Shown here: one piece after another, positions 1 through 64,000 of the stretch
Position numbering within the stretch: position 1 is the stretch's first letter
Layout: each line of letters starts with the position of its first letter
Source: Cognatishimia sp. WU-CL00825
GTDB lineage: Bacteria; Pseudomonadota; Alphaproteobacteria; Rhodobacterales; Rhodobacteraceae
Direction of reading: 5' to 3'
DNA: 64,000 nt
Assembly (NCBI RefSeq): GCF_040364665.1
Contig: NZ_BAABWX010000001.1
Coordinates: 1,984,001 to 2,048,000, forward strand
The notes under the pieces: generated by a model
What the model saw: the letters and a program-made list of their open reading frames with translations, nothing else
Database searches by the model: none
Told to the model about the DNA's origin: nothing
Made by a program: the position numbers and the translations under genes

Positions 1-181
1 AACCCTTCCACTCGTTTTTGTCGTTTACTTCAACAAATCCAAAATAGCTGCCGTTGTGGCCGGAACAAAGCATGGTTCCACGATCTTCAATTTGCTGCAC
101 GGTCGCACTTTTCGCTGCCACCATGTTTGGTGCTGTTAAACTAAGAGCAGCTAGCGCGCCTACAAGTCCAAGGTATTTCAT
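1..181 (-). CDS. Amino-acid ABC transporter substrate-binding protein, 5' end only
   Basis: Partial gene: the ATG is at 179-181 on the minus strand and the frame stays open to the window edge (60 codons). The start is MKYLGLVGALAALSL, a typical cleavable signal peptide of about 23 residues. It is followed by TVQQIEDRGTMLCSGHNGSY, which resembles the mature start of family 3 (AapJ-type, general L-amino-acid) periplasmic binding proteins, where a 'V..RG.L.CG' segment leads into lobe 1. Such proteins carry amino acids to an inner-membrane ABC importer. Substrate and neighbours lie outside the window. Assignment to the binding-protein class is fairly safe; the amino-acid specificity is inferred from the short N-terminus. 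Confidence 0.6.
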   Translation of the reverse strand, partial: MKYLGLVGALAALSLTAPNMVAAKSATVQQIEDRGTMLCSGHNGSYFGFVEVNDKNEWKG

Positions 182-623
182 TTGGCTTCCCCTGTTGTGC
201 TGTTATATGAAACGTTTGTATCGCTATTAAGAATGCTGCTATGCGCTTCTTGTGTCAATAGTTTTTACCGGCCAAAGGTTTTTCTGTTGAAAATTAAGGG
301 AATCCGCATGAATTTTGGGCAAGATTGGTGCGCCGGGCAGATTGACTGGCAGCCAGTTGGAACAAGTGAATTCAGCAATCGCAACTTATCGCGCCGTCAA
401 ACAAACATAATCGACGGCCAGTAGTTTCCGGCGAGGGACAATAGCGAAACCGTGATAAGCTTTGCAGAACCCCGCCTTACCATGGGCTTGCGTTTTGGGG
501 CGCGTTTCAAAGCGCAATCGTTGCTTATCACAACGCAAAAAAAACGCGATATGAAGTTGGAACACGAGGCCAGCAGGATCCATTTTTGGCCGATCGAAAC
601 CAAACACTCGCTTTGCGAGGAGC
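182..623. other. Intergenic region upstream of the amino-acid binding-protein gene
   Basis: About 440 bases lie between the start of the leftmost gene and the end of the LysR gene, both on the minus strand. The promoter of the binding-protein gene must lie here. The short open frames in this stretch have no family resemblance or convincing ribosome binding site. I see no RNA gene or repeat. Confidence 0.4.
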
Positions 624-1520
624 TTAAAATTGTTCTGCTAAATGATCGATCAATAGGCGTATTCTTGCGGTCAAATGGCGACTTGGTGGATAAACGGCAT
701 AAAGACCAATGACCTTGGCTTCTTGCGGTTCAAAGATCAGCTTTAACTGATTTGAGGCAAGGAAGGGTTGAACAGTGTAAAGTGGCACGCGCCCGATTCC
801 CTGACCATCCGCCGCCATATTGGCGATAGCAAGCGGAGAGTTCGCACGAAAATTGCCTGATACTGCGACAGTGTACACGCCGCTGAGGCCTTTGAATTCC
901 CAATTATCGAAATTTCCGGCAACTGTTTGCAGCAGGCAATTATGGGTCGCCAGGGCCGCAGGCTCGTTTGGGAACCCATGTTGATCCAAGTAATCTGGCG
1001 ACGCGCAGCAAACCACCCGCATGTTCATGAGTTTGCGTGCAACAAGGCTGGAGTCTTTAAGTTCACCAAACCGTATCGCCAAATCAAATCCTTCTTCGAT
1101 CACCGACACATGATGATCTGACAGATTCAGATCAATCGACACTTTGGGATGGGCCGCCTGAAACGGCCTGAGAGCCCGCACAAGCAGAGACGCTCCGAAC
1201 CCAGTTGGGGCGGTGATGCGAATACGACCTGCAAGCTCGGATTGGGTCTCTTGTACCAGCCCTTCCAATTCGTCAAATTGCTCTAACAGGGGCAGGCATC
1301 TGTCAAAATAGGCCGCCCCAGTTTCCGTCAATGTGACGCTGCGGGTGGTGCGATGAAAAAGTTGCGCCTCTAAACGCTCTTCCAGCTGCCCAACGTATTT
1401 GCTGGCAAGTTTGGTACTGATCCCAACTTGCTTTGCCCCATTGGTAAAGGAGTTTTGCGTTGCCACCGCAACAAACGTTCGCATGCCTTCGATCGTATCC
1501 ATTGACGCCAATATGTTCAT
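624..1520 (-). CDS. LysR-family transcriptional regulator
   Basis: 298 residues, the usual LTTR length. The winged helix-turn-helix is at about residues 10-65, with the pattern TFVAVATQNSFTNGAKQVGI followed by QLEERLEAQLFHRTTRSV. The effector-binding domain starts near residue 95 (GRIRITAPTGFG), a wording typical of the CrgA/YafC-like subgroup. An alternative start is ATG at residue 7 (1502), where homology begins. It is divergent from the glutathione S-transferase gene, with 100 bases between the two starts, so it probably controls that gene and itself. Effector unknown. Confidence 0.85.
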   Translation of the reverse strand: MNILASMDTIEGMRTFVAVATQNSFTNGAKQVGISTKLASKYVGQLEERLEAQLFHRTTRSVTLTETGAAYFDRCLPLLEQFDELEGLVQETQSELAGRIRITAPTGFGASLLVRALRPFQAAHPKVSIDLNLSDHHVSVIEEGFDLAIRFGELKDSSLVARKLMNMRVVCCASPDYLDQHGFPNEPAALATHNCLLQTVAGNFDNWEFKGLSGVYTVAVSGNFRANSPLAIANMAADGQGIGRVPLYTVQPFLASNQLKLIFEPQEAKVIGLYAVYPPSRHLTARIRLLIDHLAEQF

Positions 1521-1620
1521 AATGATTGTACAATTTGGTATATTATAGCCGTGATGATCTCAAGTTATTCCTTTGTTATCGCCAGAGCAATCCTGGCTCC
1601 GTCAACCAAAGGATCGTTAA

Positions 1621-2253
1621 ATGTCCAACGCCATTCGAATTCACAGTTTTCCACTTTCCGGCCATGCGCACCGTGTTGTGCTGTTCGCCAATCTTGCCGG
1701 CATCAACCACGAAGTCATCAATGTGGATATGTCAAAGGGGGCGCATAAGGCGGATGACTTTCTGGCCATAAACCCCTTTGGTCAGGTCCCTGCGATCGAA
1801 GACGGAAACGTTGTCATAAGTGACAGCAACGCCATTCTTATCTATTTGGCCCGCAAATACGCCCCATCCTATATGCCAACCGATCCTGTCGCCGAGGCCG
1901 AGGTGCAAAAATTTTTGACACTGGCAGCAGGCGAGTTGGCGTTTGGGCCGGCCGCGGCGCGTTTGATCAATGTCTTTAAAGCCCCGTTAGATGTCGACTT
2001 CACCCACGCAACAGCCGCTAAGGTTTTGGGAAAACTAGAGGCGCATCTGGAAGGGCGCGACTTTCTCGTTGGCGCGGCGCCGACCATCGCGGACATCGCG
2101 ATCTATAGCTATACAGCCCATGCGCCAGAAGGTGGTATTTCCCTTGCTCCCTTCCCAAATGTGCGCCGTTTGCTTGCAAATATCGAAGCCCTAGAAGGTT
2201 TTGTTGCGATGCCAAGCACAGCGGTAGGTCTGCGCGCAGAAGCAACTGCCTAA
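1621..2253 (+). CDS. Glutathione S-transferase family protein
   Basis: 210 residues, the normal length for a cytosolic bacterial GST. The N-terminal thioredoxin-like domain (about 1-80) holds the cis-proline segment FGQVPAIED and the glutathione-contact segment SDSNAILIYLA. The helical C-terminal domain (about 90-205) holds FLVGAAPTIADIAIYSY, the conserved N-capping box region. Such enzymes conjugate or reduce electrophiles with glutathione in the cytoplasm. It is divergent from a LysR gene and is followed 66 bases later, on the same strand, by a large flavin/iron-sulfur oxidoreductase gene. Together these suggest a detoxification or redox unit. The substrate cannot be read from the sequence. 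Confidence 0.88.
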   Translation: MSNAIRIHSFPLSGHAHRVVLFANLAGINHEVINVDMSKGAHKADDFLAINPFGQVPAIEDGNVVISDSNAILIYLARKYAPSYMPTDPVAEAEVQKFLTLAAGELAFGPAAARLINVFKAPLDVDFTHATAAKVLGKLEAHLEGRDFLVGAAPTIADIAIYSYTAHAPEGGISLAPFPNVRRLLANIEALEGFVAMPSTAVGLRAEATA

Positions 2254-2260
2254 TTCAGTT

Positions 2261-2291
2261 GCCCGGCTGGATATTTATCCCCTGGCCGGGC
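2261..2291 (+). terminator. Inverted repeat between GST and oxidoreductase genes
   Basis: GCCCGGC at 2261-2267 pairs with GCCGGGC at 2285-2291 across a 17-base loop. No T tract follows. It may be a weak terminator or a processing hairpin; evidence is limited to the symmetry. Confidence 0.3.
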
Positions 2292-2319
2292 GCATAAACT
2301 TTGACAAAGCAGGTTCGCC

Positions 2320-4392
2320 ATGGATGACCAAATTTCGCCCGCCGCCTCGCCGTTTCATAAGGGCGAGCAAGATGCCCAAACGCGCGCCGGCAAGCGCGAC
2401 AGGATGGAAACCATCGGGAAAATGGCCATTCGGGATTTCATGCCAGAGCAGCACCGCAACTTTTTTGAGCAGCTGCCTTTTATTGTTATAGGCAGTGTTG
2501 ATGATCAAGGTTGGCCCTGGGCCTCTATTCTGAGTGGAGGCGAAGGATCTATAGTCTCTCCTTCAGATCGTCAGCTTGTCCTAAATGCAAAGCCATTGGC
2601 AGCGGACCCGCTTTCAAAGGGGATCGAAGCCGGAGCGCCAATTGGTCTTTTGGGTATCGAATTGGGCACCCGGCGCCGCAACCGTATGAATGCCCGTGTT
2701 GCCCGATATGATAACGGTGAGATCCACCTAGATGTCGTTCAGTCCTTCGGTAATTGCCCACAGTATATTCAGACCCGGGATGTCAATTTCATACGCCCAG
2801 CGCGCGCCGAAATTACACGTGAAGAGCCTGATCACTTCCGCACATTCGATGCAGCCGCCCAAACGCTCATCAGCGAAAGTGACACTTTTTTTGTATCGAG
2901 CTATATCTCAAGAGAAAACGGCGCGCGATCTGAAGGCGTAGATGTTTCACATCGTGGTGGCCGGGCTGGGTTTGTCAAAGTCGAGGGTAACACGTTGACC
3001 ATTCCAGATTATTCGGGAAACAATTTTTTCAATACAATCGGCAATTTTCTTATGAACCCCAAGGCTGGGTTGATTTTCCCTGACTTCCAAACAGGCGATG
3101 TTTTGATGCTGACGGGAACTGTCGATCTGTTGTGGGAAGATGCCCCTGAAATTGCTGCCTTCAAAGGCGCAGAACGTGGTTGGCGGTTTGCTCTGGATCA
3201 CGGCATTCGCATTGCTGACGCCCTGCCCTTTCGGGCAAAATTTGGCCAGTGGTCCCCGAACAGCCTAATGGCGGATGACTGGGCCACATCACAGGCGCGC
3301 ATGGATGCCGAGAAAAATCGCGTTGCATGGCGTAGCCTGCAAGTTGTTGGAATAAAGGACGAAAGCAGTGTGATCCGTTCGTTTGAATTCGCAGCTACAG
3401 ACGACATTCCTTTGCTGCCATTTGAAGCCGGGCAATTTCTGACACTGCGCGTTGACCCGGAAAACGCCCCTGAATTGACCCGATCTTATACCGTTTCTTC
3501 TGCGCCAGGTGACGCCAACTATCGTATTTCCGTCAAGCGCGAGCCCAGTGGGACAGTTTCCAATTACCTGCACAATAACCTTCGGGTTGGCGACATTATC
3601 ACAGCTAAGGCCCCCAATGGCGCATTCTTCCTAGATCCCAAAGCAGAACGACCGGCTGTGCTTATCGCGGGTGGTGTCGGCATAACCCCAATGATGGCGA
3701 TGACGCGCCACGTTCTGAACGAAGGCCTGCGCACGCGATATGTAAGACCGCTTACAATTATCCACGCAGCTCAAACCACGGAACAACGTGCCTTTTACGG
3801 AGAATTCCGCAAGGCCGAAGCTTTAGCACCCGAGAAGATCCGTTATCTTTCTGTCATTGGCCGGCCAAGAAAAGACGAACAACAAGCTGTGGATTTTGAT
3901 GCCTCTGGTTATGTAACCAAGGGGCTGATCCAACAGGCGTTATTGCTTGACGACTATGACTTTTACCTCTGCGGGCCACCTGCATTTATGCAAGCAATCT
4001 ATGATATGCTGCGCGCGCTTGGGGTGGCTGATAGCCGGCTATTTGCAGAGGCCTTTGGACCAGCATCTCTATCCCGCGCCCAAGACGCTGGCCCGCGACC
4101 TGCAGCTGCGATAAAACCCGTTGCTGGAAAGGCGCGGGTAAGGTTTGATAAATCGGGTTTGGAGACCACTTGGAAACGGGGTGATGAAACCCTTTTGGCA
4201 ACCGCAGAAGCCCAAGGTTTAAGCCCTGCGTTTTCTTGCAGGAACGGCACATGTGGCAATTGCGCGACGAAAAAGCTTGCTGGGGATGTGACTTATAATG
4301 CTCCCGTTACCGCCGCGCATGATACGGATGAGGTTTTGATTTGCTGTGCCGTACCAGCAGCGTCATCAGAAACCTTGGTCCTTGATCTGTAA
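2320..4392 (+). CDS. Three-module oxidoreductase: PNPOx-like split barrel, ferredoxin reductase, 2Fe-2S ferredoxin
   Basis: 690 residues in three parts. Residues about 40-330 resemble the pyridoxamine-phosphate-oxidase-like FMN split barrel, with two related halves (IVIGSVDDQGWPWASIL and FFVSSYISREN). Residues about 345-580 are an FAD/NAD ferredoxin-reductase module: the FAD motif is LTRSYTVSSAP, the nucleotide-binding segment is LIAGGVGITPMMAM and the C-terminal signature is FYLCGPPAFM. Residues about 600-690 are a plant-type ferredoxin with C-x4-C-x2-C (SCRNGTCGNC) and a fourth cysteine in LICCAVP. It would pass electrons from NAD(P)H through FAD to the 2Fe-2S cluster, possibly to the split-barrel flavin. 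It follows the GST gene on the same strand. The physiological acceptor is unknown. Confidence 0.85.
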   Translation: MDDQISPAASPFHKGEQDAQTRAGKRDRMETIGKMAIRDFMPEQHRNFFEQLPFIVIGSVDDQGWPWASILSGGEGSIVSPSDRQLVLNAKPLAADPLSKGIEAGAPIGLLGIELGTRRRNRMNARVARYDNGEIHLDVVQSFGNCPQYIQTRDVNFIRPARAEITREEPDHFRTFDAAAQTLISESDTFFVSSYISRENGARSEGVDVSHRGGRAGFVKVEGNTLTIPDYSGNNFFNTIGNFLMNPKAGLIFPDFQTGDVLMLTGTVDLLWEDAPEIAAFKGAERGWRFALDHGIRIADALPFRAKFGQWSPNSLMADDWATSQARMDAEKNRVAWRSLQVVGIKDESSVIRSFEFAATDDIPLLPFEAGQFLTLRVDPENAPELTRSYTVSSAPGDANYRISVKREPSGTVSNYLHNNLRVGDIITAKAPNGAFFLDPKAERPAVLIAGGVGITPMMAMTRHVLNEGLRTRYVRPLTIIHAAQTTEQRAFYGEFRKAEALAPEKIRYLSVIGRPRKDEQQAVDFDASGYVTKGLIQQALLLDDYDFYLCGPPAFMQAIYDMLRALGVADSRLFAEAFGPASLSRAQDAGPRPAAAIKPVAGKARVRFDKSGLETTWKRGDETLLATAEAQGLSPAFSCRNGTCGNCATKKLAGDVTYNAPVTAAHDTDEVLICCAVPAASSETLVLDL

Positions 4393-4413
4393 GCCACTTA
4401 CCCGCTGCAGCAC

Positions 4414-5337
4414 TTACACTTGAGGACCTTGTAAATACAGGGCGAGCCGGTCTCGCCATCCGGTTAGTATCCGTTTGGCCAACTGAGATACTGGCCTGTG
4501 GCGCGGCGTCAAAATGGCGTAGTTGTATAAAATCGGATCCGCCAGTGGAACAAAAGTTATCCGCGACCCTAACGGCTGGGTTTGTTGCTGCGTTAGTGCT
4601 GACAGGGGGTCTGTGATGACAATGCAAAGTCCCTCGTTCACAAATTGCATCATGGGCAGAATAATCTGACTATCAACCTTTTGGCGAAATTGTGCACCAT
4701 TTTCCTCAAAGGCCTTTAGGGTTTTCAGATGAAGCGGATGGCCCGATTGCAGCGTTCCCAAAGGGGCACCATCCAAATCTTTGATTGAAACCTTGGATTT
4801 TCGGGCCAATGGGTGGCCAGCCGGCACAGCGCAAAGACATTGGCCCGAAATGACCTCTTCAGAGTAAAGCGCGTTTGGGTCAACAACATCAGAGGCATCC
4901 GCAAAACCGAAATCCAGCATCTGGGCCCCAACCAATTCGCGAATTTGTTGGGTCGACCGCGACGATAATGACACAAGGATATTTTCATTTTTGCGTGTTG
5001 ATTCAGCGATGAACTGCGGAAAAAGATATGTCGAAGGCCCCGGCATCGCCGAGACATTTAGTTCGCCACTTAAGCCCTGCGAAAGGCTGTTCATCGTGCC
5101 TTTAACGGTGTTTAATCTGGCAAGAATATTTGAAGCTTCCGCAAAGAGATACTGCGCCTCTGGCACTGGGAGCAACTGGCGTCCTTCGCGTCGAAAAAGC
5201 GTAACACCCAAAATTTCCTCTAGGCTTTTGATGGATAGGCTTATGGCTGGTTGCGTTCTGCCCAAATTGCGCGCCGCCTGCGACACGCTTCCAGTCTTCA
5301 TAACTTCGCAAAACGCAGAGAGCTGAGGTACATTCAT
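4414..5337 (-). CDS. LysR-family transcriptional regulator (of the TAXI TRAP operon)
   Basis: 307 residues. The helix-turn-helix at about residues 4-62 reads LSAFCEVMKTGSVSQAARNL, then TQPAISLSIKSLEE and LFRREGRQLLPV, the standard LTTR pattern. The effector-binding domain starts around residue 92 (GELNVSAMPGP). It is divergent from the TAXI binding-protein gene, and a perfect 17-bp palindrome of LTTR type (5347-5363) starts ten bases from its ATG. It therefore most likely controls the TRAP transporter/oxidoreductase operon and itself. It is convergent with the three-module oxidoreductase gene. Confidence 0.87.
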   Translation of the reverse strand: MNVPQLSAFCEVMKTGSVSQAARNLGRTQPAISLSIKSLEEILGVTLFRREGRQLLPVPEAQYLFAEASNILARLNTVKGTMNSLSQGLSGELNVSAMPGPSTYLFPQFIAESTRKNENILVSLSSRSTQQIRELVGAQMLDFGFADASDVVDPNALYSEEVISGQCLCAVPAGHPLARKSKVSIKDLDGAPLGTLQSGHPLHLKTLKAFEENGAQFRQKVDSQIILPMMQFVNEGLCIVITDPLSALTQQQTQPLGSRITFVPLADPILYNYAILTPRHRPVSQLAKRILTGWRDRLALYLQGPQV

Positions 5338-5346
5338 CTCTCAATC

Positions 5347-5363
5347 AATAAGTAAAACTTATT
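5347..5363. promoter_or_regulatory. LTTR-type palindrome in the lysR/TAXI intergenic region
   Basis: AATAAGTAAAACTTATT is a perfect interrupted palindrome (7-bp arms, 3-bp centre) matching the T-N11-A layout of LysR recognition sites. It sits next to the lysR start and about 100 bases before the TAXI gene start, which suits autoregulation and activation of the divergent operon. Confidence 0.5.
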
Positions 5364-5463
5364 AAAATGCAAGAATATAAAATTTGTAATTATATAAGCT
5401 CTGGCTACACTTGGTTGCCATGGATCACAGAATTCAAACGAAAACATCAACAGGGAATCGCTT

Positions 5464-6474
5464 ATGACTAAGTTCACCAAATTTGCTGGCGCTTTACTTG
5501 CCTCCTCTTTGCTTGCAAGTGCAGCGTTTGCACAGAACCCAACATTCTTTCGAATCGGCACTGGCGGTGCTGGCGGAACATACTTTCCCATCGGTGGCAC
5601 CATCGCGAACGGCATTTCGTCTCCTCCGGGATCTCGCGCCTGTGACCAAGGTGGTCAATGTGGCGTGCCAGGGCTGATTGCCATTGCACAGTCAACCACG
5701 GCTTCGGTCTTTAACAATGCTGCGGTGCAAAACGGTGAGCTGGAGGCCGGACTAGCGGCAGCAGATGTCACGCGTTCGATGTACCTTGGCGAGGGAAAAT
5801 TCGAGGGAAAGCCACACCCCAAACTGCGCCTCGTCGCCAATCTTTTTCCAGAAGATCTACATGTTGTGATGCCAAAAGGCTCATCGATTGATGACCTCGG
5901 CGACCTCATGGAGAAACGTGTGGGCATAGCTCAGGCCGGTTCTGGTACTCAAGTTGCTGTCTTGCAAATGCTGGATGCCTGGGGCGTGAACCGGGACAAA
6001 ATGAGTGAGGCGGAGCTTAACAACAGTCAATCCGCGGAACGCCTCGCGGATGGACAACTGGATGCGTATTTCTATGCGGCAGGCTGGCCCGTCGCCGCAA
6101 TGGTGCAACTCGCCTCTACTAAAGGCATGGAACTGCATTCCTTTGAGCAAGATGATCTAAAAAAGATCAATGAAATAATTCCGGCCTACATCCCGTCAAA
6201 AATTCCGGCTGGTGTCTATGAAGGCATAGATTACGACGTACACACTCCTGCGGTTTCCGCAATGTTGGTCGTGTCCTCTGATCTGAGCGAAGAGCTGGTC
6301 TATGGAATTACCAAGGCTATGTGGAACGACAACACCCGAAAATTGTTGGACAATGGCCATGCCAAAGGTAAGCAAATCACAGCAGACACAGCGTTGGACG
6401 GCGTGGCGGCTTTGGGTGTTCCCCTGCACCCAGGAGCCGAAAAGTTTTATAAAGAAGTGGGACTTCTGAACTAG
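5464..6474 (+). CDS. TAXI-family TRAP transporter solute-binding protein
   Basis: 336 residues. The signal peptide MTKFTKFAGALLASSLLASA ends near AFA (about residue 23). The mature protein opens with FRIGTGGAGGTYFPIGG, the hallmark 'IGTGG..GTYYP.G' of TAXI solute receptors. It goes on with LVANLFPEDLHVVMPKG and VGIAQAGSGTQV, also typical. TAXI receptors bind small carboxylates or amino-acid-like ligands in the periplasm and deliver them to fused TRAP permeases. The fused permease gene follows after 81 bases and a hairpin. The divergent LysR gene is the likely regulator. The ligand is unknown; the DadA-like oxidoreductase downstream points to an amine or amino-acid-type compound. Confidence 0.92.
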   Translation: MTKFTKFAGALLASSLLASAAFAQNPTFFRIGTGGAGGTYFPIGGTIANGISSPPGSRACDQGGQCGVPGLIAIAQSTTASVFNNAAVQNGELEAGLAAADVTRSMYLGEGKFEGKPHPKLRLVANLFPEDLHVVMPKGSSIDDLGDLMEKRVGIAQAGSGTQVAVLQMLDAWGVNRDKMSEAELNNSQSAERLADGQLDAYFYAAGWPVAAMVQLASTKGMELHSFEQDDLKKINEIIPAYIPSKIPAGVYEGIDYDVHTPAVSAMLVVSSDLSEELVYGITKAMWNDNTRKLLDNGHAKGKQITADTALDGVAALGVPLHPGAEKFYKEVGLLN

Positions 6475-6497
6475 GTTTGGCAATTGCTTTGACTTTT

Positions 6498-6524
6498 GGG
6501 CGGCAGACCTTCGTCTAGCCGCCC
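6498..6524 (+). terminator. Hairpin between binding-protein and permease genes
   Basis: GGGCGGCAGAC (6498-6508) pairs with GTCT (6513-6516) and GCCGCCC (6518-6524) around a CTTC loop with one bulged A; TCTTT follows. Such partial terminators are common after binding-protein genes and keep receptor mRNA above permease mRNA. Inferred from sequence only. Confidence 0.5.
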
Positions 6525-6555
6525 TCTTTAAATTCTATGTTGAAAAGGGTGGGCC

Positions 6556-8769
6556 ATGAGTGACCTTGGGCAAGCAGACTCGCGTGAATTGTCAGCTGAA
6601 GAGCTGGCTGAAATCGAAAAGAAATATGACGAGGGCACAGCGACGCGCCAGGTGGCCCCAGGCTTTGCCAAACTTTTGCGAGCCGTGGCACTGACTTTTG
6701 CGGTTTATCACTATTTGACCGCGGGCTTTTCGCTTCCACCAGATCATTGGCACATGGGATGGCATCTTTGCGGTCTATTCGTGCTAACTTATGCTTTCTT
6801 TCCAATTACAAAAAGCAAAACCGCTTATGATCTAAAGACCGGCGCAATGCGTCTTGGTGGCGTGCCTTATCTAGACATCTTATTGATGGTTCTTGGTGTC
6901 TCTTCTGCGCTTTACTTGGGATTGGCTTGGCGCGGGATTCCGTTTCTCGGGATCGAAGAGCAAACGTTCCGTATGGGAAACCCCAACAACTTCGATATGG
7001 TGTTTGGCTGTATCTTGATCGTCTTGGTACTAGACATTGCCCGGCGCACACTAGGATGGGTCCTACCCCTTATCATTTGCTTGTTCATGTCTTATGCGCT
7101 GTTTGGCCCCATCTTTCCGGGTCTTCTACAGCACCCCGGTGTAAAGTTTCGCACTTTTGTGTCTTCGATGTATTTCCCACAAGAAGGTATTTTCGGCGTG
7201 ACGCTTTGGGTTGTCTCGACCATCGTGTTCCACTTTGTCCTATTTGGCGTCATTGCCCAGCGCACTGGCCTAGGTCAACTTTTCATCGATAACGCTACCA
7301 TTTTGGCGGGTCGCTATACAGGTGGTCCGGCTAAAGTCTCAGTTGTATCATCGGCATTTTTCGGAACGATTTCGGGCTCTTCTGTTGCAAACACTGTCTC
7401 GACAGGCGCATTGACCATCCCCAATATGAAACGCCTTGGCTATCCCGGTCATTTTGCAGGGGGGGTGGAGGCCGCAGCATCTGCTGGTGGTCAAATCACG
7501 CCTCCGATCATGGGTGCTGCCGCCTTTATTATGGCTGAGTTCCTTGAACTACCCTACACCACAATCATCATCGCCGCGATCTTCCCGGCAGTGCTTCATT
7601 ATGTTGGTGTTTTCACCGTTGTGCATTTAATGGCGCGTCGTCTGAAACTGCAGGGATTGAGCAACGAAATGCTGCCAAAATTTGCAGCGGTTTGGCGTGA
7701 AGGCTGGGCGAATATCGTGCCACTGCTCGGGTTATTGATCGTGCTCTTCTCGGGCTACACCCCGTTTATGTCAGCCTTTTGCGGCATATCGCTGTCGATC
7801 ATTGCTGGCATGTCCCGACGAAAAGAACCCCTAACCCTGATTTACGCCGCGGCATTTATTGCCTTTGCGCTTTGGAAATACAGCAATGGCGGTTTTGACA
7901 CACTGATTGCATCATCAATGGTGCTGGGTGCGATCATTGCCACGTTCAACCCGCAGGACCGGATCACTCTTTCAGAGATGGCAGAGACATTTGAAACTGG
8001 CGTCAAATACGCATTAGCCGTTGGCGCTGCATCTGCCGCAGTTGGAATTGTCGTCGGCGTTATAAATACAACGGGCGTTGGTTTCCGCATCGGGTTTATG
8101 GTGACACAAGGGGCGTCAAACCTGGGCGGCGATCTTTATAACCTTGTCAACTTTGGTGGGTTGGAATTATTTTCCGTTGAAGATCTGACCTTGTTTATCA
8201 GCCTGATTTTCATCGCAATTGCCTGCATCTTAATGGGGGCCGGGATTCCCACCACAGCGCTCTATATCATGCTGGTTTCTGTGGCTCAGCCAGCCCTCGC
8301 GCAACTTGGGGTTCCACCAATCGCGAGCCATATGTTTGTCTTGTATTATGGTGTTGTTGCTGAAATTACACCGCCTGTTTGCACTTCGGCCTATGCCGCC
8401 GCCGCAATTGCAAATTCCAACCCATTCCGCACCGGCATCTCGGCATTTACACTTGGGCTGGGCAAGGTTGTGGCCCCTATGGCGTTTGTCTACGCCCCGG
8501 TTTTGTTGATTGTTTCTTCAACTGGATTTGACCTTTGGGAATTCACTTATACTGCCACAAGCTGCATCCTTGGCGTTGTTGCACTCTCTACGGCGGTGGT
8601 CGGATATTGGCTGACCCCGATGAATGCCATGTATCGAGTGCTTGCGGCAATCGCGGGGATCGTTTTCATCGCTCCCGGACTTCAAGCAGATTTGGTCGCT
8701 CTAATAATCGCAAGCCCAGTGATCTTCACCCAATTGCTATCACGTCGCCAGGCAGAGGCTACGAATTAA
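6556..8769 (+). CDS. TRAP transporter fused permease (small + large subunit)
   Basis: 737 residues, the length of the fused 4TM/12TM permeases that work with TAXI receptors. After a hydrophilic N-terminus (about 1-40) come hydrophobic segments of the DctQ-like part. The DctM-like part carries the conserved stretches GTISGSSVANTVSTGALTIP and GGQITPPIMGAAAFIMAEF, then ACILMGAGIPTTALYIMLVS and EITPPVCTSAYAAAAIA. It is a sodium-driven secondary importer in the inner membrane. It lies between the TAXI receptor and the FAD oxidoreductase genes, four bases before the latter, so these form one operon. Confidence 0.93.
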   Translation: MSDLGQADSRELSAEELAEIEKKYDEGTATRQVAPGFAKLLRAVALTFAVYHYLTAGFSLPPDHWHMGWHLCGLFVLTYAFFPITKSKTAYDLKTGAMRLGGVPYLDILLMVLGVSSALYLGLAWRGIPFLGIEEQTFRMGNPNNFDMVFGCILIVLVLDIARRTLGWVLPLIICLFMSYALFGPIFPGLLQHPGVKFRTFVSSMYFPQEGIFGVTLWVVSTIVFHFVLFGVIAQRTGLGQLFIDNATILAGRYTGGPAKVSVVSSAFFGTISGSSVANTVSTGALTIPNMKRLGYPGHFAGGVEAAASAGGQITPPIMGAAAFIMAEFLELPYTTIIIAAIFPAVLHYVGVFTVVHLMARRLKLQGLSNEMLPKFAAVWREGWANIVPLLGLLIVLFSGYTPFMSAFCGISLSIIAGMSRRKEPLTLIYAAAFIAFALWKYSNGGFDTLIASSMVLGAIIATFNPQDRITLSEMAETFETGVKYALAVGAASAAVGIVVGVINTTGVGFRIGFMVTQGASNLGGDLYNLVNFGGLELFSVEDLTLFISLIFIAIACILMGAGIPTTALYIMLVSVAQPALAQLGVPPIASHMFVLYYGVVAEITPPVCTSAYAAAAIANSNPFRTGISAFTLGLGKVVAPMAFVYAPVLLIVSSTGFDLWEFTYTATSCILGVVALSTAVVGYWLTPMNAMYRVLAAIAGIVFIAPGLQADLVALIIASPVIFTQLLSRRQAEATN

Positions 8770-8772
8770 TCG

Positions 8773-10020
8773 ATGACACAAACAGTAACGATTGTAGGCG
8801 CGGGGCTCGTTGGCATTTGCACGGCAATAACGCTGGCAGAAAGGAACCTAAGTGTCCGACTGATTGACAAAGAAGCCCCAGGACTGGGCGCGTCCTTTGG
8901 GAACGCAGGCATCATCTCGCCATGGTCAGTCCTGCCACAGCCCCTGCCCGGTATCTGGAAAAATATCCCACGCCTTGTTTTTGGACGCCACCGCGTTTTA
9001 AAGCCCCATATTTCGCAGTGGCCAAAGCTTATCCCTTGGGGCCTTAGTTTTTTACGCCAAACATCCGTAGACAGGGTTCAAAAGTCCGCCCAGGCGATGT
9101 TTCATCTATGTGAGCCATCAATAGAACTTTATCGTCAACTTTTAGTGGGGACGGGCCACGAGGATCTTATTCAAGATGCTTGGTATGTGCATGCTTTTCG
9201 CAACGAAACCACCGCGCGCCAATGGGATGAAACTGCGATCGATTATCGATTGCGCCGCGAGTTTGGCGCTGACATTGAATTTGCAAGCTCTGACACATTA
9301 CGTGAAATCGAGCCCAGTCTGGGCACAGATTTTAAGGCCGCAGTCCTTATCAAAGGTCAGGCGCGCGCGCGGGCACCTGGAAAAATCGCGCAGGCTCTTT
9401 TTGACAAGGCGCAAACTATGGGCGTTATTTTTCATCAAGCAGAAATGAAGTCCTTAAAGCGCGAGGGCGACGGCTGGAAAATTCACTGCAAAACCCAATC
9501 ATTTGCCTCCGATAAGATTGTATTGGCCGCCGGAGCATGGAGCGCCAAATTACTAGAACCCATGGGCATCAAACTGCCCTTGATGGCGGAACGCGGCTAT
9601 CATGTCGAATTCGCCGATCCGGGTGTGAGCCTTAATAATTCGGTTATGGATATGGACGCAAAAATAGTCGCCTCTTCTATGGCTGATGGCCTTCGCGTGG
9701 CAGGAGCTTCAGAATTTTGCAATATTGATGCACCCGCTGACCCAAAGCGCGCTGACCTAATGACACGCCAATCACGTGTAATCTTGCCAGATCTGGATGT
9801 CACAAAGCGCACTTTATGGTTCGGACACCGTCCATCTTTTCCGGATAGCTTGCCAATGCTTGATGAGTTCAAACAGCAACCTGGTCTCTTTGCGGCATTT
9901 GGACACTCGCACTATGGGCTGATGATGGCCCCAAAGTCGGGTCAAATCGTGGCTGATTTGATAGAAGGGAGGAATTCAAACGTCGATCTAACAAGGTTTG
10001 CCTCTGATCGTTTTCAATGA
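8773..10020 (+). CDS. DadA-like FAD-dependent oxidoreductase
   Basis: 415 residues. The Rossmann FAD-binding motif is at the N-terminus (VTIVGAGLVGICTAITLAE), followed by GASFGNAGIISPWSVLP, which closely fits the D-amino-acid dehydrogenase (DadA) subgroup of the DAO superfamily. The C-terminal part holds GHRPSFPDSLPMLDEF and FAAFGHSHYGLMMAPKSG, the usual FAD/substrate-contact region. The expected reaction is oxidative deamination or oxidation of an amine taken up by the TRAP transporter encoded just upstream, with electrons passed to the membrane chain. The exact substrate (D-amino acid, proline derivative or other) cannot be decided. Confidence 0.85.
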   Translation: MTQTVTIVGAGLVGICTAITLAERNLSVRLIDKEAPGLGASFGNAGIISPWSVLPQPLPGIWKNIPRLVFGRHRVLKPHISQWPKLIPWGLSFLRQTSVDRVQKSAQAMFHLCEPSIELYRQLLVGTGHEDLIQDAWYVHAFRNETTARQWDETAIDYRLRREFGADIEFASSDTLREIEPSLGTDFKAAVLIKGQARARAPGKIAQALFDKAQTMGVIFHQAEMKSLKREGDGWKIHCKTQSFASDKIVLAAGAWSAKLLEPMGIKLPLMAERGYHVEFADPGVSLNNSVMDMDAKIVASSMADGLRVAGASEFCNIDAPADPKRADLMTRQSRVILPDLDVTKRTLWFGHRPSFPDSLPMLDEFKQQPGLFAAFGHSHYGLMMAPKSGQIVADLIEGRNSNVDLTRFASDRFQ

Positions 10021-10049
10021 GCTCGCAATCAACGCCATGCTAAGACAGA

Positions 10050-10081
10050 GAAACCGAGTGTATTGTGCGCCCCTCGGTTTC
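10050..10081. terminator. Convergent hairpin
   Basis: GAAACCGAG (10050-10058) and CTCGGTTTC (10073-10081) form a perfect 9-bp stem with a 14-base loop between the convergent oxidoreductase and LacI genes. No long T run, so the terminator role is tentative, although the position fits a bidirectional one. Confidence 0.45.
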
Positions 10082-10102
10082 GGTGTGGCCGCTTGAAAAC
10101 TT

Positions 10103-11080
10103 TCAAGATCTGACGAGCAATACCGCGTCAAAACGATGTTCTTGTATTTCAAACGCCGCCTGGCCCAAGAGTTCGACCGCTTTATAAGCTAAACTTTCCA
10201 CGGGAACGCTGATCGTCGAAACGCCGCCGCCGATCCAGGAGTAAAACGACGGATCGCCATATCCGACAAATGCCATGGGACCACTGGGCGACAGGCCAGC
10301 ATCCATCAAGGCATTGAGCGCACCATTTGAGATTTCAAACCCGCCGCAAATCAATGCCGTGGCCTTTTTCTGCTCGATCAATCGCTTTGCTTGCTTCAAC
10401 CCCATTTCTGCAGACGGTGGACCAGTGCAGACAAGCATAGGTTCCTCTTGAATGCCTGCGCTCGCAAGCCCGGCACGAAAGGCTGCCAGTCGTGAGCGAC
10501 CAGAGGACAAACGGCTATCTGCACCGATGAACGCAATGTTTTTATGACCTTCTGCGGCCAGATGCGCCACGGCATTTTTTAGAGCAGTTCGGTCGTTCAC
10601 AAGAATTGATGGCGTGGCCTCACCCGTATCGCTTTGCCGAATGAGTTGAATAACCGACATGGCCCTCAGATGGGTCAATTCTGTTTCTGAATGTCCAGGT
10701 GCCGGCACCATAACAACACCCTGAGCCTGAATTTCGTGCAAACGCTGCAGAGCCTTTTCTTCTGCAGCGATGTCGTCCCCAGTCAGGTGAATAATCAATT
10801 GCAACGATTGTTCTTCGCAAGCAAGCGCCATGGTATTGGCAAAGCGCGCATAGAATTCATTGACGATATTTGGCAGCAAAAGGCCAACGATGCGCGTTTC
10901 GTCCCCGCGCATGGCTTTGGCCGCTGCACTTTTAACATACCCCACTTTGCGCGCATGTTCCTGAATGGCTTCTCGTGTTTCTTTCAGCACATTGGGATGA
11001 TTCGAAAGGGCACGCGAAACTGTCATGTGCGAGATGCCAAGATCTTTGGCTATGGACTTTATGGTGACGCGTGGCGACAA
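10103..11080 (-). CDS. LacI-family transcriptional regulator
   Basis: 325 residues. The start codon is TTG at 11080, with AAAGG six bases before it; no in-frame ATG precedes the domain. The LacI DNA-binding head is at residues 4-55 (VTIKSIAKDLGISHMTVSRA, then NHPNVLKETREAI and GY). The periplasmic-binding-protein-like effector domain follows (VGLLLPNIVNEFYARF; ILVNDRT; AFIGADSRLSSGR). It is divergent from the sugar operon. A perfect palindrome, GTTCACGTGAAC, lies just after the kinase promoter and again before the ABC binding-protein gene, as expected for the operator of this repressor. The inducer is probably an intermediate of that operon. Confidence 0.9.
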   Translation of the reverse strand: MSPRVTIKSIAKDLGISHMTVSRALSNHPNVLKETREAIQEHARKVGYVKSAAAKAMRGDETRIVGLLLPNIVNEFYARFANTMALACEEQSLQLIIHLTGDDIAAEEKALQRLHEIQAQGVVMVPAPGHSETELTHLRAMSVIQLIRQSDTGEATPSILVNDRTALKNAVAHLAAEGHKNIAFIGADSRLSSGRSRLAAFRAGLASAGIQEEPMLVCTGPPSAEMGLKQAKRLIEQKKATALICGGFEISNGALNALMDAGLSPSGPMAFVGYGDPSFYSWIGGGVSTISVPVESLAYKAVELLGQAAFEIQEHRFDAVLLVRS

Positions 11081-11129
11081 GTTATGCCTTTCATTTTAGG
11101 GCCTTATAACAATTGATGACCGATGTGTC

Positions 11130-11157
11130 TTGACAGAAATTTGTTCTTTGGTAGATA
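11130..11157 (+). promoter_or_regulatory. Probable sigma-70 promoter of the sugar operon
   Basis: TTGACA (11130-11135) is a perfect -35 box. TAGATA (11152-11157) is a fair -10 box at 16-bp spacing. The LacI-type palindrome starts at the last -10 base, the classic position for steric repression. The kinase ATG is 34 bases after the -10 box. Confidence 0.55.
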
Positions 11158-11172
11158 TGTTCACGTGAACAT
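11157..11172. promoter_or_regulatory. LacI-type operator copy 1
   Basis: ATGTTCACGTGAACAT is a perfect 16-bp palindrome with a central CG, typical of LacI/GalR-family operators. It overlaps the -10 end of the probable promoter of the kinase gene. The inner GTTCACGTGAAC recurs at 16919-16930. Confidence 0.75.
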
Positions 11173-11191
11173 TAATTCAGAGGACGGCCGA

Positions 11192-12202
11192 ATGCCTGAC
11201 CTGCGAGACAGATGCGTATCCATCATGGAAGAGCTTGGGATAACCCGAGACACTGCGATTGACGACGTCATTCCTTTGACCGGTGGCGTCGCATCAGACA
11301 TCGCGCGCGTTGAAGCTGGTGGCAGGTCCTATGCCATCAAATTTGCCCTGCCAAAGCTAAGGGTCGCCGCAGACTGGCACGCGCCAGTCCACCGCAATGC
11401 CGCAGAATACGCTTGGCTGAAAGTGGTCGCCGAACTGCAGCCCGACAGTGCGCTGGCCCTATATGGAAGGTCAGAAAAACAGCACGGTTTCGTCATGGAG
11501 TTTCTAACAGGTGACGATGTTTACCTTTGGAAAGCTGCCCTGTTGAACGCACTACCAAAGCGCGGAGAACCTGAAGCGGTCGGCGCTCTTTTGGGTCAGG
11601 TACACGCAGCTTCGTCGGGTCCAAATTTTGATGCTGCGCCCTTTCATAATCAAGATGATTTTTACGCGCTGCGGATCGAACCATATCTGGTGCACACAAA
11701 GACTATTCACCCCGGGCTTTCATTGATTTTGGATGAAATGGCCGACATGCTTTATCAATCCAATCAAGTATTGGTGCACGGCGATGTCAGCCCCAAAAAC
11801 ATACTTTTCCGCGCAAAGGGACCCGTTTTACTTGACGCCGAATGTGCGACCATGGGCGACGCAAGCTTTGACCCATCGTTTTGCCTTAACCATCTGTTTT
11901 TAAAGGCAATTCATCTACCAAAGTCTTGCAATCAACTTTTAAAGTCCGTGGCTGAATTCTGGACCGCCTACCAAGAACATGTGAACTGGGAACCCGCAAC
12001 AAATCTTGAAGCGCGCGTGTGCAAGTTGTTGCCGGCTTTAATGCTTGGGCGCGTCGATGGAAAATCTCCGGTGGAATACCTGAATGACCCACAACGGGCC
12101 TTTGTGCGGATCGCTGCAACACATCTCCTTTCAACACCGGCCACTTCGGTCCCGGAATTTGTCGAAAGGCTAAAACAAATCATGAAGGAGCAGAGCAAGT
12201 GA
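11192..12202 (+). CDS. Phosphotransferase, 5-methylthioribose-kinase-like
   Basis: 336 residues from the ATG at 11192, preceded by AGGAC; an upstream in-frame ATG at 11123 would put the operator inside the gene and is rejected. The fold is that of aminoglycoside/choline/MTR kinases: a nucleotide-loop region GGVASDIARVEAGG with the lysine in YAIKFALPKLRV, the catalytic loop VHGDVSPKNILF (H-G-D-x4-N) and the metal-binding DAE in VLLDAECATMGD. The ALPKLRV segment recalls MtnK. It would phosphorylate a sugar or sugar-like alcohol in the cytoplasm. First gene of the LacI-controlled operon, overlapping the enolase-paralogue start by four bases (GTGA). The substrate is not known. Confidence 0.78.
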   Translation: MPDLRDRCVSIMEELGITRDTAIDDVIPLTGGVASDIARVEAGGRSYAIKFALPKLRVAADWHAPVHRNAAEYAWLKVVAELQPDSALALYGRSEKQHGFVMEFLTGDDVYLWKAALLNALPKRGEPEAVGALLGQVHAASSGPNFDAAPFHNQDDFYALRIEPYLVHTKTIHPGLSLILDEMADMLYQSNQVLVHGDVSPKNILFRAKGPVLLDAECATMGDASFDPSFCLNHLFLKAIHLPKSCNQLLKSVAEFWTAYQEHVNWEPATNLEARVCKLLPALMLGRVDGKSPVEYLNDPQRAFVRIAATHLLSTPATSVPEFVERLKQIMKEQSK

Positions 12203-13509
12203 CGGCCATCTCAGAAATAAAGGGACGCCGGGTCTGGGACTCGCGCGGACACCCAACGGTCGAAGTTGACGTACGGTTGGAAAACGGTGTTCTGGGACGC
12301 GCCATTGCGCCGGCGGGTGCTTCTCGTGGTGCACGCGAAGCAATTGATCTGCGGGATGGGGGTACGGCCCTCGGGGGCAAAGATGTTCAGAGCGCACTTG
12401 CCAATGTGAACGGCCCTATCGCAAATGCTTTGAAGGGTCTTAACAGCACCGACCAAACCGGCGTGGATGCTGCTATTCTTGCGCTTGATTTGTCACCGCT
12501 CAAAGAAACCTTGGGCGGCAACGCAACCGTAGCCACTTCGTTGGCAGTCCTACATTCGGCAGGCGCAGATGCAAAAAAACCGCTTTGGCGGCATGTGGCT
12601 GACCACTATGGAACCGCCCCAGCGCTTCCCCTGCCGGAAATTCAAATTTTTGGCGGTGGTGCCCATGCTGGCCGGCGCGTAGACATTCAGGATTTCATGA
12701 TCATGGTTCCCGGTGCTGCAAGTTTTGAAGAGGTGATGGAAGTCACCAACGAGATCTATTTTGCCGCCGGTGATATCATGGCCCAAAAGGGCAAATTGGC
12801 CGGGGTCGCCGACGAAGGCGGTTGGTGGCCTGTCTTTGACAGCAATGAAGAAGCGCTGGAAACACTGGTCAGCGCGATTGAGAAAGCCGGCGAGACCCCA
12901 GGGGAGCGTGTTGTGATTTCGCTGGATATTGCGGCATCAGAATTTGGCAAGTCAGGCAAATACAATTTGGCCCTAGAAAACCGAGACATGGACAGCGGGG
13001 ATCTGATTGACATGCTTGGCGGATGGATCGACGCTTATCCGATTGCCTCAATCGAAGACCCACTGGGCGAAGATGACCCAGAAGGCATGATTGAATTCAC
13101 CCGGCGCTTTGGAAACCGCGTTCAGATCATTGGTGATGACTACCTTGTGACCAACGCGCATCTGGTTGAAGAAGCGGCAACAGCCGGTGCTTGCAATGCG
13201 GTTTTGGTCAAGGTCAATCAGGCCGGCACCGTCACAGAAAGCATCGACACATTCAAAGCTGCACGTGCGCGGAATTGGGGCGCTATTGTCTCGGCCCGGT
13301 CCGGCGAGACCGAGGACGCATCGATCAGCCATCTTTCAACCGGATTAGGCGGCGGACAGCTTAAGGTTGGCTCGTTCACCCGTTCCGAACGCATGGTGAA
13401 ATGGAATGAATGCCTGCGCATTCAAGAGGCCCTAGGGTCAGACAAATACGTCGCTGGGTTGCCATTGGCCAACACCTGGTGGGGCGCGAAACAAAAGGAA
13501 AAGCAATGA
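12199..13509 (+). CDS. Enolase paralogue with altered active site
   Basis: 436 residues, GTG start overlapping the kinase stop. Clearly enolase in sequence: RRVWDSRGHPTVEVDVRLEN, the mobile loop APAGASRGAREA, ADEGGWWP (acid Glu), DIAASEFG, SIEDPLGEDD and IIGDDYLVTN (metal ligands), LVKVNQAGT (base Lys), RSGETED and GQLKVG (second Lys). Two active-site positions differ from canonical enolase: the Glu of the QEFM motif is Asp165, and the His of SHRSGE is Ala366. A glycolytic enolase would also be expected elsewhere, near central-metabolism genes. I infer a paralogue recruited to dehydrate a different 2-phospho-acid. The start of the next gene overlaps its stop (ATGA), so kinase, enolase and hydrolase are translationally coupled. 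Confidence 0.85.
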   Translation: MTAISEIKGRRVWDSRGHPTVEVDVRLENGVLGRAIAPAGASRGAREAIDLRDGGTALGGKDVQSALANVNGPIANALKGLNSTDQTGVDAAILALDLSPLKETLGGNATVATSLAVLHSAGADAKKPLWRHVADHYGTAPALPLPEIQIFGGGAHAGRRVDIQDFMIMVPGAASFEEVMEVTNEIYFAAGDIMAQKGKLAGVADEGGWWPVFDSNEEALETLVSAIEKAGETPGERVVISLDIAASEFGKSGKYNLALENRDMDSGDLIDMLGGWIDAYPIASIEDPLGEDDPEGMIEFTRRFGNRVQIIGDDYLVTNAHLVEEAATAGACNAVLVKVNQAGTVTESIDTFKAARARNWGAIVSARSGETEDASISHLSTGLGGGQLKVGSFTRSERMVKWNECLRIQEALGSDKYVAGLPLANTWWGAKQKEKQ

Positions 13510-14354
13510 AACTGATGCGATACGGTGACCGTGACGGTCGCAAAATCCCCTGCATCCTCGACGCAAACAACACACCGCGTGATGCGTCATCGATTGTCGG
13601 AGACTTTGGGCCACGCAGCCTAGCTGCGGGTGCCTTGGTTAAACTTGCCGCTGTCGATCCGGAAAGCTTGCCAGTTGCTGACATCGCCGGAAAACGCCTT
13701 GCGCCACCAGTTGCACAGCCGTTTAATATCTGGTGCGTCGGGCTAAACTATTCTGACCACGCTGCAGAGGCGGGCATGGCTATTCCTGATGAACCGATTT
13801 TGTTCAACAAAGCCTCATCGACGTACTGCGGACCAAACGACGACATTCTGTTTAGCCCTAAAATGACTAAACTGGACTGGGAAGTTGAACTGGGCATCGT
13901 CATTGGCAAGCCCGCGCTTAACATCAGCAAGTCCGAAGCGATGGATCACGTTGCTGGCTTTGTTCTGGTCAACGATCTGTCAGAGCGCGCCTGGCAATTG
14001 GAACGCTCTGGTCAGTGGGTCAAAGGCAAATCCTTCCCGAATTTCTGCCCAACCGGGCCGGTGCTTGTGACGCCTGATGAAATCGGCGACGTCAATGCTT
14101 TGGACATGTGGCTGGATGTGAATGGCAAGCGCATGCAGTCAGGCAACACAGGCACGATGATCTTCGATGCTGAAACCATCGTGAGCTATATGTCTGAATT
14201 CACCAGGCTAGAGCCGGGAGATCTGATCTGCACAGGAACGCCCCCGGGTGTTGGTGCTGGCATGAAACCCCAAGTTTGGCTGCAAAAAGGCGACAAGGTT
14301 TCTTTGGGAATCAGTGGCTTGGGTGAACAAAGCCAAACAGTTGTGGATCTATAG
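13506..14354 (+). CDS. FAH-family hydrolase, 2,4-diketo-3-deoxy-sugar-acid hydrolase type
   Basis: 282 residues from the ATG at 13506 (ATGA overlap with the enolase paralogue). It opens with [15 protein letters not shown], typical of the FAH subgroup that includes 2,4-diketo-3-deoxy-L-fuconate hydrolase. The catalytic core holds [15 protein letters not shown], the metal-binding [12 protein letters not shown] and [16 protein letters not shown], with [12 protein letters not shown] near the end. In the known non-phosphorylative pathway such enzymes cleave the diketo acid to pyruvate plus a 2-hydroxy acid. The adjoining IlvD/Edd dehydratase and KDF-dehydrogenase-like SDR fit that role. The exact sugar is open. 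Confidence 0.85.
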
Positions 14355-14361
14355 GTACATC

Positions 14362-16143
14362 ATGAAACTCAGGTCGCAAAAATGGTTCAACAATCCGGAT
14401 AATCCGGAAATGACCGCTATCTATGTCGGGCACTATTTGAACTATGGCCTGACACTAGAAGAACTACAGTCGGGCAAACCTATCATAGGTATTGCCCAAA
14501 CTGGCAGCGACCTGAGCCCCTGTAATCGCCACCACATTGAACTGGCCAAACGCGTGCGCGAAGGTATTCGCGAGGCCGGCGGCATTGCTTTTGAATTTCC
14601 GGTGCATCCAATACAGGAAACCGGAAAGCGCCCAACTGCAGCCCTTGATAGAAACCTGGCCTATTTGGGCTTGGTTGAGAGCCTTTACGGATATCCACTG
14701 GATGGCGTTGTGCTAACAATTGGCTGCGACAAGACCACCCCAGCGCTGTTGATGGCCGCTGCGACGGTCAATATACCAGCTATCGCGCTTTCTGTTGGCC
14801 CGATGTTGAACGGCTGGCACAAAGGCAAACGGGCGGGGACTGGCGCGTCCATTTGGGAGGCGCGCAAACTCTATGCGGCAGGCGACATTGACTATCCCGA
14901 GTTCATGAAAATGTCTACCGCATCGACGCCGTCGGTAGGCTTTTGCAATACCATGGGCACAGCCACCACCATGAACTCGCTCAGCGAAGCTTTGGGCATG
15001 CAATTGCCCGGTGGCGCGGCAATCCCTGCCCCCTATCGCGAGCGCGGACAGATTTCATATGAAACCGGTCGCCGGATCGTCGATCTGGTGCGTGAAGATC
15101 TTAAGCCCGGCGACATCATGACGCGCGCGGCTTTTGAAAATGCAATTGTTGTAAACTCTGCATTGGGTGGCAGCACCAATGCGACAATTCACCTGAACGC
15201 TATTGCGGCCCATGTGGGCGTAGAGCTGACCAACGATGACTGGCAGGACTACGGGCACGATATTCCTCTGCTTTGTAATGTCCAACCCGCAGGCGCATAT
15301 CTAGGGGAGGATTTCCACCGAGCCGGAGGCGTGCCTGCCGTTGTCTCGGAGCTGTTGAAGGCAAAGGTCTTGCCCAATCCAAATGCGCTGACTGTGACGG
15401 GCAAAAGCATCAAAGAGAACACCTCTGGCATTGAAGTGAGCAACACTGATGTCATTCACAGCTTTCACAACCCCTTGAAACTTGCAGCAGGCTTTGTGCA
15501 CCTAAGCGGCAACATTTTTGACAGCGCAATCATGAAAACATCTGTTATTTCAGATGAGTTTCGCGCGCGCTATTTGTCAGATCCGGCCCATCCCAACGCC
15601 TTTACTGCGCGCGCCGTCGTTTTTGACGGGCCAGAAGATTATCATGCACGCATTGATGACGCCGCGCTGAAAATAGATGAAAACTGCATTCTTGTGATCC
15701 GAGGCACCGGGCCGATTGGCTATCCTGGTGGTGCAGAAGTCGTCAATATGCAACCCCCAGCCGCCTTGTTGCGGCGTGGCATCACAGAATTACCTACATT
15801 GGGGGACGGGCGGCAGTCCGGAACATCAGGGAGCCCGTCGATTTTGCATGCGAGCCCCGAAGCCGCAGCTGGTGGCAACCTTGCTATCCTGAGAACCGGA
15901 GACGAAATTCGCGTTGATCTGCAAAGCCGCAAGGCTGATGTGCTGATTTCGGATGCAGACATTGCACAAAGGCGCGCCGATCTGGCCCGAACCGGTGGTT
16001 ATGCCTTTCCAGATCACCAAACCCCTTGGCAAGAGATCCAACGCGGCATGATTGGTCAGCTAGATACAGGAATGACCTTGAAACCGGCACTATCTTATCA
16101 AAATATCGTGCAAAAACAGGATGTTCCCCGTGACAACCACTAA
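14362..16143 (+). CDS. IlvD/Edd-family sugar-acid dehydratase
   Basis: 593 residues from the ATG at 14362; the longer frame from 14314 overlaps the previous gene and lacks homology. The iron-sulfur/Mg motifs of the family are present: [17 protein letters not shown], then [20 protein letters not shown] and [14 protein letters not shown], and near the C-terminus [12 protein letters not shown] and [20 protein letters not shown]. Family members dehydrate aldonates (arabonate, xylonate, gluconate) or branched dihydroxy acids; in this context a C5/C6 aldonate giving a 2-keto-3-deoxy acid is expected. The operon continues with an SDR gene that overlaps its 3' end by up to 23 bases. Confidence 0.88.
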
Positions 16144-16879
16144 CCTATATAGCTTGCAGGGCAAGGTCGCCGTAGTTACCGCCGCCGGGCAAGGAATTGG
16201 CCGCGCGATAGCCGACCATTTTCTGGCACTGGGAGCCGAAGTTTATGCCAGCGACCTAAACGCAGATTTGCTGAAAGACTTTGGCGGTCACGTGGCTTCG
16301 CTTGACGCGGCCGACCCAGCGGCAGTTAGCAGTTATTTTACGACGTTTTCGCGGATCGATATCTTGGCACATGCTGTGGGATATGTGCATCAGGGCACGA
16401 TCGAAGAGTGCTCTTTCGCAGAGTGGCAGCGTTCGATGGACATCACCTTAAACAGCGCATTTTTTGTCCTGTCTTCCGCGATTCCCTACATGAAAGACCA
16501 AGGTGGCAGCATCATCACCATCGCGTCGGTTGTAGGTTCTATCAAAGGGTTTCCACGCCGCGCCGCCTATGGCACAGCAAAGGCTGGATTGATCGGCCTA
16601 ACAAAATCTATAGCGGCTGACTATCTGAACTGCGGCATTCGGGCAAACGCAATTTGCCCAGGCACGGTTGATAGCCCTAGCCTGCAATCCAGAATTAACG
16701 AACTTGCCGAAACACTGGGTAGCCCAAAAGCCGCCAAGGCGTTTTTTATGGACCGTCAACCATCAGGTCGGTTGGGCACCCCTGCTGAAATTGCAAGTTT
16801 CGCGGGCTATCTAGCGACAGAGTCAAGCGCTCTGATCACCGGACAAGCCATCGCAATTGATGGAGGCATCATGATCTAA
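16121..16879 (+). CDS. SDR dehydrogenase, 2-keto-3-deoxy-L-fuconate-dehydrogenase-like
   Basis: 252 residues from the ATG at 16121; GTG at 16130 ([12 protein letters not shown]) is an equally likely start. The NAD-binding motif is [12 protein letters not shown] and the catalytic YGTAKAG carries the Tyr-x3-Lys. The TAAGQGIG wording and the C-terminal [14 protein letters not shown] and GQAIAIDGG fit the subgroup containing 2-keto-3-deoxy-L-fuconate dehydrogenase and BDH2. It would oxidise the C4 hydroxyl of a 2-keto-3-deoxy acid to the diketo acid cut by the FAH-family enzyme encoded just upstream. Last gene before the second operator; specificity by analogy only. Confidence 0.82.
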
Positions 16880-16917
16880 TTTCCGACTTGGAGGAGTCGG
16901 CACCACTAGGCGCAGCA

Positions 16918-16933
16918 ATGTTCACGTGAACTA
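16918..16933. promoter_or_regulatory. LacI-type operator copy 2
   Basis: ATGTTCACGTGAACTA shares the 12-bp palindrome GTTCACGTGAAC with copy 1 at 11157-11172. It lies 45-60 bases before the ABC binding-protein ATG, implying a second LacI-controlled promoter inside the operon. I see no clear -35/-10 pair. Confidence 0.7.
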
Positions 16934-16977
16934 TGCGCAATATTTACCAGCAATCACCGTCGATAGGAGGAAAGACA

Positions 16978-18237
16978 ATGAAGCTGAAGACAAAACTGGG
17001 TATCACGGCCGCCCTGACTGTAACGATGACATCAGCGGCTTACGCAGAACCAAAAACCAACATGCTGCACCAATGGCATTCAGGTGCCAATGCAAAGGCC
17101 ATCAATGTTTTGGGCGAAATGTATGAAGCAGCAGGTGGCGAATGGAACCAAACCGCTATTCCTGGTCATACATCCAACACCATCGCGCGCCTAAGAGCCG
17201 ACGTTATTTCGGGCCATCCGCCTTCTGCGGTTCAACTGAAAGGCCCTGAAATTGGTGAATGGGCAAAGACTGGCCTAACCGCAAATTTGAATGATTTGGC
17301 TGCGCTGGAAAATTGGGAAACCGTTGTCGCGCCAGAGCTGGTGTCGGTTATGAAACCACATGGTGAGTGGGTTGCTGCACCAATGAACATCCACCGCATT
17401 GATTGGATGTGGGCGTCAAAATCAGCCATGGATGCGGCCGGTGCAACTGATCTTCCAAAGACATGGGACGAATTCAACGCTATCGCCGAAAATATGGCGG
17501 CGGCCGGCATCATTCCTGTGGCCCACGGTGGCCAGGATTGGATCGATGGCACATTGTTTGAAATCGTTGTTCAAGGCATCTCGACTGACCTTTTCCGCGA
17601 AGCCTTTATCGAGCTGAATCTTGACGCACTTCAAGGCCAAGAAATGGTCGCCGCATTTGATCAACTTCGTAAGATGGTCGGCTGGATGGATGACGCATTC
17701 CCGGGACGTGGTTGGGAAGAGCCTCTGAACATGATGGCAACGGGCAAGGCTGGGTTCTATTTTCACGGCGACTGGGCCATCGGCACAATGAATGCCGCGG
17801 GTTATGAATACGGTACAGATTACCTATGTGCAGGCGCGCCGATGAATAATGGCAAACCAGGCTATATCCTTAACTCTGATTCAGTTGTTTTCTTTGAACA
17901 GAAAGACGATGAATTCATCGAAGGTCAGGCCTTGTTGGCATCAACAATTATGACCCCAGAGTTCCAAAAAGTCTTTAATGTCGCCAAAGGGTCGATCCCA
18001 GCGCGCATGGACGTCGAATTGGGCGATGAGTTCAATCCGTGCCAACAGCTGAACCTTGTAGATCTCAAAGCGGCGGCTGGAGCCGGTACCGTGGTGCGTT
18101 CAATGGCGCATAATATGGCTGTTCCGGAAAAATTCCGCAAAGCGCTGTTCACAGTGATTTCAGAATTCATCACTTCCGATATGACCTCTGAAGATGCTGC
18201 GCGCCGCATGGCCGAGGCCGTGATCAACGAATACTGA
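16978..18237 (+). CDS. Carbohydrate ABC transporter substrate-binding protein (CUT1)
   Basis: 419 residues from the ATG at 16978, preceded by a strong AGGAGG; the in-frame ATG at 16933 lies at the operator edge and is rejected. The signal peptide is MKLKTKLGITAALTV...AAYA (about 22 residues). The mature part (MLHQWHSGANAKAINVLGEM, then FYFHGDWAIGTMNAAG) resembles family 1 receptors of the glucose/mannose GtsA type. It carries a sugar in the periplasm to the permease pair encoded next. The operator immediately upstream ties it to the LacI regulator. Confidence 0.9.
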   Translation: MKLKTKLGITAALTVTMTSAAYAEPKTNMLHQWHSGANAKAINVLGEMYEAAGGEWNQTAIPGHTSNTIARLRADVISGHPPSAVQLKGPEIGEWAKTGLTANLNDLAALENWETVVAPELVSVMKPHGEWVAAPMNIHRIDWMWASKSAMDAAGATDLPKTWDEFNAIAENMAAAGIIPVAHGGQDWIDGTLFEIVVQGISTDLFREAFIELNLDALQGQEMVAAFDQLRKMVGWMDDAFPGRGWEEPLNMMATGKAGFYFHGDWAIGTMNAAGYEYGTDYLCAGAPMNNGKPGYILNSDSVVFFEQKDDEFIEGQALLASTIMTPEFQKVFNVAKGSIPARMDVELGDEFNPCQQLNLVDLKAAAGAGTVVRSMAHNMAVPEKFRKALFTVISEFITSDMTSEDAARRMAEAVINEY

Positions 18238-18291
18238 TCACGCATTTCTGGGCGGATCACCTGTGCTCCGCCCCGTCAACTCACAGAAGAA

Positions 18292-19239
18292 ATGAGGCAT
18301 CTCATGCGAGAAACAGCCGACCTCCCCCCCTTCCAGGCGAGACAAAAAAGCCGATCTGCCCGGCTTTCACAACTCGTTCCTTTGGCGGTGCTACTGCCAA
18401 CCATGATCACAACCGGCATCTACATTTTTGTATTTGTTTGCTGGAACATCTACCTGTCGACAACAAACTCTACCTTGCTTCCTACCTATGACTTTGCTGG
18501 CTTTGACGCCTATACGCGGCTTTGGCGCAATCCCCGTTGGACAACCGGTGTGTCAAATCTGGTCCTGTTTGGGGTACTCTATATTGTCGGATCGACCGTC
18601 ACCGGGGTTTTTCTGGCTATTTTGATGGATCAGAAAGTCAAAGGTGAAAACTTTTTGCGGTCGATCTTTCTGTATCCCATCGCCATTTCCTTTGTCGTCA
18701 CAGGCACAACCTGGCAGTGGTTGTTGAACCCATCAACGGGTCTTGAAGCATTTGTGCAGCGCCTTGGTTGGACTGGCTTTGAATTCAATCTGATCACCAA
18801 CCGCGAAACAGCCATCTATGCTGTGGTTGTTGCCGCCGTATGGCACGCCTCGGGATTTGTTATGGTCATGGTTCTGGCCGCACTTCGGGGCGTGGATCAA
18901 GACATGGTCAAGGCCGGACAAATTGACGGCGCAGGTATGATCCGCATTTACCGCCGGATAATCCTTCCCTCGATCTGGCCAGTCATGATTTCCGTCATGA
19001 TCATTCTTTTGCAATTCGCCATCAAAACATTTGATCTGGTGCTTGCGCTGACCCATGGCGGACCGGGTATCTCGACGACATTCCCAGCCATATTTGTCTA
19101 CGATCGCCTGTTTGCCGCGGGTGAACTGGCTCAGGGTGCCGCTGCTGCAGTGTGGATGCTGATTGGTCTTGTTGTGGTGTTTCTTCCGATAATCGCATTG
19201 AGCTGGGTGATCCGTCGCCAGAAAGGAGTTTCGAAATGA
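18292..19239 (+). CDS. Carbohydrate ABC transporter permease 1 (MalF-type)
   Basis: 315 residues; an alternative start is ATG at 18304, with GAGG seven bases before it. Six transmembrane segments are apparent, beginning at about residue 25 (LVPLAVLLPTMITTGIYIFV). The ABC permease EAA loop reads VKAGQIDGAGMIRIYRRIIL, the site docking to the ATPase. It sits between the binding-protein gene and the second permease, whose start overlaps its stop (ATGA). Inner membrane. Confidence 0.92.
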   Translation: MRHLMRETADLPPFQARQKSRSARLSQLVPLAVLLPTMITTGIYIFVFVCWNIYLSTTNSTLLPTYDFAGFDAYTRLWRNPRWTTGVSNLVLFGVLYIVGSTVTGVFLAILMDQKVKGENFLRSIFLYPIAISFVVTGTTWQWLLNPSTGLEAFVQRLGWTGFEFNLITNRETAIYAVVVAAVWHASGFVMVMVLAALRGVDQDMVKAGQIDGAGMIRIYRRIILPSIWPVMISVMIILLQFAIKTFDLVLALTHGGPGISTTFPAIFVYDRLFAAGELAQGAAAAVWMLIGLVVVFLPIIALSWVIRRQKGVSK

Positions 19240-20135
19240 CCGCTGTCGAAACCATCCCAAATCTAGACCGCAAGCGTTCGCGCACTCCGGCCCAGATTTT
19301 TGGGCGCATCGCCCTTTATGCCACTCTCTTGGTTCTCGCACTCTTCACCTTAATGCCCTTGTTGGTCATCTTGCTAAATTCCGTGCGTTTCAACGATGAC
19401 ATTCTGCGGGAAAGCTTTATTGGCTGGCCCACGCGACTGACCCTGGAAAACTGGGGCGTCGCTTGGGGCAAGGCATGTATCAATGCCAGCTGTACTGGCG
19501 TGAAACCCTATTTCTGGGCCTCTATGTTGATGGTCGTGCCTGCAACGGTGATTTCCACCGGCATCGGCCTGGTCAATGGCTTTGCCCTCACCAAGTGGAA
19601 AATGCCATTTGCGAGCATCATTTTCGTTGGCATCACCATTGGTGTATTTCTGCCGCCGCAAGTTGTTTTATTGCCTTGGGCAATTGCCCTTAGCTGGCTG
19701 GGACTGGCCAAATCCCTAACAGGTCTGGCCTTGGTGCACATCATTCAGGGTACGTGTTTTACCACCCTGTTCTGTCGCAACTACCTGATCAATCTGCCTG
19801 ATGACCTTATCAAGGCGGCGCGGATCGACGGTGCCGGCTTTTTCAGAACTTTCTTCCGTATTGTATTGCCACTGTCACCCCCGATCATCATCGTGACCGT
19901 GATCTGGCAGTTCACTTTCATCTGGAATGAATTTCTGTTCGCGGTGACATTCAGTTCATCAGACTTCCGTCCGATCACAGCTGCTTTGATGTCACTAAAC
20001 GCCGACGACACTGGCGTAAGCGAATATGGTTTTGGTTCTGCCGCAGTGTTGATTGCAGCCATTCCACCACTCATCATCTATTTCCTCGGCGGACGCTACT
20101 TCGTTCGAGGCCTTACTCAGGGAGCCGTGAAGTAA
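19236..20135 (+). CDS. Carbohydrate ABC transporter permease 2 (MalG-type)
   Basis: 299 residues from the ATG at 19236, with AAAGGAG upstream and a 4-base overlap with permease 1. Six membrane segments; the EAA loop is IKAARIDGAGFFRTFFRIVL. The C-terminus (FLGGRYFVRGLTQGAVK) is the conserved end of CUT1 MalG-type permeases. It pairs with the upstream permease and the ATPase encoded directly downstream. Confidence 0.93.
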   Translation: MTAVETIPNLDRKRSRTPAQIFGRIALYATLLVLALFTLMPLLVILLNSVRFNDDILRESFIGWPTRLTLENWGVAWGKACINASCTGVKPYFWASMLMVVPATVISTGIGLVNGFALTKWKMPFASIIFVGITIGVFLPPQVVLLPWAIALSWLGLAKSLTGLALVHIIQGTCFTTLFCRNYLINLPDDLIKAARIDGAGFFRTFFRIVLPLSPPIIIVTVIWQFTFIWNEFLFAVTFSSSDFRPITAALMSLNADDTGVSEYGFGSAAVLIAAIPPLIIYFLGGRYFVRGLTQGAVK

Positions 20136-21248
20136 ATGGCAAGCCTAAATATCGAACAAGTCTGGAAGAAATACGGTGATTTCATCGCCTTGCGTGACAT
20201 CAACCTAGACATACAGGACGGTGAGTTCATCGTATTGGTCGGCCCGTCTGGCTGCGGGAAATCCACCCTTTTGTCTATCATCGCCGGTCTCGAGGAAACC
20301 TCGCACGGCACTTTGACCATGGGCACCCGCGACGTCACCGACCTGTCGCCAAAAGACAGAAACATCGCCTTGGTGTTTCAATCCTATGCGCTTTACCCGA
20401 CGATGACCGTGCAACAGAACATCACCTTCGGCATGGAAAACCGAAAGGTTCCAAAAGCAGAGCAAGACAAGGCTGTTGCAGATGTCGCAAAGCTGCTGCA
20501 GATCGAACCCCTGCTTGATCGCAAACCAAGCCAGCTTTCCGGTGGACAAAGGCAGCGGGTTGCCATGGGGCGCGCGCTTGTGCGTGACCCGCAACTGTTT
20601 TTGTTTGACGAACCCTTGTCAAATCTTGATGCCAAGCTGCGTGTTGAAATGCGGACTGAAATCAAAAAACTGCACAAGCGCCTTGGGCAAACCATTGTTT
20701 ATGTCACCCACGATCAGGTCGAAGCCATGACTTTGTCTGACCGGATTGTCGTGATGAACGGTGGCGTCATCCAACAGTTCGCAGACCCGGACACGATCTA
20801 TCAGAAACCCGCAAACAAATTTGTGGCTGGTTTCATGGGATCCCCGGCAATGAACTTTCTGGATGTCGAAGTTGCTGGCTCGGCAGGAGACTTGCGGCTG
20901 ATCTACAACGGCGATCAGCAAGAGGTGGTTTTCCCAATTGCAGATCAGCATCCGCAATTGGAGCGTTATGTCGGTCAAAAGGTCACCTTGGGCGCGCGGC
21001 CTGAACACTTTCAACCCGCGTCAGAAGAACCGGGAAATACAGTGCCCCTTTCGGTGCGCATCGATGTTGTTGAACCTACGGGGCCGGACACCATGGTGGT
21101 CTTTACTCTGGCCGGAAACGCCTTGGTTTCTGTAATGCCTGCGAATTTCCGTCCTGAAGAAGAAGAACAGGTGGACATCGAACTGAAGCTGGACGACGCC
21201 TGCTTCTTTGATATCGCGACAGGTGTGAGGATCGGCGAAGATGGTTGA
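20136..21248 (+). CDS. ABC transporter ATP-binding protein (UgpC/MsmX/MalK type)
   Basis: 370 residues, the full MalK-type length. Walker [10 protein letters not shown] (about residue 36), Q-loop [10 protein letters not shown], signature [15 protein letters not shown], Walker [13 protein letters not shown] and switch His in VTHDQVEAM. The C-terminal TOBE/regulatory domain (about 240-370) includes LGARPEHF. It energises the sugar importer from the cytoplasmic face. It starts right after the MalG-type stop; the next SDR gene overlaps its end by eight bases. Confidence 0.95.
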
Positions 21249-22005
21249 ATTTGCCCACTACCCAAGCCTTTCTGGTAAAGTCGCGTTTGTGACGGGTGGT
21301 GCAACGGGCATCGGTGCCGAAATGGTCAGCGCCTTTGCCAAGCAAAACTGTAAAGTTGGTTTTGTGGATATTCAGGAGGGTGCGGCCACAGAGCTTTCCC
21401 ACAAGCTAAGGCTTGAAGGAGCAACTGTTTGGTTTTGCAAAACCGATGTGACCGACGTTGAAGCGTTAAAAAAGGCGATATCTGACTGCGAAGCCGCGCT
21501 TGGCCCAATTGATGTTCTGGTAAACAATGCCGCAAATGACACACGGCAATCCTGGCAGGAGGTCACAAGTTTCAGCTGGGATGTCACCATGAACGTAAAC
21601 CTGCGACCCGCCTTTTTTTCCATCCAAGCTGTTGCGTCCGCAATGAAGCACCGGGGACATGGGTCGATCATAAATTTTGGGTCGATCTCGTGGAAAGCCA
21701 AACACGGTGGCATGCCCGTATATGTCACCGCCAAAGCCGCCATTCATGGTTTGACACGATCATTTGTCAACGAATTGGGGAGCTCTGGCGTGCGCATTAA
21801 CACCGTGCTGCCAGGCTGGGTTTTAACCGAGAGGCAACTTAACGAACATTGGGATAACAGTAGCGCAAGCACACTTGATCAGAACCAGGCGTTGAAAGGC
21901 AGGATACAGCCTTGTGACACAGCCGCATTGGTTATGTTCCTTGCAAGCGACGACAGTCGGATGTGCACAGGACAGGAATTCACAGTTGACGGTGGCTGGA
22001 CTTAG
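21241..22005 (+). CDS. SDR-family sugar dehydrogenase
   Basis: 254 residues. The glycine motif is [24 protein letters not shown] is the NNAG-like segment; the catalytic Ser is in [10 protein letters not shown] and the YVTAKAA segment carries Tyr-x3-Lys. The NNAANDTR wording is typical of SDRs acting on aldoses (L-fucose, L-rhamnose or L-arabinose dehydrogenases), the first oxidative step to a lactone. This suits the downstream dehydratase/diketo-hydrolase route encoded in the same operon. No lactonase gene is visible in the operon, so the lactone may open spontaneously or be handled elsewhere. Confidence 0.8.
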
Positions 22006-22027
22006 CCGCCGTGAAAAGGAAGCAGAT

Positions 22028-22780
22028 ATGAACCAATTAGATCTTCAAAATCGCCGTGCAGTTATCACCGGAGGCGGTCGCGGCATGGGGTTTGCCATCG
22101 CCAAGCGACTGTTGCAAAGCGGCGCGTCCGTCGCGCTGTGGGATGTTGACCAAGACACGCTAAAGACCGCAAAAGAAGCACTGTCACCATTAGGACCTGT
22201 GCATACGCAGATTGTGGACGTCTCTGATTATGCGGCCGTAGAAGCCGCTGCCAAAAAAGTGTCCAGCATATTCGGTGGTATCGATTTGCTGATTAATTCC
22301 GCTGGTATCGCCGGGGTTAACACTCCTTTGGTGGACTACCCACTTCAAACGTGGAACGCGGTGATGAACGTCAATTTGAATGGTATATTCCATACCTGCC
22401 GCGCGATTGTGCCCTATATGCAGGAAAACGATTTTGGCCGCATCGTAAACATCGCCTCGGTCGCCGGCAAAGAAGGCAATCCAAACGCCTCTGCATATTC
22501 CGTTTCAAAGGCGGGTGTTATCGGTTTGACCAAGAGCCTTGGTAAGGAACTGGCGCTCACCGGAATCAGGGTGAATGTCATTTGCCCAGCAGTCATTAAA
22601 ACTGAAATGTTGGAAAACGTAACCGAAGAGCAAATTGGCTATATGCTTGCAAAAATTCCACAGGGGCGCATGGGCACAGTTGACGAGATTTCAGCGATGG
22701 TCGGCTGGGTCTGTTCGGATGAATGTTCTTATAGCACTGGTGCCGTATTTGATTTGTCGGGCGGTCGCGCGACCTACTGA
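22028..22780 (+). CDS. SDR-family oxidoreductase
   Basis: 250 residues from the ATG at 22028, with AAAGGAAG upstream. TGGGRGMGFAIAKRL is the cofactor motif, INSAGIAG the NNAG equivalent and YSVSKAGVIGLTKSL the catalytic stretch; RGRM-type substrate-loop wording (PQGRMGTVDEI) is near the C-terminus. Third SDR and last gene of the LacI-controlled operon. A role in sugar or sugar-acid oxidation or reduction is inferred from position only. Confidence 0.82.
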   Translation: MNQLDLQNRRAVITGGGRGMGFAIAKRLLQSGASVALWDVDQDTLKTAKEALSPLGPVHTQIVDVSDYAAVEAAAKKVSSIFGGIDLLINSAGIAGVNTPLVDYPLQTWNAVMNVNLNGIFHTCRAIVPYMQENDFGRIVNIASVAGKEGNPNASAYSVSKAGVIGLTKSLGKELALTGIRVNVICPAVIKTEMLENVTEEQIGYMLAKIPQGRMGTVDEISAMVGWVCSDECSYSTGAVFDLSGGRATY

Positions 22781-23142
22781 TCTAGCGTCAGGACTGGTGT
22801 CTAAACAATTTGGTAGGAAGATTGCCTCTGACAAACTCAGAAAGTAAGCGACATTTTCGGTGTGTAAATTGCAGGGTCCCGTTTCATCCAGCTGTCAACA
22901 GACAAACCAGCGACCTGACGGGAATTCAGGTCTTGGAAAGTGCACTTAGAAGAACCATACGCGTGTCTTGCAGCGCTAACACACACATTTGCGCGCAATA
23001 CCCTTGGCACCTTTAAATGATAAATTCGCCAATCGTTGTGTCACTTCGTGAGCCTGTTTTTCCAAAAAAATGACCAATTGAAGAATTCGTGTTGGCAGGT
23101 AAACTTTTAATTTATCTGCCAACACAAGCACAGAATGAACTG
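22781..23142. other. Convergent intergenic region with hairpin
   Basis: 362 bases between the last sugar-operon gene and the end of dctM. Apart from the hairpin at 23089-23125 I see no gene, RNA or repeat. Confidence 0.4.
23089..23125 (-). terminator. Hairpin downstream of the TRAP operon
   Basis: GTGTTGGCAGGTAAA (23089-23103) pairs with TTTATCTGCCAACAC (23111-23125), 14 of 15 positions plus a G-U, loop of seven. It lies 17 bases after the dctM stop. There is no long T run immediately after it, so it may terminate or protect the 3' end. Confidence 0.55.
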
Positions 23143-24474
23143 TTAGGGCATCATACCTGGCAACCAGAGTACGATCTGCGGCAGCAAGAAACATAGGAGT
23201 AATCCGAAAACCTGCAGACCAACGAAAGGCAAAATGGAACGGTAGATAGTCCCGATGCTAATTTGCCCCTTGGTGATACCTTTTAGATAGAAAAGTGCAT
23301 AGCCAAATGGTGGTGTCAAAAAACTGGTCTGAAGGTTGATCGCGACCAAAATTGCAAACCAAACCATCAACGGTTGACCGGACAAGCCGTTGCCGAACTG
23401 AAGTGTTTCTACGACAGGGATGACAAGTGGCAGGATGACAAAGCTAATCTCGACCAACTCTAGGAAAAACCCCAAAACAAAGATCAATCCCATCAAGAGC
23501 ATGAGCAAGCCGTAAGGGCCGAGACCTGTACCTGTTATTATTTCTTCTATCATTGTGTCTCCACCGAGACGCTTAAAAACAACAGAGAAGCAGGTTGCAC
23601 CGATAACCACAAACAAGATCATCGCAGATGTATCAGAGGTGCTGCGCACTACCGAGCGCAGATTTTTCATCGTCAACTGACGGGCGGCAGCGGCGAGCAC
23701 CAAGCTACCCGCGGCGCCGATGGCTGCCGCTTCGGTTGGCGTTGCAATACCCATCATGATTGATCCAAGCACCGCGGCAATAAGGAAAACAGGGCCCAAA
23801 AGATCTCGCAGTAAGGCAAATACCAAAGGAGTATTATCTGCGTTTTCGTCATCCATGTCAGCAGGTGGCGCCCACGCTGGCTTTAGGGAAGCCGTGATAA
23901 AGATATAGGCAATATAAAGGCCACCCAACATCAAGCCTGGAATGATGGCCGCTTTGAATAGCGCACCCACTGAAATCTGAAGAATTGACCCCATAATCAC
24001 AAGTATGATCGATGGTGGAATCAGGATCCCAAGTGTTCCGGATGCTGCAATTACTCCCCATGCCATTTCAGGGCGATAGCCCTGCTTAAGCATAACCGGC
24101 AAAGACAGGAGCCCCAGCATAACAACAGAAGCACCGATAATCCCGGTCGAAGCTGCCATGACAACACCAAGGATCGCCACAGAAATGGCCAGACCTCCGG
24201 GCGTACGCCCAAACAGACGCTGCAACGTTAGCAACAAGTTTTTGGCGACACCTGACTTTTCAAGGGCTAGCCCCATAAAAACAAAGAGCGGGATCGCGAG
24301 GAACAGCCAGTTTTCAATAACACCTCCAAAGATCCGTGAACCCACCGTGCCCAGGAACGCCATAGGGATGCCTGCGATAAAGGAAAACAGAATACCAAGG
24401 CCGCCAAGAATGAATGCCACGGGATATCCTGAAAATATGCCCAGAAGCAGCGACACGACCATGATGATAGCCAA
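23143..24474 (-). CDS. TRAP transporter large permease (DctM type)
   Basis: 443 residues from a TTG at 24474. About twelve hydrophobic segments; typical DctM stretches are GLALEKSGVAKNLL, then ASTGIIGASVVMLGLLSLPVM and ASGTLGILIPPSIILVIMG. The natural N-terminus seems to lie nine codons upstream: frame reading IIDFIQEYHLAIIMV begins at an ATT codon (24499-24501) with GGAG seven bases before it. If that base were G, the codon would be ATG and the overlapping ATGA would also stop dctQ. So either ATT or TTG is used, or the base is a mutation or error. The permease body is intact. Confidence 0.88.
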   Translation of the reverse strand: MAIIMVVSLLLGIFSGYPVAFILGGLGILFSFIAGIPMAFLGTVGSRIFGGVIENWLFLAIPLFVFMGLALEKSGVAKNLLLTLQRLFGRTPGGLAISVAILGVVMAASTGIIGASVVMLGLLSLPVMLKQGYRPEMAWGVIAASGTLGILIPPSIILVIMGSILQISVGALFKAAIIPGLMLGGLYIAYIFITASLKPAWAPPADMDDENADNTPLVFALLRDLLGPVFLIAAVLGSIMMGIATPTEAAAIGAAGSLVLAAAARQLTMKNLRSVVRSTSDTSAMILFVVIGATCFSVVFKRLGGDTMIEEIITGTGLGPYGLLMLLMGLIFVLGFFLELVEISFVILPLVIPVVETLQFGNGLSGQPLMVWFAILVAINLQTSFLTPPFGYALFYLKGITKGQISIGTIYRSILPFVGLQVFGLLLCFLLPQIVLWLPGMMP

Positions 24475-25139
24475 ATGGTATTCTTGAATGAAATCGATAA
24501 TGCGAGAGCTCCGGGAATTCGGTCTGCCACGGAGGCTGAGCTGTGGTTTTCGGGATCAAGAACAACGGCCAGTTTTTGAAGCACTTGGCCGACTGCTCCG
24601 ACGGCAAGGAAAACGAGGCCAATCGGCATCATTGCCTTGATTAGATAACGATCTGTCAATCCGCCATAGTTCGACGCTTCGCCCGACATGTATGAAATGC
24701 GAACAAAGTGTTGAGACAGCCAAGCAATAATCAGGCAGAATGGGATCAGAAATACGACGTGCCCAACAATATCAACGATAGCGCGGCCACGTGGCGTTAA
24801 GTTGTGATACACAAGGTCGACGCGCACATGTGTGTCTTTGTGCAATGCGTATGTGCTACCAAATAAAGTTAAGACACCAAAAACATGCCATTGTAGTTCG
24901 GTCATACTGTTGATGGTGACGGCCTTACCAAAGAGCAAAACATTGTTTTCCCAACGGCCAAGTTCATTGATACCAAGGGCATTCATCAAAACGGTGGCCA
25001 AGACGGACAACATCACAAATAGCACGAGCCAACTGGTGGTACGCCCAACGAAGAATCCTAGCCCAACCAAAGGTCGGGCTAGAGTTGCGCAAAGGACCGC
25101 GCCGCGTACACTTAAAGACGCAGAACCGGTTTGTTGCAT
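24267..25139 (-). CDS. TRAP transporter small permease (DctQ type), read-through C-terminus
   Basis: 290 codons as sequenced. Residues 1-213 are a standard DctQ: four membrane segments, with the conserved GSTYALHKDTHVRVDLVY in the loop. The last 77 residues (after RIPGALA) are an out-of-frame reading of dctM, have no membrane-protein character and are probably not native. A G at minus-strand position 24499 would give GCA TGA and end the protein at 213 residues, a normal family length. It follows dctP directly (stop at 25140-25142). Anchors the large permease in the inner membrane; may still work if the extension is tolerated. Confidence 0.8.
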   Translation of the reverse strand: MQQTGSASLSVRGAVLCATLARPLVGLGFFVGRTTSWLVLFVMLSVLATVLMNALGINELGRWENNVLLFGKAVTINSMTELQWHVFGVLTLFGSTYALHKDTHVRVDLVYHNLTPRGRAIVDIVGHVVFLIPFCLIIAWLSQHFVRISYMSGEASNYGGLTDRYLIKAMMPIGLVFLAVGAVGQVLQKLAVVLDPENHSSASVADRIPGALALSISFKNTIWLSSWSCRCFWAYFQDIPWHSFLAALVFCFPLSQASLWRSWARWVHGSLEVLLKTGCSSRSRSLFLWG

Positions 25140-26204
25140 TTACTTAACCTCAAACTTTAGGCTTTGAAGGTCGTCCCAAGTTTCAAACATCGCTTGATGC
25201 TCTTTCAGAGAGGCAAATGCTTTTGCCAACATAGGCTTGTCTGCAAACTCTTCTTCGCGAACCTCGTCCCAAGCAGAGCTTAGCTCGGCCAGAACAGAAT
25301 CCGGGAAGCGGTGGAATTGAACACCCTTTTCACGGAATGTTTCCATCGCCGCTGCTTGAAGAGGCATGTGATCAGACAGAGCTCGCTGGATGTTTGCGCG
25401 GCATGCTGTTTCAACCTGAACGTGGTTGTCTTCGCTCAACTCGTCCCAGACCGCTTTGTTAAACAGCAGAGAGTTCCAGTTTGCGCGCTGATGCCAACCT
25501 GGAAAATGGTAGTGGTCTACTACCTCGTCAAAACCCATCGCGATGTCGATCATAGGTGTCGCGAATTCTGCTGCTTCGACACGGCCGCGTTCTAGAGCCA
25601 GATAGATTTCGCCTCCTGGGATCAATTGTGTAGAGGCACCCAATTTGTTTAGAACTTTTGCGCCAAAACCAGCGATGCGGATGGACAGGCCATCAAAATC
25701 TTCTGGGCCAGTGATTTCTTTGCTGTACCAGCCGCCTGTTTCAGGTGGCGAAATCATGCAGGGAACCGCGTGAACACCATATGGCGCGTAAGCTTCGTTC
25801 AGCAGTTCTTTACCGCCGCCACCAAATACCCAAGTATTGAATACTTCGGCGTTTGGGCCAAATGGCAAACCGCCAAAAAGGCTCACGACCGGGATTGTTC
25901 CGGCCCAATATCCAATCCAATCAAAGCCAACTTCAACCGCGCCGGAAGACACCGCGTTGAATACTTCGAGTGGTGGAACAAGATCGCCAGGGTTGTGGAT
26001 CTTCATATCGATTGCGCCGCCCGAAATCGATTTGATATCAGCTGCAATCGCTTCAGCATGCTGGCCCAAGTAGTTACTTGTGCCGAACACGCTTGCAACA
26101 TCGATTTTGCGTGATTCCGCAGTTGCGGTAGAAACCATTGCCATGCTGGCAACGCCAACGATCGTTGTAAGAGACAGTAGTTTGCTTTTAGTGGTGATAA
26201 ACAT
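25140..26204 (-). CDS. TRAP transporter substrate-binding protein (DctP type)
   Basis: 354 residues from the ATG at 26204, preceded by GGAGG; the frame extends to 26243 but the signal peptide (MFITTKSKLLSL...ATA, about 29 residues) starts here. The mature part has VASVFGTSNYLGQHAEAIAA, GAVEVGFDWIGYWAG and the Arg-containing GLSIRIAGFGAKVLNKLG segment that binds carboxylates in DctP proteins. First gene of the dctPQM part of the operon. Ligand unknown; intact, unlike the enzymes encoded upstream of it. Confidence 0.92.
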   Translation of the reverse strand: MFITTKSKLLSLTTIVGVASMAMVSTATAESRKIDVASVFGTSNYLGQHAEAIAADIKSISGGAIDMKIHNPGDLVPPLEVFNAVSSGAVEVGFDWIGYWAGTIPVVSLFGGLPFGPNAEVFNTWVFGGGGKELLNEAYAPYGVHAVPCMISPPETGGWYSKEITGPEDFDGLSIRIAGFGAKVLNKLGASTQLIPGGEIYLALERGRVEAAEFATPMIDIAMGFDEVVDHYHFPGWHQRANWNSLLFNKAVWDELSEDNHVQVETACRANIQRALSDHMPLQAAAMETFREKGVQFHRFPDSVLAELSSAWDEVREEEFADKPMLAKAFASLKEHQAMFETWDDLQSLKFEVK

Positions 26205-26400
26205 AAATCCTCCATTGTCTTTCTTCACAGTCGTTTTGCCCAATTAAAAAGGCGGCATTCACGTCAATTCAGGAAACCAACATCCGACTATTCGCTACAA
26301 TTCCACCCTCCTGGTGGTTTTCTTGATGCGCAAATTGGGTGCAATCGGTGGGGTATCCCATTGAAATAGCCCGCAGGTGGGGTCATGAATTTTGTGTGGT

Positions 26401-27333
26401 TCAAAAGGCGACTTTTTCGCCACCTTTCAGATCCAAAATTTCGCGGGCTTCCGCAGGTGTCGCGATTTCGAGGCCCTGACCTTCTAGGATACCGCGTACG
26501 ATTTTCACCTGTTCCGCGCTGCTTTTTGCCAGTTTTCCTGGGCCGGCCCAGAGAGAGTCTTCAAGGCCCACGCGAACATTGCCGCCCATAGATGCTGCAA
26601 CGGATGCAATGCGCATTTGGTTGCGACCACAGCCCAATACAGACCAGCAGTACTGATCACCAAACAAGCGATCGGCAGTGCGTTTCATGTGCATGATGTC
26701 TTCTTCATGTCCGCCGATTCCGCCCAAGATGCCAAATACCGATTGGACGAAGAATGGCGGCTTGATGAAGCCGCGATCTGCTAGGTTCGCGAGCGTATAC
26801 AGGTGGCCGATGTCATAGCATTCGATTTCAAACCGCGTGCCGTTGTTGGCGCATTCGGTCAAGATGAATTCCATATCAGCAAAGGTGTTGCGGAAGAAGG
26901 AATATCGAGAGCCTTCGAGGTACTTACGTTCCCAGGCGTGCTTTAGATCTGGGAAACGGTCGAGCATTGGGAACAAACCAAAGTTCATGGTGCCCATGTT
27001 CAATGAAGCGACTTCAGGCTTGAAAACAATCGCTGGTTTTGCGCGTTCTTCGACTGTCATTGTCATCGCACCGCCAGTTGTGAGGTTGACGACAGCATCA
27101 GTGGCTTGCTTGATGGTTCCTAGAAATGGCTCGTATGCCTCAACGCTTTGATCAGGCTCGCCGTCAACTGGGTTCCGCGCGTGAAGGTGTACAACCGCGG
27201 CCCCTGCTTCGGCGGCCTCAATTGCTGCTTTTGCAATCTCTGGGCCCGTCACTGGCAGGTAAGGTGACATAGATGGCGTGTGGATTGACCCGGTTACAGC
27301 GCAGGTGATGATGAATTTGTTTGGTGTGCTCAT
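26401..27333 (-). CDS. Beta-keto acid cleavage enzyme (BKACE/Kce family)
   Basis: 310 residues from the ATG at 27333, with AAGGA upstream; the longer open frame to 27630 is antisense-like extension with no homology. Zn ligands HLH at residues 49-51 (VVHLHARNP), GGAMTMTVEERAKP and ECYDIGHLYTL (third Zn ligand Glu) are all present. BKACE enzymes condense a beta-keto acid with acetyl-CoA to give acetoacetate and a new acyl-CoA; 3-dehydrocarnitine and 3-keto-5-aminohexanoate are known substrates. Its start overlaps the end of the damaged dehydrogenase gene (ATGA), so the two once acted in sequence. It is intact. Confidence 0.9.
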   Translation of the reverse strand: MSTPNKFIITCAVTGSIHTPSMSPYLPVTGPEIAKAAIEAAEAGAAVVHLHARNPVDGEPDQSVEAYEPFLGTIKQATDAVVNLTTGGAMTMTVEERAKPAIVFKPEVASLNMGTMNFGLFPMLDRFPDLKHAWERKYLEGSRYSFFRNTFADMEFILTECANNGTRFEIECYDIGHLYTLANLADRGFIKPPFFVQSVFGILGGIGGHEEDIMHMKRTADRLFGDQYCWSVLGCGRNQMRIASVAASMGGNVRVGLEDSLWAGPGKLAKSSAEQVKIVRGILEGQGLEIATPAEAREILDLKGGEKVAF

Positions 27334-28325
27334 GACTGAGAGTCCTTGATTTTCTGCTCTGGGGCGCGAAAGCTGTCGGCTTGTTGCAAATGGGCGGCAA
27401 GAGCGCCCAGACCCTCGTCGCGCTAGATGCTTTTCTGTGTCACGTATTCTTGGGTCGGTGTTTCGCCCCAACTGTCTGCTACACGTTGGCAATTTTCGGG
27501 TCCCCAGATGTCTTGATCGACTGGGGTTTTGGACAGGCCGAACAACATGTAGCTTTAGCGATCGCAGTAATCGGCGATCCCGCACGGAGCATTGAGTTCG
27601 ATTGTCTCCATTGGCCCCATAAAGGACCAACGACGGCCCAACTCGTCTTTGATTGTTTTGTCGAGATCCGCAGCAGACACGTATCCCTCACCCACCAGAC
27701 GAAAGGCTTCAGCCAGTAGAACGGCCTGCATGCGGTTCAGGATAAATCCGTCGATTTCTTTTTTGACTTCAACAGTTTTCTGGCCGATGGAGTCGTAGAT
27801 CACTTTTGTTCGCGCAAGCACGTCTGGATCGGTCCATGGTGCCCCACAAATTTCAACCACGGGGATCACATGCGGCGGATTCACGGGATGCCCAATCACA
27901 CAACGCGCGCGACCAGGGAGCTCTTCGGTAAAGCGCGAGGCAACCAATGCTGATGCAGAAGAGGCCAAAATTGTGTGAGGGGCTGCCAGTTCATCAAGGC
28001 GTTTGAACAGCGTAAGTTTGATGTCGATCCGCTCGGGAGCATTTTCTTGAATGAAATCTGCTCCTTTTACAGCGTCATCCAAGGAAATCCCCGCGCGAAC
28101 AGATGCGCTACTGGCCTCGGGATCTTTGACCAATCCAGGCTCTGCCAACTCATACAATGAGTCACGGACAAGGGCGGGGGCACCTTCGAGGGCTTCTGCG
28201 TTTTCGTCCCAAAACGCGACCTCCCAACCCGCGCGTGCAAATACATTTGCCCACGCGCGACCGATGAGGCCTACGCCGATGATCCCGACTTTTTGTTTGG
28301 TCTTATGTGGGGATGTCATGTTCAT
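27330..28325 (-). pseudogene. 3-hydroxyacyl-CoA-dehydrogenase-type gene with two nonsense codons
   Basis: The frame starts at the ATG 28325 (or 28319) with the NAD motif VGIIGVGLIGRAWANVFARAG and reads well to GGRR-type SLGRRWSFMGPMETIELN. It meets TAA at 27555-27557. Beyond it the same frame still codes recognisable sequence (SKTPVDQDIWGPENCQRVAD), meets TAG at 27423-27425, continues with RDEGLGALAAHLQQADSF, and ends at TGA 27330-27332 overlapping the BKACE start. So two in-frame stops interrupt a 331-codon gene of the L-carnitine/3-hydroxyacyl-CoA dehydrogenase family. The 262-residue product lacks the C-terminal domain and is probably inactive. Confidence 0.85.
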
Positions 28326-28336
28326 TTTGACCAAGC

Positions 28337-29786
28337 TCACCACTCAACCGAAATGTATTTCTGTTCCATGTATTCCAGCATGCCGTGGTGCGCACCTTCG
28401 CGGCCTAGGCCGGATTGTTTTACCCCGCCAAATGGAGCCGCTGGGTCAGAGCCAAGGCCGCGGTTCAAGGCAGTCATGCCAGCCTAAATCGCCTCAGAAA
28501 CACGCATACCGCGTGATAAATCTTGGGTGTAAACATAAGCAACCAAGCCATATTCGGTTCTGTTTGCAGCAGCGATGCCTTGGGCTTCGGTGTCAAAGGA
28601 CGCAATCGGCACGATCGGGCCGAAGATTTCGTCGTTCATCATTTCGGCATCGGCTGAAACATTGGACAAAACAGTTGGCGGGAAGAAGCAACCGTTGCGC
28701 TCAAGTGGGATGCCACCTGTCAGGATTTTCGCGCCACCGGCAACTGCATTTTCGACTAAACCGTTTACGCGCGTGACAGCATCGGCATTCACCAGCGGAC
28801 CACATTGTGTATCTTCTTTGGCGCCATCATCCACCTTCAGTGCAGCCATACGTTCGGTTACACGTTTTGCGAATTCGTCATGAATTCCTTTTTGCACATA
28901 GATGCGATTGGCTACGGTACAGGCTTCGCCACCGTTGCGCATTTTGGCAATCATCAAGCCGTCGATGGCTTTGTCGATGTCTGCGTCATCAAAGACCACG
29001 AATGGTGCGTTGCCTCCCAGTTCCATAGAGGAATTCATGACGGACTCAGCCGCTTTCTTCAGCAAGATACGACCAACTGCTGTGGAACCCGTAAAGGAAA
29101 TCTTGCGAACCCGGTCGTCATTCATAATGGCGCTGACAACTTTGCCGGTTTTGGATGTTGTCACAACGTTGACAACACCGTTGGGCACACCCGCTTCGGC
29201 AAGCAAAGCAGCAACTGCGTAGGCGGTCAGCGGGGTTTCGGTCGCTGGCTTTAAGATACATGTGCAACCGGCAGCCAAAGCTGGCCCGATCTTACGTGTC
29301 GCCATAGCCGCAGGGAAATTCCACGGTGTGACCAAAAGCGCAATACCAACAGGTTGATGTTGAACAACAATCCGCGCACCAGTTACAGGAGCGGTGCTGA
29401 TATCGCCGATGTTGCGAACGGCTTCTTCTGCATACCAACGGAAGAATTCAGCGGCATAAGAAACCTCGCCTCGGGCATCAACCAACGCTTTGCCATTTTC
29501 CAAAGAAATCAGCTGTGCCAGATATTCTGCATCCCGCAGCATTAAGTCATAGCAACGGCGCAGGATGTCAGAACGATAACGCGCTGTTGTTTTTTTTCCA
29601 AGCATCTGCAGCTGCTGACGCGGCCTCAACCGCTGCCATGCCATCGCTGATGGAGGCATCCGCAACGTCGGCAAGTTTTTCGTTGTTGGACGGGTTCATC
29701 ACATCGATGCGGCCGCCTTCAGAGCATTCGACCCATTGACCATCGATGAACAAATTGGTTGGGAGGTTTGCAGATTCAAACGGCAT
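28337..29786 (-). pseudogene. Aldehyde dehydrogenase gene, frameshift plus nonsense codon
   Basis: The N-terminus from the ATG at 29786 (LPTNLFIDGQWVECSEGGRI) runs to AAADAWKK and then goes out of frame at an A8 run (minus strand, 29590-29597). Seven A would read KKTTARYRSDILRRC, which is what the downstream frame continues with. The body has ELGGNAPFVVFDDADIDK (Glu region) and the nucleophile in GGEACTVANR, closest to succinate-semialdehyde dehydrogenases. A TAG at 28484-28486 stands where GAG is expected ([13 protein letters not shown]). The same frame then runs on through [13 protein letters not shown] to a TGA at 28337. Two separate lesions; the intact enzyme would have had about 480 residues. 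Confidence 0.88.
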
Positions 29787-30666
29787 TTTCGATTTCCTGA
29801 TTGGTTGTTCCGTGAAACGCGGCAGTCACGATTTCTGTGACACCTGCAAGTTCAAGTTTGCGAGGATTGTTGTTGATGAGACGCGCGGCTGACATCGATT
29901 GAGACGCAACCCAATCAAGTTTATCTTGGCCCAAACCAAGGTCGGCCAGGGTCTCTGGTATACGGATTTCAGCAAAAAGATCGCGGATACGACGAATGGC
30001 ATCTTTGGCCAGAGTTTCGGTATCGGTATCCGAGGCACCCATCGCCTTGGCGGTGAAGGCTTCAATCGCGTGGGTCAACGCATCGGCACCAGCAACTGCG
30101 GTCAAACCCGGAGGGCAAGTCAACGTCAGTTCTGGGTCACAGATCGCGACTTGTGGGATCATGTACGGGCTGGAAACGCCAACTTTCAGATCACGCATGT
30201 TGTCGGCAACAACGGCAACTGGTGTTACCTCGGATCCAGTTCCGGCAGTTGTTGGGATCGCGATCACGGGGATGATCGGACCGCGGACCTTAAATTCACC
30301 GTAATAGTCAGACAGATCGCCGCCGTGTGTCATCAATAGAGACACAAATTTGGCCATATCCAAACAACTGCCCCCTCCAACACCGATGATGCTGTCAGGA
30401 CTATGGTGACCATAGGTCTTTTGGCAATCAACGATGCTCTCGATTGGAAGTTCTGGCTCCGTCCTCGTGAAAACTTGTGGGGTTACTTTAGCATCGAAGA
30501 GCGATCTGAGAAGATCTTGCATCTCTGCGCTTTCAGCGAAACGCTCGTCTGTGCAAATTAGTGTAGATGGACCAAATTGACGGGCAACTTTTCCCAAGGC
30601 GTGACGCTGTTTGGCCCCGAACAACACAGAGTCTGGCGCGCGCATTATACCTAGTGAATTGCTCAT
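29776..30666 (-). pseudogene. Iron-containing alcohol dehydrogenase with internal in-frame deletion
   Basis: 296 residues from the ATG at 30666, against about 380 for the family. The N-terminal half is normal (VGGGSCLDMAKFVSLLMTHGG, then PTTAGTGSEVTPVAVV and GADALTHAIEAFTAKAMGAS). The text then jumps to DTDTETLAKDAIRRIRDLFAEIR near the C-terminus. The stretch normally between, with two of the four metal-binding histidines (HG..HG-type segment), is missing, about 80 residues. The junction shows a tandem GATACC repeat near 30018-30033. The frame is open, but the enzyme should not bind metal. Its 3' end overlaps the ALDH start by eleven bases. Confidence 0.8.
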
Positions 30667-30742
30667 CAAATTCTCTTTCTCATTGAGTGCGGACCTGATG
30701 CCCGCGGGTTATTTTGTTCAAATGCGATGTGTTCAAGACGGG

Positions 30743-31522
30743 CTAGCGCCCTCCGCCTACGTCGATAATGGTATCGTGCACGTAGGAAGCGTCGACGGAC
30801 ATGAGCCACCAGATGACGTTTGCGACTTCGTCAACGGTTCCGAAACGTCCCATCGGAACCGTGTGCAAGAGGCCCTTAATACGATCAGGGTTGCCCAGAG
30901 AAGCATGGATATCAGTTTCAATCATACCTGGGCGGACAGCATTGACGTGAATACCTTCGCCACCGACTTCTTGAGCAAGACCCTTTGTCATGACGTCGAT
31001 GGCCCCCTTGGAGGCAGCATAGTCAACTTGCGTATTCGCGCCGCCCAAGCGTGCCGCGACGGAAGAGAGGTTGATGATGGAACCACTCTGCCCACCATTT
31101 GAGACAGTCATGCGAAGCACCGCTTCTCGAGCACACATAAAGGAGCCAAGAATATTAACGTCAAAGACGCGACGCATTCTTTGAGCAGACATGCTCTGAA
31201 TTTTCCTCACTAGGTCGACTACGCCTGCGTTATTGACCAATGCGTCAAGGCGACCAAATTCTGTATCAATCGCTGCGAACATTGCCATCACATCCGCTTC
31301 GACATAGACATCTGCTTGGATCATTAGCGCGTCGGTCTTGTGATTGTATCTCAGCAGCGACAGCTTCTGCGGCCGCTAGGTTACCGGCATAATTGATTGC
31401 AACGTCGTAACCGTTTTCCGCGGCTATTATGCCGTCGCTGCGCCAACTCCTCGGCTGCCACCAGTGATCAGGACAACCGTCGCGTCCTTAAGAGTGTCAT
31501 TCGCAGTTTTCTTATCGTTCAT
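30743..31522 (-). pseudogene. SDR oxidoreductase gene with two compensating frameshifts
   Basis: The original start is the ATG at 31522: MNDKKTANDTLKDATVVLIT, followed by GGSRGVGAATA, a proper SDR glycine motif. TAA TAG then follow (31424-31429). A one-base shift restores AAENGYDVAINYAGN up to about 31335, and a second shift returns to the frame that continues MIQADVYVEADVMAMF. The C-terminal part (LVNNAGVVDLV, YAASKGAIDVMTKGL, IIDVGGGR) is open from 31324. The whole span is 780 bases, divisible by three, so the two shifts cancel. Only a fragment without the cofactor motif can be made. First gene of the decaying operon. Confidence 0.82.
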
Positions 31523-31797
31523 TTCTTACAGATCGAATTGCCTAGAATACGGTGACACCGCACGATGCATCTGCACCGATTGGCTTTGCATTCCCGGTCA
31601 TTCGCCCCTCCCTAAAGGCTTTTTTTGCAGTTCAATGAATTGTGCCGTTCTGACGGCACCCTACATCTTCGCGTGTACTGGTATTCGCTATATTTACGAT
31701 ATCCGATCCGATCGAATTTGACCTGACCTACGATCAAAAGTAAATTTTGACTCGGTCAAGAAACTTTCATTACAAACGAATTTGGACATAAAAACCA
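31523..31797. promoter_or_regulatory. Divergent promoter region of the decaying operon and GntR gene
   Basis: 275 bases between two divergent starts; AT-rich before the GntR gene. It should hold the promoters of both units and the GntR operator. I could not assign a clear palindrome. The TTGG-N5-CCAA motif of the neighbouring regulon is not present here. Confidence 0.4.
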
Positions 31798-32478
31798 ATG
31801 GCGAAACAGTCGAGCAAAACAAAGCTAAAGCAGGTTGGGAAACCAAAACCCCTAGCCGATCAAGTCTATGATCTCCTGCTCAATCTGAACACATCGCCAA
31901 GAATGCCACCGGGTAGCCGCCTGTCTGTTGACGCCTTGGTGCGCGAACTAAACGTATCCCAGACACCGATCCGTCAAGCATTGGTGCGCCTTCAAACACA
32001 AGGCCTGGTGGAACGAGAGCTTAACGTTGGCTACAGTACCCCCTCCCTCCCAGACGCAAGCGAATTGAACGACATCTTTGCCTTTCGGCTGATGATTGAA
32101 CCGCAAGCCGCTGGATTAGCGGCCGAAAAGACGAATGCGCCACACGCAGACGCTCTTGAAAAGCTTGCACAGGACATGGAGGCGATTTCGGCTGATAGTA
32201 GCTTGGGCAATTACGGTAGGTTTGCGGCGAAGGACAACACGTTCCACGAACTGATTCTTACGCAAGCCGGAAATCGTGTTGCGCTTGACGCCATTCAACG
32301 TTTGAACGTGCATAACCACCTGTTTAGACTATATTTTCATAGATCTGTTACCGATGATGCCAACCATGAGCATCGTGCAATTTTGGAAGCAATCAAATCC
32401 GGTGTAGGGCAATCGGCAAGTGATGCGATGCGCCGCCATATCGAAGCGTCCTATAAGCGCCTAGAACCGCACTTTTAG
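31798..32478 (+). CDS. GntR-family regulator (FCD domain)
   Basis: 226 residues. N-terminal winged helix at about 20-80: LADQVYDLLLN, then RLSVDALVRELNVSQTPIRQ and ALVRLQTQGLVERE. The all-helical FCD effector domain follows (FAFRLMIEPQAAGLAAEKTN; FHELILTQAGN with metal-site His; DDANHEHRAILEAIKSG). It is divergent from the decaying TRAP/BKACE operon and the likely former regulator of it. It appears intact. It converges on the FGE gene, 62 bases away. Confidence 0.88.
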   Translation: MAKQSSKTKLKQVGKPKPLADQVYDLLLNLNTSPRMPPGSRLSVDALVRELNVSQTPIRQALVRLQTQGLVERELNVGYSTPSLPDASELNDIFAFRLMIEPQAAGLAAEKTNAPHADALEKLAQDMEAISADSSLGNYGRFAAKDNTFHELILTQAGNRVALDAIQRLNVHNHLFRLYFHRSVTDDANHEHRAILEAIKSGVGQSASDAMRRHIEASYKRLEPHF

Positions 32479-32540
32479 AACCCTCTTTGTTCTTTTCTGT
32501 TTCCCCCTTTTACAGGATGTGAGTTGCTAAGAGACGGATT

Positions 32541-33458
32541 TCAGCTTGAGATCAGGCGAAATCCAACGTGCGACGACGATGTCGAAGCACCTGCGAAAGT
32601 TCGTGCCGCTATGCGATACCGGTAGCAATAAGATTTGTGACACATGAATGAACCGCCCTTTAAAAGGCGCGGCGCATCTTCTGAAGGATGTTCGCCTTCA
32701 CCGCCCAGGCACCACTCCCAAACATTGCCGCTCATGTTGTGAAGGCCAAAGCCATTCGCAGGAAAACTGTCTACCGGAGCGGTTCCCAAAAAGCCGTCTT
32801 GGCCTGTATTATTCTCGGGAAATGTCCCCTGCCAGATGTTGCATAGCGGCACGTCATCTGTTGGTTCTTGATCGCCCCAAGGGTAGATTGCATTCGGATT
32901 GCCGGCACGCGCAGCTGTTTCCCATTCCGCCTCGCTAGGAAGCACGCCCTTTGCCCATTTGGCGAAGGCTAAAGCGTCATTCCAAGACACATGTGTTACT
33001 GGGTGATCTAAGCGAGCGTTAATGTTTGATTTGGGGCCATCGGGGTGTTTCCAATTTGCACCATGTACTTGGCACCACCAAGGAGTGGCCGCCACACGGC
33101 GGTATTGGATATTGGGATCAGCGAAATCAAAGAAGACCAGCGACCAACCATAACGTTCCGCATCAGTTTGATAATCGGTGTCGTTGATGAATTCAGAAAA
33201 CCACCGATTGGTCACCGTAAAGGGATCAATCCGAAAGGGCTTTAGGTAAACTGGTTTCCGGGGGCCTTCCTCGTCAACGCGAATGACCGGTAGGTCCGTC
33301 CCAACATGCGACGTGCCGCCCGATATTGAAACAGTGCGCGACTTCCATGTTTGGCTGCATGTGGCAGCAATTGGTGCCGAACCTGCTGAACGTTTTGGCG
33401 CTTCGCCTTCCCGCTTGGGAATACAGCAAACTTTGATTATGTCCGGCTGATCCTTCAT
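32541..33458 (-). CDS. Formylglycine-generating enzyme (SUMF1-type sulfatase activator)
   Basis: 305 residues without a signal peptide. The FGE-sulfatase fold is visible: MKPFRIDPFTVTN-like strand YLKPFRIDPFTVTNRWFSEF, then HPVTHVSWNDALAFAKWA, LPSEAEWETAARAG, NMSGNVWEWC and GFRLISS. The active-site cysteines that bind copper in aerobic FGEs are Cys273 and Cys278 in CHKSYCYRYR. It oxidises the sulfatase cysteine in CxPSR to formylglycine. It overlaps the sulfatase stop by four bases (ATGA), so enzyme and activator are co-translated. It can serve the second sulfatase at 40519-42009 as well. Confidence 0.92.
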   Translation of the reverse strand: MKDQPDIIKVCCIPKREGEAPKRSAGSAPIAATCSQTWKSRTVSISGGTSHVGTDLPVIRVDEEGPRKPVYLKPFRIDPFTVTNRWFSEFINDTDYQTDAERYGWSLVFFDFADPNIQYRRVAATPWWCQVHGANWKHPDGPKSNINARLDHPVTHVSWNDALAFAKWAKGVLPSEAEWETAARAGNPNAIYPWGDQEPTDDVPLCNIWQGTFPENNTGQDGFLGTAPVDSFPANGFGLHNMSGNVWEWCLGGEGEHPSEDAPRLLKGGSFMCHKSYCYRYRIAARTFAGASTSSSHVGFRLISS

Positions 33459-34927
33459 CTAAACGCAGCCGTTCGGTCTCGCGTTTTGTAATTGCTGGCA
33501 ATCAACCATTCTAGAAGCGTTTCTTTCAGCTCTTGCTTTATAGAGCTGTGGTCAGCATTCAGCCAAAGGTTGGTCAGCTCATTTGGGTCAGCTTCCAGAT
33601 CAAAGAGCTGACCTTCGGCCGACCCCATCAGATGGACCAGCTTCCACTTTTTGCTACGCACCATGGTGATAAAGTCCGCTCCAGTAATGACCATATCGCC
33701 CGCTTGCTCGCAGAACACATGATCCCGCGCGGTCCATTCTTGGCCTTTTAGGATTGGCAGCAGACTTTCGGCTTCCATGTCGCTGCTCGGAGTAAGGCCG
33801 GCCAATTCCAAGATCGTTGGGCCGAGATCAAACAGCTGACAAAGATCATCAACAGTACGTCCACCCTTGAACTTGTTGGGCGACCAAATAATCATAGGGA
33901 CACGGGTCACGACATCATACATTGACCATTTTTGCGACAGGCCGTGATCACCCAGACAGTCACCATGGTCTGATGTGAATATGACAACCGTGTTGTCTAG
34001 GTAGTCATTCCGATCCAACGACTCCATTATATTCCCGACACATTCGTCAATCATGGTGACGTTGGCGTAATAATAAGCCCGCATGCGACGTTCGTCTTCT
34101 TTACTGCGATCCAAATTCCAGATTACGGAATCATGATCCACCTTTGAATCATGAACGCGCTTCTCTTCCATATAAGACGGCTGACTTGCGAGATCTTCGT
34201 CCGTTACGATTGGCATCGGAATGTCTTCGCGATTTTCATACTTTTCGATGAATCGCTGCGAGGGATCATAGGGCGGGTGTGGCCCCGGAAAACCAACCTG
34301 CATGAACAAAGGTGATGATTTGGGTTTTGTGTCAAGCCACCATTTGGTGAAGTTACCAACGAACATATCCGAATGCAGCTCTTCAGGAAGTTCCCATTCA
34401 AATGCACCTAAGCGCGTGCCATAATCATCCCGATTTCGGTAATGCTCTCGCTGTTGCTTAACTAGACCATGGGAAGCAAGTGCTTTGTCCCATTCGTCAA
34501 AATACCAACGCCCTTGAAGGTAACGGTCTTTATTTTCAACATTGTAGCGTTCGCTAAAACCAGCTTCGGCGGTGAATGGATTTGTGTGCATTTTGCCAAC
34601 GTTAACGCAGGTATAGCCAGAGCTCTTTAGATCTTGCACCCAAGTCGTTTGCCAGTCTTGTTCGTTTTCCAAAACACCGGTTGTGTGAGGGTAGTATCCC
34701 GTGAATAGACTTGCGCGGCTTGGGACACAGCTCGCAGCGGTGATGTGGCATTGTGAAAATGAAACACCCTCGTTAGCGAGGCGATCCAAATTTGGCGTGT
34801 GCATATGTGGATGGCCATGTGCGGCGATGGTATCAAACCGCTGCTGATCTGTGATGATCAAAAGAATATTTGGCCTATCGTCTGAATTTGGCAAGTCTTC
34901 TGTCGCACTCACAGTTTTCTCCAACAT
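33455..34927 (-). CDS. Type I sulfatase (formylglycine-dependent)
   Basis: 490 residues, no signal peptide, so cytoplasmic. ILLIITDQQRFD carries the first metal aspartate (about residue 27); the maturation motif CVPSR has the modified Cys67, followed by LFTGYYPHT. Later VFTSDHGDCLGDHGL gives the second pair of metal ligands. It hydrolyses a sulfate ester, probably of a small imported molecule. It is divergent from the TPP-enzyme operon and shares with it a region holding four copies of the TTGG-N5-CCAA motif. The FGE gene follows in the same operon. Confidence 0.93.
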   Translation of the reverse strand: MLEKTVSATEDLPNSDDRPNILLIITDQQRFDTIAAHGHPHMHTPNLDRLANEGVSFSQCHITAASCVPSRASLFTGYYPHTTGVLENEQDWQTTWVQDLKSSGYTCVNVGKMHTNPFTAEAGFSERYNVENKDRYLQGRWYFDEWDKALASHGLVKQQREHYRNRDDYGTRLGAFEWELPEELHSDMFVGNFTKWWLDTKPKSSPLFMQVGFPGPHPPYDPSQRFIEKYENREDIPMPIVTDEDLASQPSYMEEKRVHDSKVDHDSVIWNLDRSKEDERRMRAYYYANVTMIDECVGNIMESLDRNDYLDNTVVIFTSDHGDCLGDHGLSQKWSMYDVVTRVPMIIWSPNKFKGGRTVDDLCQLFDLGPTILELAGLTPSSDMEAESLLPILKGQEWTARDHVFCEQAGDMVITGADFITMVRSKKWKLVHLMGSAEGQLFDLEADPNELTNLWLNADHSSIKQELKETLLEWLIASNYKTRDRTAAFR

Positions 34928-34975
34928 CTATTTTTGCATAACCGCAGGCTTGGCGCGGCCAAACGCTGGGTCATT

Positions 34976-35076
34976 TTGGTTAGTCCAATTTAAGTACAGC
35001 CAGACCGGTTTGTCCAGTCCAAAATTAGTTTTTTAACTTTTTGGCTAGACCAATTTAGATTTTTGGATTAGACCAG
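34976..35076. promoter_or_regulatory. Cluster of four FadR/GntR-type operator motifs
   Basis: TTGGTTAGTCCAA (34976-34988), TTGTCCAGTCCAA (35010-35022), TTGGCTAGACCAA (35041-35053) and TGGATTAGACCAG (35064-35076) share the pattern TTGG-N5-CCAA. Such half-sites around a 5-bp centre are what FadR-subfamily GntR proteins bind. The cluster fills the gap between the divergent sulfatase and TPP-enzyme starts. Related copies lie before the GntR gene and before tctC. Confidence 0.65.
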
Positions 35077-35124
35077 AGTCCAATTCCCGTCCCCACTGGC
35101 CCTCTGAAACTTCAGGAACACCAC

Positions 35125-36804
35125 ATGACAAGCTCACCATCCACAACCGGCGCAGACATCATTGCGGACACGATCCAACACGAAGAAAAGGTTGATACAA
35201 TCTTCTTCGTTGATGCGGTCCTGCGTCACACGCTTTTGCGTTTAGAGGAACGCGGCATCACTCGGGTTCTTGCCCACAGCGAAAAAGCCGCCGCCTATAT
35301 GGCTGACGGCTATGCGCGCATTTCCGGCAAGACCGGTATTTGCATGGCCCAGGCCGTTGGTGCAGCCAATTTGGCCGCCGGCCTGCAAGACGGGTATCTA
35401 GACCGCGTGCCAATGTTGGCGCTGACAGGCCGCAAAGCAGACACGCACCTTGATCGCAATGCCTATCAAGAAGTTGCCCATGGCCCGATGTACAGCTCGG
35501 TCACAAGCTATTCAGCACAGGTTCGCACGGTCGAAGAATTGCCGCGCATGCTGGGAAATGCCCTGCGCGCCAGTCGCACCAATACCCAGCGTCCGGTCCA
35601 TCTGGATTTGGATGGCCTGAAAGGCGACAAGGTTGAAGAGGCAACTTTTGCAGGTGACAAAGCCCTTTTGAACTTTCCCGCATCAGGGCGCAGCGTCTCT
35701 GCTCTGCCGGATGCGACAGCTCTAAAACGAGCCCTCAAACTTCTGGCCGAGGCCAAACGCCCGATGTTGGTATGCGGTGTTAGCAGCCTATACGCGAAAG
35801 CAGGTGAAGGCATCAAAGCGCTGGCCGACACCTGCGGCATTCCGATCGCAACCTCTGTTGGCGGCCGATCTGTGGTTGAAACCTCGCATCCAAATCATTT
35901 TGGCGTTGTTGGCACCTATTCCGCACCCTACGCCAACAAGCATTTGGCACAATCTGATTTGGTGATCTATGTGGGCTGCCACATGGGGGACCAGATCAGC
36001 TGTGACTGGACAATCCCCTCGGCCGGAACAAAAATCATCCAAATTGACACCGATGCCGCCGAGCTGGGCCGCGGTTACCCAAATGTTTTGGGGCTGTGTG
36101 GCGATCTCAACAAGACCTGTTTGGCGCTTGCTGGCAATGCGGAACCTGTGCTTGCAAACGGTTGGCTGACACAATGCACATCGGCGGCGCGCGATTGGCT
36201 CGCCGGCTCTTTGGCAAACGCCCATGAAGAAGCCGAATTGATCCCTGCCCCGCGCTTGGCCTTTGAGCTTGGAGAAGCTCTTCCCAAAAACGGCGTTGTA
36301 GTTGCCGACACCGGATTTTCTGCCACATGGACTGCACAGTACACTGGCTTCAACGGCGCCGACCAAACCTATCTGCGCGCCGCTGGCTCCTTGGGATGGG
36401 CCTTTCCTGCCGCTATCGGCGCGCAAATGGGGGCCCTGGACAGACCAGTCGTGTGTTTCACCGGCGATGGCGCGTTTTACTATCACATCGGTGAATTGGA
36501 AACGATGCGCCGCTGGAACGTGCCGCTTGTTGTTGTGATCAACAACAACTCAGCTTTGGGCCAAGGATTGCGCAGCGTGAAAAAGCTGTATGAAAACCGC
36601 GACGGCAACCTGGGCGATCTGGTGGAATTCAAGAAAACCAACTTTGCCGAAATGGCAAAAATTTATGGAATCACATCGTTCCGCGTTGAAAAAGCCGAAG
36701 ATATTCGCCCCACAATCGAAAAAGCCATCGCGTTGAAAGAACCTGTGATCATAGATGTTGTCACCGACCCTGACAGCAACCCTGAGCCAGCTTGGGTTCT
36801 TTAA
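35125..36804 (+). CDS. Thiamine-diphosphate-dependent enzyme (acetolactate-synthase-like)
   Basis: 559 residues with the three-domain layout of the POX/ALS family. The catalytic Glu is in LAHSEKAAAYMADGYAR (about residue 52); the central FAD/ADP-like domain spans about 190-320; the TPP motif GDGAFYYHIGELETMRRWNVPLV-to-INNN is at about 450-480. It would decarboxylate or ligate 2-keto acids. No sulfoacetaldehyde acetyltransferase-specific feature is evident to me, so the reaction is left open. First gene of the plus-strand operon with the dehydrogenase and the KDG-type kinase, under the operator cluster. Confidence 0.85.
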   Translation: MTSSPSTTGADIIADTIQHEEKVDTIFFVDAVLRHTLLRLEERGITRVLAHSEKAAAYMADGYARISGKTGICMAQAVGAANLAAGLQDGYLDRVPMLALTGRKADTHLDRNAYQEVAHGPMYSSVTSYSAQVRTVEELPRMLGNALRASRTNTQRPVHLDLDGLKGDKVEEATFAGDKALLNFPASGRSVSALPDATALKRALKLLAEAKRPMLVCGVSSLYAKAGEGIKALADTCGIPIATSVGGRSVVETSHPNHFGVVGTYSAPYANKHLAQSDLVIYVGCHMGDQISCDWTIPSAGTKIIQIDTDAAELGRGYPNVLGLCGDLNKTCLALAGNAEPVLANGWLTQCTSAARDWLAGSLANAHEEAELIPAPRLAFELGEALPKNGVVVADTGFSATWTAQYTGFNGADQTYLRAAGSLGWAFPAAIGAQMGALDRPVVCFTGDGAFYYHIGELETMRRWNVPLVVVINNNSALGQGLRSVKKLYENRDGNLGDLVEFKKTNFAEMAKIYGITSFRVEKAEDIRPTIEKAIALKEPVIIDVVTDPDSNPEPAWVL

Positions 36805-36805
36805 G

Positions 36806-37756
36806 ATGACAGCATTTTCAAACGTCACCGTCGCAGGTGCAGGAACGATGGGTCATGCCATCGCTCTTGTACACGCGATCGGGGGATGCCAAGTCACATT
36901 GACTGACCTGTCCACTGCTCAGCTCGAATGGGCCGGCACGCGTATCGATTCATTAATCCATGAGATTGAGACTCTTGGATTAATCAAAGCCTCGGACACC
37001 AAAGCGATTCTCCGACGAATAGAGTATCAGGCAGATATTGGCAGGGCGCTTGAACATGCGGACCTTTTGGTAGAGGCCATTGTCGAAGACGCCGAGGTCA
37101 AAAAAGCTTTCTACCAACAAGTCGCGCCTTTAATGCCAAAAACTTGTGTTTTGGCAAGCAACACATCGTTTCTTGATGTGTTTCCATTGCTGCCTAGTAT
37201 CCTCAAAGAGCGAAGCCTAATTGTACATTGGTATACGCCACCTTATTTGATTGATCTGGTAGATGTGGTCCCCGCTCCGGATACGCCGTTTCGGATTGCT
37301 CGAGAAATGAAGCAATTTCTTGAACGCATGGGGAAAAAACCGGTCATCCTTAAAAAATTCGTACCAGGCTACATCGCAAACAACGTACAGATGGCAATTG
37401 AAAGTGAAGTTTTTCGATTGCTTGATGCAGGTGTCGCGAGCGTCGCTGATATCGATGATGCGGTGCGCTATGGATTAGCCCAAAGATTATCTGTCATGGG
37501 GCAATTCAAAAAAATTGATTATACAGGCCTTCAAGTGGTTCACGACATTCATGTGGCTGGATTGTACACGCCGCCTAGCCAGCCTACAGCCACACAACGT
37601 TTGAAGGAGCTTTTGTCGGAGGGCGCAAGTGGGGTCTTATCAGGTCATGGTTTCTATAACTATTCCGATGCAGATAGTGCGACCTACCTAACCCGCCGAG
37701 ACAGGAAACTTGTAAAAATAAAACAAGCCATGCGGGACGACGATGATCAAATCTAA
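36806..37756 (+). CDS. 3-hydroxyacyl-CoA-dehydrogenase-family protein
   Basis: 316 residues from the ATG at 36806, one base after the TPP-enzyme stop. NAD motif VTVAGAGTMGHAIALVHAIGG; the helical domain has FVPGYIANNVQMAIESEVFRLLD and the C-terminal GHGFYNYSD. The size matches L-carnitine/3-hydroxybutyrate-type dehydrogenases that act on free hydroxy acids rather than on CoA esters. It overlaps the DgoK-type start by 14 bases. A role in oxidising the desulfated hydroxy compound is inferred. Confidence 0.85.
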   Translation: MTAFSNVTVAGAGTMGHAIALVHAIGGCQVTLTDLSTAQLEWAGTRIDSLIHEIETLGLIKASDTKAILRRIEYQADIGRALEHADLLVEAIVEDAEVKKAFYQQVAPLMPKTCVLASNTSFLDVFPLLPSILKERSLIVHWYTPPYLIDLVDVVPAPDTPFRIAREMKQFLERMGKKPVILKKFVPGYIANNVQMAIESEVFRLLDAGVASVADIDDAVRYGLAQRLSVMGQFKKIDYTGLQVVHDIHVAGLYTPPSQPTATQRLKELLSEGASGVLSGHGFYNYSDADSATYLTRRDRKLVKIKQAMRDDDDQI

Positions 37757-38675
37757 TACACCGCATTGGCCTTTGGCCGTGTTTGATTGGGGCACATCGA
37801 ATTTGCGCGTTTACGTTGTTGAGGCAAGTGGGAAAATATTAGAGCGCAAAGAATGGCCTCTTGGGGTTAAGTTCTCTGAACCATCACAATTGCCTATGCG
37901 ATTTACCGAAATCATGGAGCGACTCGAAGCTCAATTTTGTTGCCAATATGCGCTGTTGATAGGCATGATCGGTAGCGGCATGGGTTGGCGCGATGTACCA
38001 ATGTTGCACGGTCCGCTTAGCATTGCAGAACATGCCTCAAGACTTTTCCCACTGGATGGAACTGACGCATACATTGTGCCCGGCGTGACAGCACCTTCGG
38101 TAGTAGGCTTAACCGATATGATGCGCGGAGAAGAAACGCAGGCCTATGGCGCGCTAAGATTGCTACAGAAAAGCAATCTATTGTTATGTATGCCGGGTAC
38201 CCATTCCAAATGGGTTAGTCTCAAAGACAACTTAATTCACGGTATCACTACCAGTATAACTGGTGAACTTTTTGAGCTCTTGTCAAACAATAGTGTTTTG
38301 CATGAACAGCTTAGGGATGCCGGTTCTTCGTTTGATCAAACCGGATTTCGCGAAGGCCTAGAGATCGCGAAGTCAGGCCTTGGTGCCCAAAACCTTGCAT
38401 TTTCTGTCCGCCCGCGCGCATTAGTGAACTGCAAATCGATCCAAGCCAATGCATCGAGTTACCTTTCAGGAATCTTAATTGGCTCTGAAATATTGGCCAT
38501 GAAAACTGCTTTTGGCGTCTCCGAAATAGCAATTATTGCTGAGATGGGCTTAGCTAAACTGTATGAAATAGCTTGTGGTACATTCGCAATCTCAGCCATG
38601 GTGTTGGACGGCGCAGAGGCTGTTTGCGCAGGTGCGTCCAAGCTGCACAGCGCACACCATGCGCTTAAGGATTAA
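37743..38675 (+). CDS. dgoK: 2-dehydro-3-deoxygalactonokinase-family protein
   Basis: 310 residues. DgoK signatures: FDWGTSNLRVYVVEASGKIL at the N-terminus, IGMIGSGMGWRDVPML, MRGEETQAYGAL, and CMPGTHSKWVSL followed by TTSITGELFELL. Family members phosphorylate 2-keto-3-deoxygalactonate for aldol cleavage. No aldolase gene is present here, which leaves the pathway incomplete or the substrate different. Last gene of the operon; its stop overlaps that of the convergent GntR gene by three bases. Confidence 0.85.
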   Translation: MIKSNTPHWPLAVFDWGTSNLRVYVVEASGKILERKEWPLGVKFSEPSQLPMRFTEIMERLEAQFCCQYALLIGMIGSGMGWRDVPMLHGPLSIAEHASRLFPLDGTDAYIVPGVTAPSVVGLTDMMRGEETQAYGALRLLQKSNLLLCMPGTHSKWVSLKDNLIHGITTSITGELFELLSNNSVLHEQLRDAGSSFDQTGFREGLEIAKSGLGAQNLAFSVRPRALVNCKSIQANASSYLSGILIGSEILAMKTAFGVSEIAIIAEMGLAKLYEIACGTFAISAMVLDGAEAVCAGASKLHSAHHALKD

Positions 38676-39349
38676 TAGCTAAGAAACCTGGAAATCATCC
38701 AATCAATGTGCCTTTGCATCGACGTTCGTGCCGCTTGAGGCCGGCGCGCCAAAATCGCGTCGGTTACTTCCTGATTGTTCGCGATCACTGTGATACGATT
38801 TTTGCGCGACCGTGTTGTTCCATACCAGTTCTCCCATAACGGCCCGCTCTTTTGCTCCCAAAGAAAATCGAGCAAATCATGGAAAAGCGAATTTTCGGAT
38901 GCCTTCGCGATACTCATATGAAAACGCCGTGTGCCTTCGTGAAATTCAGGCGTATCATTTGGCGGTACAGCTGCGTTGGCCGCATTTGCTTCGGCTATCT
39001 CGCGTAGGGCTGCTTCTGATCCGTTTAGCGCCGCCAAAAAGCAAGATTCGCCTTCAATCAGTCTACGCATTTGAAGGACTTCATGCGGGCCCGGTTGCTT
39101 TTCTAACTTAGAGAGGAAGCCAGATTGAGCATCCACGACTGGCTGCACATAGGCACCTGACCGATCCTTGATCTGGAGCAGGCCTCCTGCTTCCAAAGCC
39201 ATCAATGCTTCGCGAACAGTCGTCCGACTTACTTCGTGCGTTTTGGCAAGTTCTCGTTCGGAAGGTAGCCGAGACATCGGCTTCAATTCACCGCGGCGAA
39301 TTTGCTGCTCCAAAGTCGCAGCTAGCTTTTGATATGTCTTCACCGACAT
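38672..39349 (-). CDS. FadR/GntR-family regulator of the sulfatase regulon
   Basis: 225 residues from the ATG at 39349 (GAGG upstream). The winged helix is at about 5-70: TYQKLAATLEQQIRRGELKP, then RLPSERELAKTHEVSRTTVR and EALMALEAGGLLQI. The FCD effector domain has LQMRRLIEGESCFLAAL and a metal-site pattern RRFHMSIAKASEN. A single TTGGGCCAACCAA lies 35 bases before its start, which suggests autoregulation. The same motif stands before the divergent sulfatase/TPP operons and before tctC, making this gene the best candidate for the local regulator. Confidence 0.88.
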   Translation of the reverse strand: MSVKTYQKLAATLEQQIRRGELKPMSRLPSERELAKTHEVSRTTVREALMALEAGGLLQIKDRSGAYVQPVVDAQSGFLSKLEKQPGPHEVLQMRRLIEGESCFLAALNGSEAALREIAEANAANAAVPPNDTPEFHEGTRRFHMSIAKASENSLFHDLLDFLWEQKSGPLWENWYGTTRSRKNRITVIANNQEVTDAILARRPQAARTSMQRHIDWMISRFLSY

Positions 39350-39383
39350 CTGCAGTTTACCTCGTTTCCTATCCTTGTATCTT

Positions 39384-39396
39384 TTGGGCCAACCAA
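39384..39396. promoter_or_regulatory. Operator motif before the FadR/GntR gene
   Basis: TTGGGCCAACCAA has both TTGG and CCAA half-sites with a 5-bp centre, as in the sulfatase/TPP and tctC regions. It is 35 bases before the regulator's ATG. Confidence 0.6.
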
Positions 39397-39877
39397 TTTT
39401 CAATACAGAGCGCTAACATTTGTAAAAATTCACCTTGGATCAACCAAATACACCACAGTCCGATTTTTTTGGGGGGGGACCGCCCAAAATATTGAATTGG
39501 ACAAAAAACCTGTTGAAATTGGAACAGTCAAATACCCGATTTCAGCTTAGGGAAATCAATGCACAAGACAAAAACTAGAACAATCCGCTGAGCAGCCCTT
39601 CTTGAACAGTCAATTTTGAAATCTATTGCGTGATTGCTCTTAATCAAACCCGAGGGTGGCCTTAGCAATGAACTCAGGGCATCGCCCCTCCCGCAATTAG
39701 GGACCTCGAATTTCAGTCTCACCTAGAAGAGGTTAATCACTCCGTTTCGCGGCACGTACTTTGATCAGCAATTCGCCTGGTTTACGGCTTTGTTTTTCAA
39801 TACCTCGCAAAAACCATGCTGATTGCCAACTTCGTGTGAGTTCAAAAGGTTTCAAATCGAAACAGTTAGATAGGATG
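39397..39877. other. Intergenic stretch with a T7G8 tract
   Basis: About 480 bases between the regulator promoter and the end of the DsbA-fold gene. At 39464-39478 there is a T7 run followed by G8, a slippage-prone tract. Short open frames here resemble nothing I know. No RNA gene seen. Confidence 0.4.
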
Positions 39878-40522
39878 TCAAATTTCTGAGGAAGATTTTG
39901 AGATATACCAATCGCACATTTCAAGCCGATCCTGTCCAAAAAAAACTTCGTTTTCAAATAGCAAAGTTGGTGTACCCCAATGCCCAGCGCATTTTAATTC
40001 TTGGGCGTTTCGGGCCAACAATTCATCAAAACGATCAGAATGTACCTTTGCATGTTGATTGAGACTAAACCAGTCGCCTCCTGCCGATTTCACGGCTGCT
40101 TCTAACGCTCCAGACCGCGTCCAACTACCGTTTTGGCCAAACAAAAGGGCGCCAACAGCTTGATAAACCTGCACTCCCAAGCCGGCCCGACAAGCGGCTG
40201 CCAGCAAACGCGTCAGCTGCCGGATGTAGGGCTGATCTTGCGCAATCTCGCCTGTTTCAAGGTTCTGGACAATCGGATCTGGGGCCGGCCAATCAAAGGG
40301 AATACCCAGCATTGCAGCCGTCCGTTCCGCGTCGGTTCGCAGATAGTTCAGCAGAGCCGGATTACCTTTTGAAAAGAACTGTGGTTCTCGAATAGCCAAA
40401 GGATAAACTGGCTTGAGGACCAAATCCAAACTGTGCTTTTTGGCAAGGCCGATCACCCGATCCGTTGCCAAATATGAATAAGGTGATCGAAGAGTTACAA
40501 AAAAAGGCAAATCTCGCGTCAT
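39878..40522 (-). CDS. DsbA-fold protein, 2-hydroxychromene-2-carboxylate isomerase family
   Basis: 214 residues from the ATG at 40522, overlapping the sulfatase stop (ATGA). The N-terminal FVTLRSPYSYLATDRVIGL matches the kappa-GST/HCCA-isomerase pattern (D/L-RSPYS-L instead of CxxC), with the cis-Pro loop in GHWGTPTLLFENEVFFGQDRL. Such enzymes use glutathione to isomerise ring compounds or act as kappa GSTs. It is the last gene of the tctCBA-sulfatase operon, so it may act on the desulfated product. Confidence 0.82.
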   Translation of the reverse strand: MTRDLPFFVTLRSPYSYLATDRVIGLAKKHSLDLVLKPVYPLAIREPQFFSKGNPALLNYLRTDAERTAAMLGIPFDWPAPDPIVQNLETGEIAQDQPYIRQLTRLLAAACRAGLGVQVYQAVGALLFGQNGSWTRSGALEAAVKSAGGDWFSLNQHAKVHSDRFDELLARNAQELKCAGHWGTPTLLFENEVFFGQDRLEMCDWYISKSSSEI

Positions 40523-42009
40523 GCGACAGCCACCCGTTCTGGGCCAGCAGACAGGGTTCCCATCATGCGATCCAAATGACGCGCAATTAGCTTTGCCTTG
40601 AGCTCGGAGTATTTCGGATCGTCCCAGAGGCACCGAAACTCATTGGGATCTTCTTGCAAATCAAAGAGTTCGCCAAGGCCAGGATGTGAATGATAAACAA
40701 CTAGCTTATATCGCCCGTCACAAGTCATGCTAGCGCGCGTATCATGCGTAACCTCGCTACTGCCAAGCGAGTCATTGAAGTCGGTTACAACTGTTTCTTT
40801 GTGAAAATCCGCACCCTCAAAGACAGTATCCGTGAAAGACATACCTTGGATGGATTTGTCGATTTCAATTCCAACCAAAGAAAGCAAAGTTGGTGCGATA
40901 TCAACGCTTTCCGCCATTACTTCAGAGCGTATATCGCGCGGAATACCTGGGCCTGTCATCACTAGGGGTACACGAATTAACCCTTCAAAAAAGCGACAAC
41001 CTTTGTAAAGCAATCCATGATCGCCAAGCATTTCTCCATGGTCGCTTGTAAATACGATGACAGTATTATCGATTTCTCCGGTAGCTTCGAGGTGATCAAG
41101 AATTCGGCCAAATTGCGCATCAAGATTTTCGATCATCGCATAGTACGCCGCTTTGACCTTGAGTCCATCAAAGCGGTCAGGCGGCTTTGCGCCACGTTTA
41201 TCCCCTTCGGGAATGACATGCGCTGCACGCTCAGTTGGCGATAACAACGGATTTACCGCTACGCGCTTTTGCGTCCGAACATCAAAGAACCTTTTTTGGT
41301 GGGCAATATCTGTCTCTTGAAACAGAGGTGGGGCCAAATCCTGTCCGTCTCCAAAGCGATCCATTGTTTCTGGTGGCGGGTTAAAGGGAGGGTGCGGATC
41401 AAATGGATTCAAACTCAGCATCCATGGGCCATCCCGATCCTCTTGCATGAATTGGATCGCCCGCTCTGCCAGCCAAGCCATTTGGTGCAACTCTGCTGGA
41501 ACACCAACAGAAAGATACGGTGGTTTTCCAGAGAACAATTGGCTTGGATCTTCGCCTTTTTCGCGAAGCCATGTCCAATATGCGTTGCTGCCTGGCACCT
41601 TCTCCCAACCAGGGTTCTGGCACCACTCAAAAATCCGATACCCATCGTCAGGGCGTTGTTCGAATTTAGAGGCCGTTGAGAGATGTAGCTTGCCGATCAA
41701 ACCGCAGTCATAACCGTTTTCGGCAAATGTCTTAGTCACCAGTTTTTCGGTCTTTGGGAAATAGGCGTTTCCGTTGCGATATACGCGATGTGCTGCTGGA
41801 TACCGCCCCGTCAGAAAACTTGCGCGACTCGGCGTGCATATCTGGTTCTGCACATAGCATTTTTCGAAAGTTGTCCCAATCTTCATCAATCGATCAATGT
41901 TGGGTGTCTCGATCTCGGCATTTCCCAATGCCGAGATGGTATCGTAGCGCATCTGATCTGCGCAAAACCAAAGGATATTTGGACGGGTATCTGCGCCGGT
42001 CTTGCTCAT
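40519..42009 (-). CDS. Second type I sulfatase
   Basis: 496 residues, no signal peptide. Metal aspartate in ILWFCADQMRYD; maturation motif CTPSR with Cys58, then FLTGRYPAAHRVY; later VFTSDHGEMLGDHGL. It differs considerably from the first sulfatase, so the two probably act on different positions or esters. It lies 14 bases after tctA in the same operon, which links uptake with desulfation in the cytoplasm. It depends on an FGE; the only one in the window is at 32541-33458. Confidence 0.93.
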   Translation of the reverse strand: MSKTGADTRPNILWFCADQMRYDTISALGNAEIETPNIDRLMKIGTTFEKCYVQNQICTPSRASFLTGRYPAAHRVYRNGNAYFPKTEKLVTKTFAENGYDCGLIGKLHLSTASKFEQRPDDGYRIFEWCQNPGWEKVPGSNAYWTWLREKGEDPSQLFSGKPPYLSVGVPAELHQMAWLAERAIQFMQEDRDGPWMLSLNPFDPHPPFNPPPETMDRFGDGQDLAPPLFQETDIAHQKRFFDVRTQKRVAVNPLLSPTERAAHVIPEGDKRGAKPPDRFDGLKVKAAYYAMIENLDAQFGRILDHLEATGEIDNTVIVFTSDHGEMLGDHGLLYKGCRFFEGLIRVPLVMTGPGIPRDIRSEVMAESVDIAPTLLSLVGIEIDKSIQGMSFTDTVFEGADFHKETVVTDFNDSLGSSEVTHDTRASMTCDGRYKLVVYHSHPGLGELFDLQEDPNEFRCLWDDPKYSELKAKLIARHLDRMMGTLSAGPERVAVA

Positions 42010-42023
42010 TTTTTAGCGCCTCG

Positions 42024-43514
42024 TTAGTTCGCTGCGCGCGTTGCGCGATGTTGCAGAAGAGTTTTCACCAATGGCCAACACAGACTCGCGATCGAGATAG
42101 CTAAGAAGCTGGCAGCGAAAGGCCTTGTGAATAGCGGCTCGAGACTACCACCCGTAGACATCAGGCCAGACCGGAGCTGTTCTTCTGCGATCGGAGCCAG
42201 AACAAATCCGATGACGAACGGGCCCAGAGGCATTTTGATCCGCTCCATGCAAAAGCCCAAGACACCTAAGCCAAGCATGATCCACACATCAAAGAAACTG
42301 TTACCGACGGCAAAAATACCAACCACACAGAACACAATGATCGTCGAAAGTAGATAGGCCCGTGGCACATAAAGAACCTTGGCAATATGGGCCACGCTAA
42401 CCATCATAATGCCAAACATCACGATGTTCCCGACGAGATATGCCGCTATTACGCCATAGGCAATTTCGGGATTGTTGATGAACAACAATGGCCCTGGCTC
42501 GAGATTGTGAATAATCAATGCGCCAATTAAAATCGCGTCGACCACTGATCCCGGAATTCCCAATGTAATCAGAGGAATTAGCGCCCCACCAACCGCTGCA
42601 TTGTTTGCTGTTTCCGCGGCAACAACACCTGGTTCATGGCCCGTTCCAAACTTTTCCGGTTCTTTTGACGCGCTGCGTGCTGCGGAGTACGACAGCATAG
42701 ATGCGATGTTTGATCCAATGCCAGGCAAGATACCAATCCACGTCCCAATGATGCTTGAGCGCATGAAGTTGGACGAGAATTTGCGAATATCGTGCAAGCT
42801 TAGGAACATATTGCCGCGTTCTAGCTCTGCTTTCGGAGGGATTTCATCTATCTTAATGATATCCTTGAAAATCTGGCTTACCGCAAAGGCACCGATTAGA
42901 ACGGGCAATAAGCTGAGACCACTTTCCAAAGGAGTGAAGCCAAAAGTCAATCGCGTTGTTCCCGCGCTAGGGTCAATACCGGGCATATGGATTAACATAC
43001 CAAGACAAGCGGCAATTAAGCCTTTGAGTAAGGAGCCTTGGCTTAGGCTGGACAGCATTACCAACGCCATCAGGACCATGGTGAAGTATTCCCAAGGACC
43101 AAATGTAATCGCCAACTTGGCAAAGGGTGGCGCAAGCAAAGCAAGGAAAACAAACGAGATCATCCCGCCAACAAATGAGGCTGTAATTCCTAAACCCAAC
43201 GCGCGGGCGGCTTTGCCCTGTTGGGTCAGCGGATAGCCATCAAATGTCGTCATAATGGAAGATGGGGTGCCTGGCATTCGCAACAACGTTGCTGAAATTT
43301 GGCTTCCTGACACGCCGCCAACATACATCCCTACGAGCAACATGATCGCGTTCACACTGTCCATGAAGAATGTCAGCGGTAAAGTCAGTGTGATCAACAT
43401 CGTTGTTGTCAAACCCGGGATCGAGCCAACGACGATCCCAAGCGCAACGCCGCTGAAAACGAGCACAAATGGCAATGGTGCCATTAGATACAAAAGTGCG
43501 TCAAAAAACTGCAT
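42024..43514 (-). CDS. tctA: TTT transporter large permease TctA
   Basis: 496 residues, about twelve membrane segments. The family signature is early: VALGIVVGSIPGLTTTMLIT, then GMYVGGVSGSQISATLLRMPGTPSS and later NNAAVGGALIPLITLGIPGS. It forms the channel of a tripartite tricarboxylate transporter with TctB, fed by the TctC receptor. Gene order tctC-tctB-tctA-sulfatase-DsbA on the minus strand with short gaps. Confidence 0.95.
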   Translation of the reverse strand: MQFFDALLYLMAPLPFVLVFSGVALGIVVGSIPGLTTTMLITLTLPLTFFMDSVNAIMLLVGMYVGGVSGSQISATLLRMPGTPSSIMTTFDGYPLTQQGKAARALGLGITASFVGGMISFVFLALLAPPFAKLAITFGPWEYFTMVLMALVMLSSLSQGSLLKGLIAACLGMLIHMPGIDPSAGTTRLTFGFTPLESGLSLLPVLIGAFAVSQIFKDIIKIDEIPPKAELERGNMFLSLHDIRKFSSNFMRSSIIGTWIGILPGIGSNIASMLSYSAARSASKEPEKFGTGHEPGVVAAETANNAAVGGALIPLITLGIPGSVVDAILIGALIIHNLEPGPLLFINNPEIAYGVIAAYLVGNIVMFGIMMVSVAHIAKVLYVPRAYLLSTIIVFCVVGIFAVGNSFFDVWIMLGLGVLGFCMERIKMPLGPFVIGFVLAPIAEEQLRSGLMSTGGSLEPLFTRPFAASFLAISIASLCWPLVKTLLQHRATRAAN

Positions 43515-43526
43515 GCTAGTCCCCAG

Positions 43527-44006
43527 TTAAGGTAGGTTGATGTAGAAAAATTTTGTGAAGACATATGTGCAGGCCGTGATCATCACGACTGAATATCCGG
43601 CAATCCATGGAAGCTTTCGCATATCGCGATGCGTCATCAGCCAAGCCACAATGGTCAAAAAGATGATGCCCGCTATGTTGAAGCCGAGGAGACCCAAATC
43701 CATCACCGCTACAAAAACAAGAGTCGCAAGAAAAACAACCAACGACAGCATGTTGTGCGATTTGATCGTATTGGGCTTTGGTTGCGCTTCAGGTTTTGAA
43801 CGCTGAAGCTGGTATATCGCCCGGCCTATCATGATCAATGAAAGCAACGCCATGATGCCAGAAAGCGCGCGTGGCAACGCTGCTGAACCGAGGGGCTCAA
43901 ACTTCGGAGGAGGCAAATCAGCGGTGCCAAAATAAATCAGACCACTAAAGGCGATTAAGACAATAGCAAAGGCAATTTCAGACTTTGCGGTCGCGTTGGA
44001 TGACAT
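43527..44006 (-). CDS. tctB: TTT transporter small permease TctB
   Basis: 159 residues with four predicted membrane helices: SEIAFAIVLIAFSGLIYFGT, ALSGIMALLSLIMIGRAIY, LVVFLATLVFVAVMDLGLLG and WIAGYSVVMITACTYVFTKF. Length and position between tctC and tctA are standard for TctB. Ends 12 bases before tctA. Confidence 0.9.
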   Translation of the reverse strand: MSSNATAKSEIAFAIVLIAFSGLIYFGTADLPPPKFEPLGSAALPRALSGIMALLSLIMIGRAIYQLQRSKPEAQPKPNTIKSHNMLSLVVFLATLVFVAVMDLGLLGFNIAGIIFLTIVAWLMTHRDMRKLPWIAGYSVVMITACTYVFTKFFYINLP

Positions 44007-44060
44007 TTCGATCCCCTGCTAATACCTGCCAGCGCCAGTACTGCTGGCAGGTAACGTTGA

Positions 44061-45032
44061 CTATTTAGAGATGCCGTTTTCAGAGACGACAACTTTCAGA
44101 CCCTCAAGTACCTTGCTGGATTCACTCAACGCTGTATCACCTTCGGTCCAATATGGATCTAGCGAGTTCTCTTTGAACCAGGTTTGCATCTCATCGCTTT
44201 CTATTGCTGTCTTTAGCACAGACTGAAGCTTAGCGGCGGCGGCTTCATCGAGATTTGGCGGTGCCAACCACCATGCCGGGTTTGCCCAAACCACGTCGTA
44301 TCCTAATTCTGATGCGGTTGGCACATTAGGCAAAGTCGCCAGGCGGTTCGCACCAAAATAGACCAGTGCACGAATGCCATTGGGCTCAAACTTCAAGTAT
44401 TCCGTGGCAGCAAATAGTGCGATGTCAGCATTTCCGCCAAGTAAACGAGCCAAACGATCAGCACCACCTGGTGCGCCGATCAACCGTGTTTTGAAATCTG
44501 CAGCGCTAGCAACTTGAACACCAACGAGGTGCGGCACGGTTCCAATGCCAACTGCTTCAACCAAGCTTTCCGGCTCTGCCTGCAGGGCTTTAACCAGATC
44601 ATCGAAGGTTTCGTACGGAGAGTCTGAACGCACAGCCCAAACAGGACTACCGCCACCGGTAAAACCAAGTGACGTAAAGTCATCTGGTGAAATGTCGTTC
44701 ACTCCCATTGAATTGGAAATCAGCATGCCATGTGACCAATGCATAATCGTGTGGCCGTCCCCGCCGGCGGCAAGCACTTCACGGGCAGCATTTGCAGAAG
44801 CTGCACCAGGCTTGTTCACGATTATCATGGGCTGACCAAGAAGGTCTTTCTCATTGATATAATTTGAAATCTTGCGGGCAATCGTATCAGTACGTCCACC
44901 TGGCTTAAAACCAACGTACACCTTCACCGGAGCCTCGGGGAAATCAGCCAATACCAAATTTGGAGTTGAAGCGATTGCCAAAGCAATTATCGCACCAACC
45001 GTCTTTCGTTTGATGAATTTAGTAAATTCCAT
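44061..45032 (-). CDS. tctC: TTT transporter receptor TctC
   Basis: 323 residues; signal peptide MEFTKFIKRKTVGAIIALAI...VLA (about 29 residues). The mature part has VKVYVGFKPGGRTDTIARKI, the P-G-G loop that binds a carboxylate, and IIVNKPGAASANAAREVLAA, typical of Bug receptors. The ligand is likely a carboxylate-bearing or anionic compound, here possibly a sulfate ester. First gene of the operon, with two operator motifs 41-84 bases upstream of the ATG. Confidence 0.93.
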   Translation of the reverse strand: MEFTKFIKRKTVGAIIALAIASTPNLVLADFPEAPVKVYVGFKPGGRTDTIARKISNYINEKDLLGQPMIIVNKPGAASANAAREVLAAGGDGHTIMHWSHGMLISNSMGVNDISPDDFTSLGFTGGGSPVWAVRSDSPYETFDDLVKALQAEPESLVEAVGIGTVPHLVGVQVASAADFKTRLIGAPGGADRLARLLGGNADIALFAATEYLKFEPNGIRALVYFGANRLATLPNVPTASELGYDVVWANPAWWLAPPNLDEAAAAKLQSVLKTAIESDEMQTWFKENSLDPYWTEGDTALSESSKVLEGLKVVVSENGISK

Positions 45033-45072
45033 TCAGTCGTCCTCCCTCGACGAGATCGTGCAACTCGCACAA

Positions 45073-45116
45073 TTGGCCCAACCAATATTATTTTTAATAC
45101 AACTTGTCCAGTCCAA
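45073..45116. promoter_or_regulatory. Two operator motifs before tctC
   Basis: TTGGCCCAACCAA (45073-45085) and TTGTCCAGTCCAA (45104-45116). The second is identical to the copy at 35010-35022, ten kilobases away, which is the strongest hint that both operons belong to one regulon. Confidence 0.65.
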
Positions 45117-45333
45117 AAATGCCATCGATACGCCAGCCCGGTCACCTTGCTGGGATTTTAGAGCGGGCCTAATTTCCTTTTTGTGTAACATTTGGGGGCA
45201 GTTTCATTAAGTACCTCACGCCCTGATCCAATCATTTAAGCCTTGAGCAGGAGGGCGGGAATTCAATCCGCCAGAACGTGTCAGCGCTCGACGCCGCTCG
45301 TTTGATAGAATTTCGCAACATAATAGAAAGACT
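45117..45333. other. Intergenic region upstream of the tctC operators
   Basis: No gene, RNA or repeat recognised. With 45033-45116 it makes a roughly 300-base promoter region between tctC and a small ORF. Confidence 0.35.
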
Positions 45334-45537
45334 ATGAAAATTCTCTGGGATCATGACAAAGTGACAGCGTTTAAGGCCACAAGCGATCCAACACATTATG
45401 GGCTGATGCTGGGACCAAAACATCCTTCAGCCGCGACGGGAGAGCCGCTGCCTGACCACAGCACAACACAAACCAAAGGTCGCGAATTTGGTATGTTCAC
45501 CTCAAAAAACAATCAGCGTTTGATTGGTCCAACCTAA
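45334..45537 (+). CDS. Small hypothetical ORF (67 residues), possible gene remnant
   Basis: Opens MKILWDHDKVTAFKATSDPT and continues HYGLMLGPKHPSAATGE, which looks more like coded protein than random frame. I do not recognise a family. Its last codons overlap a degenerate copy of the TTGG-N5-CCAA motif (45524-45536). It could be the end of a lost gene of the sulfatase regulon, or chance. Confidence 0.3.
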   Translation: MKILWDHDKVTAFKATSDPTHYGLMLGPKHPSAATGEPLPDHSTTQTKGREFGMFTSKNNQRLIGPT

Positions 45538-45676
45538 AAGGCCTAAATCATCGCTTCAACAATGCTGTGTCTATCGCCCACCAAGTGGACATTGCGATCT
45601 CTACCCACTTCTAGCGAACAGCCGATTGCAACGAATCCGCAAAAACAAAACGAATTCCACTGCGCGTCGCATTCCT

Positions 45677-46126
45677 TCAAAACTGATCGTCCCAAAAGTC
45701 GCTAGGCATATCATGGAGCAGTTGGGCAGTTGTGTCATCAATCCAGTCCTGCTGTTCATCTGCGGACCAACTTGCATACCCAGGTTCTTCATGGGCAAGT
45801 GCTTGGGCGCGGCGCTTGGCTTGTGCATATTTGATTTGATCGATGGGCGCGTCGGGGATTATGGCATAGACGAAAGTACCGCCCATCGCCCTGGCAAGAT
45901 TTTCCATCTGCTTAAGGGACACTGCCCCTTCTTTTTCGCTGCGTTCGGCCTGGTAGATGGCGTTGCGCGAAACGCCTTTGCGCGTAGCAACTTGCTCAGC
46001 CGACATGCCCAACGCAAGCCGCATCGTCGCAATCCATCCCCTTTCAGGTACGGAATGATCAGCAAACCGTACTGCACAGCGGTCAAGCAGACGAGCCCAG
46101 CGTCGGCGTTGCATAAAGTCAGGCAT
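45677..46126 (-). CDS. Mobile mystery protein A (XRE-type, orphan)
   Basis: 149 residues. The central segment VPERGWIATMRLALGMSAEQ, then VATRKGVSRNAIYQAERSE and LKQMENLARAMGGTFVYAII, matches mobile mystery protein A, a helix-turn-helix family normally paired with the Fic-domain mobile mystery protein B on mobile elements. No B gene follows in the 140 bases before the small ORF, or anywhere nearby. The pair resembles a toxin-antitoxin unit in which A is the DNA-binding partner; here A stands alone. Family identity is strong, function poorly known. Confidence 0.85.
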   Translation of the reverse strand: MPDFMQRRRWARLLDRCAVRFADHSVPERGWIATMRLALGMSAEQVATRKGVSRNAIYQAERSEKEGAVSLKQMENLARAMGGTFVYAIIPDAPIDQIKYAQAKRRAQALAHEEPGYASWSADEQQDWIDDTTAQLLHDMPSDFWDDQF

Positions 46127-46281
46127 GAACGTCCTTTAGCAAAATTCGGCCATTACTTTAACAAACCACATAAACCACAAAACCCAATTCTCCAAATTAT
46201 TTGACAAGTATTGCCAAAAAAAGAACATATATACCTAACATTTGTGAGAATTAGTGTTATATAAAAATGGAGAGGAAAGCG

Positions 46282-46974
46282 ATGTTTAATTCATTTTTGG
46301 CTCCAGAAGCCATCCCATTTGCGATTGCACTTGCCGTTGTTGCCGGCCTATTCATCCTTGAAATCCTGAGTGCTCTTTTGGGAGTTACGGTCCTTGGCCT
46401 TGGTGGCGAAGGGCCGGATATTGATATCGACCCAGACTTCGATTTGAGTATGGATATTGATGTTGATGGTAACATCGATTTTGACGCACTGAGTGTGACG
46501 GGCGACATAGCTGATAGCCCCATTGCGCCATCTGGTGTCCTGACTTGGATCGGCGCGCGCGATGTGCCCTTCCTGATCTGGCTTGTGTCCTTTCTAACAA
46601 CTTTTGGTCTGATTGGTCTGATTATTCAGTCCATAACGACGGGACTCATTGGAGGTCCAATGTTCATGTGGCTGGCGGTGGCGCTTACTATTGTACCCGC
46701 TCTTAGCGTCACACGCCTCATTGCCAATTGGGTCGCTTTGATTATGCCCAAAACAGAAAGCAGCGCGATGCGCACCCGATTTTTGGGTGGTCATCGCGGC
46801 ACGATTACCCAAGGGACCGCCAGTCGCGGCAAACCCGCCGAGGCTAAGATCAAAGACCGTCACGATAACATCCACTATATCAGGGTCGAACCATTGGAAG
46901 ACGATGGCGTTTTCCGACAGGGCAGTGATGTAACGCTTATTCGCAAGCGTGGTGACAAATTCTTTGTCATCTAA
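46282..46974 (+). CDS. yqiJ: YqiJ-like membrane protein with OB-fold (NfeD-like partner)
   Basis: 230 residues from the ATG at 46282 (AGAGGAAAG upstream); the 46267 start adds only five residues. Membrane segments at about 8-35 and, after an acidic stretch rich in DIDID (about 45-75), at about 95-150. The C-terminal OB-like part has RFLGGHRGTITQGTASRGKP and GSDVTLIRKRGDKFFVI. It is followed 48 bases later by the YqiK flotillin gene, the classic pair. Such proteins organise membrane microdomains in stress; role inferred. Confidence 0.8.
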   Translation: MFNSFLAPEAIPFAIALAVVAGLFILEILSALLGVTVLGLGGEGPDIDIDPDFDLSMDIDVDGNIDFDALSVTGDIADSPIAPSGVLTWIGARDVPFLIWLVSFLTTFGLIGLIIQSITTGLIGGPMFMWLAVALTIVPALSVTRLIANWVALIMPKTESSAMRTRFLGGHRGTITQGTASRGKPAEAKIKDRHDNIHYIRVEPLEDDGVFRQGSDVTLIRKRGDKFFVI

Positions 46975-47022
46975 GCCGCCACCGGCCCCCAAGCTAATAC
47001 ACATAGTACGAAGGAGTTTCTC

Positions 47023-48696
47023 ATGGATATAATTTCAATTCTTACTTTCGCGGGTATCATTGTCGGCCTGCTTATTTTTATCGGCCTAATCATGGCGCGT
47101 CTTTATAAGCGCGCAACCCGCGAAACCAGTTTGGTAAAGACCGGGTCGGGTGGCAAAAAAGTTATCATGGATGGCGGCACTATTGTTGTGCCGTTCCTAC
47201 ATGAAATTTCGATGGTCAACATGAAGACCCTGCGCCTTGAAGTGGCCCGAGTGAACGAACAGTCGTTGATCACCAAAGACCGTATGCGTGTCGACGTTGG
47301 GGTTGAATTCTACGTCTCGGTTAACGCGACCGAAGATGGGATTTCTCGTGCGGCGCAGACCCTTGGAGATCGCACCTTTCATGTAGATCAGCTGCGCGAG
47401 ATGATTGAGGGTAAGCTGATTGACGGGCTACGTGCCGTTGCGGCCCAGATGACCATGGATGAATTGCATGAAAACCGTGCCAGCTTTGTCCAGGAGGTGC
47501 AGAATGCGATTTCTGAAGATCTGCTGAAAAACGGTCTGGAACTAGAAGCTGTTTCTTTGACCGCTTTGGATCAAACCCCATTTGAACAGCTGGATGAAAA
47601 CAATGCGTTTAATGCCGTTGGTATGCAGAAACTGGCCGCTGTAATCGCGACATCGCGTAAGGAACGCGCTGAAATTACGGCGGAAGCAGACGTATCTGTT
47701 GCGCGCTCAGAAATGGAGGCTGAAAAGCTGAAGTATCAGATTGACCGCGAACAACAAGAAGCCTCTATCACGCAAATCCGCGAAATCCAGTCGCTTCAAG
47801 CCAGTCAAGAGGCCGAGATTGCACGCAATCAAGAAGCCTCTGATCAGGCCAAAGATCAGGCCCGCATTGAACGCGAACGTGCGGTGCGTGCATCCGAGAT
47901 TGAACGCGAACGGACCATCCGTGAAGCTGAGATCGCGAAAGAGCGTGAATTGGAGGTTGCAGACCAAGAACGTCAGATCATTGTTGCGCGAAAATCTGAA
48001 GAAGAAAGCCAAGCGCGTGCATCAGCGGATAACGCCCGAGCTGAAGCTAAAAAAGCATCAGAAGCAATTGAAACTGCCCGCGCTGTTGCAGAGGCAGAGC
48101 GTCAGAAACAGATTGCATTGATTGAAGCTCAAAAAGAAGCCGAGCGTCAGGCGACGGGTATCCGTCTTGCGGCTCAGGCTGAAAAGGATGCGGCAAGTGA
48201 CCGAGCTGCGGCGAAGTTGGAGGAAGCTCAGGCTGATGCTAACGCGATTATTGTTCGCGCCGACGCAAAAAAGACCGATTTACTAGCCACAGCCGAAGGT
48301 CAGACCGCGATTGCCAACTCTGAGAATGAACTAAGCGCCGAGATCATCGCAATGAAGATTCGCCTTGCAAGTCTTGAGGCGCTGCCTGGGATTGTGGCCG
48401 AAATGGTCAAGCCCGCAGAAAAGATCGACTCGATCAAAATTCATCAAGTCACAGGCATGGGTGGCGGACAAAGCAATGGTGAGACCATGGGCAAAGGTGG
48501 AACGCCTGTAAACCAAGCACTGGACTCTGTTTTGGGTATGGCCCTGCAGATGCCCGCGATGCAGGCGCTGGGAAAAGAACTGGGGATCAGCTTGGAGAAC
48601 GGTATAGCTGGTGTCGTTGAATCGACCCTTGAAAACCCAGTCGCTTCCGATGAAACCGTCCCACCAATGAACTCCGAAGCTGAGACAATGCAATAA
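47023..48696 (+). CDS. yqiK: YqiK-like flotillin
   Basis: 557 residues. N-terminal membrane helix (about 3-27, ISILTFAGIIVGLLIFIGLI) then the SPFH domain (VKTGSGGKKVIMDGGTIVVP, VNEQSLITKDRMRVDVGVEF). From about 215 to 430 comes a very long charged coiled coil rich in Glu-Ala-Arg heptads. A C-terminal tail after TAEGQTAIANSENELSAEII completes the flotillin pattern. Scaffold of membrane microdomains, facing the cytoplasm. Ends at a good terminator. Confidence 0.92.
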   Translation: MDIISILTFAGIIVGLLIFIGLIMARLYKRATRETSLVKTGSGGKKVIMDGGTIVVPFLHEISMVNMKTLRLEVARVNEQSLITKDRMRVDVGVEFYVSVNATEDGISRAAQTLGDRTFHVDQLREMIEGKLIDGLRAVAAQMTMDELHENRASFVQEVQNAISEDLLKNGLELEAVSLTALDQTPFEQLDENNAFNAVGMQKLAAVIATSRKERAEITAEADVSVARSEMEAEKLKYQIDREQQEASITQIREIQSLQASQEAEIARNQEASDQAKDQARIERERAVRASEIERERTIREAEIAKERELEVADQERQIIVARKSEEESQARASADNARAEAKKASEAIETARAVAEAERQKQIALIEAQKEAERQATGIRLAAQAEKDAASDRAAAKLEEAQADANAIIVRADAKKTDLLATAEGQTAIANSENELSAEIIAMKIRLASLEALPGIVAEMVKPAEKIDSIKIHQVTGMGGGQSNGETMGKGGTPVNQALDSVLGMALQMPAMQALGKELGISLENGIAGVVESTLENPVASDETVPPMNSEAETMQ

Positions 48697-48704
48697 CGGC
48701 AATG

Positions 48705-48736
48705 GGGCTCCGTGTTTTGTCGGAGCCCTTTCTTTT
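48705..48736 (+). terminator. Rho-independent terminator after yqiK
   Basis: GGGCTCCG (48705-48712) and CGGAGCCC (48721-48728) form an 8-bp stem with an 8-base loop, followed by TTTCTTTT. It lies nine bases after the yqiK stop. Confidence 0.85.
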
Positions 48737-49517
48737 CCAGCGAGGCCTGCCAGCTTTGGATTTCAAAACCGATGTTTAGCTAGCGCAACTGCAATTACCA
48801 AAGAGTTGGTCCAAAAAAGATAACCCGTTTTGACGCCCCTTTAAGCCGACATTCACTGCACAGAAATCATAAGGAGCTTTGGACTCGGCACAGACTTTTG
48901 CTGCAGTATTTTTAATACCTGCCTTCGCTTTTTAAGCTGTTTTTCTTCGAAATCAACGGATGTCAGCAAACCGTTGTTTATCTGCTTTCGTTTCGCGCTA
49001 TGGAACCGTTCGATGTATTCGAGGACGACTTCTCAAGCGACTTTGTAGGATGGGTAGGTTCTGCGCCTGATCCACTGCTTCGCGCTTGAAATAGTTTGAC
49101 CCTTAGTCAACTTCCTTGACAAAAAAACGGGGGCAAAGCGTTACAGACCTAGCGGTGCCCCATTAAAAGGCAAAAATTTAGTATTGGCTGATTTAGATAA
49201 ACCCAAAAAATCATCAAAAATCGATCACTTGAAATCTGTGTAGGTAGCATTTCTTATAAGATGTGCTTTTGTCATTTAGCTGTACAAACCACCACCGAAA
49301 GGAAACAGGTTGATGAATTTGCAGTGCCCGGAATTGATATATCTCTTGCGGTATCCGAACTTCGCCTCCACAGCTTTAACGAATGTGAACAAATGGAGAT
49401 CTTTGGTTCAAATGGCGCTTCAAGGCGCATCGTGTTCCTTCGAGTTGTTTAACGACGCGCACCATTCCATTGCCACCTTGGCTACTTCGCGCCTTAAATT
49501 TGGGCTGGTAATTTCCT
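48737..49517. other. Long stretch without recognisable genes
   Basis: About 780 bases. The only open frames are short and without family resemblance. It is AT-richer than the coding regions around it and holds poly-A and poly-T runs. Possibly a scar of a lost gene or element. Confidence 0.4.
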
Positions 49518-50009
49518 ATGCATAGAATCGCGTATCGCAAGTACCGCAAGCTTTTCACTCTATTAAAGAGCCTTCAAAAAACTGCATTTTTTCTTGTGCT
49601 ATTTGCATGCAGCTCTTTTCTCACAACATTTGAACTAAACGCGGAAATTCGTGAAAGCAAACACCTCCAACGACACACATTCTTTTGGCATTACACAAAT
49701 TTTGAAAGTTACGTTGAAGCTACTTTTTTGGTCGGCACTCCCGCTCAAACTCTGCGTAGCTGGTTGGACACCCATAATTTTGAGAAACCAAGTAACGTGC
49801 CTCACTCTCTTGTTTATCTGTTGGCTAATGACAAACGCATAAAACGCCTCACGGGAGACGAGGCGAATACAATTTGGAAAATGTCCAGCAAACGCATTTG
49901 GTCGATATGTGGCCCAAGCTGGCATGAAGTTTTCTGGCGCGAAGATGAGCAATCAAATATCTCGGATTTGGCCACCTACCAGGTGCTTTGCGTTTCGAAC
50001 CTACCCTAG
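49518..50009 (+). CDS. Hypothetical protein with N-terminal hydrophobic segment
   Basis: 163 residues. After a basic start (MHRIAYRKYRKLFTLLKSLQ) comes the hydrophobic segment FFLVLFACSSFLTTFELNA, consistent with a signal peptide or anchor. The rest is rich in Trp and His (HLQRHTFFWHYTNFESYVEA) and has no family I recognise. No strong ribosome binding site. It stands alone between a gene-poor stretch and tRNA-Phe, so it may be a strain-specific gene or not expressed. Confidence 0.4.
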   Translation: MHRIAYRKYRKLFTLLKSLQKTAFFLVLFACSSFLTTFELNAEIRESKHLQRHTFFWHYTNFESYVEATFLVGTPAQTLRSWLDTHNFEKPSNVPHSLVYLLANDKRIKRLTGDEANTIWKMSSKRIWSICGPSWHEVFWREDEQSNISDLATYQVLCVSNLP

Positions 50010-50315
50010 TTTTTATTGAGCATTTTTGGGAAAGTTGTATTTCCTGAAACTTTAATGGGGTACTCGTCCTCATCGAAGCCCCTTGCCTTCGCCAAACTCG
50101 TTTGTTTGGTGCTTACTCGACGATTTCACCCGTCAAGATAAGCCGAGCGCGACCAAAGCGGGTCATTTCACGCTTGAAGATGTGAAATTTGTCGCCCAAA
50201 ATCGTGGGTTTCTCGGCCACCTGAACCTCACAACAAAAAATGTGTAATTTTGTGTTAGGCCGAATCCGAGCAATATCCACAAGCTGACTAACTCATTGCT
50301 TTTACTTGGTAAAAA
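50010..50315. other. Intergenic stretch before tRNA-Phe
   Basis: About 300 bases. A 56-codon minus-strand frame (50113-50280, GTG start) reads fairly protein-like but has no homology I know. No other feature seen. Confidence 0.35.
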
Positions 50316-50390
50316 TGGTGCCCAGGGGCGGAATCGAACCACCGACACGAGGATTTTCAATCCACTGCTCTACCCCTGAGCTACCCGGGC
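50316..50390 (-). tRNA. tRNA-Phe (GAA)
   Basis: A 75-base cloverleaf including an encoded CCA end. Acceptor stem GCCCGGG/CCTGGGC, D arm GCTC/GAGC, anticodon loop TTGAAAA (anticodon GAA), T arm GGTGG-TTCGATT-CCGCC. The anticodon stem GTGGA/TCCTC has one T-T mismatch (positions 28-42). It follows the yacG gene on the same strand, its usual place in this housekeeping block. Confidence 0.95.
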
Positions 50391-50469
50391 ACGGGAGAGT
50401 GATTTCTCACTCGGGTTGCGGCGTTTTATGTCACTGCTGGGGTGGTGTCCAGAGCCAAATTGAAAAAAG

Positions 50470-50652
50470 TCAGTGAAGTTGATTGTCTTTATTTCCGGGT
50501 TGCAAAAGACCTGCTTCTTGGCCCTCTTCTGGCTCAGTTGGATAAGTATAACCGCCACTTAGCCACTTTCCCAGGTCGATGTCAGCGCAACGTTTGGAGC
50601 AGAAAGGCCGATAGGTTTCAGAGGTCGTCTTTTTGCAAATTGGGCAGCTCAT
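50470..50652 (-). CDS. yacG: DNA gyrase inhibitor YacG
   Basis: 60 residues, the normal length. The four zinc cysteines are at residues 3, 6, 18 and 22 (CPIC and CSKRC), followed by [15 protein letters not shown], the family signature. YacG binds zinc and restrains gyrase. Its ATG overlaps the stop of the ribonuclease G/E-like gene (ATGA). Short C-terminal tail. Confidence 0.93.
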
Positions 50653-51671
50653 GACAGCAGGGCAGCCACAGGCAAACGTTCACGTTTGCGTTGCAATTCA
50701 AAATGTCCAAGAGGCGTCCATCCAGCCATAACTGTTTCAACACCATCAGCGCGCAATGCGGTCCGAATTGCCGTTTCAAACGCACGACGATCCTTTTTTG
50801 CCATAGGCGCAAGGTCAAGTGTGATCTGCCCACCTATTCCACGAATGCGGCACTGGCGCGGCAAATCTTTCGCAGCCGCCAAATTTGCGCGCAATGTTGC
50901 CGCCGGTGATGTGTCGCTGCCAGTATTCACATCAACGGCAACAAGCGCTCGGGTAGGCTCGACGAACATATATGCCCCGGCTCCTAGCGCCACTTTGGAA
51001 AACTGCAATTCATCTAGCGCATCCAGAACACCAAGGTCTTCAAATCCCGCTTCATGGGTGACAACTTCGGCAGGATCGGTCCATTCGCGCCAAGCCACCA
51101 AATGCGGCCCATCGCCTTCCAACAGCATTTCTGCTGCACCCTCTGCATCCGCCAAAATAGCTTCCGCAAGATCTTGCATCGCTGCGATGTCTTCTGCGAT
51201 CTGTTCAGGCTCGGCTGTTGCGCAACTGGAACGCAGTATCAATCCCATCCCATTTTCACGCATAACGTCATGGGCTATGCCCTTCAATGTATCGCGTGTG
51301 TCTTCATCCCGTATGCTCCGACTAACGTTCAAGCCAGGCGCTTCTGGGGTCACAATTGCAAAGCGGCTTTTGAACAACACTCGTGCGGTGACCGGAATCG
51401 CCTTGCCATCTTCTGCGTATCCGGTGACTTGAACCAACAGGGTTTGCCCCGGTGACAGACCTTTGACCTGACGCAAAAACGCGCTGCCATCCGGTGTCTG
51501 CAAAAACATGCCGCCCTGACCCTTGATCGGTCGGTCTGCGACCGCGCGATAAATGGTGCCTGGACGTGGCGCATCGCCATCAATCAAGAAATCAGACAGT
51601 TTTCCGTCAACCATTAGCGCCGCAGCCTCACGGTCGTTCACTTGGTCTAGGATGATTTGGCGACCCTTCAT
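50649..51671 (-). CDS. Ribonuclease E/G-family protein (short form)
   Basis: 340 residues, shorter than RNase G (about 490). The S1-like N-terminal part is reduced (about 35-100), and the catalytic region has [15 protein letters not shown] and VAVDVNTGS; in [21 protein letters not shown] the first metal aspartate is seen, then [14 protein letters not shown] with the second. This short form is usual in the maf-rng-yacG cluster of Rhodobacterales. It would cut or trim RNA. Overlaps maf and yacG by four bases. Confidence 0.88.
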
Positions 51672-52246
51672 GGGAAATCCTTATACATTGGAAAACCTGC
51701 GGCGCTTAGCAGGGCAGCGGTTTCAGCAAGTGGCAAGCCAACGATGCCAGTAAATGATCCGCTAATCCAAGGAATAAAAGCACCAGCGGGACCCTGAATT
51801 GCATAAGCACCAGCTTTGCCTTGCCAGTCGTTAGTCGCAAGATAGCTGTTCAATTCTTGGTCCGAAAGACGCTTCATCTTGGCGAAGCTGACCACGTCTT
51901 TGTGCCACATCTGGTCGCCCTTACGCAGGGCCACAGATGTAATAATGCTGTGGCGACGTCCACCCAGGGCAATTAGAAATTCGGCAGCCTGGGCAACGTC
52001 CTGGGGTTTTCCCAGAATACGCCGACCTAAAGCCACGGTTGTATCAGCGCACAAAACTATATCAGTGTGATCTGCCCGTACTGCGGCAACTTTTTCGCGG
52101 GCAATACGACCGCAATATGCGCGCGGCGCTTCACCCCTACGGGGTGTCTCGTCAATGTCGGGGGGGCGAATATCATCCGCAACCACACCGATCTGAGCAA
52201 GCAATTCCTTGCGGCGCGGGCTTCCAGAACCAAGAATGAGCTTCAT
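51668..52246 (-). CDS. maf: Maf-family nucleotide pyrophosphatase
   Basis: 192 residues from the ATG at 52246. The N-terminal signature is [35 protein letters not shown] holds the catalytic region and [20 protein letters not shown] the C-terminal one. Maf proteins hydrolyse modified or non-canonical nucleoside triphosphates. Sits between infA and the RNase gene with a 4-base overlap. Confidence 0.93.
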
Positions 52247-52285
52247 ATCTTCGGTCCCGCACCTAAGGCCGCGCAACAGGGCGCG

Positions 52286-52504
52286 TTATTTGAAACGATA
52301 GTTGATCCGGCCTTTGGTCAGATCATATGGGGTCATTTCAACTTGGACTTTGTCACCAGCAAGAACACGGATGCGGTTTTTACGCATCTTGCCTGCCGTA
52401 TGTGCAATAATTTCATGGCCGTTTTCCAGCTCGACCCGAAACGTCGCATTCGGCAGGAGTTCCTTTACGACACCGGGGAATTCGAGCAGTTCTTCCTTGG
52501 CCAT
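52286..52504 (-). CDS. infA: Translation initiation factor IF-1
   Basis: 72 residues, a complete IF-1: [20 protein letters not shown], then [20 protein letters not shown] and a C-terminus KGRINYRFK. It binds the 30S A site during initiation. In the usual order between the LMW phosphatase and maf, but here separated from the phosphatase by a TPR-sulfotransferase gene. Confidence 0.97.
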
Positions 52505-52740
52505 GGTCTCTCCTATAGCGTAGCACTCGCCATTTGCGAGCGGCCTTTAAATGGGCGCAAATTCTCTTTTTTACAAGGGTTATTCGAACCGCATCTCCGA
52601 ATTATGGCAAGTTTTGATTGAATACCGGCCTCAATCGGCTGGGAAGCAGCAAAAAATGACAAAATTCCATAGGGTTTGGCAGAGAAACCTTTAGAATTCT
52701 GCTTCACCATAGATCTTTTCATTATTAAGAATCTTTTGCA

Positions 52741-54525
52741 TTACAGCTCAACGTGATCGGTTTTGGAGGCATTTTCACCCTCGTTTAACTTATCCATCCA
52801 CTCCCCCGCCAAAGATTTATATTGCAGCCAAGCTTTTGAACTGCCTTGGTAAATCTTTTTCCGAACTTGAGACTGGGAGGCCGTTGTCACCGGTTGGTTG
52901 CCTTTTTCAGGGCTAAGGCATGCGGCATGCCAAGACAGGCCAACTTGTACAAGTAAGTTCCTTATTGTGTTCTCTGGCCCGCGAACAAGTTGTTCATAGT
53001 CCAGAGAATAGATTCTGGACGGAAATCGGGTTTGCCAAAACGCCATTAGTTGCTGATAGGCCTTATAATAGGACACGAGATCCTCTGGATCATAAGAAAA
53101 CCCATTGCCCATCGAGCTATAAAGCGTGCGAAAGTTGGACCAACAGACGGCATTTGCGTCACGTCGCATGTGAATGACGCACGCATCAGGTATTGCCATA
53201 AGAATATGACCGATTAACCGAAAATTGGTCGGCATCTTATCGGTGAAAAACGCGGTTTGTCTGGCACAAGGCGGTAAGCGCCGCAAATAATCCTGTCGCA
53301 ATGCGGCAGCCTGATCCACATCTGGGGCCTCTTGGTTTGGCAGGCATGTTACCACGCTTTGTAACAATGCGCTGGTTTCGCCACACGCCATCACATCGGG
53401 ATGGCGCGCAAGTATGGCTTCGGCCAATGTTGTGCCGGAACGTGGCATCCCGACGATGAATATGGGTCTTGGCCCCGCCGCGCGGCGAGCTTGCGCAAGG
53501 TTTGGCGTTGGCACCGCAAATGCCGTTTTGAGTTTCTCAAATAGCGCGATGTCGCGACCAACATCATAGGCCAAGTATTGTTTTTGCAGCGCATTTCCTT
53601 CGCAATAATGCGCATATGCACGATCATAATTTGCGTTGTCTTCACACAGTTTTGCCATGGCGAAATGCAAATATTTGGCATCACGTTGACTTTGCGGAAG
53701 ATCAAGAGCGCCTGTTATTCGCTCTGAAATTTCAGGCTCGGTGCACATATCGTGCCGCAATGCAAAATTATAAAAATGATTGCCTTGCGGCTTGCCCAAC
53801 ACAATGGCATCTCGGTGGGAATTATTGGCCTGATCAATGCGTCCCAATGCGCCCAACGCAGCAGCTTTCAGGCCGTAAAATTGCTCTGACGCGGGGTCTG
53901 ACTTTAGGCCTTGCTCTGCTATCTCGAGCGCTTTTTCAGCCTGGCCAGAATTATAGCAACATCGGCCAAGAGCCAGTTGAAAACTCTGGTTATTTTGCGA
54001 AAGTTTAAGTGCAATTTCATAGCTCTTAATAGCTTCCTCGAACAAGCCAGCTAGTTCAAATGCCTCTGCAAGTGTGCCAGCATAAATCGGGTTTTTTGGA
54101 TCCCTAGCAAGCGCGGCTCCAAGTTGCGTCAGCGCTTCGCGCAACCGATTTGACCGCATCAACGCCGTGCCAAGCCGAAATGTAAGGTCTGCATCAGAAG
54201 GCCCAAGTTTCTGTGCCGTGACAAAACACGTTGCCGCCAAGGCGTTCTGGCCAACTGCCAAATACAAATTGCCCAGATCACGGTGCAGCATGGAAATACT
54301 AGCGTCCATTGCAATGCCACGCTTGTATAGAACAATGGCCTGTCGTAGCCGGCCCAATCCCGTGCTGGCCGCCCCCAAAAAACCTTGAATTACGGCCTCT
54401 TCTGGAAAGCGTCTTTGCGCGCGCGTCGCCATCTTATGCAGCTGACGAAATTGTCCCTTGTTCAGCAGGCGCTGCAACACATGAAGCTCAGAGGCCTTTT
54501 GGGTCTCCTTAACGATGGGCTGCAT
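52741..54525 (-). CDS. TPR-repeat sulfotransferase-family protein
   Basis: 594 residues from the ATG at 54525, with AAGAGG upstream; GTG at 54546 is an alternative. Residues about 20-290 are TPR units (ALGRCCYNSGQAEKALEIAE is one). From about 340 a sulfotransferase domain follows: the PAPS 5'-phosphosulfate loop is PIFIVGMPRSGTTLAEAILA, and HMRRDANAVCWSNF gives the 3'-phosphate site. It would sulfate a protein or polysaccharide. It interrupts the infA/phosphatase neighbourhood of the housekeeping block. Confidence 0.85.
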   Translation of the reverse strand: MQPIVKETQKASELHVLQRLLNKGQFRQLHKMATRAQRRFPEEAVIQGFLGAASTGLGRLRQAIVLYKRGIAMDASISMLHRDLGNLYLAVGQNALAATCFVTAQKLGPSDADLTFRLGTALMRSNRLREALTQLGAALARDPKNPIYAGTLAEAFELAGLFEEAIKSYEIALKLSQNNQSFQLALGRCCYNSGQAEKALEIAEQGLKSDPASEQFYGLKAAALGALGRIDQANNSHRDAIVLGKPQGNHFYNFALRHDMCTEPEISERITGALDLPQSQRDAKYLHFAMAKLCEDNANYDRAYAHYCEGNALQKQYLAYDVGRDIALFEKLKTAFAVPTPNLAQARRAAGPRPIFIVGMPRSGTTLAEAILARHPDVMACGETSALLQSVVTCLPNQEAPDVDQAAALRQDYLRRLPPCARQTAFFTDKMPTNFRLIGHILMAIPDACVIHMRRDANAVCWSNFRTLYSSMGNGFSYDPEDLVSYYKAYQQLMAFWQTRFPSRIYSLDYEQLVRGPENTIRNLLVQVGLSWHAACLSPEKGNQPVTTASQSQVRKKIYQGSSKAWLQYKSLAGEWMDKLNEGENASKTDHVEL

Positions 54526-54598
54526 TTTACAAATCCTCTTAGCCACTTGTCAGACTCACGGTCCAACAAAAATGCGAAGATTTGGTTAGCCTGCGCGC

Positions 54599-55054
54599 CT
54601 ATTGACTTGCGTCACCCCAATTATGTTTCAAATGCGAAATAATCTCGTCTCTGGCCAAACGATAGGCCACCAGCTTTGCCTCTCGGCTTTCCCCCTTGCC
54701 TGTCGGATCGGGTATCGGCCAAAACTGAACATCCGTATGAAAGAACTTTGTCAGTTCCATTGCCTTGGCATGGCTCGCGGGTGTCAGCGCAACAATCAAA
54801 TCAAAACTAGAGAGCTGATCGCCCCATTGTTCCATTTCTTCAAACGACCGAGACCGATGGCGCGATAGTTCCACATCAATCTCCTGGCACACAGAAATGG
54901 CGAATCCATCGATTTCCAGATCGTTTTTCAACCCGGCTGATTGCACATAGCTATCAGTGCCAAACAGTTTTTTCATCACCCCTTCGGCCATCGGAGAGCG
55001 CACTGCGTTGTGATCGCAGCAAAACAACACGGACTGCGGAAAATCAGCGGCCAT
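54599..55054 (-). CDS. Low-molecular-weight protein-tyrosine-phosphatase-family protein
   Basis: 151 residues from the ATG at 55054. The P-loop CX5R is CDHNAVR (residues 13-19) in VLFCCDHNAVRSPMAEG. The general-acid Asp of LMW phosphatases is in PIPDPTGKGE. The related ArsC arsenate reductases share this fold. In this cluster it follows UPF0262, two bases after that stop. Confidence 0.88.
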   Translation of the reverse strand: MAADFPQSVLFCCDHNAVRSPMAEGVMKKLFGTDSYVQSAGLKNDLEIDGFAISVCQEIDVELSRHRSRSFEEMEQWGDQLSSFDLIVALTPASHAKAMELTKFFHTDVQFWPIPDPTGKGESREAKLVAYRLARDEIISHLKHNWGDASQ

Positions 55055-55056
55055 TG

Positions 55057-55536
55057 TCACGCTCCGAAATGCAGCACACAAATCAGCGTAAAAAGGCGAC
55101 GAGCTGTGTCGTTGTCAATCTCGGCCTTCCCTTCCAAACGCTCTATCAAAATGCGCGCACCCTCATTGTGAATGCCACGTCGAGCCATATCGATGGTTTC
55201 GATCTGGCTTGGAGGCATGTTTTTCACTGCATCAAAATAGCTTTCGCAAATCTGCCAATAATCTTTGACAACTTGACGAAACGGCGACAATGACAGGTGG
55301 AATTCCGCCGCCTTTTCTTCGCTCTCAGTGGTCAGGTCAAATACCAATCGCTTGTCGCGGATCGCAAGTTCGAGCTGAAACGGGCCCGTTGGATCTGGTC
55401 GATCCGTACGCTTTGGCAAGGCAAACACGTTCTTTTCGACCAAGTCAAACATCGCTACACGGCGCTCTTGCTCGATTTCGGGCGTAGGCGGCGGCAGATT
55501 GCGATCGTCTATTTCAATACGGCTGATACGGCTCAT
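55057..55536 (-). CDS. UPF0262 family protein
   Basis: 159 residues from the ATG at 55536 (AAGAG upstream). MSRISRIEIDDRNLPPPTPE, then RRVAMFDLVEKNVFALP and DMARRGIHNEGARIL are the marks of this alphaproteobacterial family of unknown function. Normal place between hisD and the LMW phosphatase; here an SDR gene on the other strand separates it from hisD. Confidence 0.92.
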   Translation of the reverse strand: MSRISRIEIDDRNLPPPTPEIEQERRVAMFDLVEKNVFALPKRTDRPDPTGPFQLELAIRDKRLVFDLTTESEEKAAEFHLSLSPFRQVVKDYWQICESYFDAVKNMPPSQIETIDMARRGIHNEGARILIERLEGKAEIDNDTARRLFTLICVLHFGA

Positions 55537-55678
55537 CTCTAAACTCTTACCTGTCCTGTTGCCAAATGGGTAACCCAAGTGCTGCAATACAGCAATGCGG
55601 CAGAGCGACATAAGTATTAATACCGTTGCACTTGGCAACATTCGTAAAATCGCAGAGAACAAGAAAAAAGGGGCGATT

Positions 55679-56437
55679 ATGACAGATTACGGTGTATTCT
55701 CTTTGGCCGGTCAGCGCGCGCTGATCACTGGCAGTAGTGCAGGTCTGGGCTTTGAAATTGCAAAATTACTCGCGAGCGCAGGGGCAGAAGTTTGGGTCAA
55801 TGGTAGGCAGAAAACTGACGTACACCAAGCCGTTGAATATATTGGAGTAAATGCACGTTCCGCGATTTTTGACGTGGCAGACCACAGTGCGGTAGTGGCT
55901 CAGTTTAATCAGTTTGAGGACCTTGGAGGCCTCGACATCTTAGTTAACAACGTCGGCCTAAGAGATAGGCGCAATTTCCCCGAATTTACCCATGCTGATG
56001 TCACACGTCTTTTGGATGTAGACCTTGTCGCGCCGTTCTTCCTGGCACAATCTGCCGCAAGATTAATGGAAAAAAACGGCTATGGGCGTATCATAAACAT
56101 TTCATCTCTTGCGGGGTTAGTCGCCCAACCCGGAGACGCGGCCTATACCACAGCAAAATCTGGTCTCATTGGCATGACCCGAGCCCTATCTGCTGAGCTG
56201 GGCCCCAAAGGCATCAATGTAAATGCGGTTGCACCTGGATTTTTCAGAACATCGCCGAACCAAGAAGCCAGCAAAGACCCGGCCTTGGCGCAACGATTGA
56301 AGTCAAATTCAGCACTTGGTCGTTGGGGCGAACCGGCGGAGCTAGCACCAACAGTTTTATTGTTGGCATCAAAGGCTGCATCCTACCTTACAGGGCAGGT
56401 CATTGCGGTGGACGGTGGGTATTCGACGCATTATTGA
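55679..56437 (+). CDS. SDR oxidoreductase, gluconate-5-dehydrogenase-like
   Basis: 252 residues from the ATG at 55679; the frame from 55595 has no homology before that. TGSSAGLGFEIAKLLASAG is the cofactor motif, NNVGLRDRRNF the NNxG segment and YTTAKSGLIGMTRAL the catalytic part. The wording is closest to gluconate 5-dehydrogenases. It is inserted on the plus strand between UPF0262 and hisD, unlike its minus-strand surroundings. A palindrome (TGGGTAACCCA, 55567-55577) and paired TGTTGCCAA/TTGGCAACA (55557-55565, 55632-55640) lie in its promoter region. Confidence 0.85.
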   Translation: MTDYGVFSLAGQRALITGSSAGLGFEIAKLLASAGAEVWVNGRQKTDVHQAVEYIGVNARSAIFDVADHSAVVAQFNQFEDLGGLDILVNNVGLRDRRNFPEFTHADVTRLLDVDLVAPFFLAQSAARLMEKNGYGRIINISSLAGLVAQPGDAAYTTAKSGLIGMTRALSAELGPKGINVNAVAPGFFRTSPNQEASKDPALAQRLKSNSALGRWGEPAELAPTVLLLASKAASYLTGQVIAVDGGYSTHY

Positions 56438-56594
56438 CCTTTTCTGGGCGGCGATAACTCTTCGTTAGGAATTCAGCGCAATATTGAGCACGCGGAACAG
56501 GCGGGGACGCCGATGGCCGTGTCAAAGAAGCCTCGCAGCCTTGAGGGGATCCGGTTGCGATGGGAAGGGCCCGGTCTTCTTTGACAAAAAATAT

Positions 56595-57899
56595 CTATTC
56601 TTTGTTCAACGCGTCCAGTCGCGCAAGGACAGACAAGCCATGTGCCTCTAGGCTTTCGCTCTCAGCAAGTCTTGCAGCTGCAGGACCAATGGCGCGCAAA
56701 CTGTCCGGGGCCATCTTGGACAGGGTAGTGCGTTTGACAAAATCCATCACTGAAAGCCCAGAGCTAAACCGCGCGGATCTGGCCGTCGGCAGCACGTGAT
56801 TGGGACCGCCGACATAATCCCCTATGGCTTCAGGAGTATACTGGCCGATAAAAATCGCCCCCGCGTGAATGGTTTTTTCGCTTAGCGATTCTGCATCTGC
56901 CACACAAAGCTCTAGGTGCTCGGGCGCAATGCGATTGGACAATTCAACAGCCGCATCAAGATTTGGCACAGTGATGATTGCCCCGAAATCACGCCAGCTT
57001 GGGCCAGCAATTGCGCGGCGTTCTAGTGTCTCCAAGCGTTTCTCAACGGCGTTGGCCACCTCTTGCCCAAATTGCGCATCGTCAGTAATCAATATCGACT
57101 GAGCGCTTTCGTCATGCTCGGCTTGGCTGAGCAAATCCAACGCAATCCAATCTGGATTGTTATCTTTGTCAGCAATCACCAAAATTTCTGATGGGCCGGC
57201 GATCATATCGATCCCCACTTTGCCAAACACACGGCGTTTGGCCGCCGCAACAAAAGCATTGCCCGGACCGGTGATCTTATCCACAGGCGGAATGGTTTCC
57301 GTGCCATAAGCTAGGGCCGCAATAGCCTGAGCACCGCCGATTCGATAGATTTCATCAACCCCTGCCAGGCGGGCCGCCAACAACACCAACGGATTGGCCA
57401 CGCCATCCGGTGTGGGCACCACAATCGCCAAGCGTGCAACGCCTGCCACCTTTGCAGGGATAGCATTCATTAATACCGAAGAAGGATAACTTGCCAAACC
57501 ACCAGGAACATAAAGCCCCGCAGCAGAGACCGGCGTCCAACGCCACCCAAGTGTCGCGCCGGTTTGGTCGGTCCAGCTTTGATCTTCGGGCAGTTGTCTA
57601 AGGTGATAGGCGCGGATACGGTCAGCCGCCAATTCCAGCGCAGCGCGATCTGCTGCATTCACCTGTGCACAAAAGGCCTCTACTTCAGCTTCGGAAAAGC
57701 GTAGAGACTGCGGCGTCAATTTAAGCCGGTCGAATTTAGCCGTAAGATCAATGACCGCTTGATCACCATGTGCCCGCACCTGCGCGATGATATCAGCAAC
57801 TATGGCATCGACATCGGGGCTGTCTTCCCGTTTTGCACCCAAAAGTGCGGTGAACTTGGTTTCAAAATCTGCGTCCGAAGCATTTAGAAACTGGGGCAT
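56595..57899 (-). CDS. hisD: Histidinol dehydrogenase
   Basis: 434 residues from the ATG at 57899, preceded by AAGGAGA; the ATG eight codons upstream is less well placed. Family text is clear: [20 protein letters not shown], then [39 protein letters not shown] and [12 protein letters not shown]. Oxidises L-histidinol to histidine in two NAD-dependent steps; zinc enzyme. Part of the murA-DUF2948-hisD-UPF0262 order. Confidence 0.96.
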
Positions 57900-57943
57900 G
57901 CGGCTCTCCTTTGATGTGCTCATAGCGCTGTGCGCTCAGAGCC

Positions 57944-58417
57944 TCAAGGAATAAGCTGCTTTTTCATGGGCTGCCCCTGAGTCGAATAACACGCGACTTC
58001 TGGGCCATCTGAGTGCCAGCCCCTTTTCCGATAAAAGCCCAGCGCCGTATGTGAACTAACCAACTGGGCCTGTTGATTGCCAAAAGATGCGATTTCTTGC
58101 TCCATTGCGTCCAGCAATGCACTGCTATGCCCCGCGCCGCGAAACGCTGGGTGTACATAGAGCAAAAGGATTCTCCCTGTCGTCAGGAACCCTCCGACTG
58201 CAGCAATCTGGCCATCGCATTCGCTCACGCGCAACTGCGTGCCTGCGTTGATCCAGCGCACGATGTCTTCCGGCGATTTTTCAGCCGTCCAACTTGCTAT
58301 GGCTTCAGGGGCATCCTTGTGATCATCAAAACAAAGCTGGGTAATCGAACGGATCAATACGCGGCTGATGCTTTGCGCGTCTGCTTCAACCGCCTGCCTG
58401 ATCATCGACAGGCTCAA
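57944..58417 (-). CDS. GNAT-family acetyltransferase
   Basis: 157 residues; TTG start at 58417 overlapping the DUF2948 stop (TTGA), or ATG at 58405. The GNAT acetyl-CoA loop is LLLYVHPAFRGAGHSSALLD (R-x-x-G-x-G-like), with LVSSHTALGFYRKRGW near the end. Probable N-acetyltransferase of an amine or peptide; substrate unknown. Lies between DUF2948 and hisD. Confidence 0.85.
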   Translation of the reverse strand: MSLSMIRQAVEADAQSISRVLIRSITQLCFDDHKDAPEAIASWTAEKSPEDIVRWINAGTQLRVSECDGQIAAVGGFLTTGRILLLYVHPAFRGAGHSSALLDAMEQEIASFGNQQAQLVSSHTALGFYRKRGWHSDGPEVACYSTQGQPMKKQLIP

Positions 58418-58893
58418 GTCTCGTGTGTCGGCATTTGCTTTGAGGGTGCCAAATAGGGGCGTGTCACATCTTTAAGCGTCGCCTCCAGCGCCTCTACGGA
58501 CAATTTTAGAACGCCGTCCCCGGCCAATGTAAGCAATATATGCCCTGCCCCATCTTTGAGCGGTTCATAGGTCAAAGAAAGCAGCGAAAGGATTGTTTCT
58601 TTGTCACTTCGATCTACGCCCTGACTGGAAACGCTTAGCACATTTTCGACCAAAAGTACCGATTGTACCCGCTCGACGGCGCGCCCCGTCTGTTTGGCCG
58701 TCGGGGCGTCTTCCCAACGAAATCGGTTAAGCAAGATGGCAAAGCGGCGCTCTCTGGCACGCCAGGTCATTTCCGTGACCGGAAACACCGCATCTTGAGC
58801 TAAAGCCGAAATCACTTGCAGATCTTCGGCATCCAACGCGCCCAAGTTTAGCGGCGTTTCCTGCCCATCTTCAAATCGTGCGTCTTGGGTCAT
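58414..58893 (-). CDS. DUF2948 family protein
   Basis: 159 residues. [20 protein letters not shown] and [20 protein letters not shown] are the family text; RFRWEDA follows. Found directly after murA in many Rhodobacterales; function unknown. Four-base overlap with murA. Confidence 0.9.
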
Positions 58894-60158
58894 ATGCCAT
58901 CTACCCTTTTTATCACCGCGCCAACATTCCCAAGTTTTTCTTCTAAGCGCTCATAGCCGCGGTCCAGATGATAAACGCGGTTCACGATGGTTTCGCCTTC
59001 GGCCGCCAGACCCGCCAAAATCAAAGAAACAGAAGCGCGTAAATCAGTTGCCATTACGGGCGCACCTTTCAGGCGCTCAACGCCGTGTACAGTTGCTGTA
59101 CCGCCGGACACTTCGATGCTGGCCCCCATACGGATTAGCTCGGGGGCATGCATAAAGCGGTTCTCAAAGATCTTTTCTTCCAGAACCGACGTGCCCTCGG
59201 CGGTACACATCAGCGCCATCATCTGGGCTTGCAAATCAGTCGGAAAGCCCGGGAAAGGTTCAGTCACCACATCCACGGCTTTGACCCGACCGTTTTTGCA
59301 CACAACTTTCAGACCAGCCTTGGTTTCCTCGACAGAAATTCCAGCCGCATCCAGTTTTTCGCAAAACGCGCCAACCAGTTCGATGCGCCCACCCAACAGC
59401 TCAACTTCACCACCCGCGATGGCTGGGGCAAGCATATAGGTGCCTAGTTCGATGCGATCTGTAACAACCGGATGAGTCGCGCCACTCAGGCGATCTACCC
59501 CTTGGATAACAATTGACGGGCTACCGTCGCCTTCAATTTGCGCGCCCATAGAACGTAAACAGGTTGCAAGGTCTTGGATTTCAGGTTCACGGGCGGCATT
59601 GTTGATCACCGTTGTGCCTTTGGCCAATGTTGCCGCCATCATGATATTCTCTGTTGCCCCAACAGAGGCAAAAGCCAATGTCATTTCCGCGCCCTTCAGG
59701 CCCTTTGGGGCTTTGGCGTGCAAATAACCGTCTTTCAATTCGATCTGAGCACCCAGCTTTTCAAGTCCATAGGTGTGCAGATCCATCGGCCGCGCCCCAA
59801 TCGCGCAGCCTCCGGGCAAAGACACAACCGCATGACCAAGACGCGCAATCATCGGGCCAAGCACCAGATTAGAGGCCCGCATTTTGCGCACAATGTCATA
59901 ATCAGCGATGTGATTATCAATGTTGTGGCTGGACATCGCGATGACTTTGCCGTCCTGCAGCGAGGACACTTCAGCTCCCAATGACTGCAATAGCTGGGTC
60001 ATGGTTTTGATATCAGACAGCCTAGGTGCATTGGTCAACGTCAGCGGTTCTTCGCTGAGCAACGTTGCCGGCATGAGGGTCAGACAAGCATTTTTTGCAC
60101 CTGCAATGGGAATTTGGCCATTCAGCGGACCATTTCCTTTAACAATAATTGAATCCAT
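58890..60158 (-). CDS. murA: UDP-N-acetylglucosamine 1-carboxyvinyltransferase
   Basis: 422 residues, full length. [20 protein letters not shown] opens the first of two inside-out barrel domains; the catalytic/fosfomycin-target Cys118 is in [23 protein letters not shown] and [17 protein letters not shown] complete the pattern. First committed step of peptidoglycan synthesis: enolpyruvyl transfer to UDP-GlcNAc. Head of the housekeeping gene block, preceded by a 54-residue small gene. Confidence 0.97.
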
Positions 60159-60163
60159 CTGCC

Positions 60164-60328
60164 CTAATCCTTGTCCTGAGCGCCTGTCTCTTTATCACCC
60201 GCAGGTTCGGTGCGCGCACGGGCTTGCGCCTTGCGACGTCCCATATTTGCCTTCAAAGCTGCTTTCAATCGGTCCTCGCGCGTTTGCGCAGGCTTTGACC
60301 GATTTGTTGGTGTTTTTTTATTTTCCAT
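60164..60328 (-). CDS. Small basic protein upstream of murA
   Basis: 54 residues from the ATG at 60328: [20 protein letters not shown], then [18 protein letters not shown] and an acidic end. Lys/Arg-rich, with the [18 protein letters not shown] stretch I associate with a short conserved ORF before murA in Rhodobacterales. No known function. Ends six bases before murA, so it is probably co-transcribed. Confidence 0.65.
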
Positions 60329-60443
60329 GCGCTTTCATTACATGAGCCGAAAAAAACATTCTAGATCCCCTTGCACAGTTAGAAATTTGAGGCTAATCAC
60401 CGCGCCACGGTTGACGAGACAATCTGTCTTTATGCGACGGTAT

Positions 60444-60518
60444 GCTGTGGTAGCTCAGTGGCAGAGCACACCCTTGGTAAGGGTGAGGTCGAGAGTTCAA
60501 TCCTCTCTCACAGCACCA
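60444..60518 (+). tRNA. tRNA-Thr (GGT)
   Basis: 75 bases including encoded CCA. Acceptor stem GCTGTGG/TCACAGC, D arm GCTC/GAGC, anticodon stem CACCC/GGGTG with loop TTGGTAA (anticodon GGT), T arm GAGAG-TTCAATC-CTCTC. Its 3' end abuts the remnant of a large serine recombinase, which suggests use as an integration site. Confidence 0.96.
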
Positions 60519-60951
60519 TTCACTTTTACCCTATGCTGAAACACCGCTAAAGCCTGGAATGGTAAAGCTATTCCTGGTGTTCTAACTCCTGAATTTCGAT
60601 GATAGGTAAATCGACCCGTAAATGCCAATCTCAGCAGCATTCTACGCAGTGTGATATTGCCACTTTCCCATACTTTATAAGGACTTGCGAGGAAGCAGAG
60701 TGAGAGTTCTAACGTTTCTTCTAGCCTACCCTTTTTCGGCGTTTGATACGTCAATGAATCTTGCAAAAAACCTTGGATTTTTCTAATTTCGCTATTTCTT
60801 CGTATGCACCGACCGCTGTCATACTGGAGGCATCCATAATGCGCCCCACCAATTGTTCGATTTGCTTATCGATTTCGGCGATCTTGCCTTTCACATCCTT
60901 AGACGCGCCCTTGGCCTGATCAATTCGGGCCTGCCAAGCGTCTTTGAACAT
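60497..60951 (-). pseudogene. Remnant of a large serine recombinase (C-terminal part)
   Basis: Two frames joined at a T6 run (minus strand; 60765-60770 on the plus strand). The first, from 60951, reads MFKDAWQARIDQAKGASKDV and KIAEIDKQIEQLVGRIMDAS, the coiled-coil linker of large serine recombinases. The second continues DSLTYQTPKKGRLEETLELS, LCFLASPYKVWESG and RTPGIALPFQAL, the usual C-terminal region. One extra T would join them (KVFLQDSL). The catalytic and DNA-binding domains are missing; a stop stands just upstream of the ATG at 60951. The 3' end runs into the 3' end of tRNA-Thr. Confidence 0.75.
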
Positions 60952-61396
60952 CGCCTTTAGCCCTCAGTTCCTACATGCAATGATGATCATCGAAGCTGTC
61001 TTGGATATCGAACTGGAAGCGCGACAGTCACCATATCAACGATTTGTTCCCGTTGACGAAATTCTGGTACGGGCACCTGAGACCACGCGAGAAGCGGCAA
61101 ACCCTTTGGCAATACCAGTTCGACTTCATGAGAACGATACATATCTCATACCAGATGCCTTGTACGGCATTGAGCACGATGAAGATGGAGAAAAGGGATA
61201 CCGTTTCTGGGCGATAGAGTGCGAGCGCACGAGTCCTGAACACCGTTCCAATCAAAGGTTATCCAGCACGGGAAAAAAGAAAGAACTCTATACCAGATTG
61301 CTGCGAGACCGGAGTTACGGAGCGCACTGGGGGATTCCCAACCTGAAAGTGCAATTTGTTAATCACAAAGGCACTTCAGATTACTCTTCTGTATAA
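60944..61396 (+). pseudogene. Fragment of a replication-relaxation-like protein
   Basis: 150 codons. From about 60980 the text is coding-like: IIEAVLDIELEARQSPYQRF, VPVDEILVRAPETTREAANP, then PDALYGIEHDEDGEKGYRFW and YGAHWGIPNLKVQFV. This resembles the C-terminal half of the replication-relaxation family of mobile-element proteins (PDALF-G-F-ALE pattern), seen also on plasmids and islands. The N-terminal wing is missing. Tentative family call; probably a leftover of the same element as the recombinase. Confidence 0.5.
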
Positions 61397-61711
61397 AGCT
61401 AATTTTTTTTAATTTCTCATACCTGAACATAGAATATCGCCCCTTATGATCACGATTTATGAGCCTAAAAAGAGCCTAAAAACAAACAAAGCCTTAGCTG
61501 ATTCCAGCTAAGGCTTTGTTTTGTGGAACGTCACGAAGAGCGGCCATTTATCGACGCTGCGGCTAAGGTCTCATCTGAGCCCAAAGTCTCAAATGCTGCA
61601 CAACGCTTGAATGCCTGGATTTTACGCAAGCGGAGTATGTTACGAACGGTGATCTGAGGCTTTCTTTACCAATTGTGAATAGAACCTGTCTCGCACGCAC
61701 TCGGAGGTTCC
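61397..61711. other. Intergenic stretch with strong terminator before the MuF gene
   Basis: 315 bases between the replication-protein fragment and the MuF gene. Apart from the hairpin at 61484-61521 it holds a 45-codon frame (61523-61657) of unknown nature. Confidence 0.4.
61484..61521. terminator. Strong bidirectional terminator
   Basis: AACAAAGCCTTAGCTG (61485-61500) pairs perfectly with CAGCTAAGGCTTTGTT (61505-61520) around a four-base loop, extended by one A-T pair; T-rich on the right and A-rich on the left. It isolates the MuF/pentapeptide pair from upstream transcription. Confidence 0.85.
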
Positions 61712-63400
61712 ATGCAACACGGTTTCAGCGATTTTCTCCGGTATGGCGGTGACAGCCAGTACAGAATGGCGCAACGACATGGTCGCCTGGTTGGCTACCC
61801 CTCGGGGTTCTCACTCAAATCCATTTTTCCGAACTATTCCGCTTTGCGAGCCGATTTCAGTGAACGTCTCGACCAGGTGACTTCTGAAAACACTCGGATG
61901 CTCTTGAACGTGCTGACGCCGCCTGACACCGTGCCGACTGTTTCGGCGTCCGATTTGCGAGATGTATCCGATGCAAAGGCAGAAGCGCTTAGCGCTTGGG
62001 ACGCGCGACTTGAGAGTATATTCAGCGAGTATCAAAACCACCCGCAACGGCTTAGACCGCTTCGAGCGTCCATGGAAGAACGCCTTTTGCGTGCCTTTGC
62101 TGGGCTAATCAACCAACTCCGACAAGAAGACCTCGGGATTGAGCAATATATCTGGCGCTCGCAAGATGATGCCAAGGTGCGTGACAGCCATGCGGCCTAT
62201 GACGACCGAGTGTTCCGGTGGGATAATCCACCTGAAGGCGGGCACCCCGGCGAAGCACATAATTGTCGTTGTTTTGCCGAGCCGATTTTTCTTGCCGTGT
62301 CGAGCAACGTTGTGCTCGCTGATTTCGCGCCAACGGCTGACAGCTTTCCGGGCGGCAACAATACTGTTCGACGCCTGGGTAATGGCTTGCTAGCACGCTC
62401 GCCTGCGGGATTGGCAGCATACGCGGCCCTTGAAGCAAGCAACCGGCTTCAAGAATTCACACGCGCTGCGAACGAGAGACGTGTACGTGATGCGGCAGAA
62501 ATCTTGGGCGCTGATTTGGGCACCGTTGAGGGCATCCTGGCTGCCCAAGCCTACGCTATGGCGAAAGAACTTGCTGAGAATGGTTTCCTGTCTGACGCAC
62601 CAGAACGCGGCGACCGGGCGAGAGTAATTGCGGAAGCCATCGGCCTTTATGAAATGTATCAGCCAGGGCTGTTTACGTTGCCAAACGAGAATGCCGCTGG
62701 GGCAGTAGAGATTGCACGCCAACTGGCTGCACAAGCTTTGGCGGCTTTGGAGGCAAACCAGCTTACACCTCTGGACGGTGAACTGGCAAAGGGTTGGGTG
62801 GAGGTTTTCCCTGAATTGACGGAAGATGAGCGTCGATTGGGCCAACTGCCGGGTTTCACACCCGAACGGCATGAGCAGTGGCTTGAAACCTATCCGATTG
62901 AAGATTTAGGTTTGCCGAACAACACGGGCTCACCCATACCCGGCGATCCGACCGACAATATCATATCAACGCCGATCCCAGAGGAGGCGGGGCCGAACAT
63001 TATGGCCTCTGAGCGCACGCAGGAAGAGTTGGACGCCTTGGCAAGCGCCCCTGGCAGAGGAGGCGTTATTAATGGAAAAACCGAACAAGAACGCAAGATA
63101 GGTCTTGGTGCCGAGGAAGCTGGTCTGGTTGCAGGCCCCATTGTCCGCGATCCCACTGGTGCAGCTGAGTTTATTGATGCAGATGGTCAGGCCTGGGATG
63201 TGAAGGGCTTTCGCAGCGATTTCCCCGCCAGTACCGGTGGCTTTGACATTGATAAGGACATCGCAAAGGTTGAGCGGGAGTTGGCGGCGGGTCACAATGT
63301 GATCATAGATACAGAAAACCTGAGCGAAGCAGACCTTGAAGCTCTTAGGAACGAAATTGAACGCCGAGGAATCTCAGACAGGGTGGTATACTGGCCATGA
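61712..63400 (+). CDS. MuF-domain protein with C-terminal toxin-like domain (polymorphic toxin)
   Basis: 562 residues from the ATG at 61712 (GGAGG upstream). Residues about 144-190 match the phage Mu gpF/SPP1 gp7 head-morphogenesis domain: YIWRSQDDAKVRDSHAAYDD, FRWDNPPEGGHPG, then AHNCRCFAEP. A helical, Ala-rich linker spans about 220-430. The last 113 residues (about 450-562) form a separate domain after INGKTEQERKIGLGAEEAG: AAEFIDADGQAWDVKGF, whose Glu and D-x-K fit a PD-(D/E)xK-type nuclease, and NVIIDTENLSEADL ... RVVYWP as in contact-dependent toxin tips. MuF-toxin fusions are known phage-borne polymorphic toxins. Its stop overlaps the pentapeptide gene start (ATGA). No other phage structural genes are nearby. 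Confidence 0.75.
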   Translation: MQHGFSDFLRYGGDSQYRMAQRHGRLVGYPSGFSLKSIFPNYSALRADFSERLDQVTSENTRMLLNVLTPPDTVPTVSASDLRDVSDAKAEALSAWDARLESIFSEYQNHPQRLRPLRASMEERLLRAFAGLINQLRQEDLGIEQYIWRSQDDAKVRDSHAAYDDRVFRWDNPPEGGHPGEAHNCRCFAEPIFLAVSSNVVLADFAPTADSFPGGNNTVRRLGNGLLARSPAGLAAYAALEASNRLQEFTRAANERRVRDAAEILGADLGTVEGILAAQAYAMAKELAENGFLSDAPERGDRARVIAEAIGLYEMYQPGLFTLPNENAAGAVEIARQLAAQALAALEANQLTPLDGELAKGWVEVFPELTEDERRLGQLPGFTPERHEQWLETYPIEDLGLPNNTGSPIPGDPTDNIISTPIPEEAGPNIMASERTQEELDALASAPGRGGVINGKTEQERKIGLGAEEAGLVAGPIVRDPTGAAEFIDADGQAWDVKGFRSDFPASTGGFDIDKDIAKVERELAAGHNVIIDTENLSEADLEALRNEIERRGISDRVVYWP

Positions 63401-63795
63401 CAAAGCTTGATCTTCAACAGCGCGTAGATGCGTTTAGCAATGGGCAGGGTCGGAACCTTGACCATGGAACTAACCTTGAAGAGCTTGGATTGGACTTCAG
63501 AGATGTATTTCTTGATGATCGCAACCTGGCTGGTGCCGTGATACCTGGTTCGAACTTTTCCGGCGTGGTTTTGGAGAACGTTGATTTTTATGGCGCAAAC
63601 TTGGGTGGTGCAAATTTCTCTGGGGCGGTCCTTAAGAATGTCGACTTCACGAAAGCGAATCTCGACAACGCCAACTTCACAAACGCTACAGTTGTTGGAG
63701 GTAGCTGGTTCAGAGCAACTTGCATAGATGCGCAGGTTGCAGGGCTTACCTTTTCCGGGACCAATCTGGAACGAACATTCCCTCAGCTTTCGTAG
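63397..63795 (+). CDS. Pentapeptide-repeat protein, candidate immunity protein
   Basis: 132 residues; ATG at 63397 overlapping the MuF-toxin stop. From about residue 32 there are some 18 pentapeptide units with central Leu/Phe (DFRDV, NLAGA, NFSGV, DFYGA, NLGGA, NFSGA, DFTKA, NLDNA, NFTNA), which build a right-handed quadrilateral beta-helix. The preceding residues (TKLDLQQRVDAFSNGQG) are a short helical cap. Such proteins can mimic DNA (MfpA, Qnr protect gyrase). Position and translational coupling point to neutralising the upstream toxin. That function is inference. Confidence 0.85.
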   Translation: MTKLDLQQRVDAFSNGQGRNLDHGTNLEELGLDFRDVFLDDRNLAGAVIPGSNFSGVVLENVDFYGANLGGANFSGAVLKNVDFTKANLDNANFTNATVVGGSWFRATCIDAQVAGLTFSGTNLERTFPQLS

Positions 63796-64000
63796 CGAGA
63801 TCACCAGACGATTTCGGTCATAACTCACAGGTTTTTGTCCGGCCAACTCGCAGCAGTCATTGGAGCAGTCGCAGCGAAAGCGCACTTTGTTCGCATTTCC
63901 GTTATACCGAAGCGCCCCCCCGAATGATAGGTTTCGCAACCTCCAGATGTTGGGTGCCGCCGTAACAAACGGCGAACGTCGCCTAAGGGATGTTATGTAA
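63796..64000. other. Right edge, no gene recognised
   Basis: 205 bases after the pentapeptide gene. No family-like frame, RNA or terminator found before the window ends. Confidence 0.35.

Follow-up and report, generated by a model that had tools for sequence, protein, structure and literature searches.

A putative nuclease toxin on a MuF trunk and its pentapeptide-repeat partner, a candidate immunity protein, in Cognatishimia

The DNA analyzed here, a stretch of 64,000 nucleotides from Cognatishimia sp. WU-CL00825 (referred to below as the window), contains a MuF-type polymorphic toxin gene directly followed by a small gene for a pentapeptide-repeat protein (Table 1). The larger product carries a MuF domain scoring above the Pfam cut-off (PF04233; E 9.7e-12, 46.1 bits vs 29.6), a TIGR01641 match that barely exceeds its NCBIfam cut-off (40 vs 39.65 bits), and a PHROGs match assigned to head morphogenesis, while its partner matches PF00805 (E 1.2e-19). 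The overlap between toxin stop and partner start that had been described in the earlier note is readily seen as four bases shared by the two open reading frames (ORFs). Since PF00805 detects no pentapeptide gene but this one in the 3.62-Mb genome (with two overlapping matches inside it), its position behind the toxin is not a matter of chance.

Table 1. Positions of the toxin gene, its parts, and adjoining features in the window.
Feature	Position	Strand	Basis
tRNA-Thr (ggt), probable island attachment site, by inference	60444..60518	+	DNA similarity to congeners ends about its 3' end
GGAGG, probable ribosome-binding site of the toxin gene, before its first ATG	61703..61707	+	read directly
MuF-type polymorphic toxin gene, 562 aa	61712..63400	+	ORF list, PF04233, trunk search
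MuF trunk, residues 1-432, common to proteins with other C-terminal domains	61712..63007	+	trunk search
Phage_Mu_F domain (PF04233), residues 122-188	62075..62275	+	Pfam
Pre-toxin linker, residues 433-452, common to Bacillota carriers	63008..63067	+	alignment
Toxin domain, residues 453-562, PD-(D/E)xK-like fold	63068..63397	+	alignment and predicted structure
ATGA, toxin stop/partner start overlap	63397..63400	+	read from sequence
Pentapeptide-repeat protein, 132 aa, candidate immunity protein	63397..63795	+	PF00805, predicted structure

With residues 1-430 as the query, at least 344 proteins were retrieved at E<=1e-5 from 8000 scored candidates, and beyond a common '..STPIPEExGPNIV' the C-termini of these trunk homologues diverge. 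Among the best 120 of the 344 matches, sorted by regular expression, the most frequent type ends in '..RPLE' (46, plus 3 missed by the expression), followed by CdiA_C (30), EndoU (15), the C-terminus found in the window (10), and two further types (4 and 7); another four are truncated trunk proteins, and a single one ends in PF12106, which may be related to the '..RPLE' type. In one of the CdiA_C proteins (P0046; PDB 4g6v match, E 3.1e-34), the trunk is 92% identical to that of the window. The same trunk is thus combined with at least five other C-terminal domains, which bears out the identification of the gene as a MuF polymorphic toxin. Within the same family, the trunk is present in whole or in part in 21 of 295 genomes, including that of the window (E<=1e-20). 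At three loci (L048, L051, and L053), MuF trunks end near residue 210 and continue into another C-terminus ('GGHTIAQHVGKSDDFLL'), which may resemble an RNase A-like CdiA end.

The C-terminal module had been described in the earlier note as 113 residues long with an E...D-x-K pattern. The stretch on which this description was based, 'AAEFIDADGQAWDVK', is present; the length has to be revised to about 130 residues, because the linker RTxEELxxLAxDPAH, common to Bacillota homologues, begins near residue 433. In a 19-row alignment (residue number being the position in row 1 plus 432), E460, E468, D480, W495, D496, and K498 show no variation, and at least 90% of the rows keep E486. When the C-terminal domain was modeled with AlphaFold, a confident structure was obtained (pLDDT 96), whose core and nearest folds are those of PD-(D/E)xK endonucleases and in which the acidic residues E460 and E486 are followed by D496-x-K498 on a strand. 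The nuclease-like character proposed earlier is therefore supported by both predicted fold and conserved motif, and E460, E486, D496, and K498 may constitute the active site. Searches with the last 130 residues returned no family match in Pfam, NCBIfam, PHROGs, or PADLOC and no credible PDB chain by sequence. Judging from the model, the toxin domain would represent an unclassified nuclease-like family that is absent from the libraries searched.

A genome search for the domain and its partner, which had been proposed as a check, placed a pentapeptide gene directly downstream at 11 of 11 loci that could be inspected, including the window, with every partner exceeding Pfam's cut-off for PF00805. 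Besides the window, the domain occurs in Sulfitobacter sp. DFL-14 (L002, 77% identity), Lysinibacillus fusiformis (L003), and Butyrivibrio (L004 and L005); at L007, the only other match among 394 same-family genomes; and on a Paenibacillus polymyxa plasmid (L008), the only match among 72,556 plasmid records. It is found in four of 250 genomes of the family to which L005 belongs, that of L005 included (adding L017, L018, and L019), and in two of 398 genomes from the phylum of L003, L003's own and that of L056. Within the window's own phylum (398 genomes), the domain was detected in the window only, and all eight congeners lack it. Given that L019 retains just a 27-residue toxin tail, that the copy at L056 is broken, and that L004 hardly differs from L005, about eight independent intact pairs are represented. 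The unrelated carriers of the domain comprise MuF proteins, a phage-baseplate-V-like protein, PT-HINT proteins (10 of the 40 homologues P0006-P0045, by precomputed Pfam annotation), unnamed proteins, and orphan cassettes (L018). Toxin and partner distances are correlated over eight pairs (r 0.88, p 0.0007); after removal of two near copies, r is 0.54, a value reached by 26 of 720 permutations. On the Paenibacillus plasmid (5318-6192), the pair is followed, according to annotation, by a short GH-E nuclease gene, an ankyrin protein, and DUF2185, an arrangement as in a toxin cassette array.

The gene slot behind sibling trunks provides a complementary view. In three of six sibling loci scanned, the next gene encodes a canonical immunity protein (SUKH twice, CdiI once): a WHH/colicin-DNase end is followed by SMI1_KNR4 at L049 and L052, and a CDI_toxin_EC869_like end by CdiI at L050, each with a four-base overlap like that in the window, although only the first 190-210 trunk residues are common with the window in these proteins (50, 71, and 55% identity). 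At the other three loci (L046, after an EndoU-type end, L047, and L051), the next gene belongs to no recognized family. The pentapeptide gene is accordingly kept with the C-terminal domain and not with the trunk, which sustains its proposed role as the immunity candidate. Both CDI_toxin_EC869_like (PF21111) and CdiA_C (PF18451, PDB 4g6v) share with the window toxin their location on related MuF trunks, and both are presumably PD-(D/E)xK-type nucleases; a profile comparison that covered CdiA_C revealed no relation between it and the window domain (hhalign probability <1%). Whereas the CDI-type toxin at L050 has a CdiI partner, that of the window has a pentapeptide partner.

With respect to genomic setting, all eight congeners match the window DNA from murA to about the 3' end of tRNA-Thr, where similarity stops (with a shift of the tRNA itself by about 2 kb in one of them, L061), and the MuF, Fic, TniQ-like, and kinase genes have no match beyond this tRNA in the 11-13 kb examined in the eight genomes. 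The natural reading would be an island that extends from tRNA-Thr onward and holds the pair together with the Fic, TniQ-like, and DUF4365-like genes. The Fic/DOC gene (L013, 12029-12715, minus strand; 29-715 bases past the window end) is convergent with the pair and matches the PADLOC candidate defense family PDC-S04; after it come the TniQ-like gene (25.2 bits, below the cut-off of 27) and the DUF4365-like gene (also below cut-off, with a weak PDC-M02A match), and the three genes perhaps form a small defense or mobile cargo cluster. Between tRNA-Thr and the toxin gene, two short ORFs, one per strand (60754-61393), have no Pfam match over cut-off; by eye, they are perhaps the ends of recombinase or mobilization genes.

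A PHROGs comparison of 23 neighboring ORFs, taken from window positions 44064-61393 and from the 8 kb beyond its end, yielded no match to head, packaging, or tail families at E<=1e-5; 13 of the 18 matched PHROGs carry no description. One portal gene lies 0.9 Mb away. Together with the break in synteny at the tRNA, the lack of such matches agrees with the previous suggestion that the pair stands outside a prophage and near an integration site. For sibling trunks, the 59 ORFs surveyed around seven loci included matches to integrases (8 members) and to two minor-tail families, and none to head or packaging families; of the 22 families matched, 7 are undescribed. A tape-measure gene stands about 2 kb away from the sibling trunk at L045. 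MuF toxin genes seem often to occur here at a distance from head genes.

Jamet et al. 2017 (PMC5576092) describe MuF toxins as confined to temperate phages and prophages and as far more abundant in Firmicutes, and the word pentapeptide is absent from their paper. The gene in the window resembles these toxins in its MuF domain, exchangeable C-terminal toxin domain, and small downstream gene presumed to encode immunity, but differs in residing in an alphaproteobacterium without recognizable phage neighbors. The pair also follows the logic of the toxin-immunity cassettes that are presented, along with restriction-endonuclease-fold toxin clades, by Zhang et al. 2012 (PMC3482391) in their catalogue of polymorphic toxins, where the word pentapeptide is absent from the first 300,000 of 357,715 characters. 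The closest precedent, covered in a review, is the pentapeptide immunity protein encoded in the microcin B17 operon. As far as the available parts of the open-access literature extend, with few subscription papers and preprints covered, no pentapeptide immunity protein directed against a polymorphic or contact-dependent nuclease toxin was found.

Taken together, trunk swaps, a constant partner, and predicted folds point to a MuF-type nuclease toxin paired with a beta-helix immunity protein. A toxin-immunity reading of the pair is strongly supported by this comparative sequence evidence, with the pentapeptide protein very probably serving as the antidote to the MuF toxin. We consider it highly probable that the two genes form a polymorphic toxin-immunity module carried by a MuF protein, in which a PD-(D/E)xK nuclease would be bound and blocked by the pentapeptide protein. 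By virtue of its phage head-morphogenesis domain, the trunk would let the toxin be incorporated into a particle of phage type, the exchangeable C-terminal nuclease would cut DNA or RNA inside the recipient cell, and the pentapeptide protein would bind and block this domain in the producing cell. As no head genes are recognizable nearby, a helper particle may be the likeliest route of delivery.

Several alternative explanations concern the partner protein, whose repeats and predicted structure (an N-terminal helix at residues 3-15 and a beta-helix at about 28-124) place it in the pentapeptide-repeat superfamily. As a sub-case of the toxin-immunity module, it may act as a nucleic-acid mimic in the substrate cleft of the nuclease. 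This idea, related to the DNA mimicry put forward in the earlier note, is possible but unlikely: the partner has a net charge of -6 in the window, but values of only -1 and -2 make the two closest partners almost uncharged, and the toxin domain is itself acidic (-12), which leaves DNA mimicry unsupported; moreover, unlike Qnr and MfpA, the partner has an N-terminal helix in its model and no C-terminal dimerization helix, a short low-confidence tail being predicted instead. McbG and AlbG are pentapeptide proteins that shield gyrase, and a comparable protection of a cellular target (e.g., gyrase) in place of toxin binding can be envisaged. However, while McbG, AlbG, Qnr, and MfpA share the pentapeptide beta-helix with the partner and are linked to gyrase, the latter is paired with a predicted metal-dependent nuclease rather than a gyrase poison; it falls far short of the NCBIfam cut-offs for Qnr (24.7 of 240 bits) and MfpA (19.7 of 360), its distances track those of the toxin, and its length varies among lineages, all of which renders target protection very improbable.

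The least probable alternative casts the partner as a chaperone or adaptor for loading of the toxin. Although pentapeptide proteins are described as accessory proteins or effectors of type VI secretion clusters, a loader should follow the carrier, and here the partner follows the C-terminal domain over unrelated carriers, with immunity proteins occupying the slot behind three sibling trunks that bear other domains. The chance that both genes are non-functional debris of a decayed prophage appears slim. Such decay would be consistent with the lack of recognized head genes near the pair, the short ORF fragments upstream, and the trunk frames interrupted in two relatives (L002, 3618-5312; L007 in G353, 1501-3208), where toxin domain and pentapeptide gene stay open. 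By contrast, the window copy is full length, keeps all invariant residues and all nearly invariant ones but one (D14, in the linker), and has a trunk 92% identical to that of an equally long homologue (P0006). Returning to the toxin-immunity module, a more far-reaching version is speculative and rather improbable: the beta-helix would be a dedicated antidote to PD-(D/E)xK toxins that operates by cleft mimicry in Alphaproteobacteria and Bacillota and across several delivery systems, with a MuF trunk that has left the phage and needs a helper particle.

Good comparative evidence supports a genuine toxin-immunity module; within the known logic of polymorphic toxins, its toxin family lies outside the libraries searched and its immunity fold is unusual. 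An unclassified family of nuclease toxins now has a clear antidote candidate, and the pentapeptide-repeat superfamily gains a testable role in toxin immunity beyond the gyrase-poison cases. With MuF toxin genes located apart from prophages, the question of who delivers them becomes a concrete one.
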